A stretch of 64,000 bases of DNA from Gammaproteobacteria bacterium. Its GTDB lineage: Bacteria > Pseudomonadota > Gammaproteobacteria > Pseudomonadales > Azotimanducaceae. A program made the position numbers and the translations under genes. Below are positions 1 to 64,000 of the stretch, piece by piece. The stretch covers positions 372,001 through 436,000 of the forward strand of contig VXNY01000029.1 in the NCBI GenBank assembly GCA_009840305.1, written 5' to 3'. The notes beneath the pieces are model-generated. The model did not search any database. It was given only the letters and a program-made list of their open reading frames with translations, and had not been told where the DNA came from. Within the stretch, counting starts at the first letter, position 1; each line of letters opens with the position of its first letter.

Positions 1-1021
1 AGGGAATACTTGGGTACCAACCTGCTCGTTCTGGCGCGTTATTGGTATACAAACGTAGTGTCCCATTTGTTTGGACGACGCGTCGCCCGCGATGAATCAT
101 TGCTCGAATTACAGCTTTTTTGGGATGGTCTTTATCTTTCCTGTTTGCAGAAATGATTGCATTCAATTTAGGTCGTTCAATTTGACGAGGGAGCATCTCT
201 CCAAGCCATGTGTTCAATATACCAGAAGATAGATTTCTTCGTGAGCCATGATGCGGAACATGGAACCAATCTAATTCGGCCGTGGAAATGTTCAGGCGAG
301 TTGCCACCTGATGTGCTTCGGTTAGAGCTTTCACTCCTGCGTCTCCCGTTAGTAGTACTTTCTTATTGCAGACATGAGCAAATTGTACTATGCTGGTTTC
401 ATTTTCTTCGTTTGTTCCGACGGAGTCACCTTTGAGATTCTCCTCACCCCATTCAGCACTAGACTCAGATTTCGCAAACCTTGCTGTAGTCTTACCCACG
501 GGCGCGGGAGTCTTCTCAGACTGAACAATTAGATCGAGATACGCAGACTTCGATGGTGCCAAAACTGTAAACACACCGATATTGTTACCAGCAAATGTAT
601 CTTTAATTTCAATACCTCTCTGATGTGCGATCTCCTCCAATTCTGAAACGTGCGGAAAAGCTCTTTTCAGACGGGCAACGAGACGTTCTCGATCTTGAAA
701 GTTTTTGAATTTGGGCATCAATTCATCGACATGTTCCCACGGGCGATTCATACGTAGACAACCGACGTTGAAGTGTCTCAGTACGGCCTTTAATCCGGAA
801 GCATGATCTGTATCTGAATGTGTTAGTACTACAAAATTGATGGAGTATGGAACGTCATAGTAGTTTCGGATATGCTCCACCAATTTAGTTCCATCTTCTT
901 TGTATCCACCATCCACTACGTAAATCCAATCCACGTTCTTGTGCCGGTGTCGGATCGCGATTGCATCTCCACTACCTGTGTCCCCACATTCAATAAAGTC
1001 GATCTCTATAAAGTCAGGCAA
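1..1021 (-). CDS. MBL-fold hydrolase, ComEC/Rec2-like (partial, runs off left edge)
   Basis: On the - strand the frame is open from 1021 to the window edge, so only the N-terminal 340 residues or so are present. It carries the MBL metal motif T-H-S-D-T-D-H near residue 70, then LLTGDA and VPHHGS, the order seen in the ComEC/Rec2-type hydrolase domain; no membrane segments are visible. The frame has no ATG at its beginning. The only plausible start is TTG at 1021, preceded by GGAG with a 10-base spacer, and an in-frame stop lies not far upstream. It is divergent from the ubiquitin-like operon at 1717, which has two more MBL genes, so it may belong to the same defence island. The substrate is unknown; nuclease or nucleotide hydrolase activity is a guess from the fold. 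Confidence 0.8.
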   Translation of the reverse strand, partial: MPDFIEIDFIECGDTGSGDAIAIRHRHKNVDWIYVVDGGYKEDGTKLVEHIRNYYDVPYSINFVVLTHSDTDHASGLKAVLRHFNVGCLRMNRPWEHVDELMPKFKNFQDRERLVARLKRAFPHVSELEEIAHQRGIEIKDTFAGNNIGVFTVLAPSKSAYLDLIVQSEKTPAPVGKTTARFAKSESSAEWGEENLKGDSVGTNEENETSIVQFAHVCNKKVLLTGDAGVKALTEAHQVATRLNISTAELDWFHVPHHGSRRNLSSGILNTWLGEMLPRQIERPKLNAIISANRKDKDHPKKAVIRAMIHRGRRVVQTNGTLRLYTNNAPERAGWYPSIP

Positions 1022-1644
1022 GGGATGCTTGCTCCTTGTTGTAATTGATTCGATTGAACTATGCTGAGAATTCCGTATCCGTTTGTGTTTGTCGTCCCGT
1101 CATTCTCATTTAAGAACAAAAGCAAGTGAAATAGGAGAGTCTGCCAAACAAAACTGTAGCTAAACAATGCACTTATCATATACATATATATAATATTATT
1201 TTCGATTGGATCATTTGATTCACGCCTGGTGCAGTATTTACATTTTGCTGTTCAGAGTCTGTTTCACATTGGTCTAGGGAATGGATGTGTAATCGATAAC
1301 TACCGCTACTTGTTCTGTCGATTGATTTAACAAAAACTCTTTTTCACTCTATGCTGTAGGCTTAAAAATTTCGTTCTACACGGGCTATCTTCTCTCGTGC
1401 GGTCCATTTTGGTGTGCTCAGACTTGCATCCAATCCCAAGAGAGAGCCAAAATGGGCACCAAGAGAGTGTTGAGAGACATAGGAACAACGTGAGCATCGT
1501 ACCACTACAACATCAATCCGCCACAAACCCTTCCAAGTTCCGTAGTACAAAGGCGAAGAATCAATCCTGACGTTGTAAATCGTCGAAACCATAATAAATT
1601 TTTGTAGCTTCGTCTGTACGTATTGTATATAACAATTGTATTAA
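1022..1644. other. Divergent intergenic region
   Basis: About 620 bases separate the left-edge MBL gene from the promoter of the rightward operon. The centre (about 1165-1210) is very AT-rich with TATA-like runs and could hold the leftward promoter, but I cannot pick a convincing -35/-10 pair. A 76-codon reading frame on the - strand at 1362-1592 has one Cys-x-x-Cys pair and no ribosome site that I can defend; I do not call it a gene. Confidence 0.5.
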
Positions 1645-1674
1645 TTGCACATTTTAGTTAAAACAGTGTATAAT
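1645..1674 (+). promoter_or_regulatory. Sigma70-type promoter of the ubiquitin-like operon
   Basis: TTGCAC at 1645-1650 is followed after 18 bases by a perfect TATAAT at 1669-1674. Transcription would start near 1681, giving a 5' leader of about 36 bases before the ATG at 1717. It is the best promoter match I noticed in the window and places the small LGGEY peptide gene first in the operon. No obvious operator was seen. Confidence 0.65.
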
Positions 1675-1716
1675 TGAATTTGAAATGCAACAAAGATTAC
1701 CCAGAGAGGAGTCCTG

Positions 1717-1890
1717 ATGTCAAGAAAACCAACAATTCAAGAATTGGAACAGATTCTGGAGTCCGAAGAGGATACCCCAATCAAGATACTCCCAAATGGC
1801 GAGATTCGAGCTGATGGGGCTAGCGATCGCGAAGATACGGGTACCAAGAAGCCGTTAACTTTGAGAGAGGACCTCGGTGGAGAATACTAA
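1717..1890 (+). CDS. 57-residue peptide ending in LGGEY, candidate protein modifier
   Basis: This short gene starts at ATG 1717 behind a strong ribosome site (AGAGAGGAG, 5-base spacer), 43 bases after the -10 box, and stops at 1890, 8 bases before the first E2-like gene. The product is 57 residues, polar and acidic, with the central stretch IKILPNGEIRADG and the C-terminus TLREDLGGEY. Gly54-Gly55 followed by Glu-Tyr resembles a di-glycine tail with a short cap that the downstream JAB peptidase could trim before E1 adenylation. It is too short for a complete beta-grasp ubiquitin fold and looks more like the disordered Pup modifier (which ends GGQ/GGE), although no Pup ligase is present. The modifier role is inference from tail and position; an antitoxin or regulator is possible. 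Confidence 0.7.
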   Translation: MSRKPTIQELEQILESEEDTPIKILPNGEIRADGASDREDTGTKKPLTLREDLGGEY

Positions 1891-1898
1891 AAGAGAGG

Positions 1899-2282
1899 GT
1901 GGCTAGGGTGAATTTAGCAAGAATTCAAGACGAAATTGCAACTGCACGACAACACTTCGATTTTGTCGAGGGTCATTCCACCACTAGCGGGGGCGTGATG
2001 GTGCTGATCGCGTTACAGACAATCAAGCGTGTGTACACACTCAGTGTGTCCTTTCCAGAAAGTTATCCTAATGTCATGCCGAAAGTGCACGTCAGAAGAC
2101 CCATGCTTCAGTCGTCACCACACAGATTCTCGAACGACAGAATTTGCTTTCTTCATCCGACCATGTGGAACCCTGGGCGGCACAACTTGCTTTTTGTGAT
2201 ACAGCGTACCGCGAAGTGGTTAGCAAAGTACGAGGTATACCAGGAAACAGGAAATTGGCCTGGAGCGGGAATCGCCCACTGA
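1899..2282 (+). CDS. E2-like ubiquitin-conjugating-fold protein
   Basis: A 127-residue protein with the layout of prokaryotic E2-like domains: a beta-sheet half rich in V/L/I (residues 33-66) with SFPESYP, then HRF near residue 75, the candidate catalytic Cys83 in RICFLHP, Trp90-Asn-Pro-Gly, and the C-terminal helix WLAKYEVYQETGNWPG. Such proteins would take an activated modifier from E1 as a thioester. GTG 1899 is the longest start, but GTG at 1908 (residue 4) has better spacing from GAGAGGG and is an alternative. It lies 8 bases after the LGGEY peptide and 5 before the second E2-like gene, so the three are probably cotranslated. Activity is not proven, but the Cys is in the expected place. 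Confidence 0.8.
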   Translation: MARVNLARIQDEIATARQHFDFVEGHSTTSGGVMVLIALQTIKRVYTLSVSFPESYPNVMPKVHVRRPMLQSSPHRFSNDRICFLHPTMWNPGRHNLLFVIQRTAKWLAKYEVYQETGNWPGAGIAH

Positions 2283-2287
2283 TTAGC

Positions 2288-2815
2288 ATGCCGATTGAGT
2301 TTAAATCACTGTCGATGATGGCACTGCGAAGCAGTCCAGGCGAAGTTCTCGACGAGGTGTCCAGATATGGAGCAGCTTTCCTCATCGAGCGCAAAGGGCA
2401 ACAGAAGGCGTGTCTTGTTCCAATATCTCATTTTCTTCCCGATATTCAGACATCGCGGTTTACGACAGAGTTGGAACGACTTGCGGAAGCAAACGAACAC
2501 TATAAAGTTTCGATCAGTGAGAAAAATGAAATTCGGTTGCTCTTCAGAGAATTTTCAGCCGATTTCCCCATTGAGGTGACAGTACTGCTCCCACATGGTT
2601 ATCCGAGTAAAGCACCGGTAGTGTCCGCGTCTCCGATTGAGAAGGGTTGTCCACATCGATGGCCGAATGGAACTCTCTGTATTTACGGAGCAATGGCCGT
2701 GTGGAATCCAGGCAAGCACGACGTTATGCACACGATCGCATTATTCAGACGTTGGATTCAAAGATATACGGTGTGGCACAAGACGGGAGAATGGCCTCGA
2801 GGAGACGTGTTTTGA
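2288..2815 (+). CDS. Phd/YefM-like domain fused to E2-like domain
   Basis: Start is ATG 2288, five bases after the previous stop; an upstream extension of the frame overlaps the first E2 gene and is not credible. The 175-residue product has two parts. Residues 10-52 (LRSSPGEVLDEV, then IERKGQQKACLVPISHF) match the Phd/YefM antitoxin fold, normally a DNA-binding, toxin-neutralising dimer. Residues 56-175 form a second E2-like domain with HRWPNG, candidate catalytic Cys131 in LCIYG, VWNPGKH and a helix ending KTGEWPRG. Two E2-like proteins in one operon suggest either different partners or one catalytic and one scaffold subunit. The Phd-like part may autoregulate the operon or dimerise the E2; this is inference. 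It overlaps the E1 start by four bases (TTGA). Confidence 0.75.
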   Translation: MPIEFKSLSMMALRSSPGEVLDEVSRYGAAFLIERKGQQKACLVPISHFLPDIQTSRFTTELERLAEANEHYKVSISEKNEIRLLFREFSADFPIEVTVLLPHGYPSKAPVVSASPIEKGCPHRWPNGTLCIYGAMAVWNPGKHDVMHTIALFRRWIQRYTVWHKTGEWPRGDVF

Positions 2816-3666
2816 TTAGCGATAGGTTGTTCACGAGGATCGAGCGATTATTTGACGTAAAGGCATTCGCACAATTGTCGGTGATGATAGCGGGCTGTGG
2901 ATCTGGAGGTAGTCAGGTTGCACAATTCTTGGCTATGTCAGGATTGAGGAATTTTGTACTGGTGGACAACGATGAACTTCAGATTGAGAACGTTATTCGA
3001 CACGTGTGCGGAATCCGATACATTGGTTGGCGTAAAACTTCAGCGTTGGCCGACATCTTGCGAGATCGCAATCCACAAGTCGAGATCACGGAAATCGATC
3101 TAGATTTACTCAGTTGGAAAGGATTGCAAGAAACAATCAATAACGTCGACGTGGTCGTCGTCGGGACCGATAGTGAGTCTAGTCGTTATCGGTTGAATGA
3201 GGTATGTGTCGAAACTAACACCCCTTTCACCGTGGGGCGTGTATTTACTCGTGGGATTGGTGGTGAAGTTTATGCGTACCGACCTGCGAGAAGTGGATGC
3301 CTCGCCTGTTTGGAAGGCGTATTGGAGCGTACCCATTATCGTGAAGGAGTAAGAGAAGTTGATTTAGCAACTGATGAAGATCGCCAAAAGGTCTATGATC
3401 TTGAGATCGAAGAAATTAAAGATTCCCCCGGGTTGTCTGTAGATATTGGGTTCGTTGTAGCCTTCCATACTCGGTTTACGTTGGATGCACTTGGTAATGT
3501 TGCGACGATTCGCCCCAAATTCCTGACGCCCATTGACGAAAACTACTTAGTGTGGGCCAATCGTGCTGTACCTCCTTTTTCAAGAAATTTCCAATTACAG
3601 AGGATGACACTGCTACCCCAAGAAGATTGCATGGTCTGTGGAGGACTAAATGAACTCAAAGAATAA
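2812..3666 (+). CDS. ThiF/E1-like modifier-activating enzyme
   Basis: A 284-residue ThiF-family adenylating enzyme with the minimal E1 layout. The nucleotide-binding loop GCGSGGS is at residues 28-34, acidic VDND at 51-54 ends strand two, and EN-VIRH at 59-64 gives the conserved Asn and Arg. Zinc ligands are probably Cys163/Cys166 (CLAC) and Cys273/Cys276 (CMVC). It should adenylate the C-terminal glycine of a modifier, possibly pass it to its own cysteine and then to E2. I choose TTG 2812: GAGGAG lies 7 bases upstream and the start overlaps the E2 stop as TTGA. An in-frame ATG at 2791 has no ribosome site. The stop overlaps the JAB start by 17 bases, so translation is coupled. Confidence 0.85.
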   Translation: MISDRLFTRIERLFDVKAFAQLSVMIAGCGSGGSQVAQFLAMSGLRNFVLVDNDELQIENVIRHVCGIRYIGWRKTSALADILRDRNPQVEITEIDLDLLSWKGLQETINNVDVVVVGTDSESSRYRLNEVCVETNTPFTVGRVFTRGIGGEVYAYRPARSGCLACLEGVLERTHYREGVREVDLATDEDRQKVYDLEIEEIKDSPGLSVDIGFVVAFHTRFTLDALGNVATIRPKFLTPIDENYLVWANRAVPPFSRNFQLQRMTLLPQEDCMVCGGLNELKE

Positions 3667-4591
3667 TTTACGTTCGATTCGATTGGAGATTTCAGCTGGC
3701 GTATTACAGAGTGTCTTCGACGAATGCGATCGGTACGACCATCATGAAACTGGTGGACGGTTGGTAGGTCACTATGAGTTGAAAAACGATACCCTTGTGG
3801 TACAGGCAAATGGTTTGTTGCCAGCAGGACCTAAGGCAAAACGGTCCCAAACAAGTTTCTTCCAAGACGGAGAATTTCAAACACGAATGTTCAGGCAACT
3901 GGAAGAACAAGATCCTACGATCGAACACCTCGGAAATTGGCATACCCACCATGTGAATGGATATCCAACACTGAGCGGTGGCGACATTGCCACCTACCAA
4001 CGCATCGTCAATCACGAGTTTCACAACTTAAACTTCTTTTATGCGCTACTTGTAACCAGGAAACTCAAAGGACGGACTGGATTAGATCGCTATGTTGTAC
4101 GGCACTTCCTTCTGTTTCGTGATGACGAAAACGTGTACGAAGTCGAACCGCGAGATGTCCACATTACCAAGGGATACGTCGCCTCGCTAAGCAGTGTTGC
4201 GCTCACCGAAGAGGAAGCGACATCGGAGACAGCTCAACACAATGAACCGAAGGGTTCAATCGCCGTTCGTGCGCTTGATCAAGCTATTTTGAAAGTTTTG
4301 TATCCCTCGTTAAAACCCCGTTTGTCAAAACGTACCGGAACGTTCTTCTGGAAAGGTAATGTGGTGCTAATAGACGGATCTGTCGCAGCGGTGAAAGCCA
4401 TTGAAGTTGAAAGTGAAGACGAGTTGGTTTATTACCCCGTAGTTTCTAATGTTTCCAATGAGATAACGAAGTTATGTGAGTCTCCCTATAAGAGTGCGGT
4501 AGAAGCAGTACGAGCGTTGGAAGTGTCGATGAACAAAGAGCTATATACGTCTGCTACTCAGAATCGATTTTGGAATATATGGAAGCGCTAA
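3650..4591 (+). CDS. JAB/JAMM-family metallopeptidase
   Basis: This 313-residue protein carries a full JAMM zinc site: Glu33 in HETGG, His98 and His100 in GNWHTHH, Ser109 and Asp112 in LSGGD. In bacterial E1/E2 systems JAB peptidases process the modifier precursor or remove it from targets; the obvious candidate substrate here is the peptide ending GGEY. The peptidase domain occupies about the first 165 residues. The remaining 145 are unassigned and include a stretch (LSKRTGTFFWKGN) that could bind a partner. It starts inside the E1 gene and overlaps the next MBL gene by 13 bases. The family is certain; deconjugase or processing activity is inferred from the complete metal site. Confidence 0.88.
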   Translation: MNSKNNLRSIRLEISAGVLQSVFDECDRYDHHETGGRLVGHYELKNDTLVVQANGLLPAGPKAKRSQTSFFQDGEFQTRMFRQLEEQDPTIEHLGNWHTHHVNGYPTLSGGDIATYQRIVNHEFHNLNFFYALLVTRKLKGRTGLDRYVVRHFLLFRDDENVYEVEPRDVHITKGYVASLSSVALTEEEATSETAQHNEPKGSIAVRALDQAILKVLYPSLKPRLSKRTGTFFWKGNVVLIDGSVAAVKAIEVESEDELVYYPVVSNVSNEITKLCESPYKSAVEAVRALEVSMNKELYTSATQNRFWNIWKR

Positions 4592-5403
4592 CACTTTACG
4601 TTGGTCAAGGTAATTTTGCGGTTCTACGTCATGGAACGGAGTCGATTGCAGTCGACACAAAGTGGAACGCGGAGTCGGAAGAGAAAATTGAATCACTGGT
4701 GAACCGGTTTCTTGCGAACCGCACTTTAATTGGTGTAGTGCTCACAGGACTAGACGCGGATCACGCGGATCCGAAAGGACTTGAATGGCTTTTGGAACAT
4801 CACGAACCAGCTTGGGTGATGTATCCGAAGTACTTTAAGGACACCGACAACGCAAAGTCGGTGTTCAACGTCATTCGGAAATTTGAGCGAAGACGGGAGA
4901 ATACTTCGAATCCACTGAAGCGAGTGTCCGTACGTCTTGATCAAATGAATAAAAGGAATCTTGATGGTTTGTCGGTCGAATTTGGTCTTGAATTGTTTTC
5001 ACCGCACACAGAGGACATGGACAACTCCAATAACTGTAGTATCGTCTTGAAGGTGGAAGGTGTTGGGGACGATGGATTCGCATACTTGATTACTGGGGAC
5101 ACTGAAAATTCTAGATGGGATAGGATAGTTGAGCTATTCAATAGGGCTTTGGCAGCGGATGTATTGGCTGCACCTCACCATGGTTCCAAGAACGCTGCGC
5201 ATCCAGGTATGGTTCTGGCGGTAGAGCCCGATACGGTCTTAATTAGTGCTGGAATCGACAATCAGTATGGACACCCCGACCCAAGTGCGGTTGCAGTGTA
5301 TGAACGTGTTGCAAAGCACGTCTTTACGACGAATATACGAGGAGGAGTCTCATGGCTTACGATATGTGAGGGTATTGAGATTCTGACCGGAGAGGCGACC
5401 TAA
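4579..5403 (+). CDS. MBL-fold protein with degenerate metal motif
   Basis: A 274-residue ComEC/Rec2-like MBL protein. The usual T-H-x-D-x-D-H motif reads T-G-L-D-A-D-H at residues 56-62: the first metal-binding His is Gly57, while Asp59, Asp61 and His62 remain. Later LITGDTE, APHHGSKN and GHPDPS are intact. It may bind a single metal or act as a non-catalytic sensor, in contrast to the canonical MBL gene just downstream. ATG 4579 lies inside the JAB gene; TTG at 4570 in the same frame is an alternative. It closes the first operon, and 132 bases without a gene follow. Its role is unknown: nuclease, phosphodiesterase and immunity or sensor roles fit the fold equally. Confidence 0.8.
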   Translation: MEALTLYVGQGNFAVLRHGTESIAVDTKWNAESEEKIESLVNRFLANRTLIGVVLTGLDADHADPKGLEWLLEHHEPAWVMYPKYFKDTDNAKSVFNVIRKFERRRENTSNPLKRVSVRLDQMNKRNLDGLSVEFGLELFSPHTEDMDNSNNCSIVLKVEGVGDDGFAYLITGDTENSRWDRIVELFNRALAADVLAAPHHGSKNAAHPGMVLAVEPDTVLISAGIDNQYGHPDPSAVAVYERVAKHVFTTNIRGGVSWLTICEGIEILTGEAT

Positions 5404-5535
5404 AGCATGCTCACTTTCCCTGTACGCGATAGTGGTCGCAACTTCGCGAGAAGAGAGTGTAGCTGGTTCAGAGGCTGGGATTCGTCGACGATATTCTCAG
5501 TCAAGATTTGTTTACTTAAAGAATGAGGAAAAATT

Positions 5536-6651
5536 ATGCCCAGAGTTAAGTTCTATCCAGTAGGCAACGGAGATTGCAGCCAGATTGTACTAGCAAACAA
5601 GAAACGATTGTTGTTTGACTTCTGTCATCGTCGAAACGCAGAGGACGAGGACGATCCGAGGATTGATCTGCATGCAACATTGAGTGACGAATTAAGGGCA
5701 GCTGGACGGAAGCACTTTGAAGTCGTTGCACTGACTCACCTTGACGACGATCACATCGCGAAGAGCACAGAATTCTTTTACCTCGAGCATGCTAAAAAGT
5801 ATCAAGATGAGGACCGAAAGAAAATCAATCAACTTTGGGTACCTGCAGCAGCGATCTTGGAGAAGGGCTTGACAGGTGAGGCAGCTGTATGGAGAAGTGA
5901 AGCCCGACATCGATTAAAGAACGGTCAAGGCATCCGCGTGTTCTCTAGGCCCTCCAACCTCAAAGATTGGCTTGAGTCAGAGGGTCTATCGTTGACGGAC
6001 CGTGAACATCTCATTACAGACGCCGGACAACGCGTGCCAGGATTTGATTTAGGAAAAGACGGTGTCGAGTTTTTCGTGCACTCACCGTTCGCCAAGCATG
6101 CTGACGATCAGACGATTTTGCGAAATGAAAGCGCGATCATACTTCATGCGACATTTGAAGTGGATAACCGAAAGACAAGATATTTGATTGTAGGAGATTC
6201 GACTTGGGAGATTCTTGAAGAGATCGTTGATATTACCCGGAACAAAAAACGTGATGTACGGTTACAGTGGGACATCTACAATGTGCCTCACCATTGCAGC
6301 TACTTAGCTCTTGGTCCAAAAAAGGGCAAGGAACAGACTAAACCTGTAGTTAATGTACAGTGGTTGTTGGACCAATGTCAAAAAGGTGCGATTGCAGTGT
6401 CTTCCTCAGGTCCAATTCCAAGTACTGACACTAATGATCCACCGCACCGACAAGCAGCGAGTACATACCGCAAAACCATAACAGACAACAACGGGCACAA
6501 GTTTGTCGTAACTATGGAATACCCAAACGTGAAAAAACCAAAAATTCTCGAAGTAGAAATCGGTGGGCGCGGCGCGGTACTGAAAACTCTAAGTGTGGTG
6601 GGGGTATCTTCCTTAGTTAGAAGTAGTACCCCTCGAGCTGGTCATTTATGA
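5536..6651 (+). CDS. MBL-fold hydrolase, ComEC/Rec2-like (canonical motif)
   Basis: A 371-residue MBL protein with an intact metal motif THLDDDH (His68, Asp70, Asp72, His73), a GDST turn and VPHHCS, in the ComEC/Rec2-like arrangement. There is no signal peptide or membrane segment, so it is probably cytoplasmic. The ribosome site is GAGG, 7 bases before ATG 5536. The stop overlaps the start of the E2-E1-JAB fusion as ATGA, so the two are translationally coupled. An MBL next to the conjugation enzymes here mirrors the module just upstream. The substrate is not predictable from sequence; nucleic-acid or nucleotide hydrolysis is the usual expectation for this subfamily. Confidence 0.83.
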   Translation: MPRVKFYPVGNGDCSQIVLANKKRLLFDFCHRRNAEDEDDPRIDLHATLSDELRAAGRKHFEVVALTHLDDDHIAKSTEFFYLEHAKKYQDEDRKKINQLWVPAAAILEKGLTGEAAVWRSEARHRLKNGQGIRVFSRPSNLKDWLESEGLSLTDREHLITDAGQRVPGFDLGKDGVEFFVHSPFAKHADDQTILRNESAIILHATFEVDNRKTRYLIVGDSTWEILEEIVDITRNKKRDVRLQWDIYNVPHHCSYLALGPKKGKEQTKPVVNVQWLLDQCQKGAIAVSSSGPIPSTDTNDPPHRQAASTYRKTITDNNGHKFVVTMEYPNVKKPKILEVEIGGRGAVLKTLSVVGVSSLVRSSTPRAGHL

Positions 6652-8876
6652 ATTGCTTTCAATTGGATGGCGACCCAATTGATGCAAAAGCACTGAAGCT
6701 CGCAGGAGCGAAAGAAGTTAGAGATGCGTTAGCTTGGTATCCCTTCGCTCAATTGAAAGAGGTGCGCGCATACGAGAGTTCTAGCCTCTGTGTAGAAGCA
6801 GTCATCTTTGAAATCGAACCCGAATTACCTCAGGACCGAGAGTACGACATTCGATCAATCGAATTGATTGCTACTGTGTTTAGCTCTCATAAGGGAGATT
6901 CTCCGGAAGTGTTAGCATTACGTAAGGATTTCCCATGGGTTCCACACCTGTTTTCGACACCTGCGAATAGTCCTAAACATCTCTGCTTGTACGAGGACAC
7001 TTGGTCAGAAGTAAAAAGTAAATGGACAGGAGCTGGTTTTTTGGGAAACATTGCACAATGGCTATCACGTACGGCAAAAGGTGAATTGCATACTGAAGAT
7101 CAACCTCCGGAACCATTTCTATACACAAGTGCAAACATTGTCGTGTTCCCAGAAAGTGTATTCAAGGCCGACGAAATAGATACAACGTACGTCGGGACAA
7201 TCGTACAAGGATTCCGAAGACCTCCCTATACACTGAAGCTTCAGCGGTTTAGCGACAAAACTCCATCGGATGTTCGAAGAGTGTTCTGTGCCGCCACCCA
7301 AGGCACGCCGATAGGACAAGGTGCAATTCGAAATTGTCCTCGGACCGTGTCAGAATTGAATTCGACCCTCCGAGAAGTCGGGATTGATCTTTGGTCAATT
7401 CTTGGAGATCGCGTGAAGTCGTGGTACTCTCTTGAAGAGCCTCCTCACAAGGAAGACAGCGTTGTCGTGCTGGTGCGAATACCACGTCTCGGGGGAAAAT
7501 CTGGGCGCGAGGAGTCTGTGGAACATCTTGCGTTCATATTAGCCCCGATAGAAGAGTTAGCTTTGGCTACGGGCAGAACTGCTTACTCATCATTGGGTGC
7601 TCCACTAAAGCCGTTGGCGGCTGGAGTGGTCGTTGAAGCTCTAGCAAGTGAAGTGTCTGTAATACCCCTGAGAGCAATTCAATATCTTGATAGAACGAGG
7701 GCAAAAGCGGTAAGCGGTTTAGATGTTCATAGTGGAGATTTAAAGATTGTGTTGGTGGGTGTGGGTGCGTTAGGTTCTCAAATTCATAACAATCTTTCTC
7801 GAATGGGATGGGGATTCTGGTCGCTGATCGATAAGGATATGTTTCTACCCCACAACGCCCCAAAACATCGACTAGGATCGGATGTTGTCGGTCGACCGAA
7901 GGTCTTCGCAACTGAGGGATTAAGCCTCATTGAGACACCGTACAACAAAATTGTTCGAACATTCATTGCCGACGCGCAAGAAGTAGAAGATGTGGATGAG
8001 ATGCTCGAGACATATCGTGAATGTGACTTGATACTCGACGTGTCGACATCCATCGCGGTCTCAAGATTTCTTGGACGAGAATTAGACAGTCAAGCCCGTC
8101 GCGCATCGCTTTTTCTAAACCCAACCGGTCAGGATGCTGTAATGTTGATGGAGGATAGTAAGCGCACGGTGACACTAGATTCTCTTGAAGCTCAATATTA
8201 CCGATCTGTACTACGATTTAAGAGTATGCAAGCCCACATTCGCCAGAGTGAGTTAGTCCGATATAGTAGTGGTTGCCGAGATGTTACAACTCGGTTAGCA
8301 CAAGACGATTTGGCATGGGCAGCTGGACTGTTATCTCGTCAAGTTCGGACTGTTGGAATGGAAGCCTCAGCTACCGTGTGGCAAAGACAGGTGGATGGTT
8401 CTGTGAATCGAATCGCAATTCCTGTCTCCAACGTTATTCGATCAGAATCTGAAGGATGGACTGTGGTACTTAACGAAATTGTGGTGTCAGAGATGTCTTG
8501 TTTACGAACTATGCGTTTACCGGCTGAGACAGGTGGAGTCCTAGTAGGATATTTCGATAATCCAAGTCGATACATCTACATCGTGGATGCTTTATCAGCA
8601 CCGGTTGACAGTATTGAGCACAAGGATACTTTTGTTAGAGGATGTGCCGACTTAAAAGAGACTCTTAAAGAGATTGAGGCACGTAGCGGAGGTCAAGTGA
8701 GGTATGTCGGTGAGTGGCATTCGCATCCTGACGGTGTTCCTGTGCGTCCAAGTCAAGCAGACGAGAAATTACTCTCGACAATTGCTGGTGAAGTTCGTGT
8801 AGACGGCTTGCCTGGTCTGATAATTATTGTTGGCGAAAACGGTTGCGTTGGTGTGCACTTGCGCTTGCTGCCTTAA
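6648..8876 (+). CDS. E2-E1-JAB triple fusion of a ubiquitin-like conjugation system
   Basis: A 742-residue protein that joins three activities. Residues 1-150 are E2-like, with candidate catalytic Cys113 in KHLCLYEDTW followed by WLSRTAKGELH. Residues 150-350 form a linker without a family I recognise. Residues 363-570 are ThiF/E1-like with GVGALGS at 371-377 and LIDKD at 393-397. Residues 600-742 are a JAB domain with a full JAMM site: Glu627 in ETGG, His691 and His693 in EWHSHP, Ser702, Asp705. In type II CBASS the E2-E1 enzyme Cap2 and JAB protein Cap3 are separate and act on a CD-NTase; here they are one chain and no CD-NTase is visible. The start overlaps the MBL stop (ATGA), and patatin follows after 3 bases. 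Confidence 0.88.
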   Translation: MNCFQLDGDPIDAKALKLAGAKEVRDALAWYPFAQLKEVRAYESSSLCVEAVIFEIEPELPQDREYDIRSIELIATVFSSHKGDSPEVLALRKDFPWVPHLFSTPANSPKHLCLYEDTWSEVKSKWTGAGFLGNIAQWLSRTAKGELHTEDQPPEPFLYTSANIVVFPESVFKADEIDTTYVGTIVQGFRRPPYTLKLQRFSDKTPSDVRRVFCAATQGTPIGQGAIRNCPRTVSELNSTLREVGIDLWSILGDRVKSWYSLEEPPHKEDSVVVLVRIPRLGGKSGREESVEHLAFILAPIEELALATGRTAYSSLGAPLKPLAAGVVVEALASEVSVIPLRAIQYLDRTRAKAVSGLDVHSGDLKIVLVGVGALGSQIHNNLSRMGWGFWSLIDKDMFLPHNAPKHRLGSDVVGRPKVFATEGLSLIETPYNKIVRTFIADAQEVEDVDEMLETYRECDLILDVSTSIAVSRFLGRELDSQARRASLFLNPTGQDAVMLMEDSKRTVTLDSLEAQYYRSVLRFKSMQAHIRQSELVRYSSGCRDVTTRLAQDDLAWAAGLLSRQVRTVGMEASATVWQRQVDGSVNRIAIPVSNVIRSESEGWTVVLNEIVVSEMSCLRTMRLPAETGGVLVGYFDNPSRYIYIVDALSAPVDSIEHKDTFVRGCADLKETLKEIEARSGGQVRYVGEWHSHPDGVPVRPSQADEKLLSTIAGEVRVDGLPGLIIIVGENGCVGVHLRLLP

Positions 8877-8879
8877 CGA

Positions 8880-10004
8880 ATGAAGCTCGCACTAGCACTT
8901 TCAGGGGGTGGCATCCGTGCTGCAGCATTTCATTGTGGGGTGCTACAACGACTAGCTTTAAACGATTTGTTAGAGAAAACGACGTTTGTTTCCTCAGTTT
9001 CAGGTGGTAGTCTTGTCGTCGGTTTAATCCTATGCAAAAACGGACTCCAATGGCCAGGGAGTGATGAGTTTCTGAATAGAGTGCTACCTCGCGTTCGAAA
9101 GTGTCTAACGACATCTACGCTACAGTGGTCTTATGCTTGGCGGTCGTTTGTATTACCCTGGCGATTAATCAGAGGTCGAGCACACATCTTGGCGAAGCAA
9201 TTAGAAAGACAGTGGGGAGTACAGGGAACAATCCAAAATATCGAACCTCAACCACGTTGGATTGTGAATGCTACTTGCTTCGAGACAGGAAGAAATTGGA
9301 GATTCGATCACAAGCGAATGGGCGACTATATCACACAGTATGTGATACGCCCAAACATACCAATTGCTTCCGCAATCGCAGCATCAGCCGCAATGCCTGG
9401 TTTAATTGGTCCGCTAATTATTCGATCAAACGACTACGAATGGTATAGATACGAAGGTAAAGAACTTCGAAGTACTACACCTGTTGCAAAACGGTATGAA
9501 CTTTGGGATGGTGGTGTGTACGACAATCTTGGTGTAGAACCACTATTCAAACCAGGTGGTGGTTTCCGAGACGGTTTTGACTTTTTACTAGTGAGTGATG
9601 CATCTTCACCTCTAGAGTTAGATCCTCGAACGCTTAGACGAATGATCAAACCAATTCACCGAACCATGCGATTAATAAACATTGCAACGGAGCAAATTCG
9701 AGGATTGCGGGCTCGCACCGTTGTCTCTGACTTCGCGACAGGTCGTAGTTTGGGCGCTTACTTACGTATTGGGAATACAGTCGAGGACATTTTCAGTGCT
9801 AGCGGAGAGGTAGTTCCAGAATTTTCATACTTAAGCCCTACCGAAGTAAAACAAGCGAGTACGTTTGCTACTACTCTCAGGCGGATAAGTCCTTCTGAAT
9901 TTGATCTGCTAATGCAACACGGGTTCGAGGTCGCAAATGCTACTCTTGCTACAAGACAAAAAGACTTGTTCAAATTTTTGAAGAATTCATCTCGTCAACG
10001 ATAG
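8880..10004 (+). CDS. Patatin-like phospholipase, likely effector
   Basis: A 374-residue patatin-like lipase with all expected elements: the oxyanion loop SGGGIR at residues 8-13, nucleophile Ser41 in VSGGS, and the Asp-Gly-Gly of the catalytic dyad at 210-212 in LWDGGVYDNLG. Patatins hydrolyse membrane phospholipids, and the CapV effectors of CBASS belong here, killing infected cells. It starts 3 bases after the E2-E1-JAB fusion, so it is the natural effector of that module. Unlike CapV its activation cannot be by a cyclic nucleotide made here, since no cyclase gene is present; modification by the conjugation module is a possible switch (inference). It is convergent with the restriction gene, 39 bases away. 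Confidence 0.85.
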   Translation: MKLALALSGGGIRAAAFHCGVLQRLALNDLLEKTTFVSSVSGGSLVVGLILCKNGLQWPGSDEFLNRVLPRVRKCLTTSTLQWSYAWRSFVLPWRLIRGRAHILAKQLERQWGVQGTIQNIEPQPRWIVNATCFETGRNWRFDHKRMGDYITQYVIRPNIPIASAIAASAAMPGLIGPLIIRSNDYEWYRYEGKELRSTTPVAKRYELWDGGVYDNLGVEPLFKPGGGFRDGFDFLLVSDASSPLELDPRTLRRMIKPIHRTMRLINIATEQIRGLRARTVVSDFATGRSLGAYLRIGNTVEDIFSASGEVVPEFSYLSPTEVKQASTFATTLRRISPSEFDLLMQHGFEVANATLATRQKDLFKFLKNSSRQR

Positions 10005-10043
10005 ATTGAGTTTTATTGAGGCTACGTCTAGCTAATCATCGTA

Positions 10044-13000
10044 CTACGCTAGTTCGATCTCTGCACTCATTTTCTTATGAATTTTTAGAGGTGGCATCGA
10101 CTTTTGAATCTCAAGAGTTTTAATACCGACAGTGATGGCTTTCTTTAGGAGTTTTAGGGGATAGGCAGGATCATTCATGGTTTCGATTGCAAAGTCATTG
10201 GCATCGTTAACGATACCACTTGCCTTATGCGTGGACACTCTCTGACGATCCATTATCCAACCGACGCAACTCTTACCACTAACTTTGAAATCATAAGCTA
10301 CATCGGGGATTCCAGAGATCGTCAGCCATTCGTTATATCGAATGGTCGAAGTATCGTTTCTTTGTGGAAATCTCATTTTTTTAATACGGTACCTATCTAT
10401 ATCGTCGATGCTGTTTAGAAAGTCGTTGTCGATCCAATTTTCGACAACCGGATATTCTTCGGCTTGCTCGTATTCAACATGTAAATCCGCGAGAAGACGA
10501 CCGCATTCTGCAAATTCTAGGAATTCCTCCACCGTTGCGACGGCTGGGATTCGCGGCAGATCTTTTTGTAAGTTCGAATTGAAACGTTCAATAAACTCAA
10601 TACTGTGAAGGATTCCATATACGTAATAGAAACACTGTTCATAGCCTATATTTATCGTGGGATAGAACGATCGGAGGAGTGCGAGACCGCCACCGGTATT
10701 TTCTGTTCTTGCTTTGGGATTGTTTTTGAATATTTGATGAGACTCATCGCCAACAGCATTAAATGTTGAAAGTGGGTAACAATTCGTTCCTTCACTCAGC
10801 AAGTGAAGATCGGCCGGACGGTTTACCTGCCAAAAACTTGGTGAGTGGGCTCGAGTCGAACAGATCATTCGATTATCTCTGTCCTGTACGTCGAAGAACT
10901 GCGGCATCTTACCGATTCTCGTGATTAGGTTAGGGTCAAAATAACACCAGACTTTGGTAAATGGTCGATATTCAACAACACGAAGCAGGTTGGGATTGAC
11001 GCGTAGTTCTTTCCCAAGTACTAACCGCTGTAGAAGTTCAGAGTTCCACGCAATCTTGGTTCGATCCTGTTGCACGAACTCCTTAACTGACGGTGTATTT
11101 TGGAATCCCTTGTACCTAGCCAGTTCACTATTAAAAAAGTCGGATGATATCTCAATGTTCTTCCTTAATTGGGTTTTGCTAAAGTTGTAAATCCATGCGT
11201 CCCGATTCGTAGAAAGACCTAAACTACCGTTTCGGAACACCGAGGGAGAGTCGCCCGATTTAGTAGGAATCAAAGGGATGAATTTGAAAAATGTTTGGTT
11301 CCTGTGGTCAATCCAATCATGAACATGATTCGGCTTAATCTGCTTTAAAGGGGTGTTCACAACACTTCTGAATTCTTTCAATTTATCGAGTTTTTGATTC
11401 CGTTTCAGATAGTCCCCGATGTCGTGATAATGGATCTTTGTAGTTTCGAGACCGGTGTCGTTTTTCACAAGAAACGTAATCGTTATCGCGGATCGACTGG
11501 CCGCACCGAATACGTTCTGAGACTCTTTTCGACCTCTTTCTCCCTGTGTTTTTGTGTTTCCTCTAAGATTTACTGTGTAAATGTGGGAAAATTCTTTTTC
11601 AAAGCAAGCACGAATACCAGATGCAGCGTTTCCATCCAACCATCCCGCACCTGTCACAAATCCAACGATACCTCGTTCACCAAGGCGATCTGATGCCCAA
11701 CGAAAAGCTCGAACGTAGCTGTCGTACAGACTATTTGTCAGAGTGGCATTGGATGCTTCTACGTATGTGCTAGCAATTCTCGCGTCGAGAGTAGGATAGC
11801 GAACGTTTTGAGCATTGTCTCCCGCCGACTTCTGACCCCTCGAGTATGGGGGATTTCCTAGAACAACCGTTAAGGGCAAGTTTTGTTGAAACTCGATTCT
11901 CTCGTAGTTGAAAGGAAAAATGCCTTTAAGTTGATTCTCTTGTTCAGCACTTTGAAAGGTGTCTTGGAACACAATCCTCTCGTACGGTTCGTAAGTTCCA
12001 TTCTCTGCACCACGAATGTCATGGTAGACCGCTTCAATATTGATACCTGCTACGTAATAAGCAAGCAGCACAATCTCATTCGCGTGAATTTCCTTCTCAT
12101 ATTTCCGTCGTAGATCTTCAGGTCGGATAATGCCCGACTGAAGCAAACGGGTAATGAATGTACCGGTACCTACAAAGGGATCAATGATGTGCACATCCTT
12201 GTTGCTCATACTTGTTTGAAAGTGCTTGTTTAAAAGGTTTTCGATCGAATGAATCATATAGTCGACGATTTCGACTGGTGTAAATGCAATTCCTAACATA
12301 TCTGTAGTACGCCGGAAAGCCTTACGGAAGAACTTGTCGTAAAGTTCTTTCACTAGCTGTTGCTTCGCGCCAGCAGTTTTCGTTCCTTTGATTCGCCATT
12401 TCACTTCATCATAGAAATTCTGAAGGGACTCGGTTTCTTTATCGAGACTTCGTTTGTCCAAGTCATTGAGCACTTTTTCCATCGCGATGGAGACAGAATT
12501 CTGTTTGATAAACTCGTGTCCTTCAAAGAGTGCGTTGAACACGGGTCGTGTGATAATGTGTTGAGCTAACAATTCGATCGCTTGTTCTTGAGTAACCGAA
12601 GGATTTAGGTCATCTTGTAGCTCTGCGAGAAAGTCATGGAAAACAGCTTGACTGTGTTCATCAGTTTCTAATGCTGTACGAATCCTCGTAATTTGAGTTT
12701 GAGCAATTTTTCCAACATCATGTGCCCAATCTGCCCAATACGACATACGCCCGACTTTGCGAACGATTTGTGCAAAAACCGCGGATGAAAACTCCTGAAC
12801 CATGGCATCCTGTAAGTCAAAAGGAAGCTCATCTTGGTCATCGCCATTCTTTTTTCCATTTCCAGTTCCGGTTTCACCTCCACTTCCGGTCTGCTGGCGT
12901 AGCATACCGCTTGCCGTCTCTGGCAAACCAATAAAGATTCGTCCAGAATCTTCCCCCTCTAGTTGAAGCCTATTGATCTCGGCTTCTAATCTCTCATCGT

Positions 13001-14912
13001 GAGAACGTAACGCATTCAATATTTGCCAGACAGTATCGTAGGTTTTGTTATCCTTTAGAGACTCTACTGGATTCTTACCAGCAGGAATGGCAACTGGTAG
13101 TACGACATACCCGTATTTCTTACCAGGTGCGCGTCGCATTACTCGACCTACGGCTTGTACGACATCAATTTGACTCTTGCGGGGATGGAAAAATACGATC
13201 GCGTCTAGAGAAGGAACATCAACTCCTTCTCCTAAACATCGAACGTTGCTTAATATTCGAAGCTCATTTTTATTTGGTTCGTCACCGAGCCACGATAATC
13301 GATTGTTTCTCTCATGCGCACCAGCGGTACCATCTATGTGCTTTGTTGAACAGTCGAAATTCAGTTTGCCATTCTCTGAATCCGGGTTGTCGTGCGCGAG
13401 TTCTTGCACAATGCGGTTAAATTCTCTGCTGATAATTTCAGAATTCTTGATAGTGTTGCAGAAAGCGAGCGCTCGTCTAGATGGTTCGGCATCTCCTACA
13501 AACTCTTCCGCACGATCTGGACCCGGATCTTTCATCAAGGCTTTGTAGCAGCCAACGATTTTTGTCGCGTCGTCGAGTTTAATATCGCTATCATCGGACT
13601 CCAAGATGTTTTGGAGAGCATTGCTAATCGTTTGTTCGTCGAGAGCTAATACAATCACTCGATAGTCTGATAACAATTCGTTTTCGACCGCCCAAGCAAA
13701 ACTCTTGTAAAACAGAACATTCCCAAACTGTTCAGGGTTGTCCATTGAGCAAAGGGTGATCGCACCCTCTGCAGCTTTTGATTTAGAGGACGTGGTATAT
13801 ATTCTTGGAGTAGCGGTCATATACAGTCGTTTTCGACTTCGAACATATTCAGCATCGTGGACTCGAACGAACATCGACGCTTCTTCTTCCTTTCCTTTGT
13901 CGAATTGACCTGTCGTACGATGCGCTTCGTCGCACACTATGAGATCGAAGTTAGGTAACCCATGCTCATGTTGTGCAGCATGGACTACTTCAATTGAGTG
14001 GTAAGTACCGAACACAACCGTTATTGCGGAGGGCGCATCAGAACTAGCTTTGTTCGCGAGATTCGCAGCATCAGTAGTAGGCGGAATCTTGAGTTCAGAA
14101 GGGGTTAACTGGATCACATCATCTGAACTACGTCCGCGTCGTCCTACCTCTGAATCAGAGCACACCGAATAACTTCTAAGCTGTACTGTAGCATCAGCAT
14201 GCCACTCTCGAATCATCTGGGACATTAGAGCTAATGATGGCACCAGTACCAAGACTCTCTTACCAACACCGAACAGTTTTTCAGCAACCAACAGGCCTGT
14301 GTAAGTCTTACCGGTACCACATGCCATGATGATCTGTCCGCGATCAGCCGAGTCAAATCCCTCACGGACTTTTTCGACCGCTTCGAGTTGATGTGGTCGA
14401 GGTTCCTTCGGTTTACGGCGACACTTCTCTCCGCGATCGATAAAAGAGTCCCAATCCACCGTGCTCTCAACAAGATCTTTTACTCGAATGTGAGTGATTT
14501 GTCTTCTATCGACAACTTCTTGGAAGTGAGGGCTTGGGTCTACTTCGGTAGTATCAATGAAGATTAACGTCTTAAATCCTTGACTGTCTGCGGTAGTGTA
14601 AAACGAATCAATGTCTTTTTTCTGCAACTTGTAGCTCTTCTGTCTACACTTCGCTTGAATGGCTGCAAAGCCGTTTCCTTGACCATCTTTCACCCTGGCA
14701 ACTAAGTCGATACCAACGTCCTTTATCGACTCTTCTTCTCTGTGCTTTCTGACCCAGTCTTTCCACGACGTCGCTTGCGTGTACACCTGCTGCATTTGCG
14801 AATCGTGATTGAAATACACTTGCACGATCTCTTCAAAGCGGTCTCCCACATCTTTTTCCGAGCGCTTTGCGTCTCGAATTTCATCCAATAATTCAAAAAA
14901 ACTTGTGGTCAT
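10044..14912 (-). CDS. Type ISP single-chain restriction-modification enzyme (LlaGI-like)
   Basis: A 1622-residue protein with nuclease, translocase, methyltransferase and recognition parts in one chain, about the size of LlaGI and LlaBIII. Residues 1-150 are an Mrr-like nuclease (Asp69, then Gln86-Ala-Lys88 in AIQAKC). Residues 165-640 are a superfamily 2 helicase with CGTGKT at 195-200, DEAH at 325-328, TATPR at 363-367 and motif VI QAVGRVMRR at 583-591. A coupler follows. The N6-adenine methyltransferase has DPFVGTGTF at 908-916 and NPPY at 1017-1020. The last 400 or so residues should be the target recognition domain. Such enzymes methylate one strand of an asymmetric site and cut when translocating complexes collide. 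The gene looks intact and self-sufficient, and is convergent to the patatin gene. Confidence 0.9.
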   Translation of the reverse strand: MTTSFFELLDEIRDAKRSEKDVGDRFEEIVQVYFNHDSQMQQVYTQATSWKDWVRKHREEESIKDVGIDLVARVKDGQGNGFAAIQAKCRQKSYKLQKKDIDSFYTTADSQGFKTLIFIDTTEVDPSPHFQEVVDRRQITHIRVKDLVESTVDWDSFIDRGEKCRRKPKEPRPHQLEAVEKVREGFDSADRGQIIMACGTGKTYTGLLVAEKLFGVGKRVLVLVPSLALMSQMIREWHADATVQLRSYSVCSDSEVGRRGRSSDDVIQLTPSELKIPPTTDAANLANKASSDAPSAITVVFGTYHSIEVVHAAQHEHGLPNFDLIVCDEAHRTTGQFDKGKEEEASMFVRVHDAEYVRSRKRLYMTATPRIYTTSSKSKAAEGAITLCSMDNPEQFGNVLFYKSFAWAVENELLSDYRVIVLALDEQTISNALQNILESDDSDIKLDDATKIVGCYKALMKDPGPDRAEEFVGDAEPSRRALAFCNTIKNSEIISREFNRIVQELAHDNPDSENGKLNFDCSTKHIDGTAGAHERNNRLSWLGDEPNKNELRILSNVRCLGEGVDVPSLDAIVFFHPRKSQIDVVQAVGRVMRRAPGKKYGYVVLPVAIPAGKNPVESLKDNKTYDTVWQILNALRSHDERLEAEINRLQLEGEDSGRIFIGLPETASGMLRQQTGSGGETGTGNGKKNGDDQDELPFDLQDAMVQEFSSAVFAQIVRKVGRMSYWADWAHDVGKIAQTQITRIRTALETDEHSQAVFHDFLAELQDDLNPSVTQEQAIELLAQHIITRPVFNALFEGHEFIKQNSVSIAMEKVLNDLDKRSLDKETESLQNFYDEVKWRIKGTKTAGAKQQLVKELYDKFFRKAFRRTTDMLGIAFTPVEIVDYMIHSIENLLNKHFQTSMSNKDVHIIDPFVGTGTFITRLLQSGIIRPEDLRRKYEKEIHANEIVLLAYYVAGINIEAVYHDIRGAENGTYEPYERIVFQDTFQSAEQENQLKGIFPFNYERIEFQQNLPLTVVLGNPPYSRGQKSAGDNAQNVRYPTLDARIASTYVEASNATLTNSLYDSYVRAFRWASDRLGERGIVGFVTGAGWLDGNAASGIRACFEKEFSHIYTVNLRGNTKTQGERGRKESQNVFGAASRSAITITFLVKNDTGLETTKIHYHDIGDYLKRNQKLDKLKEFRSVVNTPLKQIKPNHVHDWIDHRNQTFFKFIPLIPTKSGDSPSVFRNGSLGLSTNRDAWIYNFSKTQLRKNIEISSDFFNSELARYKGFQNTPSVKEFVQQDRTKIAWNSELLQRLVLGKELRVNPNLLRVVEYRPFTKVWCYFDPNLITRIGKMPQFFDVQDRDNRMICSTRAHSPSFWQVNRPADLHLLSEGTNCYPLSTFNAVGDESHQIFKNNPKARTENTGGGLALLRSFYPTINIGYEQCFYYVYGILHSIEFIERFNSNLQKDLPRIPAVATVEEFLEFAECGRLLADLHVEYEQAEEYPVVENWIDNDFLNSIDDIDRYRIKKMRFPQRNDTSTIRYNEWLTISGIPDVAYDFKVSGKSCVGWIMDRQRVSTHKASGIVNDANDFAIETMNDPAYPLKLLKKAITVGIKTLEIQKSMPPLKIHKKMSAEIELA

Positions 14913-15435
14913 TGAAAGTCCTATGTTGACTCTTTAGTGTGCTGCTAGGGAGGCACCAATCAGGTTCGGGAATAAGTGCTAGTTGGTCGGAAATTATAGA
15001 TCGTATATATCGTTGAGAGATGCACTGCGCGAAAGCAAGTGTGCAGACTATGAAACGAATAGAAACGCTGGATTTAGCGTTCCAAGTGTACTGCATTTTC
15101 GACGGTGGGAGACTGAGCTAAATCCCTAGAAAACTCAGTTGCACGTATGCCGATTTCCACGACCGAGCGCACAACTGGGATTCGCTCACATTGGGCGGAA
15201 AACCTCTACTATTGTGTATCGAACTTTTGTGAGTCCCTAGGACTTTGCACCTGGGTTGGACGTTGTCCGTGAAGGGGAGTTAGTCTCTTAGGCTGAATCG
15301 TCCGAACTATGATTGTTGAATTTCGCATAGCGTGTGCCAAATTTCCGCAAAGAGGCGCAGTGTCAACCCTAGCGAGGTGAGCCGAAGAGGTCTCGCAGTA
15401 GTAACCGCTTTTGTCAGCACTCGATTGAATTCGAT
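14913..15435. other. Intergenic region, no gene seen
   Basis: About 520 bases between the restriction gene start and the end of the SDH-type protease gene; both are leftward, so the restriction gene's promoter should lie here. Short reading frames exist, but none has a ribosome site plus plausible composition. I see no repeat, RNA gene or convincing terminator. Confidence 0.4.
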
Positions 15436-16476
15436 TCATCCGTACCTTCTCCAGCCGTCAAAAAGTCTATCATCCTTGACGCCCTCCTGCGGAGGATCAC
15501 CTGGGATTGTTACAAGCGTCAACTTACCCTCTGAAACAAATGAATAACCTTTATCATCCGTACTTTCGATGAATCCCCGAGGAATTGCATAGGGAACTGA
15601 TTCCATGGGATTCATCCCATGGAGAATTGAATGTGGTGAGTACGGTTCGGATTCTTTGAGTTCATTCATGAAACTAAGATGCAACTGCCTAAGTACAGCA
15701 TATACCTCGTCTGAAGGTTTGTCAACCTCGAGACCTAACTCTAACGCTTCTCTTCGGTTAATCGTGTAGTCATGACTACCGGAGTCTGCACATAAGAATT
15801 TGATGATCGATTCAACGGTCGATTCATTGTCGATTTGTTGAGAAAGCAGCTTTCTAGCCAAAAATCTGATTTGTGACTGCGTTCGAAAAATCGAACCAAG
15901 AACTAGTGGATGTATGTGAGTAGTAAGATTGACAAGAATCGACCCAAGATGCTCACTATCAGTTATTTGCAATTCTTCTCGAGCAGCGTCAAGATACCCG
16001 CGCACGCTCTCCACGCTCACCGGCACGGGAGTTTGTTGACCATTAACTACTGCCTGGGGGTTCAAAGGATCGCTGACGCTAGGGTCGATAGGACCCATTG
16101 CTGCTTGCTTGGTCATTATCACCTTGTCCGCACCAATTGAAATTAACGTTCCTGCGCTCAATGCCTTTGAAGGAATCAGCACATAGAGTTCCTCGCAAAA
16201 CATCCGGATCAAGTTAATCAAGCGCCACGCCGCCAGTGTACTACCACCGAGCGTGTGCAATATCAATGCTAGTCGATTCGTGGGACCAATTGCGTCAAGG
16301 AGATCAACAAAAGGATCGATACAGTCTTGGGCGATTTGTGTCTCCATTCCGCGACGTTCACTTGTGACGAAGCTTAGAACCTTGCAAGCCAGATGAGATT
16401 CTAATTCCGCATAAAGCTCTTTTCTTTCGATCCTCGGTTCTGAGCTACTAACTGTATTGTTGTCACTGGGTGTCAT
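15436..16476 (-). CDS. ClpP-fold serine protease, SDH (serine dehydrogenase proteinase) family
   Basis: A 346-residue protein of the ClpP/crotonase-like SDH proteinase family. The centre shows the hallmark order LHTLGGST, then YVLIPSKALSAGTLI, with the probable nucleophile Ser in the SAGT turn, then DKVIMTKQAAMGPIDPS. There is no signal peptide at the chosen start. A GTG at 16488 would add four residues, but GGAGAG immediately upstream favours ATG 16476. SDH-family proteases occur as soluble or membrane-associated enzymes and in defence islands. Its place beside the type ISP enzyme suggests a defence or stress role, but it has no partner gene here and the substrate is unknown. Confidence 0.75.
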   Translation of the reverse strand: MTPSDNNTVSSSEPRIERKELYAELESHLACKVLSFVTSERRGMETQIAQDCIDPFVDLLDAIGPTNRLALILHTLGGSTLAAWRLINLIRMFCEELYVLIPSKALSAGTLISIGADKVIMTKQAAMGPIDPSVSDPLNPQAVVNGQQTPVPVSVESVRGYLDAAREELQITDSEHLGSILVNLTTHIHPLVLGSIFRTQSQIRFLARKLLSQQIDNESTVESIIKFLCADSGSHDYTINRREALELGLEVDKPSDEVYAVLRQLHLSFMNELKESEPYSPHSILHGMNPMESVPYAIPRGFIESTDDKGYSFVSEGKLTLVTIPGDPPQEGVKDDRLFDGWRRYG

Positions 16477-16488
16477 GGAACTCTCCAC

Positions 16489-17658
16489 ATGGACGAGCTG
16501 CGTATTGTAGTAATTGGGATTGAAGCAAACATACCACTTAGAGACTGCCCAATAGTCTATCGTACCGAAACATCTGCGTGAAATCGCATGTAAATTCGTG
16601 CAAACGATCCAGAGTGTTCTGACGGTTCACGAATTTGGCGATCTTTGCAATCGACAAAACAATTACCGACAACATCTGAGTTCTCGGAATATTGACCCTC
16701 CCGGTTCTTTGAAGTTGAACTTTTTCTCCTTGATGTTGAGTTTATGTGTTGATGAATGTTATCAGGTCTTAGTCGCTTCGGTCGCAAGCCGGTCTTCGAT
16801 ATGTCTTCAGAATACCAGATGTTCTTTGACTTGATCGAACTCTAGTCGAAAAGACAACGATCGCTTATCCAGTGATCGGTAAGTTTTCGCCAATAAACAC
16901 GGTCCAGACAGCTCTAAGGTAAAAGGGTTCCGTCGATTAGTCTTGATCCAGAGCAAGGATATTCAAGAGCCAATAGTAAACGGCAAAATCTGTATTGGAC
17001 CGAAACCCTTTCTCTGAAGACAAACTCAGCAAACTCGCTCTGAAGTTGCCTTACTATACAAAACCGAACTTGGTTTCGTAATTCCGCATGTAGCTCACTG
17101 CAACCTTAACTTGTGTGACAATCATTAGAGCAATAGTAGCAGCCATTTAATTGCCAGAATGGATGACTTGTCTTCGCTTCAGCTACAGCACCACTGCAAT
17201 GATTAAATATTCCCAAGTATTCCCTGTTCTCCGATTTTGGAAGGAAACTACATGTTGAGGTATGTACTTCGTGATCACCGTTAGACTGGGCGTTTTTGTT
17301 GACGTAATATCTTGCCAATTGCTTGCTCCCTATTAATGAACGTGTGAAGTCTTTTGAAGGGAACAATTGTACACTTTTAACAAGTCGTGTCAACCGAAAG
17401 TATCAAATTACATATACACATTTATAATCGTCAGTTAAAAAAAGCGTGTCACTTACTAGAAGTGAAAGAAATTTGTAAATCTGTGAATCAGATCTAAGAC
17501 TCGCACAAATATTTGTGCGTAAAGTTTGTGGACTTCACGCTCGCGACACCAGTGGAGAAAAACGTGATTATTGCGTGAAAACAGAAGTTTAAAAGCAAAG
17601 CGTTTCGTACGATTCGCCTTGATACATTTCTCTCTGAAGGAAACTAGAGGAGTAGCGA
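16489..17658. other. Long intergenic region, no gene recognised
   Basis: Nearly 1.2 kb without a supported gene. Several reading frames of 70-95 codons occur on both strands, but they overlap each other, lack ribosome sites and have low-complexity or unlikely composition. It may be decayed coding sequence upstream of the broken exonuclease gene. No repeat, tRNA or terminator could be defended. Confidence 0.4.
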
Positions 17659-18546
17659 TTGACCCCAAAGGATAAGACCTTTAACGCAATAGACGTAGAG
17701 ACCGCCAATACTGATCGAGCTTCCATTTGCTAAATCGGAATCGTCCGTGTTGTTGATGGCGAAATTCAGGATACTTGGAAGACTTACGTAAACCCAGAAG
17801 ACTGGTTCGATCCATGGGTAGTTGACATTCACGGTATTAATGAAGACATGGTTGCTTCCAGTCCAACCATGCCAGAGGTTAGAGATGAACTTCGAAAGAG
17901 ATTGCGTGGGACCACTGTAGTAAGTCACACATCGTTTGATCGCGTCGCCTTTGAACGAGCAATGTTGGGGTATCACTTAGAGCAGCTTAAGATCACCTGG
18001 ATGGACAGTGCCAGGGTCGCACGTCGTTGGTGGGCACAGTATGCTAAAAGAGGGTATGGATTGAAGAACATCGCTAGCGACTTAGGCATTGAATTCAATC
18101 ACCACGATGCTTTAGAAGACGCACGCGCGACCGCCGTGATCATGCTGAGAGTCCTCGAGGAATCGGAGCTGGGAATACAGGAATGGTTAGAGAAATCCGC
18201 GTCCCCTATAAGTGGACCTCGACAAACAATCGCGTACAAGAATCTGTCCGGAAAAGTAGATGGTGATCTGTATGGAGAAACTCTGGTATTTACGGGTGCG
18301 CTCGCGATGGCACGACATGAAGCAACTCAAAAGGCAAATGATGCAGGATGTAACGTTGTTGGTAGTGTTAGTACGAAGGTTTCTATATTAGTTGTAGGAA
18401 CTCAGAACAAGCACAAATTGAAAGGAATGACAAAGAATAGCAAACACAGAAAGGCTGAAGAGTTGATCGCTAGTGGGCACGAGGTGCAAATCATCTCTGA
18501 GAATGACTTTCTAGATTTAATCGGTATGCAAGACAGTAGAGTCTAA
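17659..18546 (+). pseudogene. DnaQ-like exonuclease-BRCT, copy 1, nonsense mutation
   Basis: This is a close duplicate of the intact gene at 39399-40271. Translation would begin at TTG 17659 (AGAGGAG, 6-base spacer) and read the first DEDDh motif AIDVETAN, but codon 25 is TAA at 17731-17733 where the other copy has CAA (Gln25). The rest is open to 18546 and keeps the HTSFD motif, HHDALEDARA and the BRCT domain. Reinitiation at ATG 17848 could give a 232-residue protein without the first catalytic motif, so it could not be an active exonuclease but might still dimerise or bind through BRCT. Upstream and downstream flanks do not match the second copy, so the duplicated unit is little more than the gene itself. 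Confidence 0.85.
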
Positions 18547-19086
18547 TAAGAACCCACGAAAAAATGAGGGTTTGGTTCATCTAACTCAGAACTATCATCT
18601 GTCTTGACGTGGAACGTACGGCATACCTCGAATACTCAAAAACTGTTCCCAAAGGATAATCGGTTAAGTCGTCAACCTCTGGCGCGCTGAAGGCGTAGTT
18701 GAAGAACAGTGGCGGCGTGCTTTGAAAATACGTAAGGGTATCAAATTTTCTGTAATAACAACCCCGTATGTCCACGGTGTCTTTGCGTAAATCTTTATGA
18801 ACTATTGAGTAGCATTTTTGCTATAATTCGCTCCCGTTGAAAGCGGTGCTAACATAGTGAAGGTAGAAAAACACAAGAAGGACGTATCCAGAGTGATGTA
18901 CTTACAACGAGAATTTGGTTCAAGCACTCGAGTTAATCTAAGCACAAAACATGGAGTTGTGTCATCGGCCTTCATTCGTCCTTGGTTCGGCATGCTTTTG
19001 ACTAAATTCAAAAACTACGAGGAGAGAGATTCCCTTCGATCACAAATAGCTATCACCCTATTTTGTGACTGAAGAGACCAAGGCAT
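18547..19086. other. Intergenic region upstream of TIR gene
   Basis: About 540 bases. A TATAAT at 18822-18827 could be a -10 box, but no good -35 stands 16-18 bases before it. A 71-codon reading frame at 18857-19072 begins with GTG and has no recognisable domain; it ends just before a terminator-like hairpin, which is the only argument that it is expressed. Confidence 0.35.
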
Positions 19087-19127
19087 ACAGGTTTGCTACA
19101 TAAACCTGTTTAATTGAGATTTTTTTC
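19087..19127 (+). terminator. Rho-independent terminator or attenuator before the TIR gene
   Basis: ACAGGTTT (19087-19094) pairs perfectly with AAACCTGT (19102-19109) across a 7-base loop, and a run of seven T follows near 19121. It lies just upstream of the TIR gene's ribosome site. It ends any transcript entering from the left, or acts as an attenuator for the TIR gene. Confidence 0.6.
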
Positions 19128-19164
19128 TCGGATACCAATCGGTTTAATCAAACTAAGGAGACAC

Positions 19165-21780
19165 ATGTCAAGTCGTAATCTTTTTATCAGTTATTCTCAC
19201 GCAGACGAAGAGCTGAAGAATGAGTTCACTGCTCATCTAGCACCATTAGAGAGTAATGGACAAATCAGTTCATGGCACGATCGCGAGATCATTGCAGGTG
19301 ACCAGATTTTTCGTGACATTGAAAGTGCTCTGCTAGATGCCGACATGGTAGTGTTTCTAATAAGTTCAGATTTTTTGAAGTCAATTAGTTGTTACAAGAA
19401 AGAATTGAAGAAGACACTCGAACGGTTCGAAAACGAGGAACATGTTGATATCATACCAGTGATATTAAGAAATTGTCATTGGCAATCGACCGACATCAAA
19501 GAATTTATGGTTGTACCCAAAGATGGTACACCGATTGTCAACCACGAGAACAGAGATGACGCTTGGGTAGAGGTAATCCATCAAATAGCAAAACGACTGA
19601 ATATAACGAAAGATACAAAGGTCAACAATGTAGAGAGCACAGATGAAATTCCGAAAAAGAAACTAACTCTCAAATCAGAATTTCGTAAGTGGTTAGAAGG
19701 AATGGAAATTGCATTCCAACATAGCCAAAAAGAGAGATTGTCGCTTGCTGACATTTACATTTATCCAGACCTAAAAGGCGCGCGATATCGGAACTACGAA
19801 AAAAGCGATATCGTCGACTCTCAACGTCTGCTATCCACGGAATTCCTAAAAGATGGAGTCATCATTGAAGGCGAAGAGCAGACAGGCAAAACATCATTAA
19901 TTAAGATGATTTACTCTGAACATTTAAAAAACGGGTTAACACCTGTATTCGCCGAAGCTAATAGGATCAAAACAACTAATCTCCGCAAATTAATTTCCAA
20001 GTTGCTAAAAAGTCAATACAAAGATCTATCGTACGAAAAATTCATTGAATCTTCGCGATCACGCATATTAATCATTGACGATTATCAAGAATTGGGCTTG
20101 AACAAAAAGTACGAAAATAAGTTTTTAAGCAATGTGAGAGAAGTCTTTGATTATTACATATTTGTAGCTGACAACACTTTATCGCATGACGAACAACGTA
20201 TGGCGGAGCTCGCTGCCTGTCAGCGATGGGAAATTCTCGAATTTGGAAATACGAAAAGAGGGGAATTGATAGAACGATGGAACATATTAGGCCAGGAAGA
20301 AACGATAGAAGATTCGTTGCTATTCAAACGCATAGACGAGATGACAAGAAATATGGATTCGATTATTGGTAAAAATATTCTGCCTCCAAAACCAATATTT
20401 CTTCTGACAATTATCCAGAGTCTTGAAACCTTTATTCCATCTGACTTCAAATTGACGTCGCACGGACATTGTTATCAGATGTTAATCTTACAAGCTCTTC
20501 ATCGTGTCGGTATTGATAAAAGGAATTTTGATACATTTGTAAACTATCTTACGGAATTAGCATATTTTTGTTTTACTCACGGGGGACACTCTATTACACT
20601 GTCTGATTTCGGTATATTTAAACGTGAGTATTCCGAACAGTATCTTCTTGAATCGCATAAGAAGATTGTGGATACTCTCAAAGAATCAGAAATTTTATTG
20701 AAAGATGAGGACGGAGTCCGATTTGCCTACCGCTACATGTACTACTTTTACGCGGGAAAATATATCTCAGATCATCTAAGTGAGTGTATGGATGATGTTC
20801 ACACGATATGTCAAAAAATACATTTGGATAGAAATGCTAATATTTTAATATTTGTGATGCATCACAGTCGCAATCAGAGTGTTATTGATGAGATCATCAG
20901 ACGTTCTAAAGAAATATTTTCGGATGTTAGTGAATCTTCGCTTAACAGAGCTGAAACAGACCACATGCTTGAACTCATAGAAGCGCTTCCAGAGTTAGTG
21001 ATGGAACAACAACGCGATGTAGCGTCAAGAAGAAAACGAAAACTGGCTGTAAAAGATAAATTTGATGATAGATCATTAGAAGAGAGCGAGCAACAAGCAG
21101 AGGACGAAGAAGAATTAACAACTCATGACAAAAGATTAATCGATATTCGTAAATCCTCTAAGACAATTGACGTCGTTGGACAAATTCTCAGGAATAGATC
21201 AGGTTCCTTACGTAAGAATCAGCTGATTGAGCTGACAAATACTGGTTTTGGATCGGGGCTTCGTTTTTTGGGTTTTTGGCTAGATACTTCCAAACGAGAC
21301 AAAGAACAGTTAGTATCTATTATCACGGAAATTTTGAAAAATTATTACGAGATTGACGGCGATTTAGATGATAGCAAAACTCACAAAAAAATTGAAAAAT
21401 TAGCTACGAAGATATACTTAAGGTTGTCGTATGATGTTTGTAGAGCCGTAATTACGAGAATTTCAAATTCACTAGGTGATACAAAGTTAGTAGAAATATA
21501 CAGAGAACTGGAAAGTCATTCGAAAGATTCCCTTTCTATACCAATCATAAACATTACGATCCACATGGAGTTTAAGAAACAGATTCCCAGGAATGAGATT
21601 ATCTCTTTATTACCAAAACTCGAGTCAAATCCAATTGTGAAAATGTTATTGAAAGAGTTAGTAGTTCGTCATATTTATTTTAATGCAGTAGAACTAAACG
21701 ATATGCAATGGATATCTGATAAACTGGACATTCCTATTAAAACTCAAAGACTGATTTCGATGAATAGAGATGGTCGTTAA
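19165..21780 (+). CDS. TIR-domain P-loop NTPase (STAND/NLR-like), probable defence protein
   Basis: ATG 19165 follows a perfect AAGGAG and opens directly into a TIR domain; the longer reading frame from 19114 crosses the terminator hairpin and is rejected. The product has 871 residues. Residues 1-145 are TIR: LFISYSHADEE at 6-16 and the likely NADase Glu80 in SCYKKE. Residues 215-420 are a P-loop NTPase with GEEQTGKTS at 236-244 and Walker B LIIDDYQEL near 302-310. The rest is helical, with a charged linker around 650 (EESEQQAEDEEE), and probably forms the sensor. In related systems a trigger causes oligomerisation and TIR depletes NAD+. The gene is clearly more AT-rich than its neighbours, which suggests separate acquisition. 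Confidence 0.82.
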   Translation: MSSRNLFISYSHADEELKNEFTAHLAPLESNGQISSWHDREIIAGDQIFRDIESALLDADMVVFLISSDFLKSISCYKKELKKTLERFENEEHVDIIPVILRNCHWQSTDIKEFMVVPKDGTPIVNHENRDDAWVEVIHQIAKRLNITKDTKVNNVESTDEIPKKKLTLKSEFRKWLEGMEIAFQHSQKERLSLADIYIYPDLKGARYRNYEKSDIVDSQRLLSTEFLKDGVIIEGEEQTGKTSLIKMIYSEHLKNGLTPVFAEANRIKTTNLRKLISKLLKSQYKDLSYEKFIESSRSRILIIDDYQELGLNKKYENKFLSNVREVFDYYIFVADNTLSHDEQRMAELAACQRWEILEFGNTKRGELIERWNILGQEETIEDSLLFKRIDEMTRNMDSIIGKNILPPKPIFLLTIIQSLETFIPSDFKLTSHGHCYQMLILQALHRVGIDKRNFDTFVNYLTELAYFCFTHGGHSITLSDFGIFKREYSEQYLLESHKKIVDTLKESEILLKDEDGVRFAYRYMYYFYAGKYISDHLSECMDDVHTICQKIHLDRNANILIFVMHHSRNQSVIDEIIRRSKEIFSDVSESSLNRAETDHMLELIEALPELVMEQQRDVASRRKRKLAVKDKFDDRSLEESEQQAEDEEELTTHDKRLIDIRKSSKTIDVVGQILRNRSGSLRKNQLIELTNTGFGSGLRFLGFWLDTSKRDKEQLVSIITEILKNYYEIDGDLDDSKTHKKIEKLATKIYLRLSYDVCRAVITRISNSLGDTKLVEIYRELESHSKDSLSIPIINITIHMEFKKQIPRNEIISLLPKLESNPIVKMLLKELVVRHIYFNAVELNDMQWISDKLDIPIKTQRLISMNRDGR

Positions 21781-21838
21781 GCACTACTGTCAATACTGTG
21801 TAACTTTGAATGAAAAGCTGGCAATTCTATATTCATTT

Positions 21839-22658
21839 CTATTTAATCGGGATTGGTTCTGACCCATCGCTAAATCGAGAGACTAGAACGTCCTTCAAGT
21901 TGTCGGTGCTCAACTCTCTCTGAAGGATGCAACCATTCGAGTCTACTAGGAAAGCCTTAGGAATACCTTGTACGCCATACGCGACTGGAGTTTCTTGCTT
22001 AAAGCCTCCGATATCGGCTACATTTATCCAAGCGAGTTTGTGTTCGGCAGATGCTTCTTCCCATTCCTCGAACGTGTCATCGATGGAGATCATCAAGATT
22101 TCGAATCCATTTTTGTTGAAATCTGGGTCAATCTCCCTTAAAGCTGGAAAAGTAGCAATACAGGGGCCACACCAAGTAGCCCAAAAGTCTATGTAGACTA
22201 CTTCAATACGTTTCAAGACATCGTCTCGAGCAAACTCAGCACCGTTTAAGTCCGGCAACGTGAACTTAGGAGCTTTTTGTCCGGGCTGGAGGAGTTGGTC
22301 ATTCTGCTTTACAGCTAGCCGTCGAGCAAGTTCGTTCCGAGGACGTATCACTCGTCGTTCGATCAAGTCTTCATCTTCGAGAGTTGTTGCAATCTTGTCA
22401 TATAGAGGCAACGCTAAGTGAGTGTCGTCCCGATTGATACCGGCAAAGGCACCTAATTCCAACGCTAACAACGTGTTCAACGGATCCGTGGAATTTGTAG
22501 CCAACTCCTCGATCGTGTCGGAGCGCATCTTTTCTAACACTTGGCGTTTGACGACCCAATCCTGGTATTGAAACCCACCAGAACCACTCATGAATGGGCT
22601 CAAGCCAGGGATTACGTCCTCTAACGGTACATGCTCGTATCCTTTGGCTGTGCGGGGA
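21839..22658 (-). pseudogene. Truncated duplicate of TlpA-type lipoprotein (C-terminal part only)
   Basis: The reading frame (254 residues from 22603) matches the last 40% of the intact lipoprotein at 29397-31286 with only scattered changes, including the thioredoxin-like domain and its WCGPC site. Similarity ends abruptly near 22658, where the other copy continues into its acidic linker. The signal peptide, lipobox and N-terminal domain are therefore missing. Without export a CGPC thioredoxin-like domain of this type would be misplaced in the cytoplasm, so I regard it as a remnant. About 190 bases of unrelated sequence follow up to the giant protease gene. Confidence 0.8.
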
Positions 22659-22849
22659 CTCGGAGCTCAAATTAAAAAAACAAATGAAGCCTCTGTCAAC
22701 GTGGTTCGGAAAAAGGTCTCACTGGGTCCTGTAATGGATGTTCTCATACAGTTGACAATACCCAGTGTTGTTGTGTTCTCCGACCTAACTTGGGAACTTA
22801 CTCCGTATATTGAAGAACCGGTCGGTGTACTGAGGCGATCACACGATTG

Positions 22850-25800
22850 CTAATTTGAACCTTCTTGGATCACGTTGCTGGAGTAGTAGCCTTCTTCATC
22901 GTCGATAACGAATCGACCTACCAATCGATACTCGCGACTGTCGTCTGGTTCATGAGGGCACAGTTCCCCAGCGGTGATTGTTGAAGCGACGTCGGACCAA
23001 TCCGCATCGGAATCATCTCTCACCTGCCACTTAGACTCTTTCACTGAGTATTTCACGCCGTTCACGACTAAGTTCAGAATTTGCGTACACTCGGATATAG
23101 AGAGCGTGTTCAGTGTGATTTCGCCGGAGTCCACCGTCAAGCTCGACAGGCGTTCATAAACGACTTCACCATAGAAATTACTGGCAAATTCAATGGTTTC
23201 CCCATCGCGTGTGAACGTTGCAACCATGCGATATTCTTTGGAGTCTGAAGACGAATACGAGCAAAGTTGTCCCGTCTCTTCCGTACCTTCAATGTCGGAC
23301 CATACCGAGTCGACTGTTCGACTCTGCCATTTTGAGTCGATGACGGAGTAACTCACATTGTCGACGACCCATTCGGAAGCAGCGATACAACCGTTTTCAG
23401 CGATATCATCATCGAATTGAATTTGATTCTTGGACGCTTGTAGTAGGTCCAATCGAAGAACCTGATCGGCCTCAACTTCAGTTAAGTCTGTTACTTCATT
23501 TCCAAAACGTTCGAAAATGAGAATACCGTGTTCTCGAGTGGCGACGTAGACGTGCCGACCGTCTGGACTTGCTTCGATAGGACTCGTTTCTGATAGATCT
23601 GGAAGACGGTATGAAGGTAAACTCCGCCCAAATCGATCTTTAACCCCTTGTTGAGGAGGTGCATTGAGAACGAAGTCACTCAACGTCAGTGCCTCTTCTT
23701 CAGGAGAGTATTCGACTACGTAAGCGCCGCGCGAACACAGCACATCTAGGGCATAGGAGTCAGTTCTTGGAAATACTGCGGCGCAGTCGAAGAGTCTAAG
23801 AAAAAATCGAACTGATGAAATTTGTTCAACGGCACCAGTTAAATAATCGATGCTATAGACTGCCACGTCTGCGTGAGACCAAGCACGTTGATAGACGGTG
23901 AAAAAGTACCCATCATCACTTGAAAACGTACCAGCAATCTTTGACCCCGGAATGTCTGTCAATGGTTTTGAGATTGCCTGAAATAAACCGCTCCCAACTT
24001 CACGTCCAAGTAGCTGCTCTTCGTCAAACACCCAACGCCACCAATAATTTCCGTTGCTTGACGGATACACAGAATAAGTGTTAGTCACTGAGTTGTTACC
24101 AACAAATTTGAACGTACTATCCGAATTAAAGGAATAGACAGTTTGAGAAAGATCAGTCGCACGATAGACATAGTCTCCGCTGTTACCCATGAACAGTATT
24201 GGACTGCCAAAGGTCGTGAAGGTAAACGAGTCTCCAACACCATGCTCCGATCTGTCAAGCACAAATTCTGACTCGTCTTCGGAGCTGGATTTAAGGGTCC
24301 ACCACTTATCTTGGTTGTGTGCATACAAGTAGTCGCGATAAGGATCCCAGACCAGGAAGCTACGTGCGTCGAGATCATCGATTTCCTGCCGTAGAGACAG
24401 ATTTCCTGTAGTAGTTTCGCGCTCGAACACACTGATGCCCGCGTCGGTGGAAGCAAACAGGACCGTACCGTCCGCATTGAATGCCACATCCGTTAAACCT
24501 GACAATGAAGAAATTATTTGCCCGGATACATCCCGGTCTCCCTGCGCTACTCGACCTCGATACGCGAGCCAATTCGGCGCGTCGGTAGTTGACCAATGTA
24601 ACTCAAACTCTGAACTTGGGTGTGGTTGCGTGCTTCCCACTCGCACGAGTACACTTGAACCTTGCTCAATATACACGATTACCTCGACACCTTCGCCAGG
24701 TAACCCAGCAGTTCTTGAAGCCATGATTAGTTCAGGATTCAGATTAGTTTCGGTGGGATGAAAGGCTGACAAGATAGAGTTCGAACTCCCATCCTCAATC
24801 CAGAATCTATACCATCCTGTTTCATCGGCTTCATACGAATACCACAGGGACGAATAACCCAAGTTACTACGAATTGAAGAACCCGTCGTCGCATATTCGT
24901 TGACACCGACCACACTTCCGGCGGTGCCATTTAATGAAATAGCACCAGTGAGCCAATTGTTTTCTGGGGTCTTTCCCCAATGTAGCGACGTACTATTGCT
25001 TGGGAAGAAAATATAGGCTCGATTGTCGTCCTTAGCTCGTCCCAAAGAAATAGCATATTCTTCATCCTCGTTAGCATCAAAAACCAATGCCGTCCGGCCC
25101 AAGACGATATTGTTCACACCCGCATCTTTCTCGCTTAACTCTCCAACCACGTTGCCCTCAAACGCTTTGACTTGGAACTGGGAACGGTTCCAGTACCAGG
25201 TATAACGCCCGTTTGCGGGAGCCGTCCATTTCACCCATCCCGTTTGAATTCCTGTGGCTTCGGGTTCGTCGGGTTCCACACCTAACAAGCTTTCGTGAAC
25301 CAAAGTTATTCGCCCACTCTCGTCGTTGGTTAATTGCGTCCCACTGTCAAACCAGTCCCATCTACGGCGAGTTTTATCTTGCTGCTCCCAAGTCAGGTCG
25401 TCGAACTTCCACCCTCCAGAAAACACATCTGGAGAGGCAACCATGATGTAATAAGTCTCATCTTGGGCGACAGCAACGGAGACCGGATCGCCCGGCTCGG
25501 AGACGCCCGAGACTAGTCTTAGATCATCAACCGCGTCGCCCGAGAAGACCAAGACATGTACAACCTGAGAATCTTCAATATGGAACTCCCAATCACCGTC
25601 TTCCGGTGCGGTCCAACGATACCAGATAGTCGACGCCAGTGTGCCGTATATTTCCCCTGGTTCGATTGAGGCTCCTAAGTTGTGCCCCGCGACGGTACCA
25701 GATACTCCAGTCAACGTTGTCGCATCCGCAAAGTTGTCGTTGGGTGGCCGTTCACCAAAGAGCCAATTCAAGGTTAGTGGCATGGATGCGTGCGAGCCGC

Positions 25801-28800
25801 CGACGCGAATTCGATACTCCTTCCCTTGCTCTGCAAAAAATTGCACGGACCAGTCCGCAGAACCAATGTATTGCGCGCTCGCGATACCACAACAGTGTCC
25901 CGTCGCGAGAAATACGTCTACAACAGGTTTAAACTGAGACAAATACCAACTAGGTAACTTGACTCGGGGACTAACTACAAAAGAAGCTAACCCCGATTGT
26001 TCGGCGGTGTATTGAAACCAAAGGGACTGAGTGGGTCGACGTAGCGTCGAATTCAGAATAGGTTCACCCGATTCTGACGTTGCCAAGAGTGTGTCTGTTT
26101 CCAGAACACCCCCCTCGCTGTCCAGCACTGTGGGAGAGTCATACTCGTCGTTACGCGGTGATTGTGTCTCATCACTCGGTTCTTCATCCGAATCCAATTT
26201 ACGAAAGAAAACTGAAGTGCTAGCACTCTTGCCGTTCCAAGTGGTGGCAGTGAGGTATATGGTCAACGGTCCTTCGGATTCGGACGCAAGATTTAGGAAT
26301 ACTTGCTGTTCTTCACCATGACCGATTTCACCTAAGTAAATATCCAGAACTTGGGAATGATCGACGTTGATGCCGTCCTCTCTTTGTACTGATCCTTTAA
26401 AGTGGCGGAACATGTTGTTGGTATGGTCTGCTATAAAACCGAATGCTTCACAGGGCTCACCATCGGCAGTTCGACAATCTATATGTAAGACCGAGCCGGG
26501 CGCAACATAACCATCTGTCGATATCGTTACTCCGACTTGATGGTTGTGATCTTCTCCACTCGCTACTTCGTACACCGTTTGGTCCGTATCCAGTGTAAGC
26601 TGAGGCGCGTCAGAACCTCGAATCATCGTCCAAGCGACTGCTGCACGCGGTGCTTCAGTGAAAATACGTTCCCCCGACACTTGAATTCGGTAGGTACCCG
26701 GTTCTGGATCTTGAATAATCACCCATTCGACGTTGTCAATCTTCGACTGTGACGAATACTCGCCGCAAGGCGATGATCCACAGTTCGCACCATGGTCCAG
26801 CCAAAGATCTAGATCATTTAAAACCGTGCTGGCTATGGTGCTTGCTGGTGGTTCGTCCCAAGTCAGTACGACATCAAGTCTTGTTGTTCCGGATGGAACC
26901 ACAATGTCTTCGTAAGCGTATTCGCCATTTTCCAACGTGATCGTCGCGCCAGAACTAGTCCAGCCTTCCGGAACGTCGCGGTTGACAATGCTCGTACGAG
27001 CCGAAACCATCCCCATACCGTACTTCGCTTGCATACTTCCTGGACCGTTGGTATTGTCCTTCGGAAATGCTGCTTCCGATTCGAGCCATGCTTTGGGGCG
27101 CACTGCACTGGCCATTAATCTTGCCCGTACCAGTGCCGGTTCCTCGCGGTGATCGGGAGACGCATCCATGAGTAGAGTCGCAACTCCAGCGACACAAGGC
27201 GAGGACATGCTCGTTCCACTCGACACGCGATATCCATCGTATGAACCGTTACCGTCGGCAGACATGACATCAACACCGGGTGCGACTACTAACGGTAATA
27301 ATCGACCGTCAGCCGTGGGACCAAGACTGCTGGATACGGCTAAATCGCCATTGTCATAAACATTGCCGACGGCTAACGAATTCTTCGCTGAACCGTAGTT
27401 TGAAAAGCCATAAATCCGGGCGTTCGCGTTTGCTACAACATATAGCTGTCGGTGCGCCCAGACGATAGAATCCAATTTGCGCGGACCTGTTGACCGGCCT
27501 TCCCATTCTAGACTGCTCGCTGAAAGACTCATATTTACGATCAATGGCTTTACTGAATCTTCACTCCATCCTTCAGCTGGACACGACGTAGGTTTTGCGA
27601 GGAAATCCATCCCTTGAAGTACGAGCGACGTGGAGCCAAAGCCGAAGGAGTTCAATACCTTTGCGAACCGAATATGCTCGACCCCCGGTGCTACTCCCGC
27701 ATACTTTGGTCGAAAATACCCGTTTCCTGCTATCGTACCCGTCACATGAGTTCCGTGCCCAAATTCGTCAGTCCAGAGATCGTGATCTTCACCCTGAATG
27801 AAATTCTGACCGCAAACACTTTTCCTTAGGGACGAAAGGGCAACATGGTTTGCGTTCAAACCAGTGTCCATAACTCCAACAGGAACTGTGATTCCATTAA
27901 CTCCGGTGTAAGTACCACGCGAACCATCTACCGAACGAAGAGCATCACCGCCTACAGCTGGTACCGAGGTGTCGTGTGAGGCCTTCACGATTGCGATGGG
28001 TTCAACTGCCTGAACGAAGTCTAAAGCAACGAGTTCGGACAACTGATTCCGTCGCATGACTGCAGAAAAAGTCCGTATAGACGGGTCAAAATGTCCTACC
28101 TCTAATCCCACCTTCTTGAGTTCACGCCGAAACGAGTATTCCATCTTAGAAGTCATCACGACCACAAAAACTGGTACGAGTCCGGAAGAGGAGTTTTCTT
28201 CAATCAACTGTTCAAAGTTACTACTCACTTTGTGCGATGGAGGTAGTGCTCCAACTCCAGTTACCCATGAAGTTTGCGCTATCGCTTCTAAGCTTTTGCG
28301 ATTGTTGGGTAGTCGCAAACGGACCAAATCACCGGTCTGTCCAACCACGCGCGCACCAAATCGTCGCAAGCCTCGCTCTATTTCTTCAGATTGGATTGGT
28401 CCTTTCAGTCTTATCCACCCGAAGGTCCAGCTTCGATTCGCGTCCTCAGCTTGTTGAAGCAATGCGTCAATCGAAGAGCTAGCATTCAACCATTCGAGGT
28501 CATCCTGCTCGGTGACACTTGGAGTAGCGATTGACTCAGCTTCGTCCATTTTGCCCTTCCGAAAGTTCTTGCTGACAGAAATTACGGAATCGCTGGATGC
28601 TTTGAAATTTGAACTGCTAGACGAATGGTTTTTTGGAGGAGCATCTGCTTGGACTCTTGGTTTTTTCGCTCCCACCACAGATTGCTTCTTCGTTCGAGCA
28701 TTCTCGAAGTTAATGATTTGATCGATGACACTTTGATGTACGTTAGTGTGGTACTCTCTGGCAGTGTTATCCGTATCCCGTACCGAAGTCCACAAAACCC

Positions 28801-28882
28801 CAATGACTGTGAGCATCAACAATAGAGATAACGAGCAAATTCCAAAGAAGAAGTTTTGCTGTTGTTTATTTTTTCTGATCAT
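22850..28882 (-). CDS. Giant subtilisin-like (S8) exported serine protease with repeat modules and propeller
   Basis: A 2010-residue surface or secreted protein. Residues 13-34 are a membrane segment or uncleaved signal. Residues 100-300 look like a propeptide region. The S8 catalytic triad is clear: Asp339 in VMDTGLN, His376 in GHGTHVTG, Ser558 in SSGTSMSSP. After it come beta-rich modules of the PPC/convertase type with recurring NDNFADA or NNWLTGAI openings and WYRWTAPEDGDW motifs (about 1000-1500). A beta-propeller-like stretch begins with VAFNADGTVLFAS and later has SPDGRHVYVATREHGI. Two similar C-terminal modules of about 90 residues contain the SKWQ element. It probably degrades or binds extracellular proteins; export route and anchoring are not evident beyond the N-terminal segment. 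A broken paralogue fragment lies at 32803. Confidence 0.85.
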   Translation of the reverse strand: MIRKNKQQQNFFFGICSLSLLLMLTVIGVLWTSVRDTDNTAREYHTNVHQSVIDQIINFENARTKKQSVVGAKKPRVQADAPPKNHSSSSSNFKASSDSVISVSKNFRKGKMDEAESIATPSVTEQDDLEWLNASSSIDALLQQAEDANRSWTFGWIRLKGPIQSEEIERGLRRFGARVVGQTGDLVRLRLPNNRKSLEAIAQTSWVTGVGALPPSHKVSSNFEQLIEENSSSGLVPVFVVVMTSKMEYSFRRELKKVGLEVGHFDPSIRTFSAVMRRNQLSELVALDFVQAVEPIAIVKASHDTSVPAVGGDALRSVDGSRGTYTGVNGITVPVGVMDTGLNANHVALSSLRKSVCGQNFIQGEDHDLWTDEFGHGTHVTGTIAGNGYFRPKYAGVAPGVEHIRFAKVLNSFGFGSTSLVLQGMDFLAKPTSCPAEGWSEDSVKPLIVNMSLSASSLEWEGRSTGPRKLDSIVWAHRQLYVVANANARIYGFSNYGSAKNSLAVGNVYDNGDLAVSSSLGPTADGRLLPLVVAPGVDVMSADGNGSYDGYRVSSGTSMSSPCVAGVATLLMDASPDHREEPALVRARLMASAVRPKAWLESEAAFPKDNTNGPGSMQAKYGMGMVSARTSIVNRDVPEGWTSSGATITLENGEYAYEDIVVPSGTTRLDVVLTWDEPPASTIASTVLNDLDLWLDHGANCGSSPCGEYSSQSKIDNVEWVIIQDPEPGTYRIQVSGERIFTEAPRAAVAWTMIRGSDAPQLTLDTDQTVYEVASGEDHNHQVGVTISTDGYVAPGSVLHIDCRTADGEPCEAFGFIADHTNNMFRHFKGSVQREDGINVDHSQVLDIYLGEIGHGEEQQVFLNLASESEGPLTIYLTATTWNGKSASTSVFFRKLDSDEEPSDETQSPRNDEYDSPTVLDSEGGVLETDTLLATSESGEPILNSTLRRPTQSLWFQYTAEQSGLASFVVSPRVKLPSWYLSQFKPVVDVFLATGHCCGIASAQYIGSADWSVQFFAEQGKEYRIRVGGSHASMPLTLNWLFGERPPNDNFADATTLTGVSGTVAGHNLGASIEPGEIYGTLASTIWYRWTAPEDGDWEFHIEDSQVVHVLVFSGDAVDDLRLVSGVSEPGDPVSVAVAQDETYYIMVASPDVFSGGWKFDDLTWEQQDKTRRRWDWFDSGTQLTNDESGRITLVHESLLGVEPDEPEATGIQTGWVKWTAPANGRYTWYWNRSQFQVKAFEGNVVGELSEKDAGVNNIVLGRTALVFDANEDEEYAISLGRAKDDNRAYIFFPSNSTSLHWGKTPENNWLTGAISLNGTAGSVVGVNEYATTGSSIRSNLGYSSLWYSYEADETGWYRFWIEDGSSNSILSAFHPTETNLNPELIMASRTAGLPGEGVEVIVYIEQGSSVLVRVGSTQPHPSSEFELHWSTTDAPNWLAYRGRVAQGDRDVSGQIISSLSGLTDVAFNADGTVLFASTDAGISVFERETTTGNLSLRQEIDDLDARSFLVWDPYRDYLYAHNQDKWWTLKSSSEDESEFVLDRSEHGVGDSFTFTTFGSPILFMGNSGDYVYRATDLSQTVYSFNSDSTFKFVGNNSVTNTYSVYPSSNGNYWWRWVFDEEQLLGREVGSGLFQAISKPLTDIPGSKIAGTFSSDDGYFFTVYQRAWSHADVAVYSIDYLTGAVEQISSVRFFLRLFDCAAVFPRTDSYALDVLCSRGAYVVEYSPEEEALTLSDFVLNAPPQQGVKDRFGRSLPSYRLPDLSETSPIEASPDGRHVYVATREHGILIFERFGNEVTDLTEVEADQVLRLDLLQASKNQIQFDDDIAENGCIAASEWVVDNVSYSVIDSKWQSRTVDSVWSDIEGTEETGQLCSYSSSDSKEYRMVATFTRDGETIEFASNFYGEVVYERLSSLTVDSGEITLNTLSISECTQILNLVVNGVKYSVKESKWQVRDDSDADWSDVASTITAGELCPHEPDDSREYRLVGRFVIDDEEGYYSSNVIQEGSN

Positions 28883-29396
28883 GTGGTCTTTTCAGTTTAA
28901 CTGACAGTACCGTTAAGCAGCAACTTTCGTAGAGCTCTAATTGGTTCCTAGAATCACAGAGCAAAAAAAGATTAAATTCCGAAGGAAAAAATATTTGTTG
29001 ATCTTTGCGACGCGGTCTGTAGTCTCGTTATCCGTCCTCGAATTTACATTCGTTCGGGTAATTCTAGTACGTTTGGACAATTCGGCACTAAGCGTGAGGA
29101 ACCCTTATTTGAAACGTGTGTGGAATGAGGATGCGTTGCTTGTTAGCAATCAGCTACCGCTTCAAAGCCTATTAATTTTGAAATCGCGATTCCAATTGAG
29201 TGTCTAAGTGCGAACCACACAGCTCATACAGCACACCCAATGTCGGACGATTTCGCAGGTGAGGGTAGGTGGGTACGATTAAGGAAATATGCGAGTACTG
29301 GCTTCGACATTCGATAAGCAGGAATATTGAGTAGTTTCCATTTCACGCACCACCGTCAATTCCCTCAACCTTAATCCATTCCACATTCGATCTTGA
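28883..29396. other. Intergenic region between protease and TlpA genes
   Basis: About 510 bases. It should contain the protease promoter (leftward). An 88-codon frame at 28941-29207 on the + strand has no recognisable domain or ribosome site. No hairpin with a T-tract was found. Confidence 0.35.
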
Positions 29397-31286
29397 TTAG
29401 TCGAAGCTAGATTCAGGCGCAATTCCAAATCGGGAGACTAGAACCTCCTTCAAATTGTCGGTGCTCAACTCTCTCTGAACGATGCAGCCTTTCGAGTCTA
29501 CTAGAAAAGCCTTAGGAATACCTTGTACGCCATACGCGACCGGAGTTTCTTGCTTAAAGCCTCCGATATCGGCTAAATTTATCCAAGCGAGTTTGTGTTC
29601 GTCAGATGCTTCTTCCCATTCTTCGAACGTGTCATCGATGGAGATCATCAAGATTTCGAATCCACTTTTGTTGAAATCTGAGTAAATCTCCCTTAATGCT
29701 GGAAACGTAGCAATACAGGGGCCACACCAAGAAGCCCAAAAGTCAATATAAACTAATTCATTGCTTTGCAGGACATCGTCTAGAGCAACACCAGTCCCGT
29801 TTAAGTCCGGCAGCGTGAACTTAGGAGCTTTTTGTCCGGGTTGGAGGAGTTCGTCATTCCGCTTTACAGCTAGCCGTCGAGCAAGTTCGTTTCGGGGCCG
29901 TATCACACGTCGTTCGACCAAGTCTTCATCTTCGAGAGTTGTTGCAATCTTGTCGTATAAGGGCAACGCTAAGTGAGTGTCGTCCCGATTGATACCGGCA
30001 AAGGCACCTAATTCCAACGCTAACAACGTATTCAACGGATCAGTGGCATTTGTAGCCAACTCATCGATCGCGTCGGAGCGCATCGTTTCTAACACTTGGC
30101 GTGCGACGACCCAATCCGGGTATTGAAACCCACCAGAAGCACTCATGAATGGGCTCAGGCCTGGGATTACGTCCTCTAACGGTACATGCTCGCATCCTTC
30201 GGCTGTGCGGGGCGTCGAGATTTCTGCGACATCGTCCGATTCACCATCGCTTGCCTCGGAATCGTTTGGCTCTACAGATGCTGTGTCCTTCTCTGTTTGC
30301 TCTGAGTCCGCTGACTCTTGAGTCTCCTCACCATCATCAGAAGATGTGTCTTGCTCGTCATCTAAATCGTTCTGAACTACCTCTATGTCTGAGGGTGGTG
30401 TCTGTGCTGCTCTTTCTTTTGCTTCCCAAGCCGAAACGTACTTCTGCAAATTCTCTAAGTATTCGTCGCTCTGTTGCCAACTCTCAATGAGTTTGACATG
30501 TCTAGCATTTTCAGAGCTAGCCATTAATGTGTTAGGAGCACCATCAGATACAACTGTGACCACGGATTTGGGTCCAATAATAGCGGGAGTGTAAGAACGA
30601 AACGCCCAACCCGCTTCGACACTGATCGATAAGCTAGAGACCTCGGTAATATCTGACTCAATGACATATTTGTTATCACGTATCAGAACTGACCCGTACG
30701 GCACTCTCTGCAGACTTCCGTTTTCGTCGTACTCAGAAGTGTCCACACTGGCGATAGCTAAAGAAAGATCTTTCATCTTCACTCCACTAACGTCTCCGTA
30801 CACCGTAAACTTGGTTTCTGGGTCTTTAGCTCGCCGCGATGCGCCATATAAGATCAACTGATCTTCAGGATACACATCTTGGTAGTCCACCAACGCGAAT
30901 TCAACCACTTCACCGTCAGGCACGAGAAGTGCAGAAGTCGAAAGTCTTACTCCGTCACCGATTTGAACCGAAATTTCCACTTCGGTTGGCTCGTTAATCT
31001 CCCCTTCAAGAGTAACGAGTCCGTCGGCAAATTTCCCAGAAGTTAATTCGACCAGATCCGTATTGCCATTTGCATCAGAGACTTCATGGGTAACTACAAC
31101 GGTAGCGGTAGACAAATCCACTTCTTGATTGTCTGCGGATTCTTCCACAGAAGAATCCATTTCTGTTTCCGATTCAACTTCAATGTAATGACCGGTAATA
31201 GTAAATGTGCTTGACGGACCGTTGTTGCATGCAACTAGGAACGTTAAGAAAACAGCAAGTATCGTGAATCTTAAAGAATTTCTCAT
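29397..31286 (-). CDS. Lipoprotein with C-terminal TlpA/ResA-like thioredoxin domain
   Basis: A 629-residue lipoprotein: signal peptide with lipobox LVAC and acylated Cys20. Residues 25-300 are beta-rich and unassigned. Residues 305-360 are a very acidic Ser/Glu/Asp linker. The C-terminus (about 480-629) is a TlpA-type thioredoxin domain with GQKAPKFTLPDLNG, WASWCGPC (Cys521/Cys524) and the cis-proline region VQGIPKAFLVDSKG. It should act in the periplasm as a disulfide reductase. The ribosome site is GGAG, 10 bases before ATG. A truncated copy lies at 21839 and a distant paralogue without the cysteines at 51255, so this family is amplified on the element. Its partner is unknown; the exported proteins encoded nearby are candidates. 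Confidence 0.85.
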   Translation of the reverse strand: MRNSLRFTILAVFLTFLVACNNGPSSTFTITGHYIEVESETEMDSSVEESADNQEVDLSTATVVVTHEVSDANGNTDLVELTSGKFADGLVTLEGEINEPTEVEISVQIGDGVRLSTSALLVPDGEVVEFALVDYQDVYPEDQLILYGASRRAKDPETKFTVYGDVSGVKMKDLSLAIASVDTSEYDENGSLQRVPYGSVLIRDNKYVIESDITEVSSLSISVEAGWAFRSYTPAIIGPKSVVTVVSDGAPNTLMASSENARHVKLIESWQQSDEYLENLQKYVSAWEAKERAAQTPPSDIEVVQNDLDDEQDTSSDDGEETQESADSEQTEKDTASVEPNDSEASDGESDDVAEISTPRTAEGCEHVPLEDVIPGLSPFMSASGGFQYPDWVVARQVLETMRSDAIDELATNATDPLNTLLALELGAFAGINRDDTHLALPLYDKIATTLEDEDLVERRVIRPRNELARRLAVKRNDELLQPGQKAPKFTLPDLNGTGVALDDVLQSNELVYIDFWASWCGPCIATFPALREIYSDFNKSGFEILMISIDDTFEEWEEASDEHKLAWINLADIGGFKQETPVAYGVQGIPKAFLVDSKGCIVQRELSTDNLKEVLVSRFGIAPESSFD

Positions 31287-31384
31287 TTCAAATTTGCTCC
31301 AATGAGCTCGATAAATCTTGAGCTTAGAGTGAGGAAGGGTACTTTGTAGCTAAACAAACCATTTTGTCGAACTTTGTTTCGGAT

Positions 31385-31797
31385 CAAACATCGGACCGAA
31401 TCCGCATCGATCCGTGGCGACGGTAACCGATCACGCCAAGCATAGTAACCGCTTCGGGAGACGCGAAGCTGGCGTCACAATGCACTGATCGTATGTACGG
31501 CCTGGTGCACGTCTATGAACTCGAAGACCCGCCTCGGGTCTTGGTCGTCTCGGTCGCGAACCAGGCCGTGGCCTTTGCTAAGATGTCTCGCTCTTCTTTC
31601 AGTTGTGCATTCTCACTGAGTAAGGCGCGCTCGCGTTCGCGCCATCCTAACGGTCCCTCTTGAGCTTCTGTCAGCCAATTCCGAACCGTTTGATCAGCGA
31701 GACCAAATTCCTTCGCAACCGACGTGATCGAACGCCCCGACTTCACCAAGGCGACGATCTGTTCTCGATACTCCAAAGAGTAGTGCTTTCTTGCCAT
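31385..31797 (-). mobile_element. IS3-family element remnant: orfA plus broken 5' end of orfB
   Basis: The start of an IS3 element lies on the - strand. OrfA is followed in the -1 frame by the beginning of OrfB (FEFIDVHQA, then RVSRSGYYAWRDR). That OrfB frame has a TGA about 20 residues in, and similarity fades by about 31385; the DDE catalytic core is missing. The element is dead and cannot move by itself. Related scraps occur at 33367 and 43425. Confidence 0.8.
31513..31797 (-). CDS. IS3-family transposase OrfA (HTH)
   Basis: A 94-residue OrfA of normal length, with ATG behind AAGGAG. The helix-turn-helix is at residues 6-45 (SLEYREQIVALVKSGRSI, FGLADQTVRNW), followed by the leucine-zipper-like helix ending ERDILAKATAWFA. 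In an intact element this is joined by frameshift to OrfB; here OrfB is truncated, so OrfA alone might only bind leftover IS ends. The C-terminal KTRGGSSSS is read past the usual frameshift region. Confidence 0.8.
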   Translation of the reverse strand: MARKHYSLEYREQIVALVKSGRSITSVAKEFGLADQTVRNWLTEAQEGPLGWRERERALLSENAQLKEERDILAKATAWFATETTKTRGGSSSS

Positions 31798-32208
31798 AAT
31801 ATGGACTCCTTAACATTTTCTAATTGTTAGTGTCCATCAAATCGAGGTAACTCCAGGCTATCGGCGAGATCTGACTGAACACAGAGTGTGATCGTCTTCT
31901 ACTCTTGTCATCCTTTAAGACGGACACAGTATCTTGATCATGCATCGTGAGACTAACACCTAGAGTACAGTGTGAAGTGCACGTTAGGTGTTGAGTGTTG
32001 CATTTTGAGTCGTCTTGCTACCGTAGCCTAGACTCCATTTTGAAGCACACTCAGGCGGTGATGTGCGACGTTAGCACTGTCGCTAGATGGAGACTTGGCC
32101 CCACCAATTTGCGAATCTTGGACCAGTTATGTAGAGTTTCGATATGATTCAACTTTGAGGAGTTGCTCGATAAGAACTAAAACAATTAAACTCAAGGAGT
32201 ACAACTAG
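31798..32208. other. Intergenic region upstream of cupin gene
   Basis: About 410 bases between the IS3 remnant and the cupin gene. No reading frame of substance was seen. The upstream control region of the cupin gene must lie here, but I could not define a promoter; AAGGAG is present 10 bases before its ATG. Confidence 0.4.
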
Positions 32209-32691
32209 ATGAGCAGAGACAAAATTCTTCATGCGATGCGTGCTGAGGATGTGCGTTCAAGACCAAAGCGTTCCAACTATCCTGAACCATTCAAGACCCG
32301 TGTTGGAGAAATGGAGAAGAGACCTCTTGGGAATGCCTTCGGATTACGCAATTTCGGAGTCAACTTATCCCGTCTACCGCCCGGTTCCATGTCGGCTCTC
32401 ATGCATACACATTCCAAACAAGATGAATTGGTTTACGTCCTGCAGGGAGAACCAACCTTAGTTAAGGAATCTACCGAAATTGAATTGAAGGAAGGAATGT
32501 GTTGCGGTTTTCCAGCAAAGGGCGAAGCACATCATCTGGTTAATCGTTCAGAACAGGATGTCCTTTTTCTTGAAATTGGCGATAGAACCAGAGGCGACGA
32601 AGTTTGTTATCCGCTCGATGATCTCAAAGCCGGTCTTCGGTCGGATGGCAAATGGGGATTCAGCCATAAGGATGGGACACCGTACGACTAG
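32209..32691 (+). CDS. Cupin-domain protein
   Basis: A 160-residue single cupin. Motif 1 is HTHSKQDELVYVLQGEPTL (about residues 65-83) with two His and a Glu as metal ligands; motif 2 is GFPAKGEAHHLVNRS with a further His. The C-terminal DRTRGDEV and YPLDDL elements are typical of small cupins of unknown substrate. It is cytoplasmic and stands alone between IS debris on both sides, so the gene may be a passenger. The fold is certain; the function (isomerase, dioxygenase, sugar binding) cannot be assigned. Confidence 0.85.
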   Translation: MSRDKILHAMRAEDVRSRPKRSNYPEPFKTRVGEMEKRPLGNAFGLRNFGVNLSRLPPGSMSALMHTHSKQDELVYVLQGEPTLVKESTEIELKEGMCCGFPAKGEAHHLVNRSEQDVLFLEIGDRTRGDEVCYPLDDLKAGLRSDGKWGFSHKDGTPYD

Positions 32692-32802
32692 AGACTCCTT
32701 TTAGGATTATGCGCCTGCGGATGTCGTAGATCCCTAGTTTTCGACATCGCTCTTCGCATTTGCGTACCTCTTTCGCTCTTTCCGCTCGCCACCACAAACT
32801 CA

Positions 32803-33022
32803 GGCGCGAGCGTGTTCCAGCGTGACCCCGCGACCGGCAGCCTGACTCAGCAGCAGGAAATCGATCAGCCTAACGCACGTAGTTTTCTGGTCTGGGATTC
32901 TTATCGCGACTGCTTGTATGCGCACAATCAGGACAAGTGGTGGACCTTCAAATCAAACTCCGAAGACGAGTCAGAATTTGTGCTTGACTGAACAGAGCAA
33001 GGTATTGGAGACTTTTTTTACC
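32803..33022 (+). pseudogene. Fragment of a giant-protease paralogue (propeller part)
   Basis: On the + strand this reads ASVFQRDPATGSL, then SFLVWDSYRDCLYAHNQDKW and FKSNSEDESEFVLD, closely matching the propeller segment of the 2010-residue protease. Where the intact gene has an Arg codon (CGA) after VLD this has TGA, and similarity continues past it (EQGIGD) to about 33022. There an IS-end-like sequence begins. It is therefore a decayed piece of a second protease gene, in opposite orientation and GC-richer than the intact copy. Confidence 0.8.
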
Positions 33023-33026
33023 TACA

Positions 33027-33049
33027 GGGTCTGAGCCCGTTTTGGGACA
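33027..33049 (+). repeat. IS end sequence (copy A)
   Basis: GGGTCTGAGCCCGTTTTGGG at the start of this repeat is nearly the same as the sequence at 44367-44391, which stands just before an IS3-like OrfA start. It begins a few bases after protease similarity ends, as expected for an insertion boundary. It is probably one terminal repeat of an IS3-type element whose body has been lost. Confidence 0.55.
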
Positions 33050-33153
33050 ATCTACCATTTAGCAAGTCCATTTTTTGAGTTTTTCTAGCTTTTTCGATAG
33101 TTTCGCTTTCATCTATAGAACATCTTCCGTATTACACCGGCTCACAAGGCATT

Positions 33154-33357
33154 TCAAGAGGCTCTGGTTTGTTGGTATAGCGTACCGGTTTTCAGCATCG
33201 CGCAAGCGACGGCCAATAAACGATCGGCGACGGAACGCAACGCTCGACCATGGGTATGACCACGAGCACGTAGTGCTTGGTATCGTTGCCTACAGGTTGG
33301 GTCTCTTTGTGCCACGACTCGAGCCCAATGATAAATGCTATCCACGAGCCTTGGATT
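33154..33357 (-). mobile_element. IS110-family transposase C-terminal fragment
   Basis: The - strand encodes about 67 residues typical of the C-terminus of IS110 transposases: NPRLVDSIYHWARV, then RYQALRARGHTHGRALRSVA and LLAVACAMLKTGTLY. The N-terminal DEDD nuclease domain is absent; the reading frame changes to unrelated sequence at the junction near 33360. The remnant is inactive. Confidence 0.75.
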
Positions 33358-33366
33358 GGTTGCTCG

Positions 33367-33552
33367 GCGGCGTTGGAAAAGGAGTTGATTCAACAGCAAA
33401 GTCGGCGACGCTTCGCGACGCGGTCGGAAGCGGCATTGAAAATCTTTGAGTACATTGAAGGCTTCTATAATCGAACACGATTACATTCGGCCTTAGATTT
33501 TCGATCGCCGGTGGAATTTGAACAAGCGCATGCCGAGAGGAAAGCAGCTTAG
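33367..33552 (+). mobile_element. IS3-family OrfB C-terminal fragment
   Basis: On the + strand the end of an IS3 OrfB integrase is readable: ALEKELI, RRRFATRSEAALKIFEYI, EGFYNRTRLHSAL and RSPVEFEQ, followed by a stop at 33552. This contains the region around the last Glu of DDE enzymes but not the first two acidic residues. It abuts the IS110 fragment head to head. Confidence 0.75.
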
Positions 33553-34040
33553 TATGATTAAGGGTTCCAGAAATCGCCGGTCCGGATGCAGTGGTGAGAG
33601 CTCTGCCCCCGACATCTCCCGGCTTCTTGAAACGGCACAAAAGTTGGACGCTGGTGCTACTGCTAACCGAGGTGTTTCGCTGGATCGCTTCGCTGATCTG
33701 CGCTACCAACTCAGCCGAAAGCTCCACGTTTGTATTGGCTCATCCAAAAATTGTTTGTCGTCCGCTTCTATGGAATGAAAATCAGAACCTAGGCGCACCG
33801 AATGCTTAGGATGCCTTGGGAACACGGGCATAACCAACCGTTGTGTGGTCCTGCTCCCTCGCAACACCAGCAAAAACTTACGATGTTCCCTTCGTGAATA
33901 CGAACTCGGGAATACCGAGTGTCGAGGCTAACATATTGACACTTCATGAATAGCAAATTACAGGAATCCTCGGTGTTAACTACTACGATACGCTGGAAAT
34001 ATAATTGCTTGTACCACGAACGTTTCCATTGCATAGTACT
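33553..34040. other. Intergenic region after IS debris
   Basis: About 490 bases. The first 220 have several open frames on both strands (for example around 33591-33776), perhaps the scar of another insertion, but none matches a family I know. The remainder should contain the control region of the repeat protein at 34041. Confidence 0.35.
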
Positions 34041-35432
34041 ATGAATAATTCGATCATACGTATCTTAGCTGTTACCGTTGGAGTTTTAATCGGCTTTGGT
34101 GTCACTTGGGGAATATTATTCCTGACAATGGAAAAGCAGAACATCAAACCCGTTCGAGCGAGCCACTCAAATGATATTTCTACCAACGAAGTAGATATCG
34201 ATAAAGCGAGTACGAACAGCTCATGGGCAATTGATCCATCCGTGACCCCTTATCGCATTGCCGATTTGGACATACCGGAAGCTCTGTTCGATCAAGAGTA
34301 TGCTATTGCTACGTGGGTGTTGGCACTGGACGAAGATCAGATTCTCGACTGGCTCGGACAGTCCACTGAGGCAGATTGGGATGTTTCAGCGATGTTCCGT
34401 ACTGAATTTCAGACTGCGCTAATTCAAAAGCTTTCGCAGAGTTCGCCTGAGCAAGCACTTGAATTTTCGATTGCGAGAATTGAACCAATTCGTTCTGCCT
34501 TAGGCTCGATCGTCTTTCTTGAATGGGCGACATACGACCTAGACGGAGCGATAGCATTTGCAAACACTACGACATCGTTAACCGAGCTTGATCGAGGTTG
34601 GGTGATACATGGTATCCTGCGGTCTCAAGTCGGACTGCCATTGGAACAACAACAAGAAATTGCGAGGGAACTTGGAGATGAAACATACGCACTTGACGTA
34701 TATTTTCAAGAGACTATTGATGAAAAGATTGACGATCCCAGAAAACTTTGGTATGAAGTCGTTGAACTAGCAGTTCCCAATGACCGTCATCATCTCGATA
34801 CATTAAAAGTCATAGCTTTCGAGTGGATAGATCAAGCAGGGATACAGATACTCGACGAAATCACAGCATCAATTACGGACGAAGACACGCTGTCCACGAT
34901 TATTTTTGGTGCGCTGAACCAATACACCGATACAAAGGAGCAAATTGAGGAAGCATTCGAACACTCACTCAATCTCTCCGACGACATTTTCGTAAAGTCC
35001 CTGACTCTTAACTCAATAGTCGTTAAATGGGCAAGGTTGGACCATGAAGCGGTGATAAACCGAGCGGAAACTCTCCCACCGAGCTACTTTAAACAACATA
35101 TGCTCCGGCGAGGCTATTCTGAAAGAGCTAGAGTCGAACCGAAAGACACACTTGAGAATTTAGACATAGTGCCTCTTAGGCTTATAGAACCCATCGGTCT
35201 TGCTGCGATTCGCACGCTCACAGAACAGTCTCCGACAGATGCTGCAATTGAGGTGCTAAAAATTGATGACGAAAAATTACAAGAAACATTAGCAACAGCT
35301 CTTGTTCTCCAATGGAAGCGTGTTGATCTGGAAGCGACAGAGAGTTGGGTATTGGAATTGCCTACTGACTCACTTCTACAAAATTCATTAGTCAAACTCC
35401 TTCCCAGTTTAACAGATGAAACGAATCCATAA
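34041..35432 (+). CDS. Membrane-anchored alpha-helical repeat protein, paralogue 1
   Basis: A 463-residue protein with an N-terminal membrane anchor (IIRILAVTVGVLIGFGVTWG, residues 5-24) and a helical body facing the periplasm. The body is built of repeats of about 35 residues with a recurring A-x-x-W...D-x-x-A pattern (for example VFLEWATYDLDGAIAFA and LVLQWKRVDLEATESWV), recalling HEAT/TPR-like solenoids. It is the shortest of six paralogues in the window and shares with them the segment in which LDGAIAFA is followed by a charged helix near the first third. Such solenoids bind proteins or peptides. No catalytic motif is seen; the role is unknown. The start at ATG 34041 places the anchor at the N-terminus; the longer frame from 34005 adds only unlikely residues. 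Confidence 0.7.
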   Translation: MNNSIIRILAVTVGVLIGFGVTWGILFLTMEKQNIKPVRASHSNDISTNEVDIDKASTNSSWAIDPSVTPYRIADLDIPEALFDQEYAIATWVLALDEDQILDWLGQSTEADWDVSAMFRTEFQTALIQKLSQSSPEQALEFSIARIEPIRSALGSIVFLEWATYDLDGAIAFANTTTSLTELDRGWVIHGILRSQVGLPLEQQQEIARELGDETYALDVYFQETIDEKIDDPRKLWYEVVELAVPNDRHHLDTLKVIAFEWIDQAGIQILDEITASITDEDTLSTIIFGALNQYTDTKEQIEEAFEHSLNLSDDIFVKSLTLNSIVVKWARLDHEAVINRAETLPPSYFKQHMLRRGYSERARVEPKDTLENLDIVPLRLIEPIGLAAIRTLTEQSPTDAAIEVLKIDDEKLQETLATALVLQWKRVDLEATESWVLELPTDSLLQNSLVKLLPSLTDETNP

Positions 35433-35562
35433 CTCAAGTTTGATTTATCGCCTGATCAGTTGTACAACGGAGTGCGATCTGGTGGGATCGGAGACTAAAT
35501 CGTTTAGTACTCTGCTCAAAGTTTACTATTTCTCAATTGCTTTATAGTTTCAAAGCCGTTTC

Positions 35563-37455
35563 ATGAGACGACCACTATTAAATGTACTGTTGCTCTGTTC
35601 ATTGGGAATAGTCGTAGGAATCGGTCTAGTGCTTATAGTCCAGTTTTCTAAATCGTCTAGCGACTCTTCCGGAACACTCGTGTCAGATCCGTCCTCTCAG
35701 CACAGTATTGACCGAATCGATGGTCTCGATGAAAGTTTAGATCTTCTACTTACCCAAAACTCGATAGAACTTAAGGCAACAGTTTTTTCCTATATTGCTA
35801 AGATTCCTGACAAAGATTTGGGATCAGTTTTAGAATTACTAGCGAATGGTTCTCTCAAGTATTCGGAACGTGTTAGATACGAACTGCACAGAGCACTCGT
35901 AAAAAAGTTAGTTTCTTCAAACCCGTTAGAAGCATTACGTTATGCTGTGGACCATGATCGACAACTACGAATAGGAACAGAGTCTTTAAGTGCTTCACCG
36001 ATCAATGCTCATGAGTTTGCTATGCCTCCCTTGGCACCAAATCCAAGTTCGCTAATAACTTCTTTATTCCATTTTTGGGCGATGAGCGATGTAAACGTCG
36101 CAAATTCTTATGCACGCGACTTAGATGCACAATCGCGCAAACTAGCGCTTGTGGGCATCCTTAAATCGCAGGCGGGCAAATCGCTAGATGAGCTACGAAA
36201 AATTGCAATAGATTTGGGGAGTGAGCGACACGCTATAGATGCGTATCTCGCTTCGTTGAACAAGGAGCACATAGAAGATCCAAGTACAGTGTGGAAGGAA
36301 GTGAGTCCGTTAGCGATAACCGGAAGTCTCCCCCACGAATGGGTAATCAAAAATGTGGTACTACAATGGTTCGACAAAGAAGGGGTAAATATCGTTGATG
36401 AAATCCAAGCATCTAATATAGCTGATACTATCAAATCAGCTGCCTCGAAGCTAGTCCTTCTACGCGCGGTAACGGATACTCCCGAGTTAGCATTTAGAAA
36501 GGCACTGAAAATACCCTTCGATGAATTTTTTGACACTACACCTGTGATTCAATCTGTGTTAACCACATGGGCAGCCTTCGATCCACGGGCTGCTTATAAC
36601 GTACTCGATGAAGTAACTGATCCTATTTTGCTCCGTAGATTGCAAGAAGCTGTTGTTCGCACGTGGGCGCAGACCGACCCGCGATACATATTAGAAAGCC
36701 TAGCGAACATTCCTCATCATCTTCACGATACTGCGAGCTCCATCGCCCGCAATGCTATTGCAACGACTAACCCGGAAGAAGCTATCGAACTTGCTCTGAA
36801 AGTACCTGATAATCACGCGCGATCAAGCGCAATAAGGCAAGTATTGAGCATCTGGATGCAACTCGATTTGGATACGACGATCAATTGGGTTGAGAATTTT
36901 GGATCACCGAATCAGCAACGGTACGAAGTAGTTGACGCGCTAACAAGTCTTCTCGTTCGAGACGATCCACGTCGCGCGTTTGAAATAGCACGAAACGAAA
37001 CGCTGCTAGATCGAGATGACACGGGCTTGGAGGCCGATGTTGTTCGTACGATCGCTGAATGGGAAAGTGTGGAAACGGCTGTTGAATTGCTTGCACAGGT
37101 TCGTGAAGGACAGACCCGAATAGTTGCTTCAGTAGAACTGGCGGAGCGTTTGATAAACAAAGGAGATGCCGCTCTCGCACTTACTATCGGTCTCGAATTA
37201 CCAGAGTCAGAACAAGCAGAATATTTCCCTAGCATAACTGCAACTTGGGCAAACATTGACTCAAGAAGTTTCGTCGAGTCGATTGAAAAAATTCCCAATG
37301 CGAAACTTCGTTCACAAGTTGTACTACGACTATTTAACGAACAGCAAGCAGATCTTTTTACGTATGCGCCAATAGACTTGTTGACCGAGGGTCAGGTTGA
37401 AGTGGTCATGCAATTTCTAACAGATGACGATCGAGCTACGCTTGACCAACGGTAA
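35563..37455 (+). CDS. Membrane-anchored alpha-helical repeat protein, paralogue 2
   Basis: A 630-residue relative of the gene just upstream, same strand, 130 bases apart. The anchor is NVLLLCSLGIVVGIGLVLIV (residues 7-26), followed by a Ser/Asp-rich spacer and a solenoid. Repeat signatures include VLTTWAAFDPRAAYNVLDEV, VVRTWAQTDPRYILESLANI and VLSIWMQLDLDTTINWVENF, each Trp-containing helix spaced about 35 residues from the next. It resembles the other four long paralogues throughout. The adjacency of paralogues 1 and 2 points to tandem duplication. It is periplasmic by topology, of unknown function. Confidence 0.72.
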   Translation: MRRPLLNVLLLCSLGIVVGIGLVLIVQFSKSSSDSSGTLVSDPSSQHSIDRIDGLDESLDLLLTQNSIELKATVFSYIAKIPDKDLGSVLELLANGSLKYSERVRYELHRALVKKLVSSNPLEALRYAVDHDRQLRIGTESLSASPINAHEFAMPPLAPNPSSLITSLFHFWAMSDVNVANSYARDLDAQSRKLALVGILKSQAGKSLDELRKIAIDLGSERHAIDAYLASLNKEHIEDPSTVWKEVSPLAITGSLPHEWVIKNVVLQWFDKEGVNIVDEIQASNIADTIKSAASKLVLLRAVTDTPELAFRKALKIPFDEFFDTTPVIQSVLTTWAAFDPRAAYNVLDEVTDPILLRRLQEAVVRTWAQTDPRYILESLANIPHHLHDTASSIARNAIATTNPEEAIELALKVPDNHARSSAIRQVLSIWMQLDLDTTINWVENFGSPNQQRYEVVDALTSLLVRDDPRRAFEIARNETLLDRDDTGLEADVVRTIAEWESVETAVELLAQVREGQTRIVASVELAERLINKGDAALALTIGLELPESEQAEYFPSITATWANIDSRSFVESIEKIPNAKLRSQVVLRLFNEQQADLFTYAPIDLLTEGQVEVVMQFLTDDDRATLDQR

Positions 37456-37879
37456 CCGTCTCCGCCTAGTCCGCTTACTGTTTGGTAAGACAGATCGCAA
37501 TCTAAACACTTTTTGCGATATCAAAGGGTTCTACTGTTAGAGTTGATTGCGCTCCGTGAAGGAAAATCGGTCAGCTTAGAGTACTATACTCTACGGACTT
37601 ATCTAGTAAAATTTTTAAGACCGTAAAGAATGTGTCTGTGTCAAAGTAGTGTTAAAAGGAGCTCTATATAGCTATCGTACAAACTGCTTGCACTTTGGGT
37701 TCAAGACATGCGTCGCGAGCACGGTTTGGGAGTAACTCCTGAGAAGAGGGTGGACTCGTACTTACTTGAAACCGGTTTCGAAATGTCTTCAGCAGTCCCG
37801 TTCAATCGTTTATCCTAGCGAATGCCTCAATTGGTCAGGAGGGCTGCAAAAATTACGAAAAGCACGTTGAAGGGCTCAT
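37456..37879. other. Intergenic region between convergent genes
   Basis: About 420 bases between two convergent genes. Terminators are expected, but I found only weak hairpins without T-tracts. No gene was seen. Confidence 0.35.
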
Positions 37880-38671
37880 TTAATTCGTCACAGGCTTTGT
37901 CTCAAATATCTTGCCGTTACTGTATCTGGGAATGAAATATTTGTTCTCACCGATCTGAGCTATCGTTTCTTTCTCTTGTATAGCTAATAACAACTGTTCC
38001 CATTCGTCTTCAGACCATTCGGCAAGTACCCTACGATTTTCGTTCAACGCATCAGCGTCGATTTTGTCAATGAGATATCTGAAGTCATCTGACGCTTTTC
38101 CACCCAAAATTGAGTTTGAACCTTGATTAAGCCCAGCAATGTTCAGCGTAAACTCTTCACCATCAATCCTAAACACGAACTTTTTCGATTTTTCCATTAG
38201 ACTAACCATTGAATCAAGTCTCTCGTCCGACAAGCGAAGTTCAATGTATCTAGATGCGCCGCCTAAGATTTTTCCTTGGGTGTCCACGATGGTACCATTA
38301 TCGAATTGATAGACGACATTCACCGTGTTGTCCGGAAACTGCGAGTATTTTTTTCCGCTGGAAAGAATCATCTTCGCATATTTTTTGGTTTTGTTATGTC
38401 TAATTTTCAGACTCATATTCAAGTCTTCATTTAAATGAACGAAACCATAACTAGCAAATTCTTCGCCTGAAATTGGGTTTACGTCTCTCCTCACGAAGGC
38501 AACCGTCTCAGTTCCATCCCACTTTGAAGTTTCACCGTAGATTGCGTAGTACTCATTCTCTATTAACTCAGGATCGTAGTAAGCAGATTCCGGGTAAGCG
38601 AAAGCTCCCCCACACCCGAGGAAAAAAAGAAGCATAGCTAGCAAGAATTTCTGGGTCTGTTGATTTGTCAT
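37880..38671 (-). CDS. Exported protein of unknown function
   Basis: A 263-residue protein with a signal peptide (residues 1-25, ending GGAFA) and a ribosome site AAGGAG before ATG. The mature part is polar and mixed alpha/beta, without cysteines or a motif I recognise; a segment around residue 160 (MEKSKKFVFRIDGEEFTL) resembles parts of invasion-associated or uncharacterised periplasmic proteins, but not convincingly. It is alone on its strand between a repeat protein and a small membrane protein. Confidence 0.65.
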   Translation of the reverse strand: MTNQQTQKFLLAMLLFFLGCGGAFAYPESAYYDPELIENEYYAIYGETSKWDGTETVAFVRRDVNPISGEEFASYGFVHLNEDLNMSLKIRHNKTKKYAKMILSSGKKYSQFPDNTVNVVYQFDNGTIVDTQGKILGGASRYIELRLSDERLDSMVSLMEKSKKFVFRIDGEEFTLNIAGLNQGSNSILGGKASDDFRYLIDKIDADALNENRRVLAEWSEDEWEQLLLAIQEKETIAQIGENKYFIPRYSNGKIFETKPVTN

Positions 38672-38859
38672 TGAAATTTCTCCTTATTCAGACGGATTGG
38701 GTGAGGGGTTAACTCTGGAGCAACCTACTTAATAGAACCACTATCATCGTTAGTCAGGTTTCTCAACACCTAATAGCTATTCACAAAACACAGTCAACCA
38801 CCTGTGTGCGCGGTACTCGTTTTCCCGTCTTAACGAAATTCATTATATATCATACATCG

Positions 38860-39243
38860 CTAGTTTGGACTCCGCGCACATGCATTCTCTCGAGCTTCCT
38901 CTTCCTTCTTCTCTGCAAACTGCTCATAGGGACTCTGCACCTTGTCCGTCGTCTTGGGTTCCACGTTTTCAGCGATCTGATCCTTCAGACTCTTGAACTC
39001 GGGTTCAGATTGAGATTGACTTTCCTTACTACGTTCTGCTAACGTCGGAGCGACTTGTAAAGCTAGTAAGTCATTAATACCCCCAAGGTTCTCATTGACC
39101 GTCTTAGTCTGATCTCGCGCCTGTCGTAAGCGAGAACAAGCCACGCACAACGCGACGAATATTCCAAACAACAATAACGCTACGACTACGAACATAAACC
39201 ATATTTCGCTGGTCGGATACATTAAAGTTCTCATTGCTGACAC
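38860..39243 (-). CDS. Small single-pass membrane protein
   Basis: A 127-residue protein: one membrane helix at residues 14-36 (IWFMFVVVALLLFGIFVALC), then a charged, Gln/Ser/Glu-rich tail of coiled-coil character ending in EEKKEEE-like sequence. GTG 39243 and ATG 39234 are both possible starts; AGGGG lies upstream. No family is recognised. It may tether or regulate a neighbour, but the sequence does not say which. Confidence 0.5.
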   Translation of the reverse strand: MSAMRTLMYPTSEIWFMFVVVALLLFGIFVALCVACSRLRQARDQTKTVNENLGGINDLLALQVAPTLAERSKESQSQSEPEFKSLKDQIAENVEPKTTDKVQSPYEQFAEKKEEEARENACARSPN

Positions 39244-39398
39244 AGGTGAACCCCTGTTGATCGACTGGAAAACTAATTTTGCAAATTAAACTTGTTATTG
39301 TCGGAGCTCCCGTCCGATAGCGTTGTGTTGTTAACCCGACAGTCCCCTACAATTCACTACAGCCCATTGCCGTTCGTAAATTTGTGAAGGAGAAGAGA

Positions 39399-40271
39399 TT
39401 GAACGAACGAGATTTGACTTTTAACGCAATAGACGTCGAAACTGCCAATACAGATCGAGCTTCCATATGTCAAATTGGAATAGTCCATGTTGTCGATGGT
39501 GAAATTCAGGACACTTGGAAGACTTACATAAACCCAGAAGACTGGTTCGATCCTTGGATAGTCGACATTCACGGTATTACTGAAGACATGGTTGCAACTA
39601 GTCCAACCATGCCAGAGGTTAGGGATGAACTTCGTAGGAGATTGCGTGGAACCACAGTAGTAAGTCACACATCGTTTGATCGCGTCGCCTTTGAACGAGC
39701 GATGTTGAGGTATGACTTAGAGCAGCTTCAGGTCACCTGGATGGACAGTGCGAAGGTGGTGCGTCGTTGGTGGTCACAGTATGCCAAAAAAGGGTATGGA
39801 TTGAGGAATATCGCTACCGACTTAGGAATTGAATTTAATCACCACGACGCTTTGGAAGACGCACGCGCAACCGCGATGATCATGCTGAGAGTCCTCGAGG
39901 AATCCGAGTTGGGAATACAGGAATGGTTAGAGAAATCCGCATCCCCTATAAGTGGACGTCGACAAACAATCGCGTACAAGAATCTGTCCGGAAACGTAGA
40001 TGGTGATCTATATGGAGAAACTCTGGTATTTACTGGTGCTCTCGCGATGGCACGACATGAAGCAGCTCAAAAGGCGAGTGATGCAGGATGTAACGTTGTT
40101 GGAACTGTTAGTACGAAGGTTTCTATATTAGTTGTAGGAACTCAGAACAAACACAAGCTGAAAGGAATGACAAAGAGTAGCAAACACAGAAAGGCTGAAG
40201 AGTTGATCGCTAGTGGGCACGAAGTGCAGATCATCTCCGAAAGCGATTTTCTGGATTTGATTGAGATTTAA
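39399..40271 (+). CDS. DnaQ-like DEDDh 3'-5' exonuclease with BRCT domain (intact copy)
   Basis: The product has 290 residues from TTG 39399; GAAGGAG is 6 bases upstream, and the GTG at 39384 is part of that site. The exonuclease occupies residues 7-170 with motif I AIDVETAN (Asp12, Glu14), motif II HTSFD (Asp94) and motif III HHDALEDAR (His149, Asp154), the DEDDh pattern of epsilon-like proofreading exonucleases. Residues 200-290 are a BRCT domain (LYGETLVFTGALAMARHEA, then VSILVVG), as in DNA ligase and in stand-alone exonuclease-BRCT proteins. It probably trims DNA or RNA ends in repair. A near-identical copy with a nonsense codon is at 17659, so this is the active member of the pair. Confidence 0.88.
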   Translation: MNERDLTFNAIDVETANTDRASICQIGIVHVVDGEIQDTWKTYINPEDWFDPWIVDIHGITEDMVATSPTMPEVRDELRRRLRGTTVVSHTSFDRVAFERAMLRYDLEQLQVTWMDSAKVVRRWWSQYAKKGYGLRNIATDLGIEFNHHDALEDARATAMIMLRVLEESELGIQEWLEKSASPISGRRQTIAYKNLSGNVDGDLYGETLVFTGALAMARHEAAQKASDAGCNVVGTVSTKVSILVVGTQNKHKLKGMTKSSKHRKAEELIASGHEVQIISESDFLDLIEI

Positions 40272-40495
40272 GACCTCCATATCTAAGAAACAAACTTGGC
40301 ATCAAAATCTATAGAGTGTCCCTAAGATCTGACTAGGTCAAATCCGAGGGTAGAGCAAGGTAGTTGAGGAACACCACGAACTCCCATCTCTTCGCTTATA
40401 TAGAGTGTTCCAAACTTGCCTGGTGTTTCAGCGAGATGTAGTTCCAAACTTGAAGCAATTGAAGTCTGGAAGTCGCTCAGGGCTTTAAGACAAAA

Positions 40496-40870
40496 TTAAA
40501 CTTCTTGGAGTTGTTGTACCCTATACTGAAGTGCGTCGGGTTTTGGTCGATGCGCGCTATTGCTAGGCAGGATGACGCTCTTTCCCTCCAGTTCTTGGAA
40601 GAGCTCGAAGTCCTTGAATCGAGAATCCTTGAGAGCATCAGAAATTTTCCACACTCCCGTTGTACACGGTGCAATCAAGTTTGCATCCATCGCTCGGTGG
40701 TACGTGGGCATCAAAGCAATGCCGTTTTGCACACTATCGTCGTTAGATTCACTCCAAGGGATAAGGTGCGCTGCTTCAACGAGCGACACGCTCGGCAAGA
40801 CGATCCGCCAACCAGTTGCTGCACAGCGATAGTCATACGCACCTAAACGACGCTCCGAAAACTGGTATTT
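40496..40870 (-). pseudogene. HNH endonuclease remnant (C-terminal part)
   Basis: The - strand frame carries the C-terminal HNH module of the HNH_2 type: RRLGAYDYRCAATGWRI, VEAAHLIPWSESNDD, NGIALMPTYHRAMDANLIAP. These are the Cys/His/Asn/His positions of the betabetaalpha-metal site. Upstream of about 40870 a stop interrupts the frame and no N-terminal DNA-binding domain or ATG precedes it; only an internal TTG at 40798 could start, which would delete part of the module. Proteins of this type normally have another 150-200 residues in front. I treat it as a truncated restriction-like nuclease. Confidence 0.75.
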
Positions 40871-40972
40871 CTAGTGCTTTGGTTAGGTAGAGTGAGTGGT
40901 TCTCTCGTTAAAACACTTTTTTGCAACCTCAATTCGTAGTGAATGGCGTGTTTCTCACTAACGACCAAACTA

Positions 40973-42799
40973 TCAATTTTCAATACGTTGTATAGTAGTT
41001 TTCGCTTCATCACTCAACATAGTTCTTGCTTCGTCAATTTGGTCGTCGCTCAGCAGCGGTGTGATTCGGTTGCTCAAAATTAATTGCATCGCGGCACCAG
41101 ATTTCAGTTCATTTGTCGCTAAGTTTCCTAGTGTCTCATATAGACTTTTGGGATTGGTTTGAGCCCAACTATTAAAGACTCGTCGATAATACCATTGTTG
41201 TTGCTCTCCATCTAAGTCTGTTCCCAGTTCTACTGCTTCCTCGGTTCTCGACGCGCGCACCATTGCCAATCCAACATCAGTGTAGGCGACTTGTCTGGTG
41301 TGCTCTGTTACTTGAGGCAACAGCTTCAACGCTATTTCGATATCACCGTCTTGGGTAATTTCTCCAATCACCAAGTGTTCCAGTCCTAATCCCTCGTTAG
41401 CGGTCGGCTGCGCTATCGCTAATTCGAAAGCCTGGATTGGATTTATGCGTGCCCAACGTGGCAAAACTCTTTCCAAAAGCATACGTCGCCGTGGGTCGCG
41501 CAGACCATAGTTATTAACAACCCACTCAGCTGCCGCAAGTGGCTCTCTAAAGGACCATCGGAACACGATGCCATCTAGAATTGTGGAAGTATTCGCAACA
41601 AGATTCTCGACAGAACTCAATCTTGCAATTGCGTCTATTGGGTCTCCCTTTGCTAATTCAGAAAACGCGGTCTCCAAAGTGTACAATCGAAACTCCTCCG
41701 ATATCGAATCGACATTTTCGATCAATTCAAGAGGACTAATACGAGCCCAGGTATTCGCCGCTTCATTTTCAAGGATTGATGCTAAAGAAGATGGCTCGAA
41801 TGTTGATAACACATCTAAAACTGTTTTTGCATCCTCGCTAGCCCATTCACGAACGATTATCGTTGACAAATACTGTTGTTCATTTTCCTCAACCAATCCA
41901 CGAGTATAGTTCAAAGCACCGGCTAGATCCAATCGGGCTACTGCATTCACTAGATCAAATCTAATCCGATGGTCCTGCATTTGGTAAATATTCGAGAGCA
42001 CTTTAAAGCCAGCTTGGTCACGCCAAGCTCTCGCTACTATTGCTAGGGACTCAGTTTGTAGATAATCGTCGACATCGTCGTTGAGTAATATTTCCCATGA
42101 TTCTTCGGGCACCTTTATGCTCTGCGCCGCCTCTCTGTCGCTAACCAACTTCAAAAAAGTTTCTTCTCCTTCAAGCTGTATAGCGATCGCGCGGCGTCGA
42201 CTGTCCGATAAGTCGTCGCGGGTTTCAAGGATGGATTCAAGAGCGACTTTGCGTCGCGGATATGATAGAGCGTTGGAAGCTTCGATTGCTTCGTCTAATT
42301 GTGAAACCGACCACTCGCTAAATATACTATGCAACAATGCATCACTTTGAAAATTTGATACGTCATCAATGTATCCTAGTGTTTCGTACGGATTAATCGT
42401 TGCCAGCTTCCTTACAATGGCATTCTGTATTGTTTCTCGATGGCTCTTTCGTTCGATTTCTTTGGACTGAATCCACCATTCCTTCAAATCCTGCTCTTGG
42501 GCTGCCGCAACGGTAGAGTACAGTACGACTCTTTGATCAAGGATACTGTCATATTTGAAGATTTGAGAAAGTCGTGCCTTTTTAAAAGCGCGTGATTTCG
42601 AATCATTTTCAGTGCCCGACGTCGAAGCTTGTTGTTTCTCGCTTGGCACAACGTCTTGTACAGTATTTTTATTCTGAGTACCTAAATTTTGAATTGCTAT
42701 AGTTGCGAGGACTCCCATTATCAGACCAGTCACGAATGTGGCAACGAGCCCAATTCTTGGTTTTATAAATGATGAAAGATTACTCATTGTAGTTGTCAA
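40973..42799 (-). CDS. Membrane-anchored alpha-helical repeat protein, paralogue 3
   Basis: About 608 residues. GGAGGA lies 6 bases before TTG 42799, which I take as the start; ATG 42787 is the alternative. The anchor is RIGLVATFVTGLIMGVLATI. The solenoid has the family repeats: IFSEWSVSQLDEAIEASNAL, then YPRRKVALESIL, VLPRWARINPIQAFELAIAQ and VFNSWAQTNPKSLYETLGNL. Compared with paralogue 2 it aligns over the whole length, including the short C-terminal tail that ends after a DDQIDEAR-type helix. No enzyme motif. It is leftward, whereas paralogues 1 and 2 are rightward. Confidence 0.7.
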   Translation of the reverse strand: MTTTMSNLSSFIKPRIGLVATFVTGLIMGVLATIAIQNLGTQNKNTVQDVVPSEKQQASTSGTENDSKSRAFKKARLSQIFKYDSILDQRVVLYSTVAAAQEQDLKEWWIQSKEIERKSHRETIQNAIVRKLATINPYETLGYIDDVSNFQSDALLHSIFSEWSVSQLDEAIEASNALSYPRRKVALESILETRDDLSDSRRRAIAIQLEGEETFLKLVSDREAAQSIKVPEESWEILLNDDVDDYLQTESLAIVARAWRDQAGFKVLSNIYQMQDHRIRFDLVNAVARLDLAGALNYTRGLVEENEQQYLSTIIVREWASEDAKTVLDVLSTFEPSSLASILENEAANTWARISPLELIENVDSISEEFRLYTLETAFSELAKGDPIDAIARLSSVENLVANTSTILDGIVFRWSFREPLAAAEWVVNNYGLRDPRRRMLLERVLPRWARINPIQAFELAIAQPTANEGLGLEHLVIGEITQDGDIEIALKLLPQVTEHTRQVAYTDVGLAMVRASRTEEAVELGTDLDGEQQQWYYRRVFNSWAQTNPKSLYETLGNLATNELKSGAAMQLILSNRITPLLSDDQIDEARTMLSDEAKTTIQRIEN

Positions 42800-42811
42800 T
42801 TTATCCTCCAA

Positions 42812-43773
42812 GTCTTTTTGATCAAAGTAGTGTTAGTTAGTGCGACAGATATAGTCGAATACTGCAGTTGAAGCTTGCTCTGATGTGCACTGAGAATGAT
42901 GCCATGCTCCACGACGATAGATAGTATATTGCTTAAATTAATAGACGTTGTTTATAAAACGTTTCCACGTACCAAAATCTCCGTAGACTTGCGTCTCCTA
43001 GGCCACGTAAACAGTGCCTTGCTTCTTAGGTTTATCAGTCGAACGGGCTACCCAAGGTTGACCTAGCCGCGCCCCCTGAATTGCACGATGTATTCCACTG
43101 GTTCCAAGTACCACCATCCAGTTGACTTTTAACATTTTTTAACCGCCATGCACACTCCTGACTCCGCTTGAATTAACAAGTGCGCTATGTGAACTTGAAG
43201 GATTGAAACATCTTGTTCCAATAAATTCTCTTTATTCTGACGAGAATCCTTCATCCAAAGGAAGCAACAGGTTTGGTCTTGACCCGTATTAACTATCCCT
43301 ACACCTGTTCAGACCATCAAGTCGGTAACCGCACACAAAGCAAGCAACACCAAGGCTAAGACAGATTGAAATTGGTAACCTATTGTGCCGTGTGAGCGTA
43401 AAGTCGAATTGGGGCACGTGTATGAACTCAAAAACCAGTATGGGGGTTCTTGGTCGTCTCTGTCGCATATGATGTCGTGATTGTTTCTAAGGTGTCTCGC
43501 TCTTCCGTGCCCCACGCTAAGTGACATGGAAACGAACTCACGTTTGATAGCCTTAGTCACAAGGACCTAGCTTTTTTCGGCTAGATTCGAACAGTTTGAT
43601 TGCTTAAAAAGAAACATCCGTCGATGCCGACGCGGTCGAACAATCTGATTGAATCAACGCGACAATCCCCGTTTTCGATACTGTAAAGATTACAGCCCTC
43701 CTTGCCTTAATCTCGGCATGAAGTGCACACAAATTCCTAGCTGAAAGGTACATCAAGTTGGGGCAGATCCATT
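42812..43773. other. Gene-poor region with degenerate IS3 scrap
   Basis: Nearly 1 kb without an intact gene. Around 43425-43530 the sequence (TATGAACTC, TTCTTGGTCGTCTC, GTGTCTCGCTCTTC) matches the orfA/orfB junction of the IS3 remnant at 31513 with many changes and indels, so an older copy once sat here. The rest has no recognisable content. Confidence 0.55.
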
Positions 43774-44259
43774 TCACCAGTTTTCATTGGGTCGTGCGAC
43801 AACGTATTTGAACACCCATCGTGCACGATCTAGAATAGGTCTTCGCACGTCTTCGTTGGGAAAGACACCTTTCAATAGGTCGTCCATCCGGCTATGATAA
43901 AAGTCGGATAGGTGATCAATTTCGTCAGGTTGGAGTCCGTTCAGGTTACTTTTTGGTTTAAATTCAGCAATTATCTGTGCTCCAACGTGACTTGGTTGGG
44001 TTTTCTCGCCGTACTTTGCAAATTCATCCCAAGTTGCGTCAGCTGCGTTTCGGGATTGTTGCTCAAGAAGCGTTTGCACATCTCCTGACGCATTGACTAG
44101 TCCGCCAACTAAGAATAAGAGGACAAGTAAAACGCTTAATGCTAGACTAGGAACAGTAGTACACGCAAGTCGGGAGGGTGTAGTTGACCTGATGTTATCT
44201 GGTCGAAAACTTCTCGGTTCGACCATGTTCTCATGGTTGTTAATCGGGAAAATACTCAT
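43774..44259 (-). CDS. Small membrane or exported protein of unknown function
   Basis: A 161-residue protein, ATG 44259 behind AAGGAG with an 8-base spacer. A hydrophobic segment at residues 37-57 (PSLALSVLLVLLFLVGGL) is preceded by a 36-residue polar N-terminus, so it is a membrane anchor or a late signal. The remaining 100 residues are helical and charged, with no recognised domain. Nothing around it suggests a function. Confidence 0.6.
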   Translation of the reverse strand: MSIFPINNHENMVEPRSFRPDNIRSTTPSRLACTTVPSLALSVLLVLLFLVGGLVNASGDVQTLLEQQSRNAADATWDEFAKYGEKTQPSHVGAQIIAEFKPKSNLNGLQPDEIDHLSDFYHSRMDDLLKGVFPNEDVRRPILDRARWVFKYVVARPNENW

Positions 44260-44366
44260 GTTTCACTCTCCTTGAGTGTACTGTTTAGATAAAGAACCCA
44301 GAATCTAGTTAAGATTCCGTGGCAGAATTATTACCCATAATTCTACACGCGGTTGAAGAGTGGAGT

Positions 44367-44391
44367 GGGTCTGAGCACGGTTTTGGGGACA
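44367..44391 (+). repeat. IS end sequence (copy B)
   Basis: GGGTCTGAGCACGGTTTTGG begins a 25-base element matching the repeat at 33027-33049 with two or three single-base differences. It is 33 bases upstream of an IS3-like OrfA start, the usual distance between a terminal repeat and orfA. Confidence 0.6.
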
Positions 44392-44423
44392 GTCATTAAG
44401 TTAGTTTTCAGGAGAATTTATCA

Positions 44424-44879
44424 ATGGCTGATTCTAAGAAAAAACGACCTTGGAGAAGTTTTGGCGACGAGTTCAAACGCGAAGCGGCAGCCCTGTACCG
44501 AAGTTCTGATGTTTCCGCAGAACAGGTGGGTGCTGAACTGGGCCTTCATTTCACCAACTTCGAGAGGATGCGGAAGTTAGGGGATACGCTTTATGATGCC
44601 TACTCAATGCTTTACTCCGAGTCGTATCCCGACGCCATGTCAGGCTATAGAGACTGTCTAGACAAGTCCATAGAAAGAATGGGCACGAAGGCAAGGTTGG
44701 TTTTTGACGACTGGGTGAAATTAATCGAAAAGAGGACAGAAGATTCCGACCTTCTCACCTGGCATGTAGAAGCTCACGTCGATATCTCAACGAAGCTGTC
44801 TGGATTTGTTCTTGGAAATGTACCCTCCGATTCGGAAGTGTGTTATGCCGAACACCTGGAGAGAACCAAAGAAGATTGA
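44424..44879 (+). CDS. Chimeric protein: IS3 OrfA N-terminus fused to unrelated sequence
   Basis: A 151-residue reading frame with an IS-type ribosome site (CAGGAG). Residues 8-42 (RPWRSFGDEFKREAAALY, SAEQVGAELGL) are the start of an IS3 OrfA helix-turn-helix. From residue 43 (HFTNFERMRKLGDTLYDAY) the protein is unlike OrfA and looks like a natural helical protein to its stop. The likely history is insertion of an IS3 end into another gene followed by loss of the rest, leaving a fused frame. It might use the IS promoter and ribosome site to express the downstream domain, or be a fossil. Confidence 0.55.
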   Translation: MADSKKKRPWRSFGDEFKREAAALYRSSDVSAEQVGAELGLHFTNFERMRKLGDTLYDAYSMLYSESYPDAMSGYRDCLDKSIERMGTKARLVFDDWVKLIEKRTEDSDLLTWHVEAHVDISTKLSGFVLGNVPSDSEVCYAEHLERTKED

Positions 44880-44982
44880 ACTGAAAAAAAGTTCCGCGGC
44901 GTTAGCGACTGTTGTTGGGTACCGGAACCAATCATGCCATTGATTGCGGCAGTGCATACGAGACGTGGATCGAGGCTGTAGG

Positions 44983-46125
44983 TCAGCGAGTACGCGTCTG
45001 TAGGTGATCGTGAACAGTATGAACTGCGCGAGCCGCATTCCATGCGAACGGTCCGTAGTCGTTGAGATTCTCCGGGTCAAGTAGGCGCATGACGGTGTGC
45101 AAGTGGTCCCGGGCTTCTTCGTTGTACTCGATCAAGATCGCATCGGGAACATAGATTCGGTAGTACACTCGCTCCCCGCGCTGACTGAAGGTGAAGAATC
45201 CAGTGGTCAATTTGGGTTTAATCGCGTCGCGAATATTCTCGGCGTGGGGCGATGGGAGATAGAAGAGATACACATCGATCAAGTCCCCGGCGACTTCCAA
45301 TTGCTCATCTGAAAGGTTGGACAACGGAATGCCGACGTTTTCGAACTCTTCGAAGGGGAAGTCCTTACCTCGGTCTAGGTGGCCGTTTCCAGACCCGGCT
45401 CTGACGTCTCCGCGAACCAGACCTTCCACGGTTGCTTGGGCCTGTTCTTCCTCGGACAGCGACTCGAACAGCTCTCGGCCCCATTGGATTTCATCCTCCA
45501 ACGGGGTGCTACCATTGACGGTCAGGGGCTCGGAACCCAAGAACATGGGTGCTAGCAGCAGATCGTCGCCGTGGACGAGAAAATTGAGCGCAATGTGATG
45601 GCCGTCGAACTGAAGACCCCAGGCGGAGTCGATCATCGGGTTGCCGAACACAGCAACGGTGTAGTCCTCTACAGTTCCGACTCCGGATGCGCGTTCGATG
45701 TCTGTTGCGAGAAGTTCCACCGTCGCGAACCCTTCTTCGCTGAGCAAGGAGCGAAGGGCCGTCCAAACGTGTTGTTGGGCCTCTTCGCCGAGACTTCCTA
45801 GTCGAACCCCGCCGGGGCGACGTCCGGGGACGTTAGTCCACGAGTGCATTTCCTTGTCGCCCACGCAGTAGTTGAGTGACCTCTTCTGATCGTTTGTCAC
45901 GGAATTGAGCAGGTTTGCGACTAGAGTTGCCATGCGGTTGAGATCGTTGCGTTCGCTACGGGGTTTCAGAGTGAAGCTTGACAGGTCGCAATCGAGACTG
46001 AAATCTCCGGATTGCGGAGCAACGTCTTCGTCGAGGTCTTGAGCAAGTCCGAGTTGGCCGAGTGTTAGGGCAAGCGCGCACAACAGGAATGTGATAAGGA
46101 AAGCGCGGGAAGCAAACTCGGTCAT
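44983..46125 (-). CDS. DUF3500-family exported protein
   Basis: A 380-residue protein with a signal peptide (residues 1-28, ending GLAQ). The body has the marks of DUF3500: WTNVPGRRPGGVRLGSL, then WGLQFDGHHIALNFLV, PMFLGSEPL, and a second half where a helix starting LSDEQ is followed by FFTFSQRGERVYYRIYVPD and LIEYN. Members are exported proteins of unknown activity. Base composition is clearly GC-richer than all neighbours, and third positions are mostly G/C, so it came from a different source. GGAG lies upstream of ATG 46125. Confidence 0.82.
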   Translation of the reverse strand: MTEFASRAFLITFLLCALALTLGQLGLAQDLDEDVAPQSGDFSLDCDLSSFTLKPRSERNDLNRMATLVANLLNSVTNDQKRSLNYCVGDKEMHSWTNVPGRRPGGVRLGSLGEEAQQHVWTALRSLLSEEGFATVELLATDIERASGVGTVEDYTVAVFGNPMIDSAWGLQFDGHHIALNFLVHGDDLLLAPMFLGSEPLTVNGSTPLEDEIQWGRELFESLSEEEQAQATVEGLVRGDVRAGSGNGHLDRGKDFPFEEFENVGIPLSNLSDEQLEVAGDLIDVYLFYLPSPHAENIRDAIKPKLTTGFFTFSQRGERVYYRIYVPDAILIEYNEEARDHLHTVMRLLDPENLNDYGPFAWNAARAVHTVHDHLQTRTR

Positions 46126-46436
46126 GGCAATGAGTCTCCGACGGGCGGGCTTGAATGGTCTAATGATTATATGGGCGGCGACGCTGGGCTAGATTTGGGG
46201 GACTGTCAGAAATTTCCTGTATAGAGTGTTGTAAATGTTCATCCCCCTACAGGTGGGGAGCACATCGCAGTTTGAAATTACTTTGGAGATGCCTCTTGGG
46301 CTCCAACAGTAACGAATTTAACCTTTGAGGCTGTCAAATTTTTAGGTATTACTGTTTCCGGCTTGTTTTCGGAAAAGGTTTGTTCGATCTGACTATGGTC
46401 GAGAAGAAGGTCTGATACTCACTCTGGATGATTGTC
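46126..46436. other. Intergenic region, no gene seen
   Basis: About 310 bases between two leftward genes, changing from GC-rich next to the DUF3500 gene to AT-rich. No gene, repeat or clear terminator was found. Confidence 0.35.
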
Positions 46437-48179
46437 CTAGTCAGAAATTGAGCTTATGTAATCTAGTTGTTCCTGAGTAAATCCCGGTAAGTCAGTGTAC
46501 CCTAAGGCACTAGCAGCTTCCGCTCTCAGTTTAGGTTCAAACTCATCCAACCGGTCGAAAAGATCAACTGCGTTATAGTCCGCCCAACTATCGAAAAACC
46601 AATACCAACTCACTTCCTCTCCAGAGCTATCTTCGTATTGGTGTAAGAACTCCATTCCGCGTTCAACTTCGCCACTTTCCGCTAGAGTTTGTGCTATTGT
46701 GTTGGTAGCTCTTGTTTTGACAGATTGACTGACTAAGGGCAAAACTTCAATAGCAGATTCAATGTTACTTTCCACGAGTTCACTGATGATCCAACCTTCA
46801 AGGTACTCCCCGTCTTCCTGAAGTTTCGCGAGCCGAAGTGCGCGTTTTGGATCTTCTCGACCGAGTGCACCAAAGGCTGTTCTCATTATGCTCAATTTGT
46901 TAGACGGCCACCGGCCCGGGTTAGAGGTCGCAACATTGTCCATTTCCGAAGCAGACAAGACCCAATCGAGGGCCGCTGCAGGATCCAAAGCTGACCACCG
47001 TCTTATGACTTCCTCTAGTGTTGCATCGTTGCGTGCGCCATATGGAGCCAAAGAATGAATTAATTCAATCGTCCGCTCCGGATCTGTGGCTACCAGCGCC
47101 GCTAGTGCGTGCTCACAAGCATCGGGCTGCAATTTGTGTGGTATCTGTGCAATTTCAGCGAGTACCGTTTCGGGATAGACTTCAGCCCAAGAACGAATTA
47201 GTAGGTGTTGCACTCGGTCGGCCATGTATGCTTGTTCTCGCGGCGAGACCGTATTCTGGTCTTGAGATCGATCCGTGCTCTCCAATTGATCGAGTGTTCG
47301 TGTGGAACCACTGTGAATGTATTCCCAAGTGTTCTGGGGATCATTTTTAACAAGCTCACGTAGAACCTCATCGAAGATATATGTTCTGCCGATGATGCGA
47401 AATCCAACGTCGAAAGGCTCATGAAGATGAAAAAGAGCGTCAAATCCTTGCTGTTCAATGAGTGTTTCAGCGACCAGAACTAACGAGTCAAGCTGTGAGA
47501 AGTCATCCAATCCGTCATTGATTAGCACATTCCATGCGGTCTTTGGATCGTCAGCAAACTCGAGCGCTTTTGAATCACTCTCATAGTATGAAGCAAAGTC
47601 CGAATGACCCAGTTTACGAGCAATTTCGTTATGTTGAGCTTCCGTTAGATCGTCCCTCACGTTCAAGATAACCAAGAGTGTGGATAAACGCTCGCGTCTG
47701 TTCAGTTTCGTAGCTGTAGTGATTGCTTCATCCAAGTTCGAAACACACCACTCGGAGAACATCCCCCTTAAGAACGGGTCTCGTTCTTGATCGTCGAGTT
47801 CTTCGAATTTAGCGAATGCTGCTTGTGGATCGATTACGGCAAACCGACCCGCTATCGCGAATATTGTTTCGTCTCTTACACTACTCAGTTCACTATCTCG
47901 CGATTCTTCCAACAACGCCAATAACTCTTCTTCATTCGCGCGGGTCAGTGCTTCGAAGAGCGCGGCGTTATGAATGAAAATGTCCGCATGATCACCCAAC
48001 AATGAATTCGCCTTGTTCGAACCAGCGTGTGAGCCCTGATCGGATGGAGTGGAATTGGTAGTTTGAGTTGCATCTTCTTCTGCAAGAGTGATCCATGGAA
48101 GAAGTGCGAGGACACCGATGATTGTTATGTGGCGCAACTTTCCATATGTAGCTGCAAATCTGTGTATTTCAAAATTCAT
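46437..48179 (-). CDS. Exported alpha-helical repeat protein, paralogue 4
   Basis: 580 residues from ATG 48179, the start that puts the hydrophobic segment HITIIGVLALLPWITLA near the N-terminus; the frame is open to 48251. The end of that segment looks cleavable, so this paralogue may be soluble in the periplasm whereas the others are anchored. Repeat signatures are FSEWCVSNLDEAITTATKL, then RWSALDPAAALDWVLSASEM and FDSWADYNAVDLFDRLDEF. It aligns with paralogue 3 over most of its length. Function unknown. Confidence 0.68.
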   Translation of the reverse strand: MNFEIHRFAATYGKLRHITIIGVLALLPWITLAEEDATQTTNSTPSDQGSHAGSNKANSLLGDHADIFIHNAALFEALTRANEEELLALLEESRDSELSSVRDETIFAIAGRFAVIDPQAAFAKFEELDDQERDPFLRGMFSEWCVSNLDEAITTATKLNRRERLSTLLVILNVRDDLTEAQHNEIARKLGHSDFASYYESDSKALEFADDPKTAWNVLINDGLDDFSQLDSLVLVAETLIEQQGFDALFHLHEPFDVGFRIIGRTYIFDEVLRELVKNDPQNTWEYIHSGSTRTLDQLESTDRSQDQNTVSPREQAYMADRVQHLLIRSWAEVYPETVLAEIAQIPHKLQPDACEHALAALVATDPERTIELIHSLAPYGARNDATLEEVIRRWSALDPAAALDWVLSASEMDNVATSNPGRWPSNKLSIMRTAFGALGREDPKRALRLAKLQEDGEYLEGWIISELVESNIESAIEVLPLVSQSVKTRATNTIAQTLAESGEVERGMEFLHQYEDSSGEEVSWYWFFDSWADYNAVDLFDRLDEFEPKLRAEAASALGYTDLPGFTQEQLDYISSISD

Positions 48180-48238
48180 CAGGTACTTCGCTATGCATTC
48201 TCTGGTGTCGTCATTTTCAAAGCTGGCCTCGACATTCG

Positions 48239-48391
48239 CTATTCCACCCAATCAGAAGGTAGAACCATTTGATCCAGGTCGATCAATCCTTTTTCATCTT
48301 GTAGCTGTAGCTCTAACAGATGCATATTCTCGGTTATTGGGTACTCGCTCAGCAACTTTTCTGCATCCTTGATAGATTCTTCGGCTAGTGT
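48239..48391 (-). pseudogene. C-terminal fragment of an unknown gene
   Basis: The - strand reads LAEESIKDAEKLLSEYPITE, then MHLLELQLQDEKGLIDLDQM, ending in a stop at 48239. This is protein-like over 50 codons with no start, and its frame is lost near 48392, where the opposite strand becomes an ICE gene. It is probably the tail of a gene cut by a rearrangement at the ICE junction. No family is recognised. Confidence 0.4.
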
Positions 48392-49019
48392 GGGTCTGGA
48401 CTTTTGTCGATCGATTGTTGGACTTCTTCGATTTGCCGATTCACTTCGAGTGATCTGGCATGCAGCTGAAGCGAATGATCCCTATGCGGACTGGTGGCTC
48501 ATAAAACTGCAAGACACTTACCACGTCATTGGCAATCGGATTGGGAACCTCATGGCAAAGTTCCTAGCCAAACTACCAGCTCGCGGAACATTTCAAATCG
48601 CTCCTCCGGAAGATAAAGATCCGTTTCGAATTCGATTAAATTTCGCTACTCCCTACGCATATCAAGCAGCAGAACTGTTGAGTAAATTTGACTCACTCGT
48701 TCGTTGTGTTCTAGGCTGCAAACATCTAGGAGTGATTGATAATAAAACTGCGAAGAACACTATTTATCAAGTAGCCCGTCTGATTCGAGGGTTGTTTGCG
48801 CTCGCTACTCGATATCGACATCTAGGGATAGATCGGAACAACCCATTATCGTTTGAAGCGGGTGGCAAAACAGCTCGACGATACATGGGCGAACTTCCTG
48901 CGGATGTAAGAGCAGGTACTAGGCGCGCTCGACTTGCACCACCAATAATCAAGGGAATGCCACCATATATCCCACCAGTCACAGAAAACAATGAAGCCTA
49001 CGAAGGATTTGGAGATTGA
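48369..49019 (+). CDS. ICE protein, PFL_4669/TIGR03761 family, probably 5'-truncated
   Basis: A 216-residue frame from TTG 48369. From residue 18 it matches the PFL_4669 family of PFGI-1-type integrating conjugative elements: GLLRFADSLRVIWHAAEAND, PYADWWLIKL, then LNFATPYAYQAAELLSKFDS and a C-terminal GMPPYIPPV. Family members normally have a further N-terminal stretch; here the first 17 residues are unlike it and there is no ribosome site, so the 5' end was probably lost when the left cargo joined. Role in the element is unknown. It precedes the DUF3577 and DUF6573 genes, as in related ICEs. Confidence 0.7.
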   Translation: MIDSSASVGLDFCRSIVGLLRFADSLRVIWHAAEANDPYADWWLIKLQDTYHVIGNRIGNLMAKFLAKLPARGTFQIAPPEDKDPFRIRLNFATPYAYQAAELLSKFDSLVRCVLGCKHLGVIDNKTAKNTIYQVARLIRGLFALATRYRHLGIDRNNPLSFEAGGKTARRYMGELPADVRAGTRRARLAPPIIKGMPPYIPPVTENNEAYEGFGD

Positions 49020-49226
49020 CCAGTCTTTCCCTAGCTACTCGGCACCACTGCGATTCAGTGGTAGAAGCGTCGGCGGATCGTGAAATCGACGCGCACGTAC
49101 AAACTTTACGGGGTTTGTATGCGATCCTAATGTCACCGTCAGTTTTGATGGATTCAAGATTGATGCAATCATGCTTTTTCAAGCTTGCTTGGAAGAGTGT
49201 TAACCGACCAACCTGGAGGCAGCGTT

Positions 49227-49628
49227 ATGTCAGTAATAGCAAATGCGAAGCAATTCGCACTGCTTACTACAGGGATTGGTTACCTGAGTCGAGTTCGAGA
49301 GATCGAACCCAACGAAGGTTTACCCTTTCTTGTAGTAACTATTTCCGCCCTCAGAGGCTGGGACGAGGAAGTTCGGTATACGTACATGGACTGCCGTGTC
49401 TCAGGCCGTTCCTGTCACGCGTACGTGACCAGTTTAGCACCGTACGTGGAAGCAGGCGACAAAGTCCTGATTCGCTTTCGAACGCACGATATGTTCGCGG
49501 AAACGTTTACCTACCGACAAGGCCCGAAACAGGGCAAAGTCGGAGTAACCGTGAAAGCCAAACTGATCGGCATCGAATGGGCACGAGTCAATGGTGTTGC
49601 ATATGCCGAGCTGGAAGAAACAGCTTAG
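49227..49628 (+). CDS. DUF3577 (STY4534-family) ICE replication-associated protein
   Basis: 133 residues from ATG 49227; GGAGG lies about 8 bases upstream, and a longer frame from 49185 is rejected. The sequence has the DUF3577 order: KQFALLTTGIGYLSRVREI at the N-terminus, a central MDCRVSGRSCHAYV, then KVLIRFRTHDMF and KVGVTVKAKLIGIEWARVNG. The fold resembles a single-stranded-DNA-binding OB domain and the family is found near ssb and topoisomerase genes in SPI-7-like elements, so it probably serves element replication or transfer. No ssb or topB gene follows here, which is unusual for the family neighbourhood. Confidence 0.82.
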   Translation: MSVIANAKQFALLTTGIGYLSRVREIEPNEGLPFLVVTISALRGWDEEVRYTYMDCRVSGRSCHAYVTSLAPYVEAGDKVLIRFRTHDMFAETFTYRQGPKQGKVGVTVKAKLIGIEWARVNGVAYAELEETA

Positions 49629-49688
49629 GTACGCTAACTGCTTCAGTTAGCCCTTATTTAACTCGGATTCCACCTCAGATTTTTACCA

Positions 49689-49718
49689 CCCGGCCGGGGA
49701 GTACCACTCCCCGACGGG
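49689..49718 (+). promoter_or_regulatory. Strong leader hairpin before the DUF6573 gene
   Basis: CCCGGCCGGGGAG (49689-49701) pairs with CTCCCCGACGGG (49707-49718) over 12 base pairs with one bulged base and a 5-base loop. It lies 41 bases before ATG 49760 in the untranslated leader. GC-rich leader hairpins in front of backbone genes are common in this ICE family. It could act as an RNA-stability, attenuation or translation-control element. A T-run (GTTTTTC) follows after about 20 bases, too far for a classic terminator. Confidence 0.6.
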
Positions 49719-49759
49719 CGAGAGGTCGACTCGGCCGTTTTTCTATTTGGAGAATACCT

Positions 49760-50179
49760 ATGTCAGACTTCTTCGACAACAATCCTGAACAATTGGCTGT
49801 TGATCCAGCATACGCTGGTTCGAGAGCAGAAGCAATTGCCGAGGGCACCATCATCGATGTCAGTGACCTCGGCCGCCAAGTCGGTTTCAAATGGCCGGTT
49901 GCAATGACCAAGGCTGTTTGGGAAGATTCCGTATCTTGGAGCGATGAAGACAGCGATCAACAGGTTCCTCAGAACCAAAAGTCTCGTTTGTTTTCGGTCG
50001 TAGGTGCGTGTGCTGACTATGTCAGAACCCGCGGACCAAAGGCGGACCGAATGCGTTTTCGCATTAACCGCATTCCACGCGATGGAGTGTCTCGGGGTGC
50101 GCAACAACGTCTCCTACAAGTCGTCGCTCATCCGGGCGATGATGGAGAACCAGTGTTAACCATCCGAATTCCCGCGTAG
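49760..50179 (+). CDS. DUF6573-family ICE protein
   Basis: 139 residues from ATG 49760 with GGAG upstream. A longer open frame from 49016 crosses the DUF3577 gene and is a shadow. The protein shows the DUF6573 pattern: SRAEAIAEGTIIDVSDLGRQ, then VGFKWPVAMTKAVWEDSVSW, a SRLFSVVGACADYVR helix and the C-terminal HPGDDGEPVLTIRIP. These small proteins accompany the replication and transfer genes of PFGI-1-like ICEs; no activity is known. It is followed by a strong terminator that closes this backbone segment. Confidence 0.8.
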   Translation: MSDFFDNNPEQLAVDPAYAGSRAEAIAEGTIIDVSDLGRQVGFKWPVAMTKAVWEDSVSWSDEDSDQQVPQNQKSRLFSVVGACADYVRTRGPKADRMRFRINRIPRDGVSRGAQQRLLQVVAHPGDDGEPVLTIRIPA

Positions 50180-50220
50180 GAACAACACGGTTCCTGAACT
50201 GTGTTTCAGGATCAGAGCAT

Positions 50221-50267
50221 GTTAGTTTGAGTAGTTCATTACTCAAACTAACGTGATTCTGTTTTTA
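50221..50267 (+). terminator. Rho-independent terminator after the DUF6573 gene
   Basis: GTTAGTTTGAGTA (50221-50233) and TACTCAAACTAAC (50240-50252) form a perfect 13-base-pair stem with a 6-base loop, followed by TTCTGTTTTTA. It is the clearest terminator in the window and ends the ICE backbone segment before the cargo. About 300 bases without a gene follow up to 50555. Confidence 0.8.
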
Positions 50268-50555
50268 TTGAAATTCCTCATAGATTTTTAGTCTCTTCAA
50301 TCCAGTCTACTATTCGAAATTCGCACCAGCGAGATACGATAAGGCCAACTCAGTACTGATCTGGTCTTCACTCTGCTTAGATTCGCAATCTCAACACAGG
50401 AAAACGGAAACCAAACCGAATCTGTTTTCTAAACTGATAAAATTCACAAAAATCGTGAGTCAAAGAATTTCACCTTCGGACTCGACGCTGATTGATTCAA
50501 TCGCTGAGATCCGCGAGCGGTTGGACTTGCGCATCAAATTCAGTGAGAATAGGGC

Positions 50556-51215
50556 ATGAGCGACACAGAAAACGACAAATCGGGCGACAAGACGTTTGAT
50601 CGGATCACGTCAAAGATAAAGACTGCTACTTCACATATCCCAAGGTTGTTCGTTGAACTAGCCGTGGTGTTCATTGGGGTCTATCTGGCGTTTCTCTTGA
50701 CTGACTACCAAGAAGAACTTGAGAAAGGGGAGATTCGCATAAAGTTCTACGAAAGCCTCATTGTAGAATTGAGTTCGATGGTTCAGCATCTTATCGAAGA
50801 AGAGAAACATATGCTTTGGCACACAGGTACTCGCGACGAAATTGTCAAAGGAAATCGTCCTAACATTCCTGCACATCCTCTGAATTATTCAATCCCCGCG
50901 TTAGTATTGACTGCCGCATTTGACAGTCGTAATTTCGAATCCCTTAATACTCCTACGATTAACAATATCGTGCTGCTCACTCCAAAAATAGAATCTCTGA
51001 AGCAAAAAATTTACACTTTTAATAATCTCTTAGTTACACTTCTCGCCGCGCAGAAATCCGATGAAGATTGTTGCTATGACAGAGATGGTAAAATTCTGGA
51101 CGACTTCATCTGGTATCCAAAGCTCGTCAAGGACATACACCTCCTAAATGTAGAAATTAGAAAGATTGTTCTTGACTCAGCGATTCCCGAACTAGAAAAA
51201 CTGACGGAGTCTTAA
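50556..51215 (+). CDS. Single-pass membrane protein, DUF6090-like
   Basis: 219 residues with one membrane segment at 33-49 (FVELAVVFIGVYLAFLL) followed by TDYQEE, a signature shared with DUF6090-like proteins in many bacteria. The N-terminus is polar and short; the rest is helical and probably periplasmic, with NNLLVTLLAAQKS near the end. There is no catalytic motif. It is the first cargo gene after the backbone terminator and is followed by its own hairpin at 51223. Confidence 0.6.
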   Translation: MSDTENDKSGDKTFDRITSKIKTATSHIPRLFVELAVVFIGVYLAFLLTDYQEELEKGEIRIKFYESLIVELSSMVQHLIEEEKHMLWHTGTRDEIVKGNRPNIPAHPLNYSIPALVLTAAFDSRNFESLNTPTINNIVLLTPKIESLKQKIYTFNNLLVTLLAAQKSDEDCCYDRDGKILDDFIWYPKLVKDIHLLNVEIRKIVLDSAIPELEKLTES

Positions 51216-51222
51216 TCTAGCT

Positions 51223-51252
51223 CAACCTCAGATCAGAGGTTGTAAAATCTTT
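51223..51252 (+). terminator. Short hairpin between membrane-protein and lipoprotein genes
   Basis: CAACCTC (51223-51229) and GAGGTTG (51236-51242) pair perfectly with a 6-base loop, followed by TAAAATCTTTT. It is a weak terminator or attenuator: it ends only 12 bases before ATG 51255 and would occupy the ribosome-binding region of the next gene. Confidence 0.5.
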
Positions 51253-51254
51253 TG

Positions 51255-53132
51255 ATGGACTACGAAAGAGCTCTAACACTTAAACACTTCGAGCCGAACG
51301 TTTCTGTCGTATTGTGTGTACTTTGTCTTGTATCGTTCTTAGTGTCTGCTTGTGGTGCAGGTCCTTCCAAGCATCTCACAATTTCCGTCGAGTACCTTCC
51401 AATTGAACCGGATGCACTAGGTATAGAAGACTCGGCTGACTATTCATCCGCAACTGTATCCATCAAACGCGTCGATATGCATGAATCAACAGAGCAAGCA
51501 CAAAGTGAATTCATTACTTCTCCTTTCCGCAACGGCAAGGTTGAATGGCGTGGACCGATTCAGGAGCCGATGTGGGTTGAAGTGTTAATCGAATCTGACG
51601 CCGCTGCGCCGCCATTGAAACTGAAAACTTTTGTCGAACCTGGCGAGAGTGTCCCGATTGCGGTTGTAGATTTCAAGATCCCTTACTTCGACGACACGAT
51701 AGCACATGTTGGTACACTTTCTAACGTTCAAGACCCGAACAAGAAATTTTCGTTGTTGGCGGATCTCACATCATCAAATTTTGACACTCAAAACGTAATC
51801 GCAAATATCTCCGTCGCTTTTTGGAACGAGAGGGGGATGCGACAATGGAAAACTATCTCATCTATCGTTGTTCGAGAAGAGAGGTTTAACGTTGAAATGG
51901 AGATCGAGGATCCTATTGTCCTTTCGGTGCAAATTTCGGATTTGGGCACGAACAATTTGTCCACACGTGTAATTGCTGAACCTGGTACAACTATTCGTTT
52001 AGAGCCCTCGACGCATACCGCGTATACCTCTGAATATTTAACAACGGGATGGTTTCAGGCTAGAGAAAACACTACCCAACGTTCACAGGGCCAAGAGTTA
52101 GTGGCCGTCGCTGATACCGGACGACACAAGAGGCTGGTCGAAAGTTGGCGAAGAAGCTTTACCTACCGATTAAAGCAAAAACAGATTGAAGAAGCCCTCG
52201 AAGAACAATCGATCCGTTTGGATGAGCTGATGACAATGAGGCCAAAGGTGGAAGAAGCTCGTGAATCTCATAGTGAAGACAATATGTCTAGTCGTATAAA
52301 AACCTCGTGGGTGAAAACGGACCCTGCCAAGGGATGTGAGCACGTTGATTTGTCGCAAGTCCGACCGGATAGGTGGATTGTATCAAGTGATTATGTAAGT
52401 TCTCGAACTGATGCGTTGTACGATGAGATTTTTAACATTGAGTTCACTTCCTTAAACGACATAGCACGAAGGGCAAGAGACCCCCTCGACTCTTTGCTTG
52501 CATTAGAACTCGGAGCTTGGTATTCTCTACGAGATCGCTATGAGGCTATCAACATTCTCGATGGATTAACTAAGAGCGTAGCATCAAGTATCGCCGAAGA
52601 GAGAATAGCACCAGTGCGAAGATATTTGTCAGCGACGGTGCAATCGGAAGAACATGAATCCCTTAGGGTACCCGGTCAAAAAGCACCTGACTTTGAACTA
52701 TCCAATTTTCATGGAACTTCTCAGAAACTTAGTGAAATTTTCAAAGAGAATGATCTCGTATTTTTGCAATTCATAAGAAGTCCTGAGTACTACGCTGACT
52801 ACAGTCAGCCTCTTTCCTCTCTATACAACGAGTATAACGACGCGGGATTGCAAATCGTTACCGTGCTATTTAGTGGCGATACCGACCAAGTGTCGGAACT
52901 TGTAGCGAACCAAAAAAAAGCATGGGTCCAATTACTCGAACCCCGGTTCCTTTTAGATTCGGACTTAGCGAAGTCTTACGCGATGGTACATCGAAATATG
53001 GACTACGTTATCGACTCCAACGGTTGCATAGTTCAAAGGAGTCTCAGTCCTGCGGACTTACGTGGATTTTTTAACTTCTATTACGACATTCCTGCAAGCA
53101 CAGATCCGCTGACGGATGTAGTCTCTCCTTGA
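51255..53132 (+). CDS. TlpA-like lipoprotein lacking the active-site cysteines
   Basis: A 625-residue paralogue of the lipoprotein at 29397: lipobox LVSAC with Cys33, a beta-rich N-terminal half, a charged helical linker, and a C-terminal thioredoxin-fold domain (PGQKAPDFELSNFHG, then VLFSGDTDQV and YVIDSNGCIVQRSLS). At the redox site, where the relative has WASWCGPC, this protein reads FIRSPEYYADYS, so both cysteines are gone. It cannot be a thiol-disulfide reductase and may be a binding or chaperone-like homologue. ATG 51255 is preceded by an overlapping TTG. Helices around 290-350 resemble the linker of the paralogue but are less acidic. Confidence 0.8.
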   Translation: MDYERALTLKHFEPNVSVVLCVLCLVSFLVSACGAGPSKHLTISVEYLPIEPDALGIEDSADYSSATVSIKRVDMHESTEQAQSEFITSPFRNGKVEWRGPIQEPMWVEVLIESDAAAPPLKLKTFVEPGESVPIAVVDFKIPYFDDTIAHVGTLSNVQDPNKKFSLLADLTSSNFDTQNVIANISVAFWNERGMRQWKTISSIVVREERFNVEMEIEDPIVLSVQISDLGTNNLSTRVIAEPGTTIRLEPSTHTAYTSEYLTTGWFQARENTTQRSQGQELVAVADTGRHKRLVESWRRSFTYRLKQKQIEEALEEQSIRLDELMTMRPKVEEARESHSEDNMSSRIKTSWVKTDPAKGCEHVDLSQVRPDRWIVSSDYVSSRTDALYDEIFNIEFTSLNDIARRARDPLDSLLALELGAWYSLRDRYEAINILDGLTKSVASSIAEERIAPVRRYLSATVQSEEHESLRVPGQKAPDFELSNFHGTSQKLSEIFKENDLVFLQFIRSPEYYADYSQPLSSLYNEYNDAGLQIVTVLFSGDTDQVSELVANQKKAWVQLLEPRFLLDSDLAKSYAMVHRNMDYVIDSNGCIVQRSLSPADLRGFFNFYYDIPASTDPLTDVVSP

Positions 53133-53353
53133 ACGCTTTAGCATAGAGATAAAAATCTCTTCCTATTTTCTAGTTCTGATTTCCGGTTGATAGGGTACGA
53201 GGAAATCCTCTCATACATTCGGTTCGATCCGCGCTAAAGCACAACTGTGCAGGACACCTGAACGAGTCCATGATCATGAATACACTATCAGACTTCACAA
53301 CGGCTTACAACGACGGAAAAAGCGATCTTAGAAATTAACCGTTCGCGCAGTTT

Positions 53354-55141
53354 TTAGTCGCTATCTGCAATAACTGATCGAAGGCGTTTGACTTGTTCAT
53401 CCGAAACAATATTCCGTACATTCTCATGCCACTGCAGAATTTCGCTCGCTATAGTAGTACGCATTCCACTTGATGGAAAGGTTTCAAGTTGTTCTAACAT
53501 AGCGTGCACGTTACTTTGGATTCCATGGAATGCTAGTCTTTTATAGTACCAAGTTTGTAAATCCTCTGGAACACTGTCTGTCAACAGAACAGCATCTTCC
53601 CATCTTTCATCACCGACTAAGTGCCAAGCAATCGCCGAGAAAGTTCCAGTTTCTGCTGCCTTAGGTATTTGGTCGAGAATGGACATTACGTGGTCAATAT
53701 GTCCGAGCGTACCCAACTTTCGAACAAGACTTTCAAAATAGACTTGAGTAAAGATGGAGCGACTTGGTTGGGAAAGGGCGATTTCTAACGCTCGTTCTGG
53801 ATCATCTGATGCTATATTTAATACCACATCCTTTACCATGTCTGCTAAACCGGGGTGGGCTTCGTCCACGTTTTCTTGAACCCAAGCAAGAGCGTCTTCA
53901 GGGTTTTGGCGCGCCCAATCTTTAACAAATATTTTTTCGAGGTTGTGGCCGTCAACACCGAGAATTTCTTTCCAGTTCGACAAAAACTCCTTTGCGGTTT
54001 GTGGGTCTTGATAAGTGAGTTCCGATATTGCAGAAGTAGCAGTGTCTTCGCGCAGACTTCTCGGTAGAGTCTCTAGTTTATGTAAAACACTTGCTGGGTC
54101 ACTACGTGCCCAAGCGTTAACAATTGTCGAACTTAAAAAGCTTCCGCTGAATTTCTCGACTGATTCAAGAGCATAGTAGGCTGCTTCTGGATCTCGTTTT
54201 GCCCAACTTTCCAAGACGATTGGCAATAGCCAGTCTCGTTTCTCTTTTTGTAGTGCAACAATATGACGAAAAGCTTCGTCCGGATGATGTTGAACCACGT
54301 CTAACAAAACTTCTCTCAAACGAAAGCGATCGATTTTGTGTCGAAATTCATAGGTTCGATCCAATATTTGATACCCATCTTGAGATATCCACGTATTTAG
54401 GATTTCAGTAATTAGGTCCTTTTGCAAATCATTTGATACGTCATCATCCAAAACTGCGTACCATGCATCCTCGGGTCGTTGATTTAACAGTTCTAGAATC
54501 TCATTTTCTTCGATCAAGCTGCCGAGTTTATTCTCCATCCCTAGAGCTTTCACATGTTCTTTCACTAGGTGGCTTTGATTTGGTTGAGTTCTAAGTATCG
54601 CACGGGTCGCAGTTTGCCAATGTGAAGGGCTCAGCTGCTCGGTAGCTTGTAAAGCCGCACTAATGTCGGTTTTTGACCACTCTTCAAAGACCATTTGAAC
54701 GAGATCGTGCCCATCGGTTCCTGTCCAATGCGGTACTAAGTCCAATGTTGCATCCGGATTTATTCGGGCTAACTCTCTGATCAACAAACTCTTCAGAGAT
54801 TTAGGAGGTGTTGGATCTTCCAATTGCTTCGTCTCACTTATAGAGTCGGCGATACCAACCAATTCTTCTTCACTAAATCGTTCAAAAACCAGCAAAGTGT
54901 CGTCATTGAGTGTCAAGATTTGTTGAAGTTGTCGCGCAGCTTCAACGTTTTGTCGCTTGAGGTCGCTTTCAATCTGCTCTCTATCAGTATCAAACAGTCG
55001 TTGCTCATCTTTTTCACGGGGTTGTTCTGTAAAAACAAATTGAGCGATAAGGAAAACAGCAAATACTCCGATGCAAGCTCCTAATACAAACCCACAGAGC
55101 ACAGTTTTTTTCGCGGTGCTCAAAGCTAGAATGGACTTCAT
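53354..55141 (-). CDS. Membrane-anchored alpha-helical repeat protein, paralogue 5
   Basis: 595 residues from ATG 55141 (frame open to 55165). The anchor is TVLCGFVLGACIGVFAVFLI, then a charged linker (REKDEQRLFDTDREQIESDL). Solenoid repeats include FEEWSKTDISAALQATEQL, VLESWAKRDPEAAYYALESV, IVNAWARSDPASVLHKLETL and FVKDWARQNPEDALAWVQEN. It has the clearest W-A-x-x-D-P-x-x-A spacing of the family, which makes it the best query for defining the repeat. It lies 51-75 bases downstream of paralogue 6 on the same strand. Confidence 0.7.
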   Translation of the reverse strand: MKSILALSTAKKTVLCGFVLGACIGVFAVFLIAQFVFTEQPREKDEQRLFDTDREQIESDLKRQNVEAARQLQQILTLNDDTLLVFERFSEEELVGIADSISETKQLEDPTPPKSLKSLLIRELARINPDATLDLVPHWTGTDGHDLVQMVFEEWSKTDISAALQATEQLSPSHWQTATRAILRTQPNQSHLVKEHVKALGMENKLGSLIEENEILELLNQRPEDAWYAVLDDDVSNDLQKDLITEILNTWISQDGYQILDRTYEFRHKIDRFRLREVLLDVVQHHPDEAFRHIVALQKEKRDWLLPIVLESWAKRDPEAAYYALESVEKFSGSFLSSTIVNAWARSDPASVLHKLETLPRSLREDTATSAISELTYQDPQTAKEFLSNWKEILGVDGHNLEKIFVKDWARQNPEDALAWVQENVDEAHPGLADMVKDVVLNIASDDPERALEIALSQPSRSIFTQVYFESLVRKLGTLGHIDHVMSILDQIPKAAETGTFSAIAWHLVGDERWEDAVLLTDSVPEDLQTWYYKRLAFHGIQSNVHAMLEQLETFPSSGMRTTIASEILQWHENVRNIVSDEQVKRLRSVIADSD

Positions 55142-55215
55142 AGATTTATCATCTCTATGAACCAACGAGAGTTCGTTCTAAACTTGCTATCTGTAGTTGA
55201 CAACAATTTATTCCA

Positions 55216-56985
55216 CTACTCGTCATTAACGTAACTTTTAAGTTTCTCTACTTCTTGTTCCGTCAACCGAGGATAGAGTGCATTGAAAGGCAACGCACCT
55301 TTCGCAAGTGCTCCGGCATTTTCGCTCGAGAGTTTCGACGCGGTTGCTACGAGAGTTTCCGATCGTTCGCGAAACCAAGCCAAAGCTAGTTCCTCGAAGT
55401 ATTCGCTCTGGAATTTACTCGGTAAATCGTCAACCAACCTTGCTGCTTCTTCGATCTGATTGAAATAGATCAAATTGCTACCGACATTTTGGTACGCCGC
55501 CCGTCTTTCTGACGCACTTACGTCCTTCAACAGACTCTTTACGGTTTCGATATCACCTTGCAACGACACGTAATAGAGAACTGAAGCTTCAAGTGGCACA
55601 GCAGTTAAGCTAGAGTTCGCTTGTGCAAGCGCTAACGCTCGATGTGGATCGATAAGGGAGAGTTCGGACAGCGTTTCATCCAGCAAGCTCGCCCTTACAG
55701 GGTCATCCTCTGTGGTTGTGGAAAGAATCCAAGAGACTGCGGCTTCAACATCTTGTTTTGCCCACTCTTCGATTAAGAACCGTGTTGCCAATTCAACACT
55801 TTCTCCTTGTTCTTTCAAGGTGGACAGATAGACAATTGCTTCCTGTGCACCCTGTTTTCGAAATAGTTGCCGAATAGCCCACGCAATTGTGGATCGACGA
55901 TGCTCGACCGACAACTCATGGATGTTGTTCAGCATAGACAGTGGCGCACGAATCGCCTCAGCTCGGAACAATGACCGATAAATTTGTCTCTGTAGTTCAA
56001 CGTCATCGAGTCTCTCGAGAGCGCTTAGCGCTTGTTGAATACCGTGTCGTCCCCATGCTACTAATACGGCAGACGCAAATTGATTTCGAACTTCAGCCGA
56101 TTTGCTCAGAACTAGTTTCCACATGGATTCGGGATGGTATTGTGTAATTTCGGCAACAACACTAGACAACATGCGCAGAGTTTCGCGGTCATTCTCTCGT
56201 GTAGCTTCGAACCGCTCTATGATCACGTCTAGAAGGGGATAAAACATACTAGACCCTTCTCTGTTAGCCCAAGACGCAGCGACAGTAATCAAGAGTCTCT
56301 CTTGTTCGATATCGTTTAAGGAGTCCGAAAATACGATGTCGAATGCTCGTAACGGATCGTGTAGAGACTGCATAACTTTCAACTCGCTAAGCGCGAATTC
56401 GACATCTCTTACAATGCCAATTGATTCTGCAATCTTTAGTACATCGGCCGTATCGGAAACTGTTTCAAGAATGGTCAGTAGAGCGGTTTTTCGAGAAGTT
56501 CCCATTAATGACGCAGCAGTCTGTAGTGCTTCGTCAAGATTGATGGACGTCCACTCCATGAACACCGAACTCACGAGACTATTCCATCGATCGAATTCGA
56601 ACGCCCAAACGTTCTCTAAAGCTACTGCAGGATCAATGCGAGCAATGCTTTCGAAGAGTTGAACTTGAACATCAAATACGTCTTGGTTCTCTTCCAGTTC
56701 AAGAGTTTGTTCGAGTAACTGCAATAGTTGTGAAATTTCAAGTCCAAACAGACGTTTTCTCAGCTTGATGGTGCGAACTAATACGTTTTCTTCTGAAACG
56801 AGTTCTTGTAAGTCTCCCGGTTCAACAACTAGGTGTTGTGAGTCCTTTCGCACAGAAGATGAGTGAACCGTCATGTCCTCGGTATCTGAAGAAGACAATC
56901 CAACTGACCAATGGAGGGTTAAATAAGCCGCACCACCGAGGACCATTCCAACGCAGCCAGCAGCTACAAACAGTTTTATTTTCAA
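55216..56985 (-). CDS. Membrane-anchored alpha-helical repeat protein, paralogue 6
   Basis: 589 residues from TTG 56985 (no ATG places the anchor better). The anchor is LFVAAGCVGMVLGGAAYLTL at residues 5-24. Repeats follow the family pattern: VFMEWTSINLDEALQTAASL, FLIEEWAKQDVEAAVSWIL and LALAWFRERSETLVATASKL. It is the first gene of a leftward pair with paralogue 5. The N-terminal third is more divergent than in the other members. Function unknown; a periplasmic scaffold is the simplest reading. Confidence 0.68.
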   Translation of the reverse strand: MKIKLFVAAGCVGMVLGGAAYLTLHWSVGLSSSDTEDMTVHSSSVRKDSQHLVVEPGDLQELVSEENVLVRTIKLRKRLFGLEISQLLQLLEQTLELEENQDVFDVQVQLFESIARIDPAVALENVWAFEFDRWNSLVSSVFMEWTSINLDEALQTAASLMGTSRKTALLTILETVSDTADVLKIAESIGIVRDVEFALSELKVMQSLHDPLRAFDIVFSDSLNDIEQERLLITVAASWANREGSSMFYPLLDVIIERFEATRENDRETLRMLSSVVAEITQYHPESMWKLVLSKSAEVRNQFASAVLVAWGRHGIQQALSALERLDDVELQRQIYRSLFRAEAIRAPLSMLNNIHELSVEHRRSTIAWAIRQLFRKQGAQEAIVYLSTLKEQGESVELATRFLIEEWAKQDVEAAVSWILSTTTEDDPVRASLLDETLSELSLIDPHRALALAQANSSLTAVPLEASVLYYVSLQGDIETVKSLLKDVSASERRAAYQNVGSNLIYFNQIEEAARLVDDLPSKFQSEYFEELALAWFRERSETLVATASKLSSENAGALAKGALPFNALYPRLTEQEVEKLKSYVNDE

Positions 56986-57170
56986 AGTTCGCGACGTGTT
57001 GTAGTCGATTTGTTGATCAAACTCATTATGTTTAACACCTTAGGAAAGAAGAGATGATGGAAACCATAGTTTTAGTCACTCGATTATGAAATCACATGTC
57101 TCGACTTATGCCAGATTCGTGGAATTTTTGTTCTCGAGGAACTTAAGAGTGCGAGGATTTAGCTTGAGTA

Positions 57171-58325
57171 TCACGCTTTATGATCGTGCTGTTTGTTCTT
57201 ACCATTGTCGAGGTCACTGTTGTATTTTCTTGCTCGATCTAAGATTTGTTCGCGTAGTTTTTCAGCTTCAGCTTTCTCTAACCGATATAAAGTGGTTCCA
57301 GCCCCAGCAACATAAACCAACAAATTACTGAAGTTAAACTTCCGTTCAACGAATCTACTGCTCTTTGTTACGTGTTGGATGTTCGTCAGCGGCCATACTT
57401 CCCGTTTTTTTGAAATCACGCCACGAGTCATAGAAAGGTCAGTTTTCCTCAACGCGTATCCCCGCCTTGGAACTTCTAAGCAAGGATAAAGTATGGTCAA
57501 CGTCGAAAGGGCAATCCAAAGAGAACCCAGGATTCCAAAGAACGGTATTGCAGCAGAGTTCCAAGAGAGATCGAGTAGTTCCCAAGCAACACCACCTCCG
57601 AAACCCAAAAGTATTGGTACAACGAGGACTGCAAGTACTACACTCCCAAAGAGTTCGAAACCCAAGCATTTATACCTGCTCCAAGAGGGATCTACGGTAC
57701 CTACAAGGGCGCTTAGAGCTAGCGGAGTGTTGTCATGCAAATTGTTATTTAGTGTTTCGTCTCGTTGATCATCATCTTTCAAGGACTCCAATTGCTGGGC
57801 ATTGTGTCTTTTCGCGATGTCAAAAACACGTAATGCAATATATTCTCTGACTGTTGCGACCGTCTGAAAGTCCAACCCGCGGAGCTTAGTGTTGTCATTT
57901 ACCTGAACAATTTGTAGGGTGCTTACCCTAAATAGGCGTCCCAGAGTGCTGTTATACGATGCAACTGCTTGTATACGACTAAAGGGGATCACGATCTCTG
58001 TTCGGGCAAATAGTCCGTATCTATAGGTCATATCTAATGTCGTGAGAGCAAAGCACCGACGAGGTACTTCGAAAATGCTGTATACAACGCTAAGGACAAG
58101 TATCCCACTAGCAATCCAAGCAAGGAATGGAATCATTGCTTTTATTTCAATTGAATAGGACCACCCAACAATCCAACTTACTCCAAAAAGCATAGGAAAC
58201 CACAAAAATACTGCTTTAAACACTGTAGCGAGAACACTCTGAACAACGAATCTCTTTGGTAATCGATTCCATTCCATGGTGGTAGCGGGAGTGCTATTTT
58301 CTGGTATTGGGATCGATGTATTCAA
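57171..58325 (-). CDS. PH-domain membrane protein, YdbS-like (bPH2, duplicated)
   Basis: 384 residues from TTG 58325. Two halves each have a pair of membrane segments followed by a bacterial PH (bPH2) domain. The first half has EVPRRCFALTTLDMTYRYGL and IPFSRIQAVASYNSTLGRLF, the second EVPRRGYALRKTDLSMTRGV and WPLTNIQHVTK. Related YdbS proteins are short single units, so this is a duplicated form. It is 4 bases from the YdbT-like gene and translationally coupled. YdbS/YdbT-type pairs are inner-membrane proteins linked to envelope stress or secretion, with no defined reaction. The C-terminal tail is charged and ends HDHKA. Confidence 0.78.
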   Translation of the reverse strand: MNTSIPIPENSTPATTMEWNRLPKRFVVQSVLATVFKAVFLWFPMLFGVSWIVGWSYSIEIKAMIPFLAWIASGILVLSVVYSIFEVPRRCFALTTLDMTYRYGLFARTEIVIPFSRIQAVASYNSTLGRLFRVSTLQIVQVNDNTKLRGLDFQTVATVREYIALRVFDIAKRHNAQQLESLKDDDQRDETLNNNLHDNTPLALSALVGTVDPSWSRYKCLGFELFGSVVLAVLVVPILLGFGGGVAWELLDLSWNSAAIPFFGILGSLWIALSTLTILYPCLEVPRRGYALRKTDLSMTRGVISKKREVWPLTNIQHVTKSSRFVERKFNFSNLLVYVAGAGTTLYRLEKAEAEKLREQILDRARKYNSDLDNGKNKQHDHKA

Positions 58326-58329
58326 CGCG

Positions 58330-60003
58330 CTACTGCCACTGATTCGTTCGATGTTGAATCATGTGTAGAGTTTTAGAGCGAACCGCTTGAGAGAAGTCTA
58401 CAGTTAAGAATGGAATGACGATGCGTCCCGGTAGATAACTAAATATGAGATCGCTCGATCCGCGTATTCTTTGTATCAAGGATTGACTGATCGTCGTGTT
58501 TTGCACTTTTTCCAGGTGAATGGTCTTCACTGAATATCCGATTAAACCAGAGCGTCTAGTCACCGAGAATTCCTTGATGATGTACCCGCTCTTGGTCCAC
58601 GACAACCAATTACTTATGATCATCCATATAGGAATGAGGCTTACATAAGCCCACCAGAACTCTCGAAGTACGGGAATTAGCGTGCCTAGACCGGCGCAGA
58701 TCAAGGGCGCTTTGATTAGTAGATCCCCAGCAAGTCCAACATACAGCGCAATTATTGATACCTTTTGGAATTCTCTTGATTGAAAATCTAGGGTCATACC
58801 CTGAATGTTTGTAGGATAAATGAAACGTCTGATTTTTTCTGCGTTCTCGACGTTAATAAATGGCACTAATAACGTAAATCGCTTACTGTTGTGCGACTGA
58901 CGAATGGAGAGCCTACCACGATTCATGACTCGCTCTCGCAAATTGAGCGAATATGCAATTTCTTGAACGCAGTTTTTCTTTACCGTGATGCGTGATCTCG
59001 AAAACAAGCCTTTTTCCACCAATATTTCGGTTTCATTTTCACCGAGGACAAAGTTTGCATTTGTCGTGATGAAACGAACGTAGCCGTAGAGCACAAAGAG
59101 TAAAGCGAGAGCGATGCCAATCATCAAGAAAAATACAGTTAGTCCGAACGGAGAACCTGAAATCGGTATTCCAAACACCAGATTAAAGAGATCGGGTAGC
59201 AGCATCAAATCGTTTAGAAAGTCTTCATATAGCCTAGGTATCCAACCCAACGATGCTCCACTTTGAAGGTAGTGTCGAACCATGCGATACACAATATACA
59301 GGACACTTAGCATTGAATATCCTTTCACAACTGCCCAAACTTCACCACCAGAACATAGAGTCGCTTTCATAAGGTCAGTACCCCGAAGAATTGGAATCGT
59401 TGTGGTCAATTGATGTTTGGCGACACTGTCTTTGTCAACCGCGGTGGCTACATCGTCCTCCATATCAGATGCGGTCAACTTCGCGTGTTCTAGTTTTTGT
59501 TTCTCTACTGCTTCAATGAGATTTTCGGCATCATGGAACCTGAGACCTGGAATTTCAACCTCTGCTTCTTCTGTTCCCACGGTATCGATCGAAATTCGAG
59601 AAAGCTTAAATACACGATCTATCGCACTGCGATGCACGTTTACAGAACGAATTCGAAGCCATGGTACATCGGTTCGTTGCTTTTCGAAGATACCTGAACG
59701 CACACTTATTGAGTCAACTCCGATGCGATACTTAAACCTCCAGTAGGAACACAATGCGACAATTAACTGAAACACCATGGAGAGCCCGATGGCGATGAAC
59801 ACTTTCCATTGCCATGGTATGCCAAACTCTTGCAACGTGAAAAAGACTATTGCTGTTGGCCCGCCGACGTTGAATAGTAGATTTACGAAATCGCTTAATA
59901 CCCCCTTTACCCGCAGGGTCAAGAAATAGGAGATAGCTATTGGAGATGTGCGTCTCCACGTTGGAGTATGTATCGAATTCAGGTCAGAATCGTCGTCAGT
60001 CAT
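58330..60003 (-). CDS. PH-domain membrane protein, YdbT-like (bPH2 repeats)
   Basis: 557 residues from ATG 60003 (GGAAAGG upstream; the frame stays open to 60099). It shows three bPH2 units alternating with membrane pairs: YRIGVDSISVRSGIFEKQRT and VPWLRIRSVNVHRS first, then VLGENETEILVEKGLFSRSR, then WTKSGYIIKEFSVTRRSGLI with TIHLEKVQNTTISQS. This is the normal YdbT layout. It pairs with the YdbS-like gene just downstream and probably forms a heteromeric inner-membrane complex. In this cargo context it may support export of the nearby periplasmic proteins; that is inference. Confidence 0.8.
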   Translation of the reverse strand: MTDDDSDLNSIHTPTWRRTSPIAISYFLTLRVKGVLSDFVNLLFNVGGPTAIVFFTLQEFGIPWQWKVFIAIGLSMVFQLIVALCSYWRFKYRIGVDSISVRSGIFEKQRTDVPWLRIRSVNVHRSAIDRVFKLSRISIDTVGTEEAEVEIPGLRFHDAENLIEAVEKQKLEHAKLTASDMEDDVATAVDKDSVAKHQLTTTIPILRGTDLMKATLCSGGEVWAVVKGYSMLSVLYIVYRMVRHYLQSGASLGWIPRLYEDFLNDLMLLPDLFNLVFGIPISGSPFGLTVFFLMIGIALALLFVLYGYVRFITTNANFVLGENETEILVEKGLFSRSRITVKKNCVQEIAYSLNLRERVMNRGRLSIRQSHNSKRFTLLVPFINVENAEKIRRFIYPTNIQGMTLDFQSREFQKVSIIALYVGLAGDLLIKAPLICAGLGTLIPVLREFWWAYVSLIPIWMIISNWLSWTKSGYIIKEFSVTRRSGLIGYSVKTIHLEKVQNTTISQSLIQRIRGSSDLIFSYLPGRIVIPFLTVDFSQAVRSKTLHMIQHRTNQWQ

Positions 60004-60492
60004 ACCTTTCCGTTTCTTTTGAAGATGAAGTAAACAAATGACAGTGGTTACTCTCGGTGCAACGGTATGTTCAGTTGAGAGAGAGTTTGGCTCTACCAAC
60101 TATGTCCACTGAGTGAATTCGATAGTTTAGCGATTTCCGTTGGAGAAATCGTTAAACAATTCGACCAAAACGCTGGTGACTCAGATACGACACTCGTACA
60201 AGACGCTTCGGTGATTGGAATGGTCAAATTCTGCAAGGTAGTGGAAAGCTCCCAAGTTTCCGAAACTCGGCAACAAAAATTCCTATGTCCATATAGTCAT
60301 TTCGTTATCGTCGATGTGCTTATAGGTTCAACCACTACGTTGTCGCTTGAAGTTACCCGCGATGTGTGTTTGGTATGATATTTTGTATAATATTATTTTC
60401 GTTAAGTTAGTCTACGCCGAATTTCATTGTCCTATTGTTCTCATTTGTTGCTATTCGAATTTCTGTTCGTACAGGAATAAGTCGACCTAAAA
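60004..60492. other. Divergent intergenic region
   Basis: About 490 bases between the leftward PH genes and the rightward methyltransferase gene, so promoters for both are expected. A TATAAT at 60386-60391 lies in an AT-rich stretch about 100 bases before the methyltransferase ATG, but no good -35 is 16-18 bases upstream. No gene was seen. Confidence 0.45.
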
Positions 60493-61608
60493 ATGCGAAG
60501 TAGCGAATCTTGTTTAGGACAGTTTTTCACACCGTCCCATATCGTAGCAAAAATGCTACGTTTACGTCGCAACTATGGTACGATCCTAGAACCATCATCG
60601 GGAAAGGGTGCATTTCTAAATTTTTTAGAACATAGTGCCGTTGCAATTGAATACGACGCGTCCCTCACCGATGATTCTCGAACGATTTTCATTGACTATT
60701 TCGACTATTCGACCGACTACAAATTTGACAGCATCGTGGGCAATCCACCGTATGTTCGGTATCAAGACATCAAGTCTAAGACAAAATCGAAGTTACCAAT
60801 GGAGCTTTTCGACGGTCGCAGTAATCTCTATCTGTTCTTCATCGCGAAAAGCATTGAACACCTGAAGCCTAACGGCGAACTGATCTTCATTACCCCGAGA
60901 GACTTTCTCAAAGCCACCTCTGCGAAAAAACTGAACGAAGTTCTGTTTCGCGAAGGGACGATGACTCACTACTTTGAACTAGGAGATGCTTCAGTATTTA
61001 ACGATGCGACTCCGAATTGCGCGATTTGGCGATGGGAGAAGAATAACTTTGACCGAAGTATGGAAACGGGCGGCACGTTTCAATGTGTTAATGGTCAACT
61101 ATATTTCGGTGAGTCAGCGCGTACGACAGTCAATGACTTCTTTGACGTCAGAGTCGGTGCGGTAAGTGGCGCGGATGACGTGTTTGCTAACCGAAGATTC
61201 GGTTGTACTGATATGGTTTGTTCCACGACTGAAAGAGATGGCAAACTACGCAGCATGATTTACGATCGCTACCACAAAGCGTTAGAACCTCACAAAGATC
61301 GATTGCTGAGAAGAAAAATTCGGCGTTTCGACGAGCGGAACTGGTGGGAGTGGGGAAGGAAATTCTGCTCACGAACGGGAGTGCGAATCTACGTCAATTC
61401 AAAAACTAGGAATAAAAAACCGTTTTTCATGAGTGAGATCGAGGCGTATGATGGTTCGGTGTTGGCGCTGTTTCCAAAACCGAGAGTTGATCCAGATCGC
61501 GCGGTCCAAAAACTTAACTCCACAGATTGGGAAAAACTTGCTTTTGTTTGCGATGGGCGACTGTTATTTTCCCAACGCAGCTTGGCGAATGCACCGTTCG
61601 AACTCTAG
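60493..61608 (+). CDS. N6-adenine DNA methyltransferase (Eco57I/TaqI-like)
   Basis: A 371-residue enzyme. GQFFTPSHIVAKML at residues 9-22 is the characteristic N-terminal motif, SAM motif I EPSSGKGAF is at 33-41, and the catalytic NPPYVRY is at 84-90 in IVGNPPYVRY. The C-terminal part (about 190-371) is a target-recognition region ending LLFSQRSLANAPFEL. It methylates the adenine of a specific DNA site; the site cannot be told from sequence. No obvious restriction partner follows, so it is either orphan or paired with the unassigned 61646-62077 frame. The protein ends soon after the QRSL motif, shorter than some relatives, so a small C-terminal loss is possible. Confidence 0.85.
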   Translation: MRSSESCLGQFFTPSHIVAKMLRLRRNYGTILEPSSGKGAFLNFLEHSAVAIEYDASLTDDSRTIFIDYFDYSTDYKFDSIVGNPPYVRYQDIKSKTKSKLPMELFDGRSNLYLFFIAKSIEHLKPNGELIFITPRDFLKATSAKKLNEVLFREGTMTHYFELGDASVFNDATPNCAIWRWEKNNFDRSMETGGTFQCVNGQLYFGESARTTVNDFFDVRVGAVSGADDVFANRRFGCTDMVCSTTERDGKLRSMIYDRYHKALEPHKDRLLRRKIRRFDERNWWEWGRKFCSRTGVRIYVNSKTRNKKPFFMSEIEAYDGSVLALFPKPRVDPDRAVQKLNSTDWEKLAFVCDGRLLFSQRSLANAPFEL

Positions 61609-61645
61609 GTAGACCGCAGCATTGAGTTCTAGTAGAACTTTCCGA

Positions 61646-62077
61646 TCATTGACTGTTGGAAAAACACGTTGCACGCTGAACTACCAATCGGCACAATCCT
61701 GCATTAACAAAACCGTACCGCACGGAATTCGCGGACAGATCGTTCAGATCCTTGAAAACGACGTCTTGATTGACGGATCTAATTTTTTCCACCACATCAA
61801 GTTCAAATCTTCGATTTGTAAACCAAAGCAAATAAGCAAACTGAATGTACGCGGCGAGATTTCCAATTTCAAAGCGTGTCTCTAAGATGGAGAATTCCGC
61901 GAGCTCATGGACTCGGGACGAGATTGCAAAAGCGCTGTTTAGGTTTGAAATCCTAAACTGGTCAACACCACTAACCATTTGATTCCATTTTGAATTCTCA
62001 GATTCAGTAGTAAAACCACCCCAAGCTCGATGTTCCCAGACAGGGACATCGAGCACCCCCAACATCTTTCTCTTCAT
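61646..62077 (-). CDS. Uncertain reading frame downstream of the methyltransferase
   Basis: The - strand has a 143-codon frame with fairly natural composition (for example ISNLNSAFAISSRVHELAEF and LAAYIQFAYLLWFTNRRFEL), convergent to the methyltransferase. A + strand frame at 61622-61885 covers part of the same bases (GIRGQIVQILENDVLIDG). Neither has a clear ribosome site or known motif. A restriction partner would be expected in this place, but I see no PD-(D/E)XK or HNH pattern in either. Confidence 0.3.
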   Translation of the reverse strand: MKRKMLGVLDVPVWEHRAWGGFTTESENSKWNQMVSGVDQFRISNLNSAFAISSRVHELAEFSILETRFEIGNLAAYIQFAYLLWFTNRRFELDVVEKIRSVNQDVVFKDLNDLSANSVRYGFVNAGLCRLVVQRATCFSNSQ

Positions 62078-62157
62078 ACGTCGATCGGAAATTCACTTCC
62101 ACAGAGCAGTAGTGTTCTGGATACTTCGCACTTCCTTATTCATTGAAACAGCCCCTA

Positions 62158-62592
62158 ATGAAGTTAATTAAATTTTTGCTCGTGGTTGTATTTATTGCAA
62201 CAGGCAGCCTAGCTGTATCGGCCGTCGACGAGGTTCAGGTCGGTCGTTACTCAACGATGAAATCGTTACCGACTGAGGCACAACAGAACATTTTTTCGAC
62301 AGTGCTTAACGTCCAGTTCGACTCTTCCATTGCGACAGTCGGGGAAGCAATGCGGTTTTTATTAAGAGATCAAGGCATTCGATTGGCCGTACCTAGATCC
62401 CCTGTGAATCAAGTACATACTTTGATTGCGTTGCCGTTGCCTCGAATTCATCGCCAACTTGGACCGATTAGTCTTCGACATGCTTTGGAAACGCTAGCTG
62501 GCCCAGTGTGGCGTCTAGTGCAAGATCCAATTTATCGCTTGGTGAGTTTTGAATTGTGTATTGAGGAAGCGGAGGAGGGAACTGACGAATGA
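62158..62592 (+). CDS. ICE type IV pilus-like protein, PilL N-terminal family
   Basis: 144 residues from ATG 62158 (the frame is open to 62143). Residues 1-24 are a signal peptide. The mature protein matches the PilL N-terminal family of PFGI-1-type ICEs: VGRYSTMKSLPTEAQQ, then SIATVGEAMRFLLRDQGIRL, and the conserved IHRQLGPISLRHALETLAGP followed by WRLVQDP and YRLVSFELC. It is part of the conjugative apparatus in the envelope. The stop overlaps the next start (ATGA), opening an operon of at least three transfer genes leading to TraD. Confidence 0.85.
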   Translation: MKLIKFLLVVVFIATGSLAVSAVDEVQVGRYSTMKSLPTEAQQNIFSTVLNVQFDSSIATVGEAMRFLLRDQGIRLAVPRSPVNQVHTLIALPLPRIHRQLGPISLRHALETLAGPVWRLVQDPIYRLVSFELCIEEAEEGTDE

Positions 62593-62927
62593 TTGAGACG
62601 ATACTCGGTATATTTTTGATTTTTATGTTCGCTCCAAGTAATGAAGTAGAGCATGATTTGGTTATCGAATCGCAACTTTCCCTAGAACACGTAGAACTCG
62701 AAGCATCACAAGATGAGCAATCAGAAGAAGATTGTCGATATACGGATGAATCAATCCCTCACCGAGACTTAAGCGATTATGTGGTTCTAGAAGAGATCTC
62801 AGTCAATGCGATCGAAGAAGGGGACTCTGAACAATCCGAAACAACTGAACGAACGGACTCCGAGAAAGTTGAAGAAGATCAAGACAAAATTGAACTCGCT
62901 CGCCCCCACACCGAAGAGAAAGACTAG
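62589..62927 (+). CDS. Small acidic ICE protein of unknown function
   Basis: 112 residues: a hydrophobic N-terminus (TILGIFLIFMFAPS) that may be a signal or anchor, then an extremely acidic, Ser/Thr/Glu-rich and probably disordered tail. It is tightly coupled on both sides (ATGA with the PilL-like gene, TAGTG with the TIGR03759 gene). Its position between two ICE transfer genes says it is an element protein; I recognise no family. Confidence 0.65.
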   Translation: MIETILGIFLIFMFAPSNEVEHDLVIESQLSLEHVELEASQDEQSEEDCRYTDESIPHRDLSDYVVLEEISVNAIEEGDSEQSETTERTDSEKVEEDQDKIELARPHTEEKD

Positions 62928-63682
62928 TGCAACGGGCTTTAGTATTTTCAATCTGCATGTTTGGTTTGGGCATTGTCGCGGTTGAACGAGAATCGACAAG
63001 TACAGTCGATACTTCAAGTAAATTATTAGAAGTATCCAGTACAAATTTATCTCTTCTTGATCAATGGCAACTCTCCGAACAAGAATGGAGTAGGTACGAG
63101 GAACTCATGGAAGGAATTCGAGGACGATTGAGTCAATCAAACATTTCTCCCATCGAAGTATTAGGGATTCATGCCCGTTCGGAGACCGAGCGTACACACT
63201 ACGCAAGAATCTGGGCACGCATGATGCGTGAAGATGCGATACGAGTATTACAGTTTCAACGAGCCTACGATATCGAAGCCAGGGCATTAAATCAAGATGA
63301 ACCCTTGATTGATGTGAGTCTTCTCCCAGAACCTACAAAGGGCAAAGAAACGATACTGAGCGATTCGGATAGAGTATTGGTATTTTTGCGCCTCGACTGC
63401 ATATTGTGCGACATTGTGTTTGACGAAGTCTACAACCAAGTTACCAAACTTAAGGGTATCGATCTTTATTTCGTCGACACTGACAAAAAAGACAGTGAAC
63501 GAATTCAAGATTGGGCTAAATCGCGAGCCATTGACATTCAACACGTTCAATCGGGTCAAGTAACACTCAACTTTGACAATGGACTATTGGAATCTATCGA
63601 CTCCAAAGTTGAGTCTTTGCCGAGTTTAAAGCTGCATCGAAATGATGAGATCGAACCGCTTAGGCTTGACCAACTTCCATGA
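62927..63682 (+). CDS. ICE protein, TIGR03759 (PFL_4693) family
   Basis: 251 residues from GTG 62927. The sequence follows the TIGR03759 order: WQLSEQEWSRYEELMEGIRG, LGIHARSETERTHYARIW, then VLQFQRAYDIEARAL, FLRLDCILCDIVF with a Cys-x-x-Cys pair, LYFVDTD, and a C-terminal stretch with VTLNFDNG. The second half resembles a thioredoxin fold. A signal peptide is likely (MQRALVFSICMFGLGIVAV). It is a conserved component of PFGI-1/ICEclc-type conjugation, presumably periplasmic. In relatives a lytic transglycosylase gene often comes next; here TraD follows after 85 bases. Confidence 0.85.
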   Translation: MQRALVFSICMFGLGIVAVERESTSTVDTSSKLLEVSSTNLSLLDQWQLSEQEWSRYEELMEGIRGRLSQSNISPIEVLGIHARSETERTHYARIWARMMREDAIRVLQFQRAYDIEARALNQDEPLIDVSLLPEPTKGKETILSDSDRVLVFLRLDCILCDIVFDEVYNQVTKLKGIDLYFVDTDKKDSERIQDWAKSRAIDIQHVQSGQVTLNFDNGLLESIDSKVESLPSLKLHRNDEIEPLRLDQLP

Positions 63683-63767
63683 TGTTAGGGTTCTTAAATA
63701 TCTTGACAAGTGTAACAATACATTGTTTTATAGAAATGTATTTGATTTAAGCAATGTGCTTAAATAG

Positions 63768-64000
63768 ATGAAATTTCCGGTAGAAGCGCTCTTACGTGCT
63801 CCTGTAGAACTCTGGTCAGCGTTAGTTTGCGGGGCAATGAGTTTCGTGCTTTTGTTTTTCGGTGGCGAATTGCTTTTACCGAGATCTATCTCTTATATCG
63901 CTGCAGGCGCGATCGCGAGTCTCGGCTGCTATCGATTCGTTGGAGCTTTGTACATTCTTGCTTATCAAGTATGTCTATCCCAATCTTTACCTTGGAAGTT
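63768..64000 (+). CDS. traD: TraD conjugative coupling protein, N-terminal part (runs off right edge)
   Basis: From ATG 63768 the frame is open to the window end (77 residues). It begins MKFPVEALLRAPVELWSALV, then two membrane helices separated by the short GGELLLPRSI segment, and IASLGCYRFVGALYILAYQV before QSLPWK. This is the N-terminal membrane domain of ICE-type TraD coupling ATPases; the ATPase motor lies beyond the window. It connects the DNA-processing complex with the transfer channel. The start is supported by agreement with the family's opening residues; the ribosome site is weak. Confidence 0.75.
   Translation, partial: MKFPVEALLRAPVELWSALVCGAMSFVLLFFGGELLLPRSISYIAAGAIASLGCYRFVGALYILAYQVCLSQSLPWK

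Follow-up and report, generated by a model that had tools for sequence, protein, structure and literature searches.

A peptide of 57 residues opens a conserved operon of E2-, E1- and JAB-type genes within the 64,000-nucleotide stretch of gammaproteobacterial DNA analysed here (the window), and is best explained, with little more than even confidence, as the dedicated, non-β-grasp substrate or modifier of that enzyme cassette, a putative role. This reading is drawn from the combination of intact-looking E1, E2 and JAB proteins with one small partner, in which the Gly-Gly pair near the C-terminus is constant and the far end is variable. The operon is arranged as peptide–E2a–E2b (Phd+RWD)–E1–JAB–MBL, followed by either a patatin phospholipase or a protein with 3–4 transmembrane (TM) segments, which confirms the succession of two E2-like genes, one E1-like gene and one JAB gene given in a preliminary description made from the sequence alone (Table 1). 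It appears to be a bacterial ubiquitin-like conjugation operon that is set apart from the Pup, Bil, Bub and CBASS systems.

Table 1. Positions in the window of the peptide gene, its sequence elements, the operon and the neighbouring genes
Feature	Position	Strand	Remarks
Divergent MBL-fold gene, PADLOC PDC-M48B	2-1021	-	Directly upstream of the operon
Promoter-like site TGCACA-17-TATAAT	1646..1674	+	10/12 matches; 5′ of the peptide gene
57-residue peptide gene	1717..1890	+	ATG start; product ends TLREDLGGEY
N-module of the peptide, PTIQELEQIL..PIKILPNGEIR	within 1717..1890	+	
C-module of the peptide, KKPLTLREDLGGEY	within 1717..1890	+	
E2a, E2/UBC-like	1908..2282 (alternative GTG 1899)	+	PADLOC E2 4.9e-12; invariant Cys
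E2b, Phd/YefM-like N-terminal domain and RWD/E2-like domain	2288..2815	+	
E1/ThiF-like adenylating enzyme	2812..3666	+	TTG start; ThiF 1.1e-29
JAB/JAMM protease with C-terminal extension	3650..4591	+	Pfam 24.4 against a cut-off of 25 bits; PADLOC JAB
MBL2, ComEC-like metallo-β-lactamase fold	about 4579..5403	+	Sixth core gene; partial metal site TGLDADH, APHHGS
6A-MBL MBL-fold protein	5536..6651	+	NF058524, 404 bits against a cut-off of 220
6A-MBL Cap2_3 protein, E2-E1-JAB fusion	6648..8876	+	NF058523, 566.9 bits against a cut-off of 320
Patatin-like phospholipase, likely effector	8880..10004	+	PF01734 6e-20
Type ISP/IIG restriction-modification enzyme	10044-14912	-	Single chain, 1622 residues
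TIR + STAND-type NTPase	19114-21780	+	PADLOC candidate PDC-S60 (1.9e-99); ThsB-like TIR

The reading frame of the peptide is present as first described, and comparison across genomes indicates that it is a real, conserved gene. A good Shine-Dalgarno sequence (agaGAGGAGtcctg) lies 5′ of its ATG, in agreement with the strong ribosome site that had been claimed. As for the promoter that had also been assigned to it, the 10/12 site is there and is a plausible candidate, and is called no more than plausible because such sites are no commoner in positions 1–8000 of the window than in shuffled sequence (7 found, 10.2 expected, sd 3.2).

The AlphaFold2 model of the peptide, based on 25 sequences, consists of a helix (residues 7–15) and two strands (22–24 and 30–32) that form a small hairpin, followed by a low-confidence tail that is probably disordered (mean pLDDT 68.6, pTM 0.26; block means of 62, 55 and 55 for residues 31–57). 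A β-grasp fold, which takes about 70–100 residues, is absent from this model, consistent with the earlier view that 57 residues are too few for a ubiquitin fold. The peptide has no Pfam match at E≤1 and no significant match among solved structures (best E 0.99).

Among plasmids, tblastn with the peptide identified one homologue, in Mesorhizobium sp. AR10, whose 57-residue product shares 61% identity with that of the window and opens the same operon order, patatin included; this copy was first recovered by the peptide, and the same locus was also the top E1 match. A collection in which each of 84,980 species is represented by a single genome (genome_contigs) was searched with E1 and JAB joined as the query, using the patterns EIEEIKD and GNWHTHH, and recovery was uninfluenced by conservation of the peptide because both patterns lie in E1 and JAB. 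At least 15 loci were found, all in metagenome-assembled genomes (MAGs) titled Gemmatimonadetes or BD2-11, Binatia, Holophagales, Bryobacterales, Acidobacteriaceae, Sulfotelmatobacter, Alpha-, Gamma- and unspecified Proteobacteria, planctomycete, Armatimonadetes and "bacterium". Among the matches listed, a peptide with LGGEY lies directly 5′ of E2a in all 14 of these loci that have their upstream end; the fifteenth, L022, is cut at JAB and falls outside this count. With the window and Mesorhizobium added, the LGGEY peptide directly precedes E2a in 16/16 operons, and the Gly-Gly pair, on whose invariance in homologues beside ThiF and E2 genes the preliminary description laid weight, is kept in 14/14 of the loci recovered without bias and 16/16 overall among the matches listed. 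A query of genome_contigs with the peptide by itself gave no match. Two different copies of the operon are present, on separate contigs (L010, L012), in a single Binatia MAG (G437).

The 14 homologues that could be aligned along their length, namely that of Mesorhizobium and 13 of the 14 from the E1/JAB search, are 55–74% identical to the window peptide. The one omitted, L015, has a damaged N-terminus, such that its N-terminal third is no longer readable and ILPNGEIR and KPLTMRENLGGEY are retained. Across the resulting 15 operon copies, which again leave out L015, the invariant residues are M1, I7, L10, E11, L14, E17, I22, I24, L25, P26, N27, G28, E29 and R31 in the N-terminal half and K45, P46, T48, E51, L53, G54, G55, E56 and Y57 in the C-terminal part. 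Nothing follows the Tyr in 4/16 copies (the window, L002, L014 and L015), and 2–7 unrelated, variable residues follow it in the other 12; this variable extension of 0–7 residues resembles those of modifier precursors and was counted in favour of the substrate reading.

The codons for Leu-Gly-Gly-Glu-Tyr differ synonymously among copies, so selection acts on the protein. In 78 pairs from 13 of the 16 operons (L012, L015 and L020 being omitted because a gene is missing, cut or damaged), the core of the peptide has the highest mean pairwise identity of all the products, 67.7% compared with 62.1% for E1, 55.3% for E2a, 54.9% for MBL2, 51.4% for E2b and 44.9% for JAB. That the frame is a chance ORF, or a leader conserved for the translation of E2a, would suit its shortness and its frequent overlap with the E2a start codon (ATGA), but is hardly credible against conservation at the protein level with synonymous codon change and against the presence of the same protein in phage contigs that have no E2a match.

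The peptide also keeps the company of its operon in whole genomes. In samples of 38, 297, 346 and 385 genomes, which took in those with a previously identified operon, strong peptide matches numbered 1, 2, 2 and 2, all of them in operon genomes, and this restriction was likewise counted for the substrate reading. Across 15 operon genomes or records, one copy is present in 13, two in G437, which holds two operons, and none in G448, whose operon is cut. A weak match in a further genome, G996, has neither peptide motif and was dropped.

The enzymes encoded downstream look competent, as far as their conserved residues can indicate, at E2a, at JAB and at the adenylation site of E1. The Pfam matches of E2a, E2b, JAB and MBL2 lie below Pfam's own cut-offs, and the assignments of E2a and JAB therefore rest on the PADLOC E2 and JAB models and on conserved motifs. 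E2a, whose start is better placed by the family alignment at GTG 1908 than at GTG 1899, has an active-site Cys (C83, numbered from GTG 1899) that is invariant in 16/16 copies, and the JAMM motif of JAB (E33, H98-T-H100, S109 and D112) is equally invariant in 16/16. The E2-type Cys of E2b is present in 12/15 aligned copies and replaced by Ser in 3. In E1, the GCGSGG motif, D52, R63, K75 and D120 are invariant in 14 aligned sequences (the frameshifted L002 and the split L020 being omitted), as is a set of four Cys residues (163/166/273/276; 14/14) that is a probable zinc site. One operon, L020, has no detectable E2b and an E1 spread over two ORFs, and some operons are thus decaying or carry sequence errors. 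The frameshifted Mesorhizobium E1 (L002:7890-8898) may likewise reflect an inactive copy or an error in the record.

The predicted E1 structure (mean pLDDT 83.5, pTM 0.85) matches ThiF, UBA5, MccB and MoeB in Foldseek. ThiF and UBA5 carry their catalytic Cys in the crossover loop. That of ATG7 sits in the same loop, according to a published account (PMC12355090). In the 14 operon E1 sequences the stretch from position 167 to 272 lacks a conserved Cys, L021 being the sole one with a Cys there, at 217, and a classic E1 thioester is for this reason doubtful. A further Cys, C66, is invariant just after the conserved R63-H64, outside the crossover loop; that it stands in for the catalytic Cys, or that the adenylate passes straight to E2a, are guesses. 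The earlier proposal that E1 activates the peptide agrees with the intact adenylation residues and is qualified by the crossover loop that lacks a conserved Cys.

MccB is an adenylating enzyme that acts on a short peptide, and it is the first match of the operon E1 among solved-structure sequences (E 3e-19), followed by MoeB (6e-17), both ahead of ThiF. This match was counted for the substrate reading. Taken with the lack of a conserved crossover Cys, it would also fit a scheme in which the peptide is a precursor that E1 turns into a peptide-nucleotide, the reaction of MccB on MccA in the microcin C7 pathway, where an E1-like enzyme has a short peptide as its substrate. We regard this as very improbable: the MccB-MccA pathway is not known to include an E2 or JAB, and the scheme leaves no evident place for the E2a with its active-site Cys or for the JAB that are present here, the N-terminal half of the peptide is as strongly conserved as its tail, and no transporter or nucleotide-tailoring family was detected among the ten window genes scanned.

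In the substrate reading that we favour, docking onto the enzymes would fall to the helix-hairpin at the N-terminus of the peptide and to its KPLT-x-RE-x-L motif, and JAB would cleave within or just past LGGEY, most likely after Gly-Gly. The exposed carboxylate would then be adenylated by E1, and the Cys of E2a would receive the peptide and attach it to a target, an attachment that JAB could undo. The outcome would license a membrane-acting effector, either the patatin or the TM protein, to act against phage, and an orphan LGGEY protein of a phage would jam the system as a decoy substrate. Cleavage, activation, conjugation, the target, the anti-phage activity and the decoy role are all steps that we infer. 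The preliminary description had JAB trimming Glu-Tyr from the end; the protease itself looks intact by its JAMM motif, but Glu-Tyr is as invariant as Gly-Gly, and simple trimming is thereby insufficient as an account.

Copies of the peptide occur outside the operon, in phage contigs. When IMG/VR was searched with the aligned peptides, under two patterns that do not include GGEY (ILPNGE[IV]R; KP[LI]T[ML][RQ]E[DN]), 16 contigs were recovered, of which 14 (12 distinct) encode both modules and two (L037, L038) the N-module only. The latter proteins (L037:4122-4289 and L038:6998-7396; KPTI-ELEK, ILPNGE[IV]R) have no LGGEY tail. A second scan of IMG/VR added L062, in which a Phd/YefM-like domain (PF02604, 3.4e-6, slightly below the cut-off) is followed by KPLTFREDLGGEYAQ; the protein (L062:4920-5138) thus joins an LGGEY tail to the domain class that also forms the N-terminus of E2b. 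From this exchange of modules, with the C-module on a Phd domain in L062 and the N-module standing by itself in L037 and L038, it follows that KPLT-x-RE-x-LGGEY is a separable unit. A scan of DNA with the pattern T-x-RE-x-LGGEY, which misses L030 and L036 as their RE differs, returned 13 contigs, all already known. A Phd match in Prauserella has no LGGEY and was set aside. In one phage contig, a 356-residue ORF (L029:6995-8065) has LGGEY internally, far from its C-terminus; a stretch resembling a signal peptide and almost 300 more residues come after it in frame.

The total comes to 15 IMG/VR phage contigs with LGGEY, 13 of them distinct. Gly-Gly is retained in all 31 loci that have the C-module (16 operons and 15 phage contigs), and Glu-Tyr is invariant in the phage copies too. 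No ThiF was found in 17 phage records (the 15 with LGGEY plus L037 and L038; possibly fragments), with the L008 genome positive as the control, and a single weak JAB match below the cut-off was seen in one phage record with the same control. The operon E1, JAB and E2a had no match in the 17 whole phage records, in a comparison that had no positive control and on records that may be fragments. An E1-based viral scan gave no match, and the peptide of one phage contig had none at E≤1 in the phages collection. In a tree of the peptide, the best split that contains phage copies only has 32% support. The orphan copies, on 15 contigs with no ThiF match, and the internal motif of L029 were counted against the substrate reading.

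Among 30 chosen phage proteins searched against PHROGs, many are terminase, portal, scaffold and capsid proteins, and 7/12 distinct full-module loci (L024, L026, L029, L031, L032, L035 and L036) have the peptide among head or packaging genes or no more than about 3 kb from them. Such positions are what would be expected if the peptide were a bait that mimics a phage protein, serving the enzymes as a sensor or guide, with the phage copies then representing the primary function. We hold this to be improbable, as some of the remaining phage copies lie near replication genes or an integrase, as 15 IMG/VR contigs with the motif are few for a general trigger, and as the gene does not belong to the core head genes of the P22-like group. 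In the P22-like contigs L026 and L029, the peptide gene follows the portal gene and precedes the scaffold gene, in L026 together with a second small gene. In four P22-like relatives, examined from among 230 records whose portal is related, the scaffold gene, or in its stead a gene or open frame about 300 codons long, lies less than 80 bases behind the portal gene, and the peptide gene and its motifs are absent at the portal in 4/4, by annotation and motif check. A role as a core head gene was accordingly rejected for the P22-like group, in which the absence from relatives marks the peptide as accessory cargo.

The invariance of Glu-Tyr was also counted against the substrate reading, as it is no less suggestive of binding than of cleavage, and, together with the occurrence of the motif alone in phages, it makes a non-covalent inhibitor the main rival. 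On this account LGGEY would be a linear motif through which the peptide non-covalently binds and restrains one of E1, E2b, JAB and MBL2, and phage copies would lock the off state in the manner of an antitoxin tail. Tails of the Phd/YefM domain class neutralise toxins, and the presence of the C-module on such a domain in L062, the same domain at the N-terminus of E2b, the orphan copies in phage contigs that have no ThiF match, the E1 without a conserved crossover Cys and the strict pairing of Glu-Tyr with Gly-Gly all speak for this alternative. It would, however, leave E1 and E2a with no evident substrate in the operon, and Gly-Gly in 31/31 loci is what is expected of a processed modifier beside E1, E2 and JAB; the phage copies, moreover, are unchanged at Gly-Gly and so bear no signature of a dead inhibitor. 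We consider this account rather unlikely, and retain the substrate reading, with which the phage copies may also agree: LGGEY is complete across unrelated phages, as would suit binding in the same pocket, and the orphan copies are perhaps decoys that jam the E1/E2/JAB system.

The operon resembles several known systems in part. Pup ends in GGE or GGQ and is joined by PafA through the side chain of its last residue. The likeness to Pup that had been proposed extends to size, a mostly disordered chain and Gly-Gly-Glu near the end, but fails at the defining C-terminus, which here is GGEY or GGEY plus 2–7 residues in 16/16 operons; the accompanying enzymes are E1, E2 and JAB instead, and no PafA/Pup ligase family was found among the ten window genes scanned. 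Bil (bacterial ISG15-like) and Bub (bacterial ubiquitination-like) operons encode E1, E2 and JAB proteins together with a small β-grasp ubiquitin-like (Ubl) substrate. They thus share with the peptide operon both the enzymes and a small substrate gene, but the gene in question here encodes a 57-residue peptide with no predicted β-grasp, and no Ubl family match occurs among the ten window genes scanned.

In CBASS, the Cap2/Cap3 cassette of E1, E2 and JAB proteins conjugates the non-β-grasp cGAS through its C-terminus (PMC10097602), a precedent that was counted for the substrate reading. Type II CBASS is alike in the action of E1, E2 and JAB on the C-terminus of a non-β-grasp protein, in its patatin effectors of the CapV type and in its anti-phage context. 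It differs in having a CD-NTase beside Cap2 and Cap3, whereas the scan of ten window genes found no CD-NTase, and its substrate is a nucleotidyltransferase ending in Gly or Ala, in contrast to the candidate 57-residue LGGEY peptide; the peptide operon also has separate E1 and E2 genes and an extra Phd-RWD E2b and MBL.

The 6A-MBL anti-phage system of NCBIfam is built from similar parts, E2, E1, JAB and MBL (compare operon row 6a of Iyer 2006), but has E2, E1 and JAB fused in a single chain, and its two-protein definition includes no peptide. The peptide operon is not itself 6A-MBL, since its E1 and JAB score 59.4 and 53.1 bits against the NF058523 cut-off of 320, and its own MBL2 likewise falls well short of the 6A-MBL cut-offs. 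Relatives of the 6A-MBL pair adjoin the peptide operon in 4/16 cases (the window, L008, L009 and L017). In the window the pair (5536-8876) lies between the MBL2 and patatin genes and might share the peptide. Four distant plasmid E1 matches (Bradyrhizobium, Paenibacillus, Hymenobacter and Phaeobacter), examined out of 419 records, belong by annotation to other ThiF operons. In Iyer 2006, operon rows 6a–6e comprise E1-E2-JAB clusters with MBL or Ubl partners, and section 14 names no cluster with an LGGEY peptide or a Phd-RWD E2b (PMC1779556). A search of the open-licence literature, a scope that leaves out most subscription papers and preprints, found no publication on the LGGEY peptide.

The surroundings of the operon point to a role in immunity. 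The gene content of the window is that of a defence island (Table 1), the PDC-M48B match being 1e-121 for a full-length gene (L087:5972-7021). Abortive anti-phage systems combine a conserved core with membrane-acting effectors. Within the stretches examined, a patatin gene is near 10/16 of the peptide operons (8 on the same strand, 2 on the opposite), and in 5/16 there is instead, immediately behind MBL2, a protein of 222–275 residues with 3–4 hydrophobic segments; L012 is cut before the effector position, and L022, the seventeenth locus, has the TM type. The defence island and the membrane effectors suggest that the peptide operon is probably an anti-phage system.

It is a tentative possibility that the operon represents a new class of ubiquitin-type conjugation, in which a short non-β-grasp modifier carries an internal LGGEY and phages bear orphan copies of it, in some cases grafted on other domains, as decoys that poison the enzymes. 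If the substrate reading is true, E1-E2-JAB chemistry would need neither a ubiquitin fold nor a large carrier, and a peptide with a conserved tail would suffice. To our knowledge, this would be the simplest such modifier, and one that also occurs in phages. The orphan phage copies would then constitute a testable prediction of an arms race and a pointer to the step that phages attack. As a defined six-gene system with two interchangeable types of effector, the operon would offer a test-bed for the role of conjugation in bacterial immunity.
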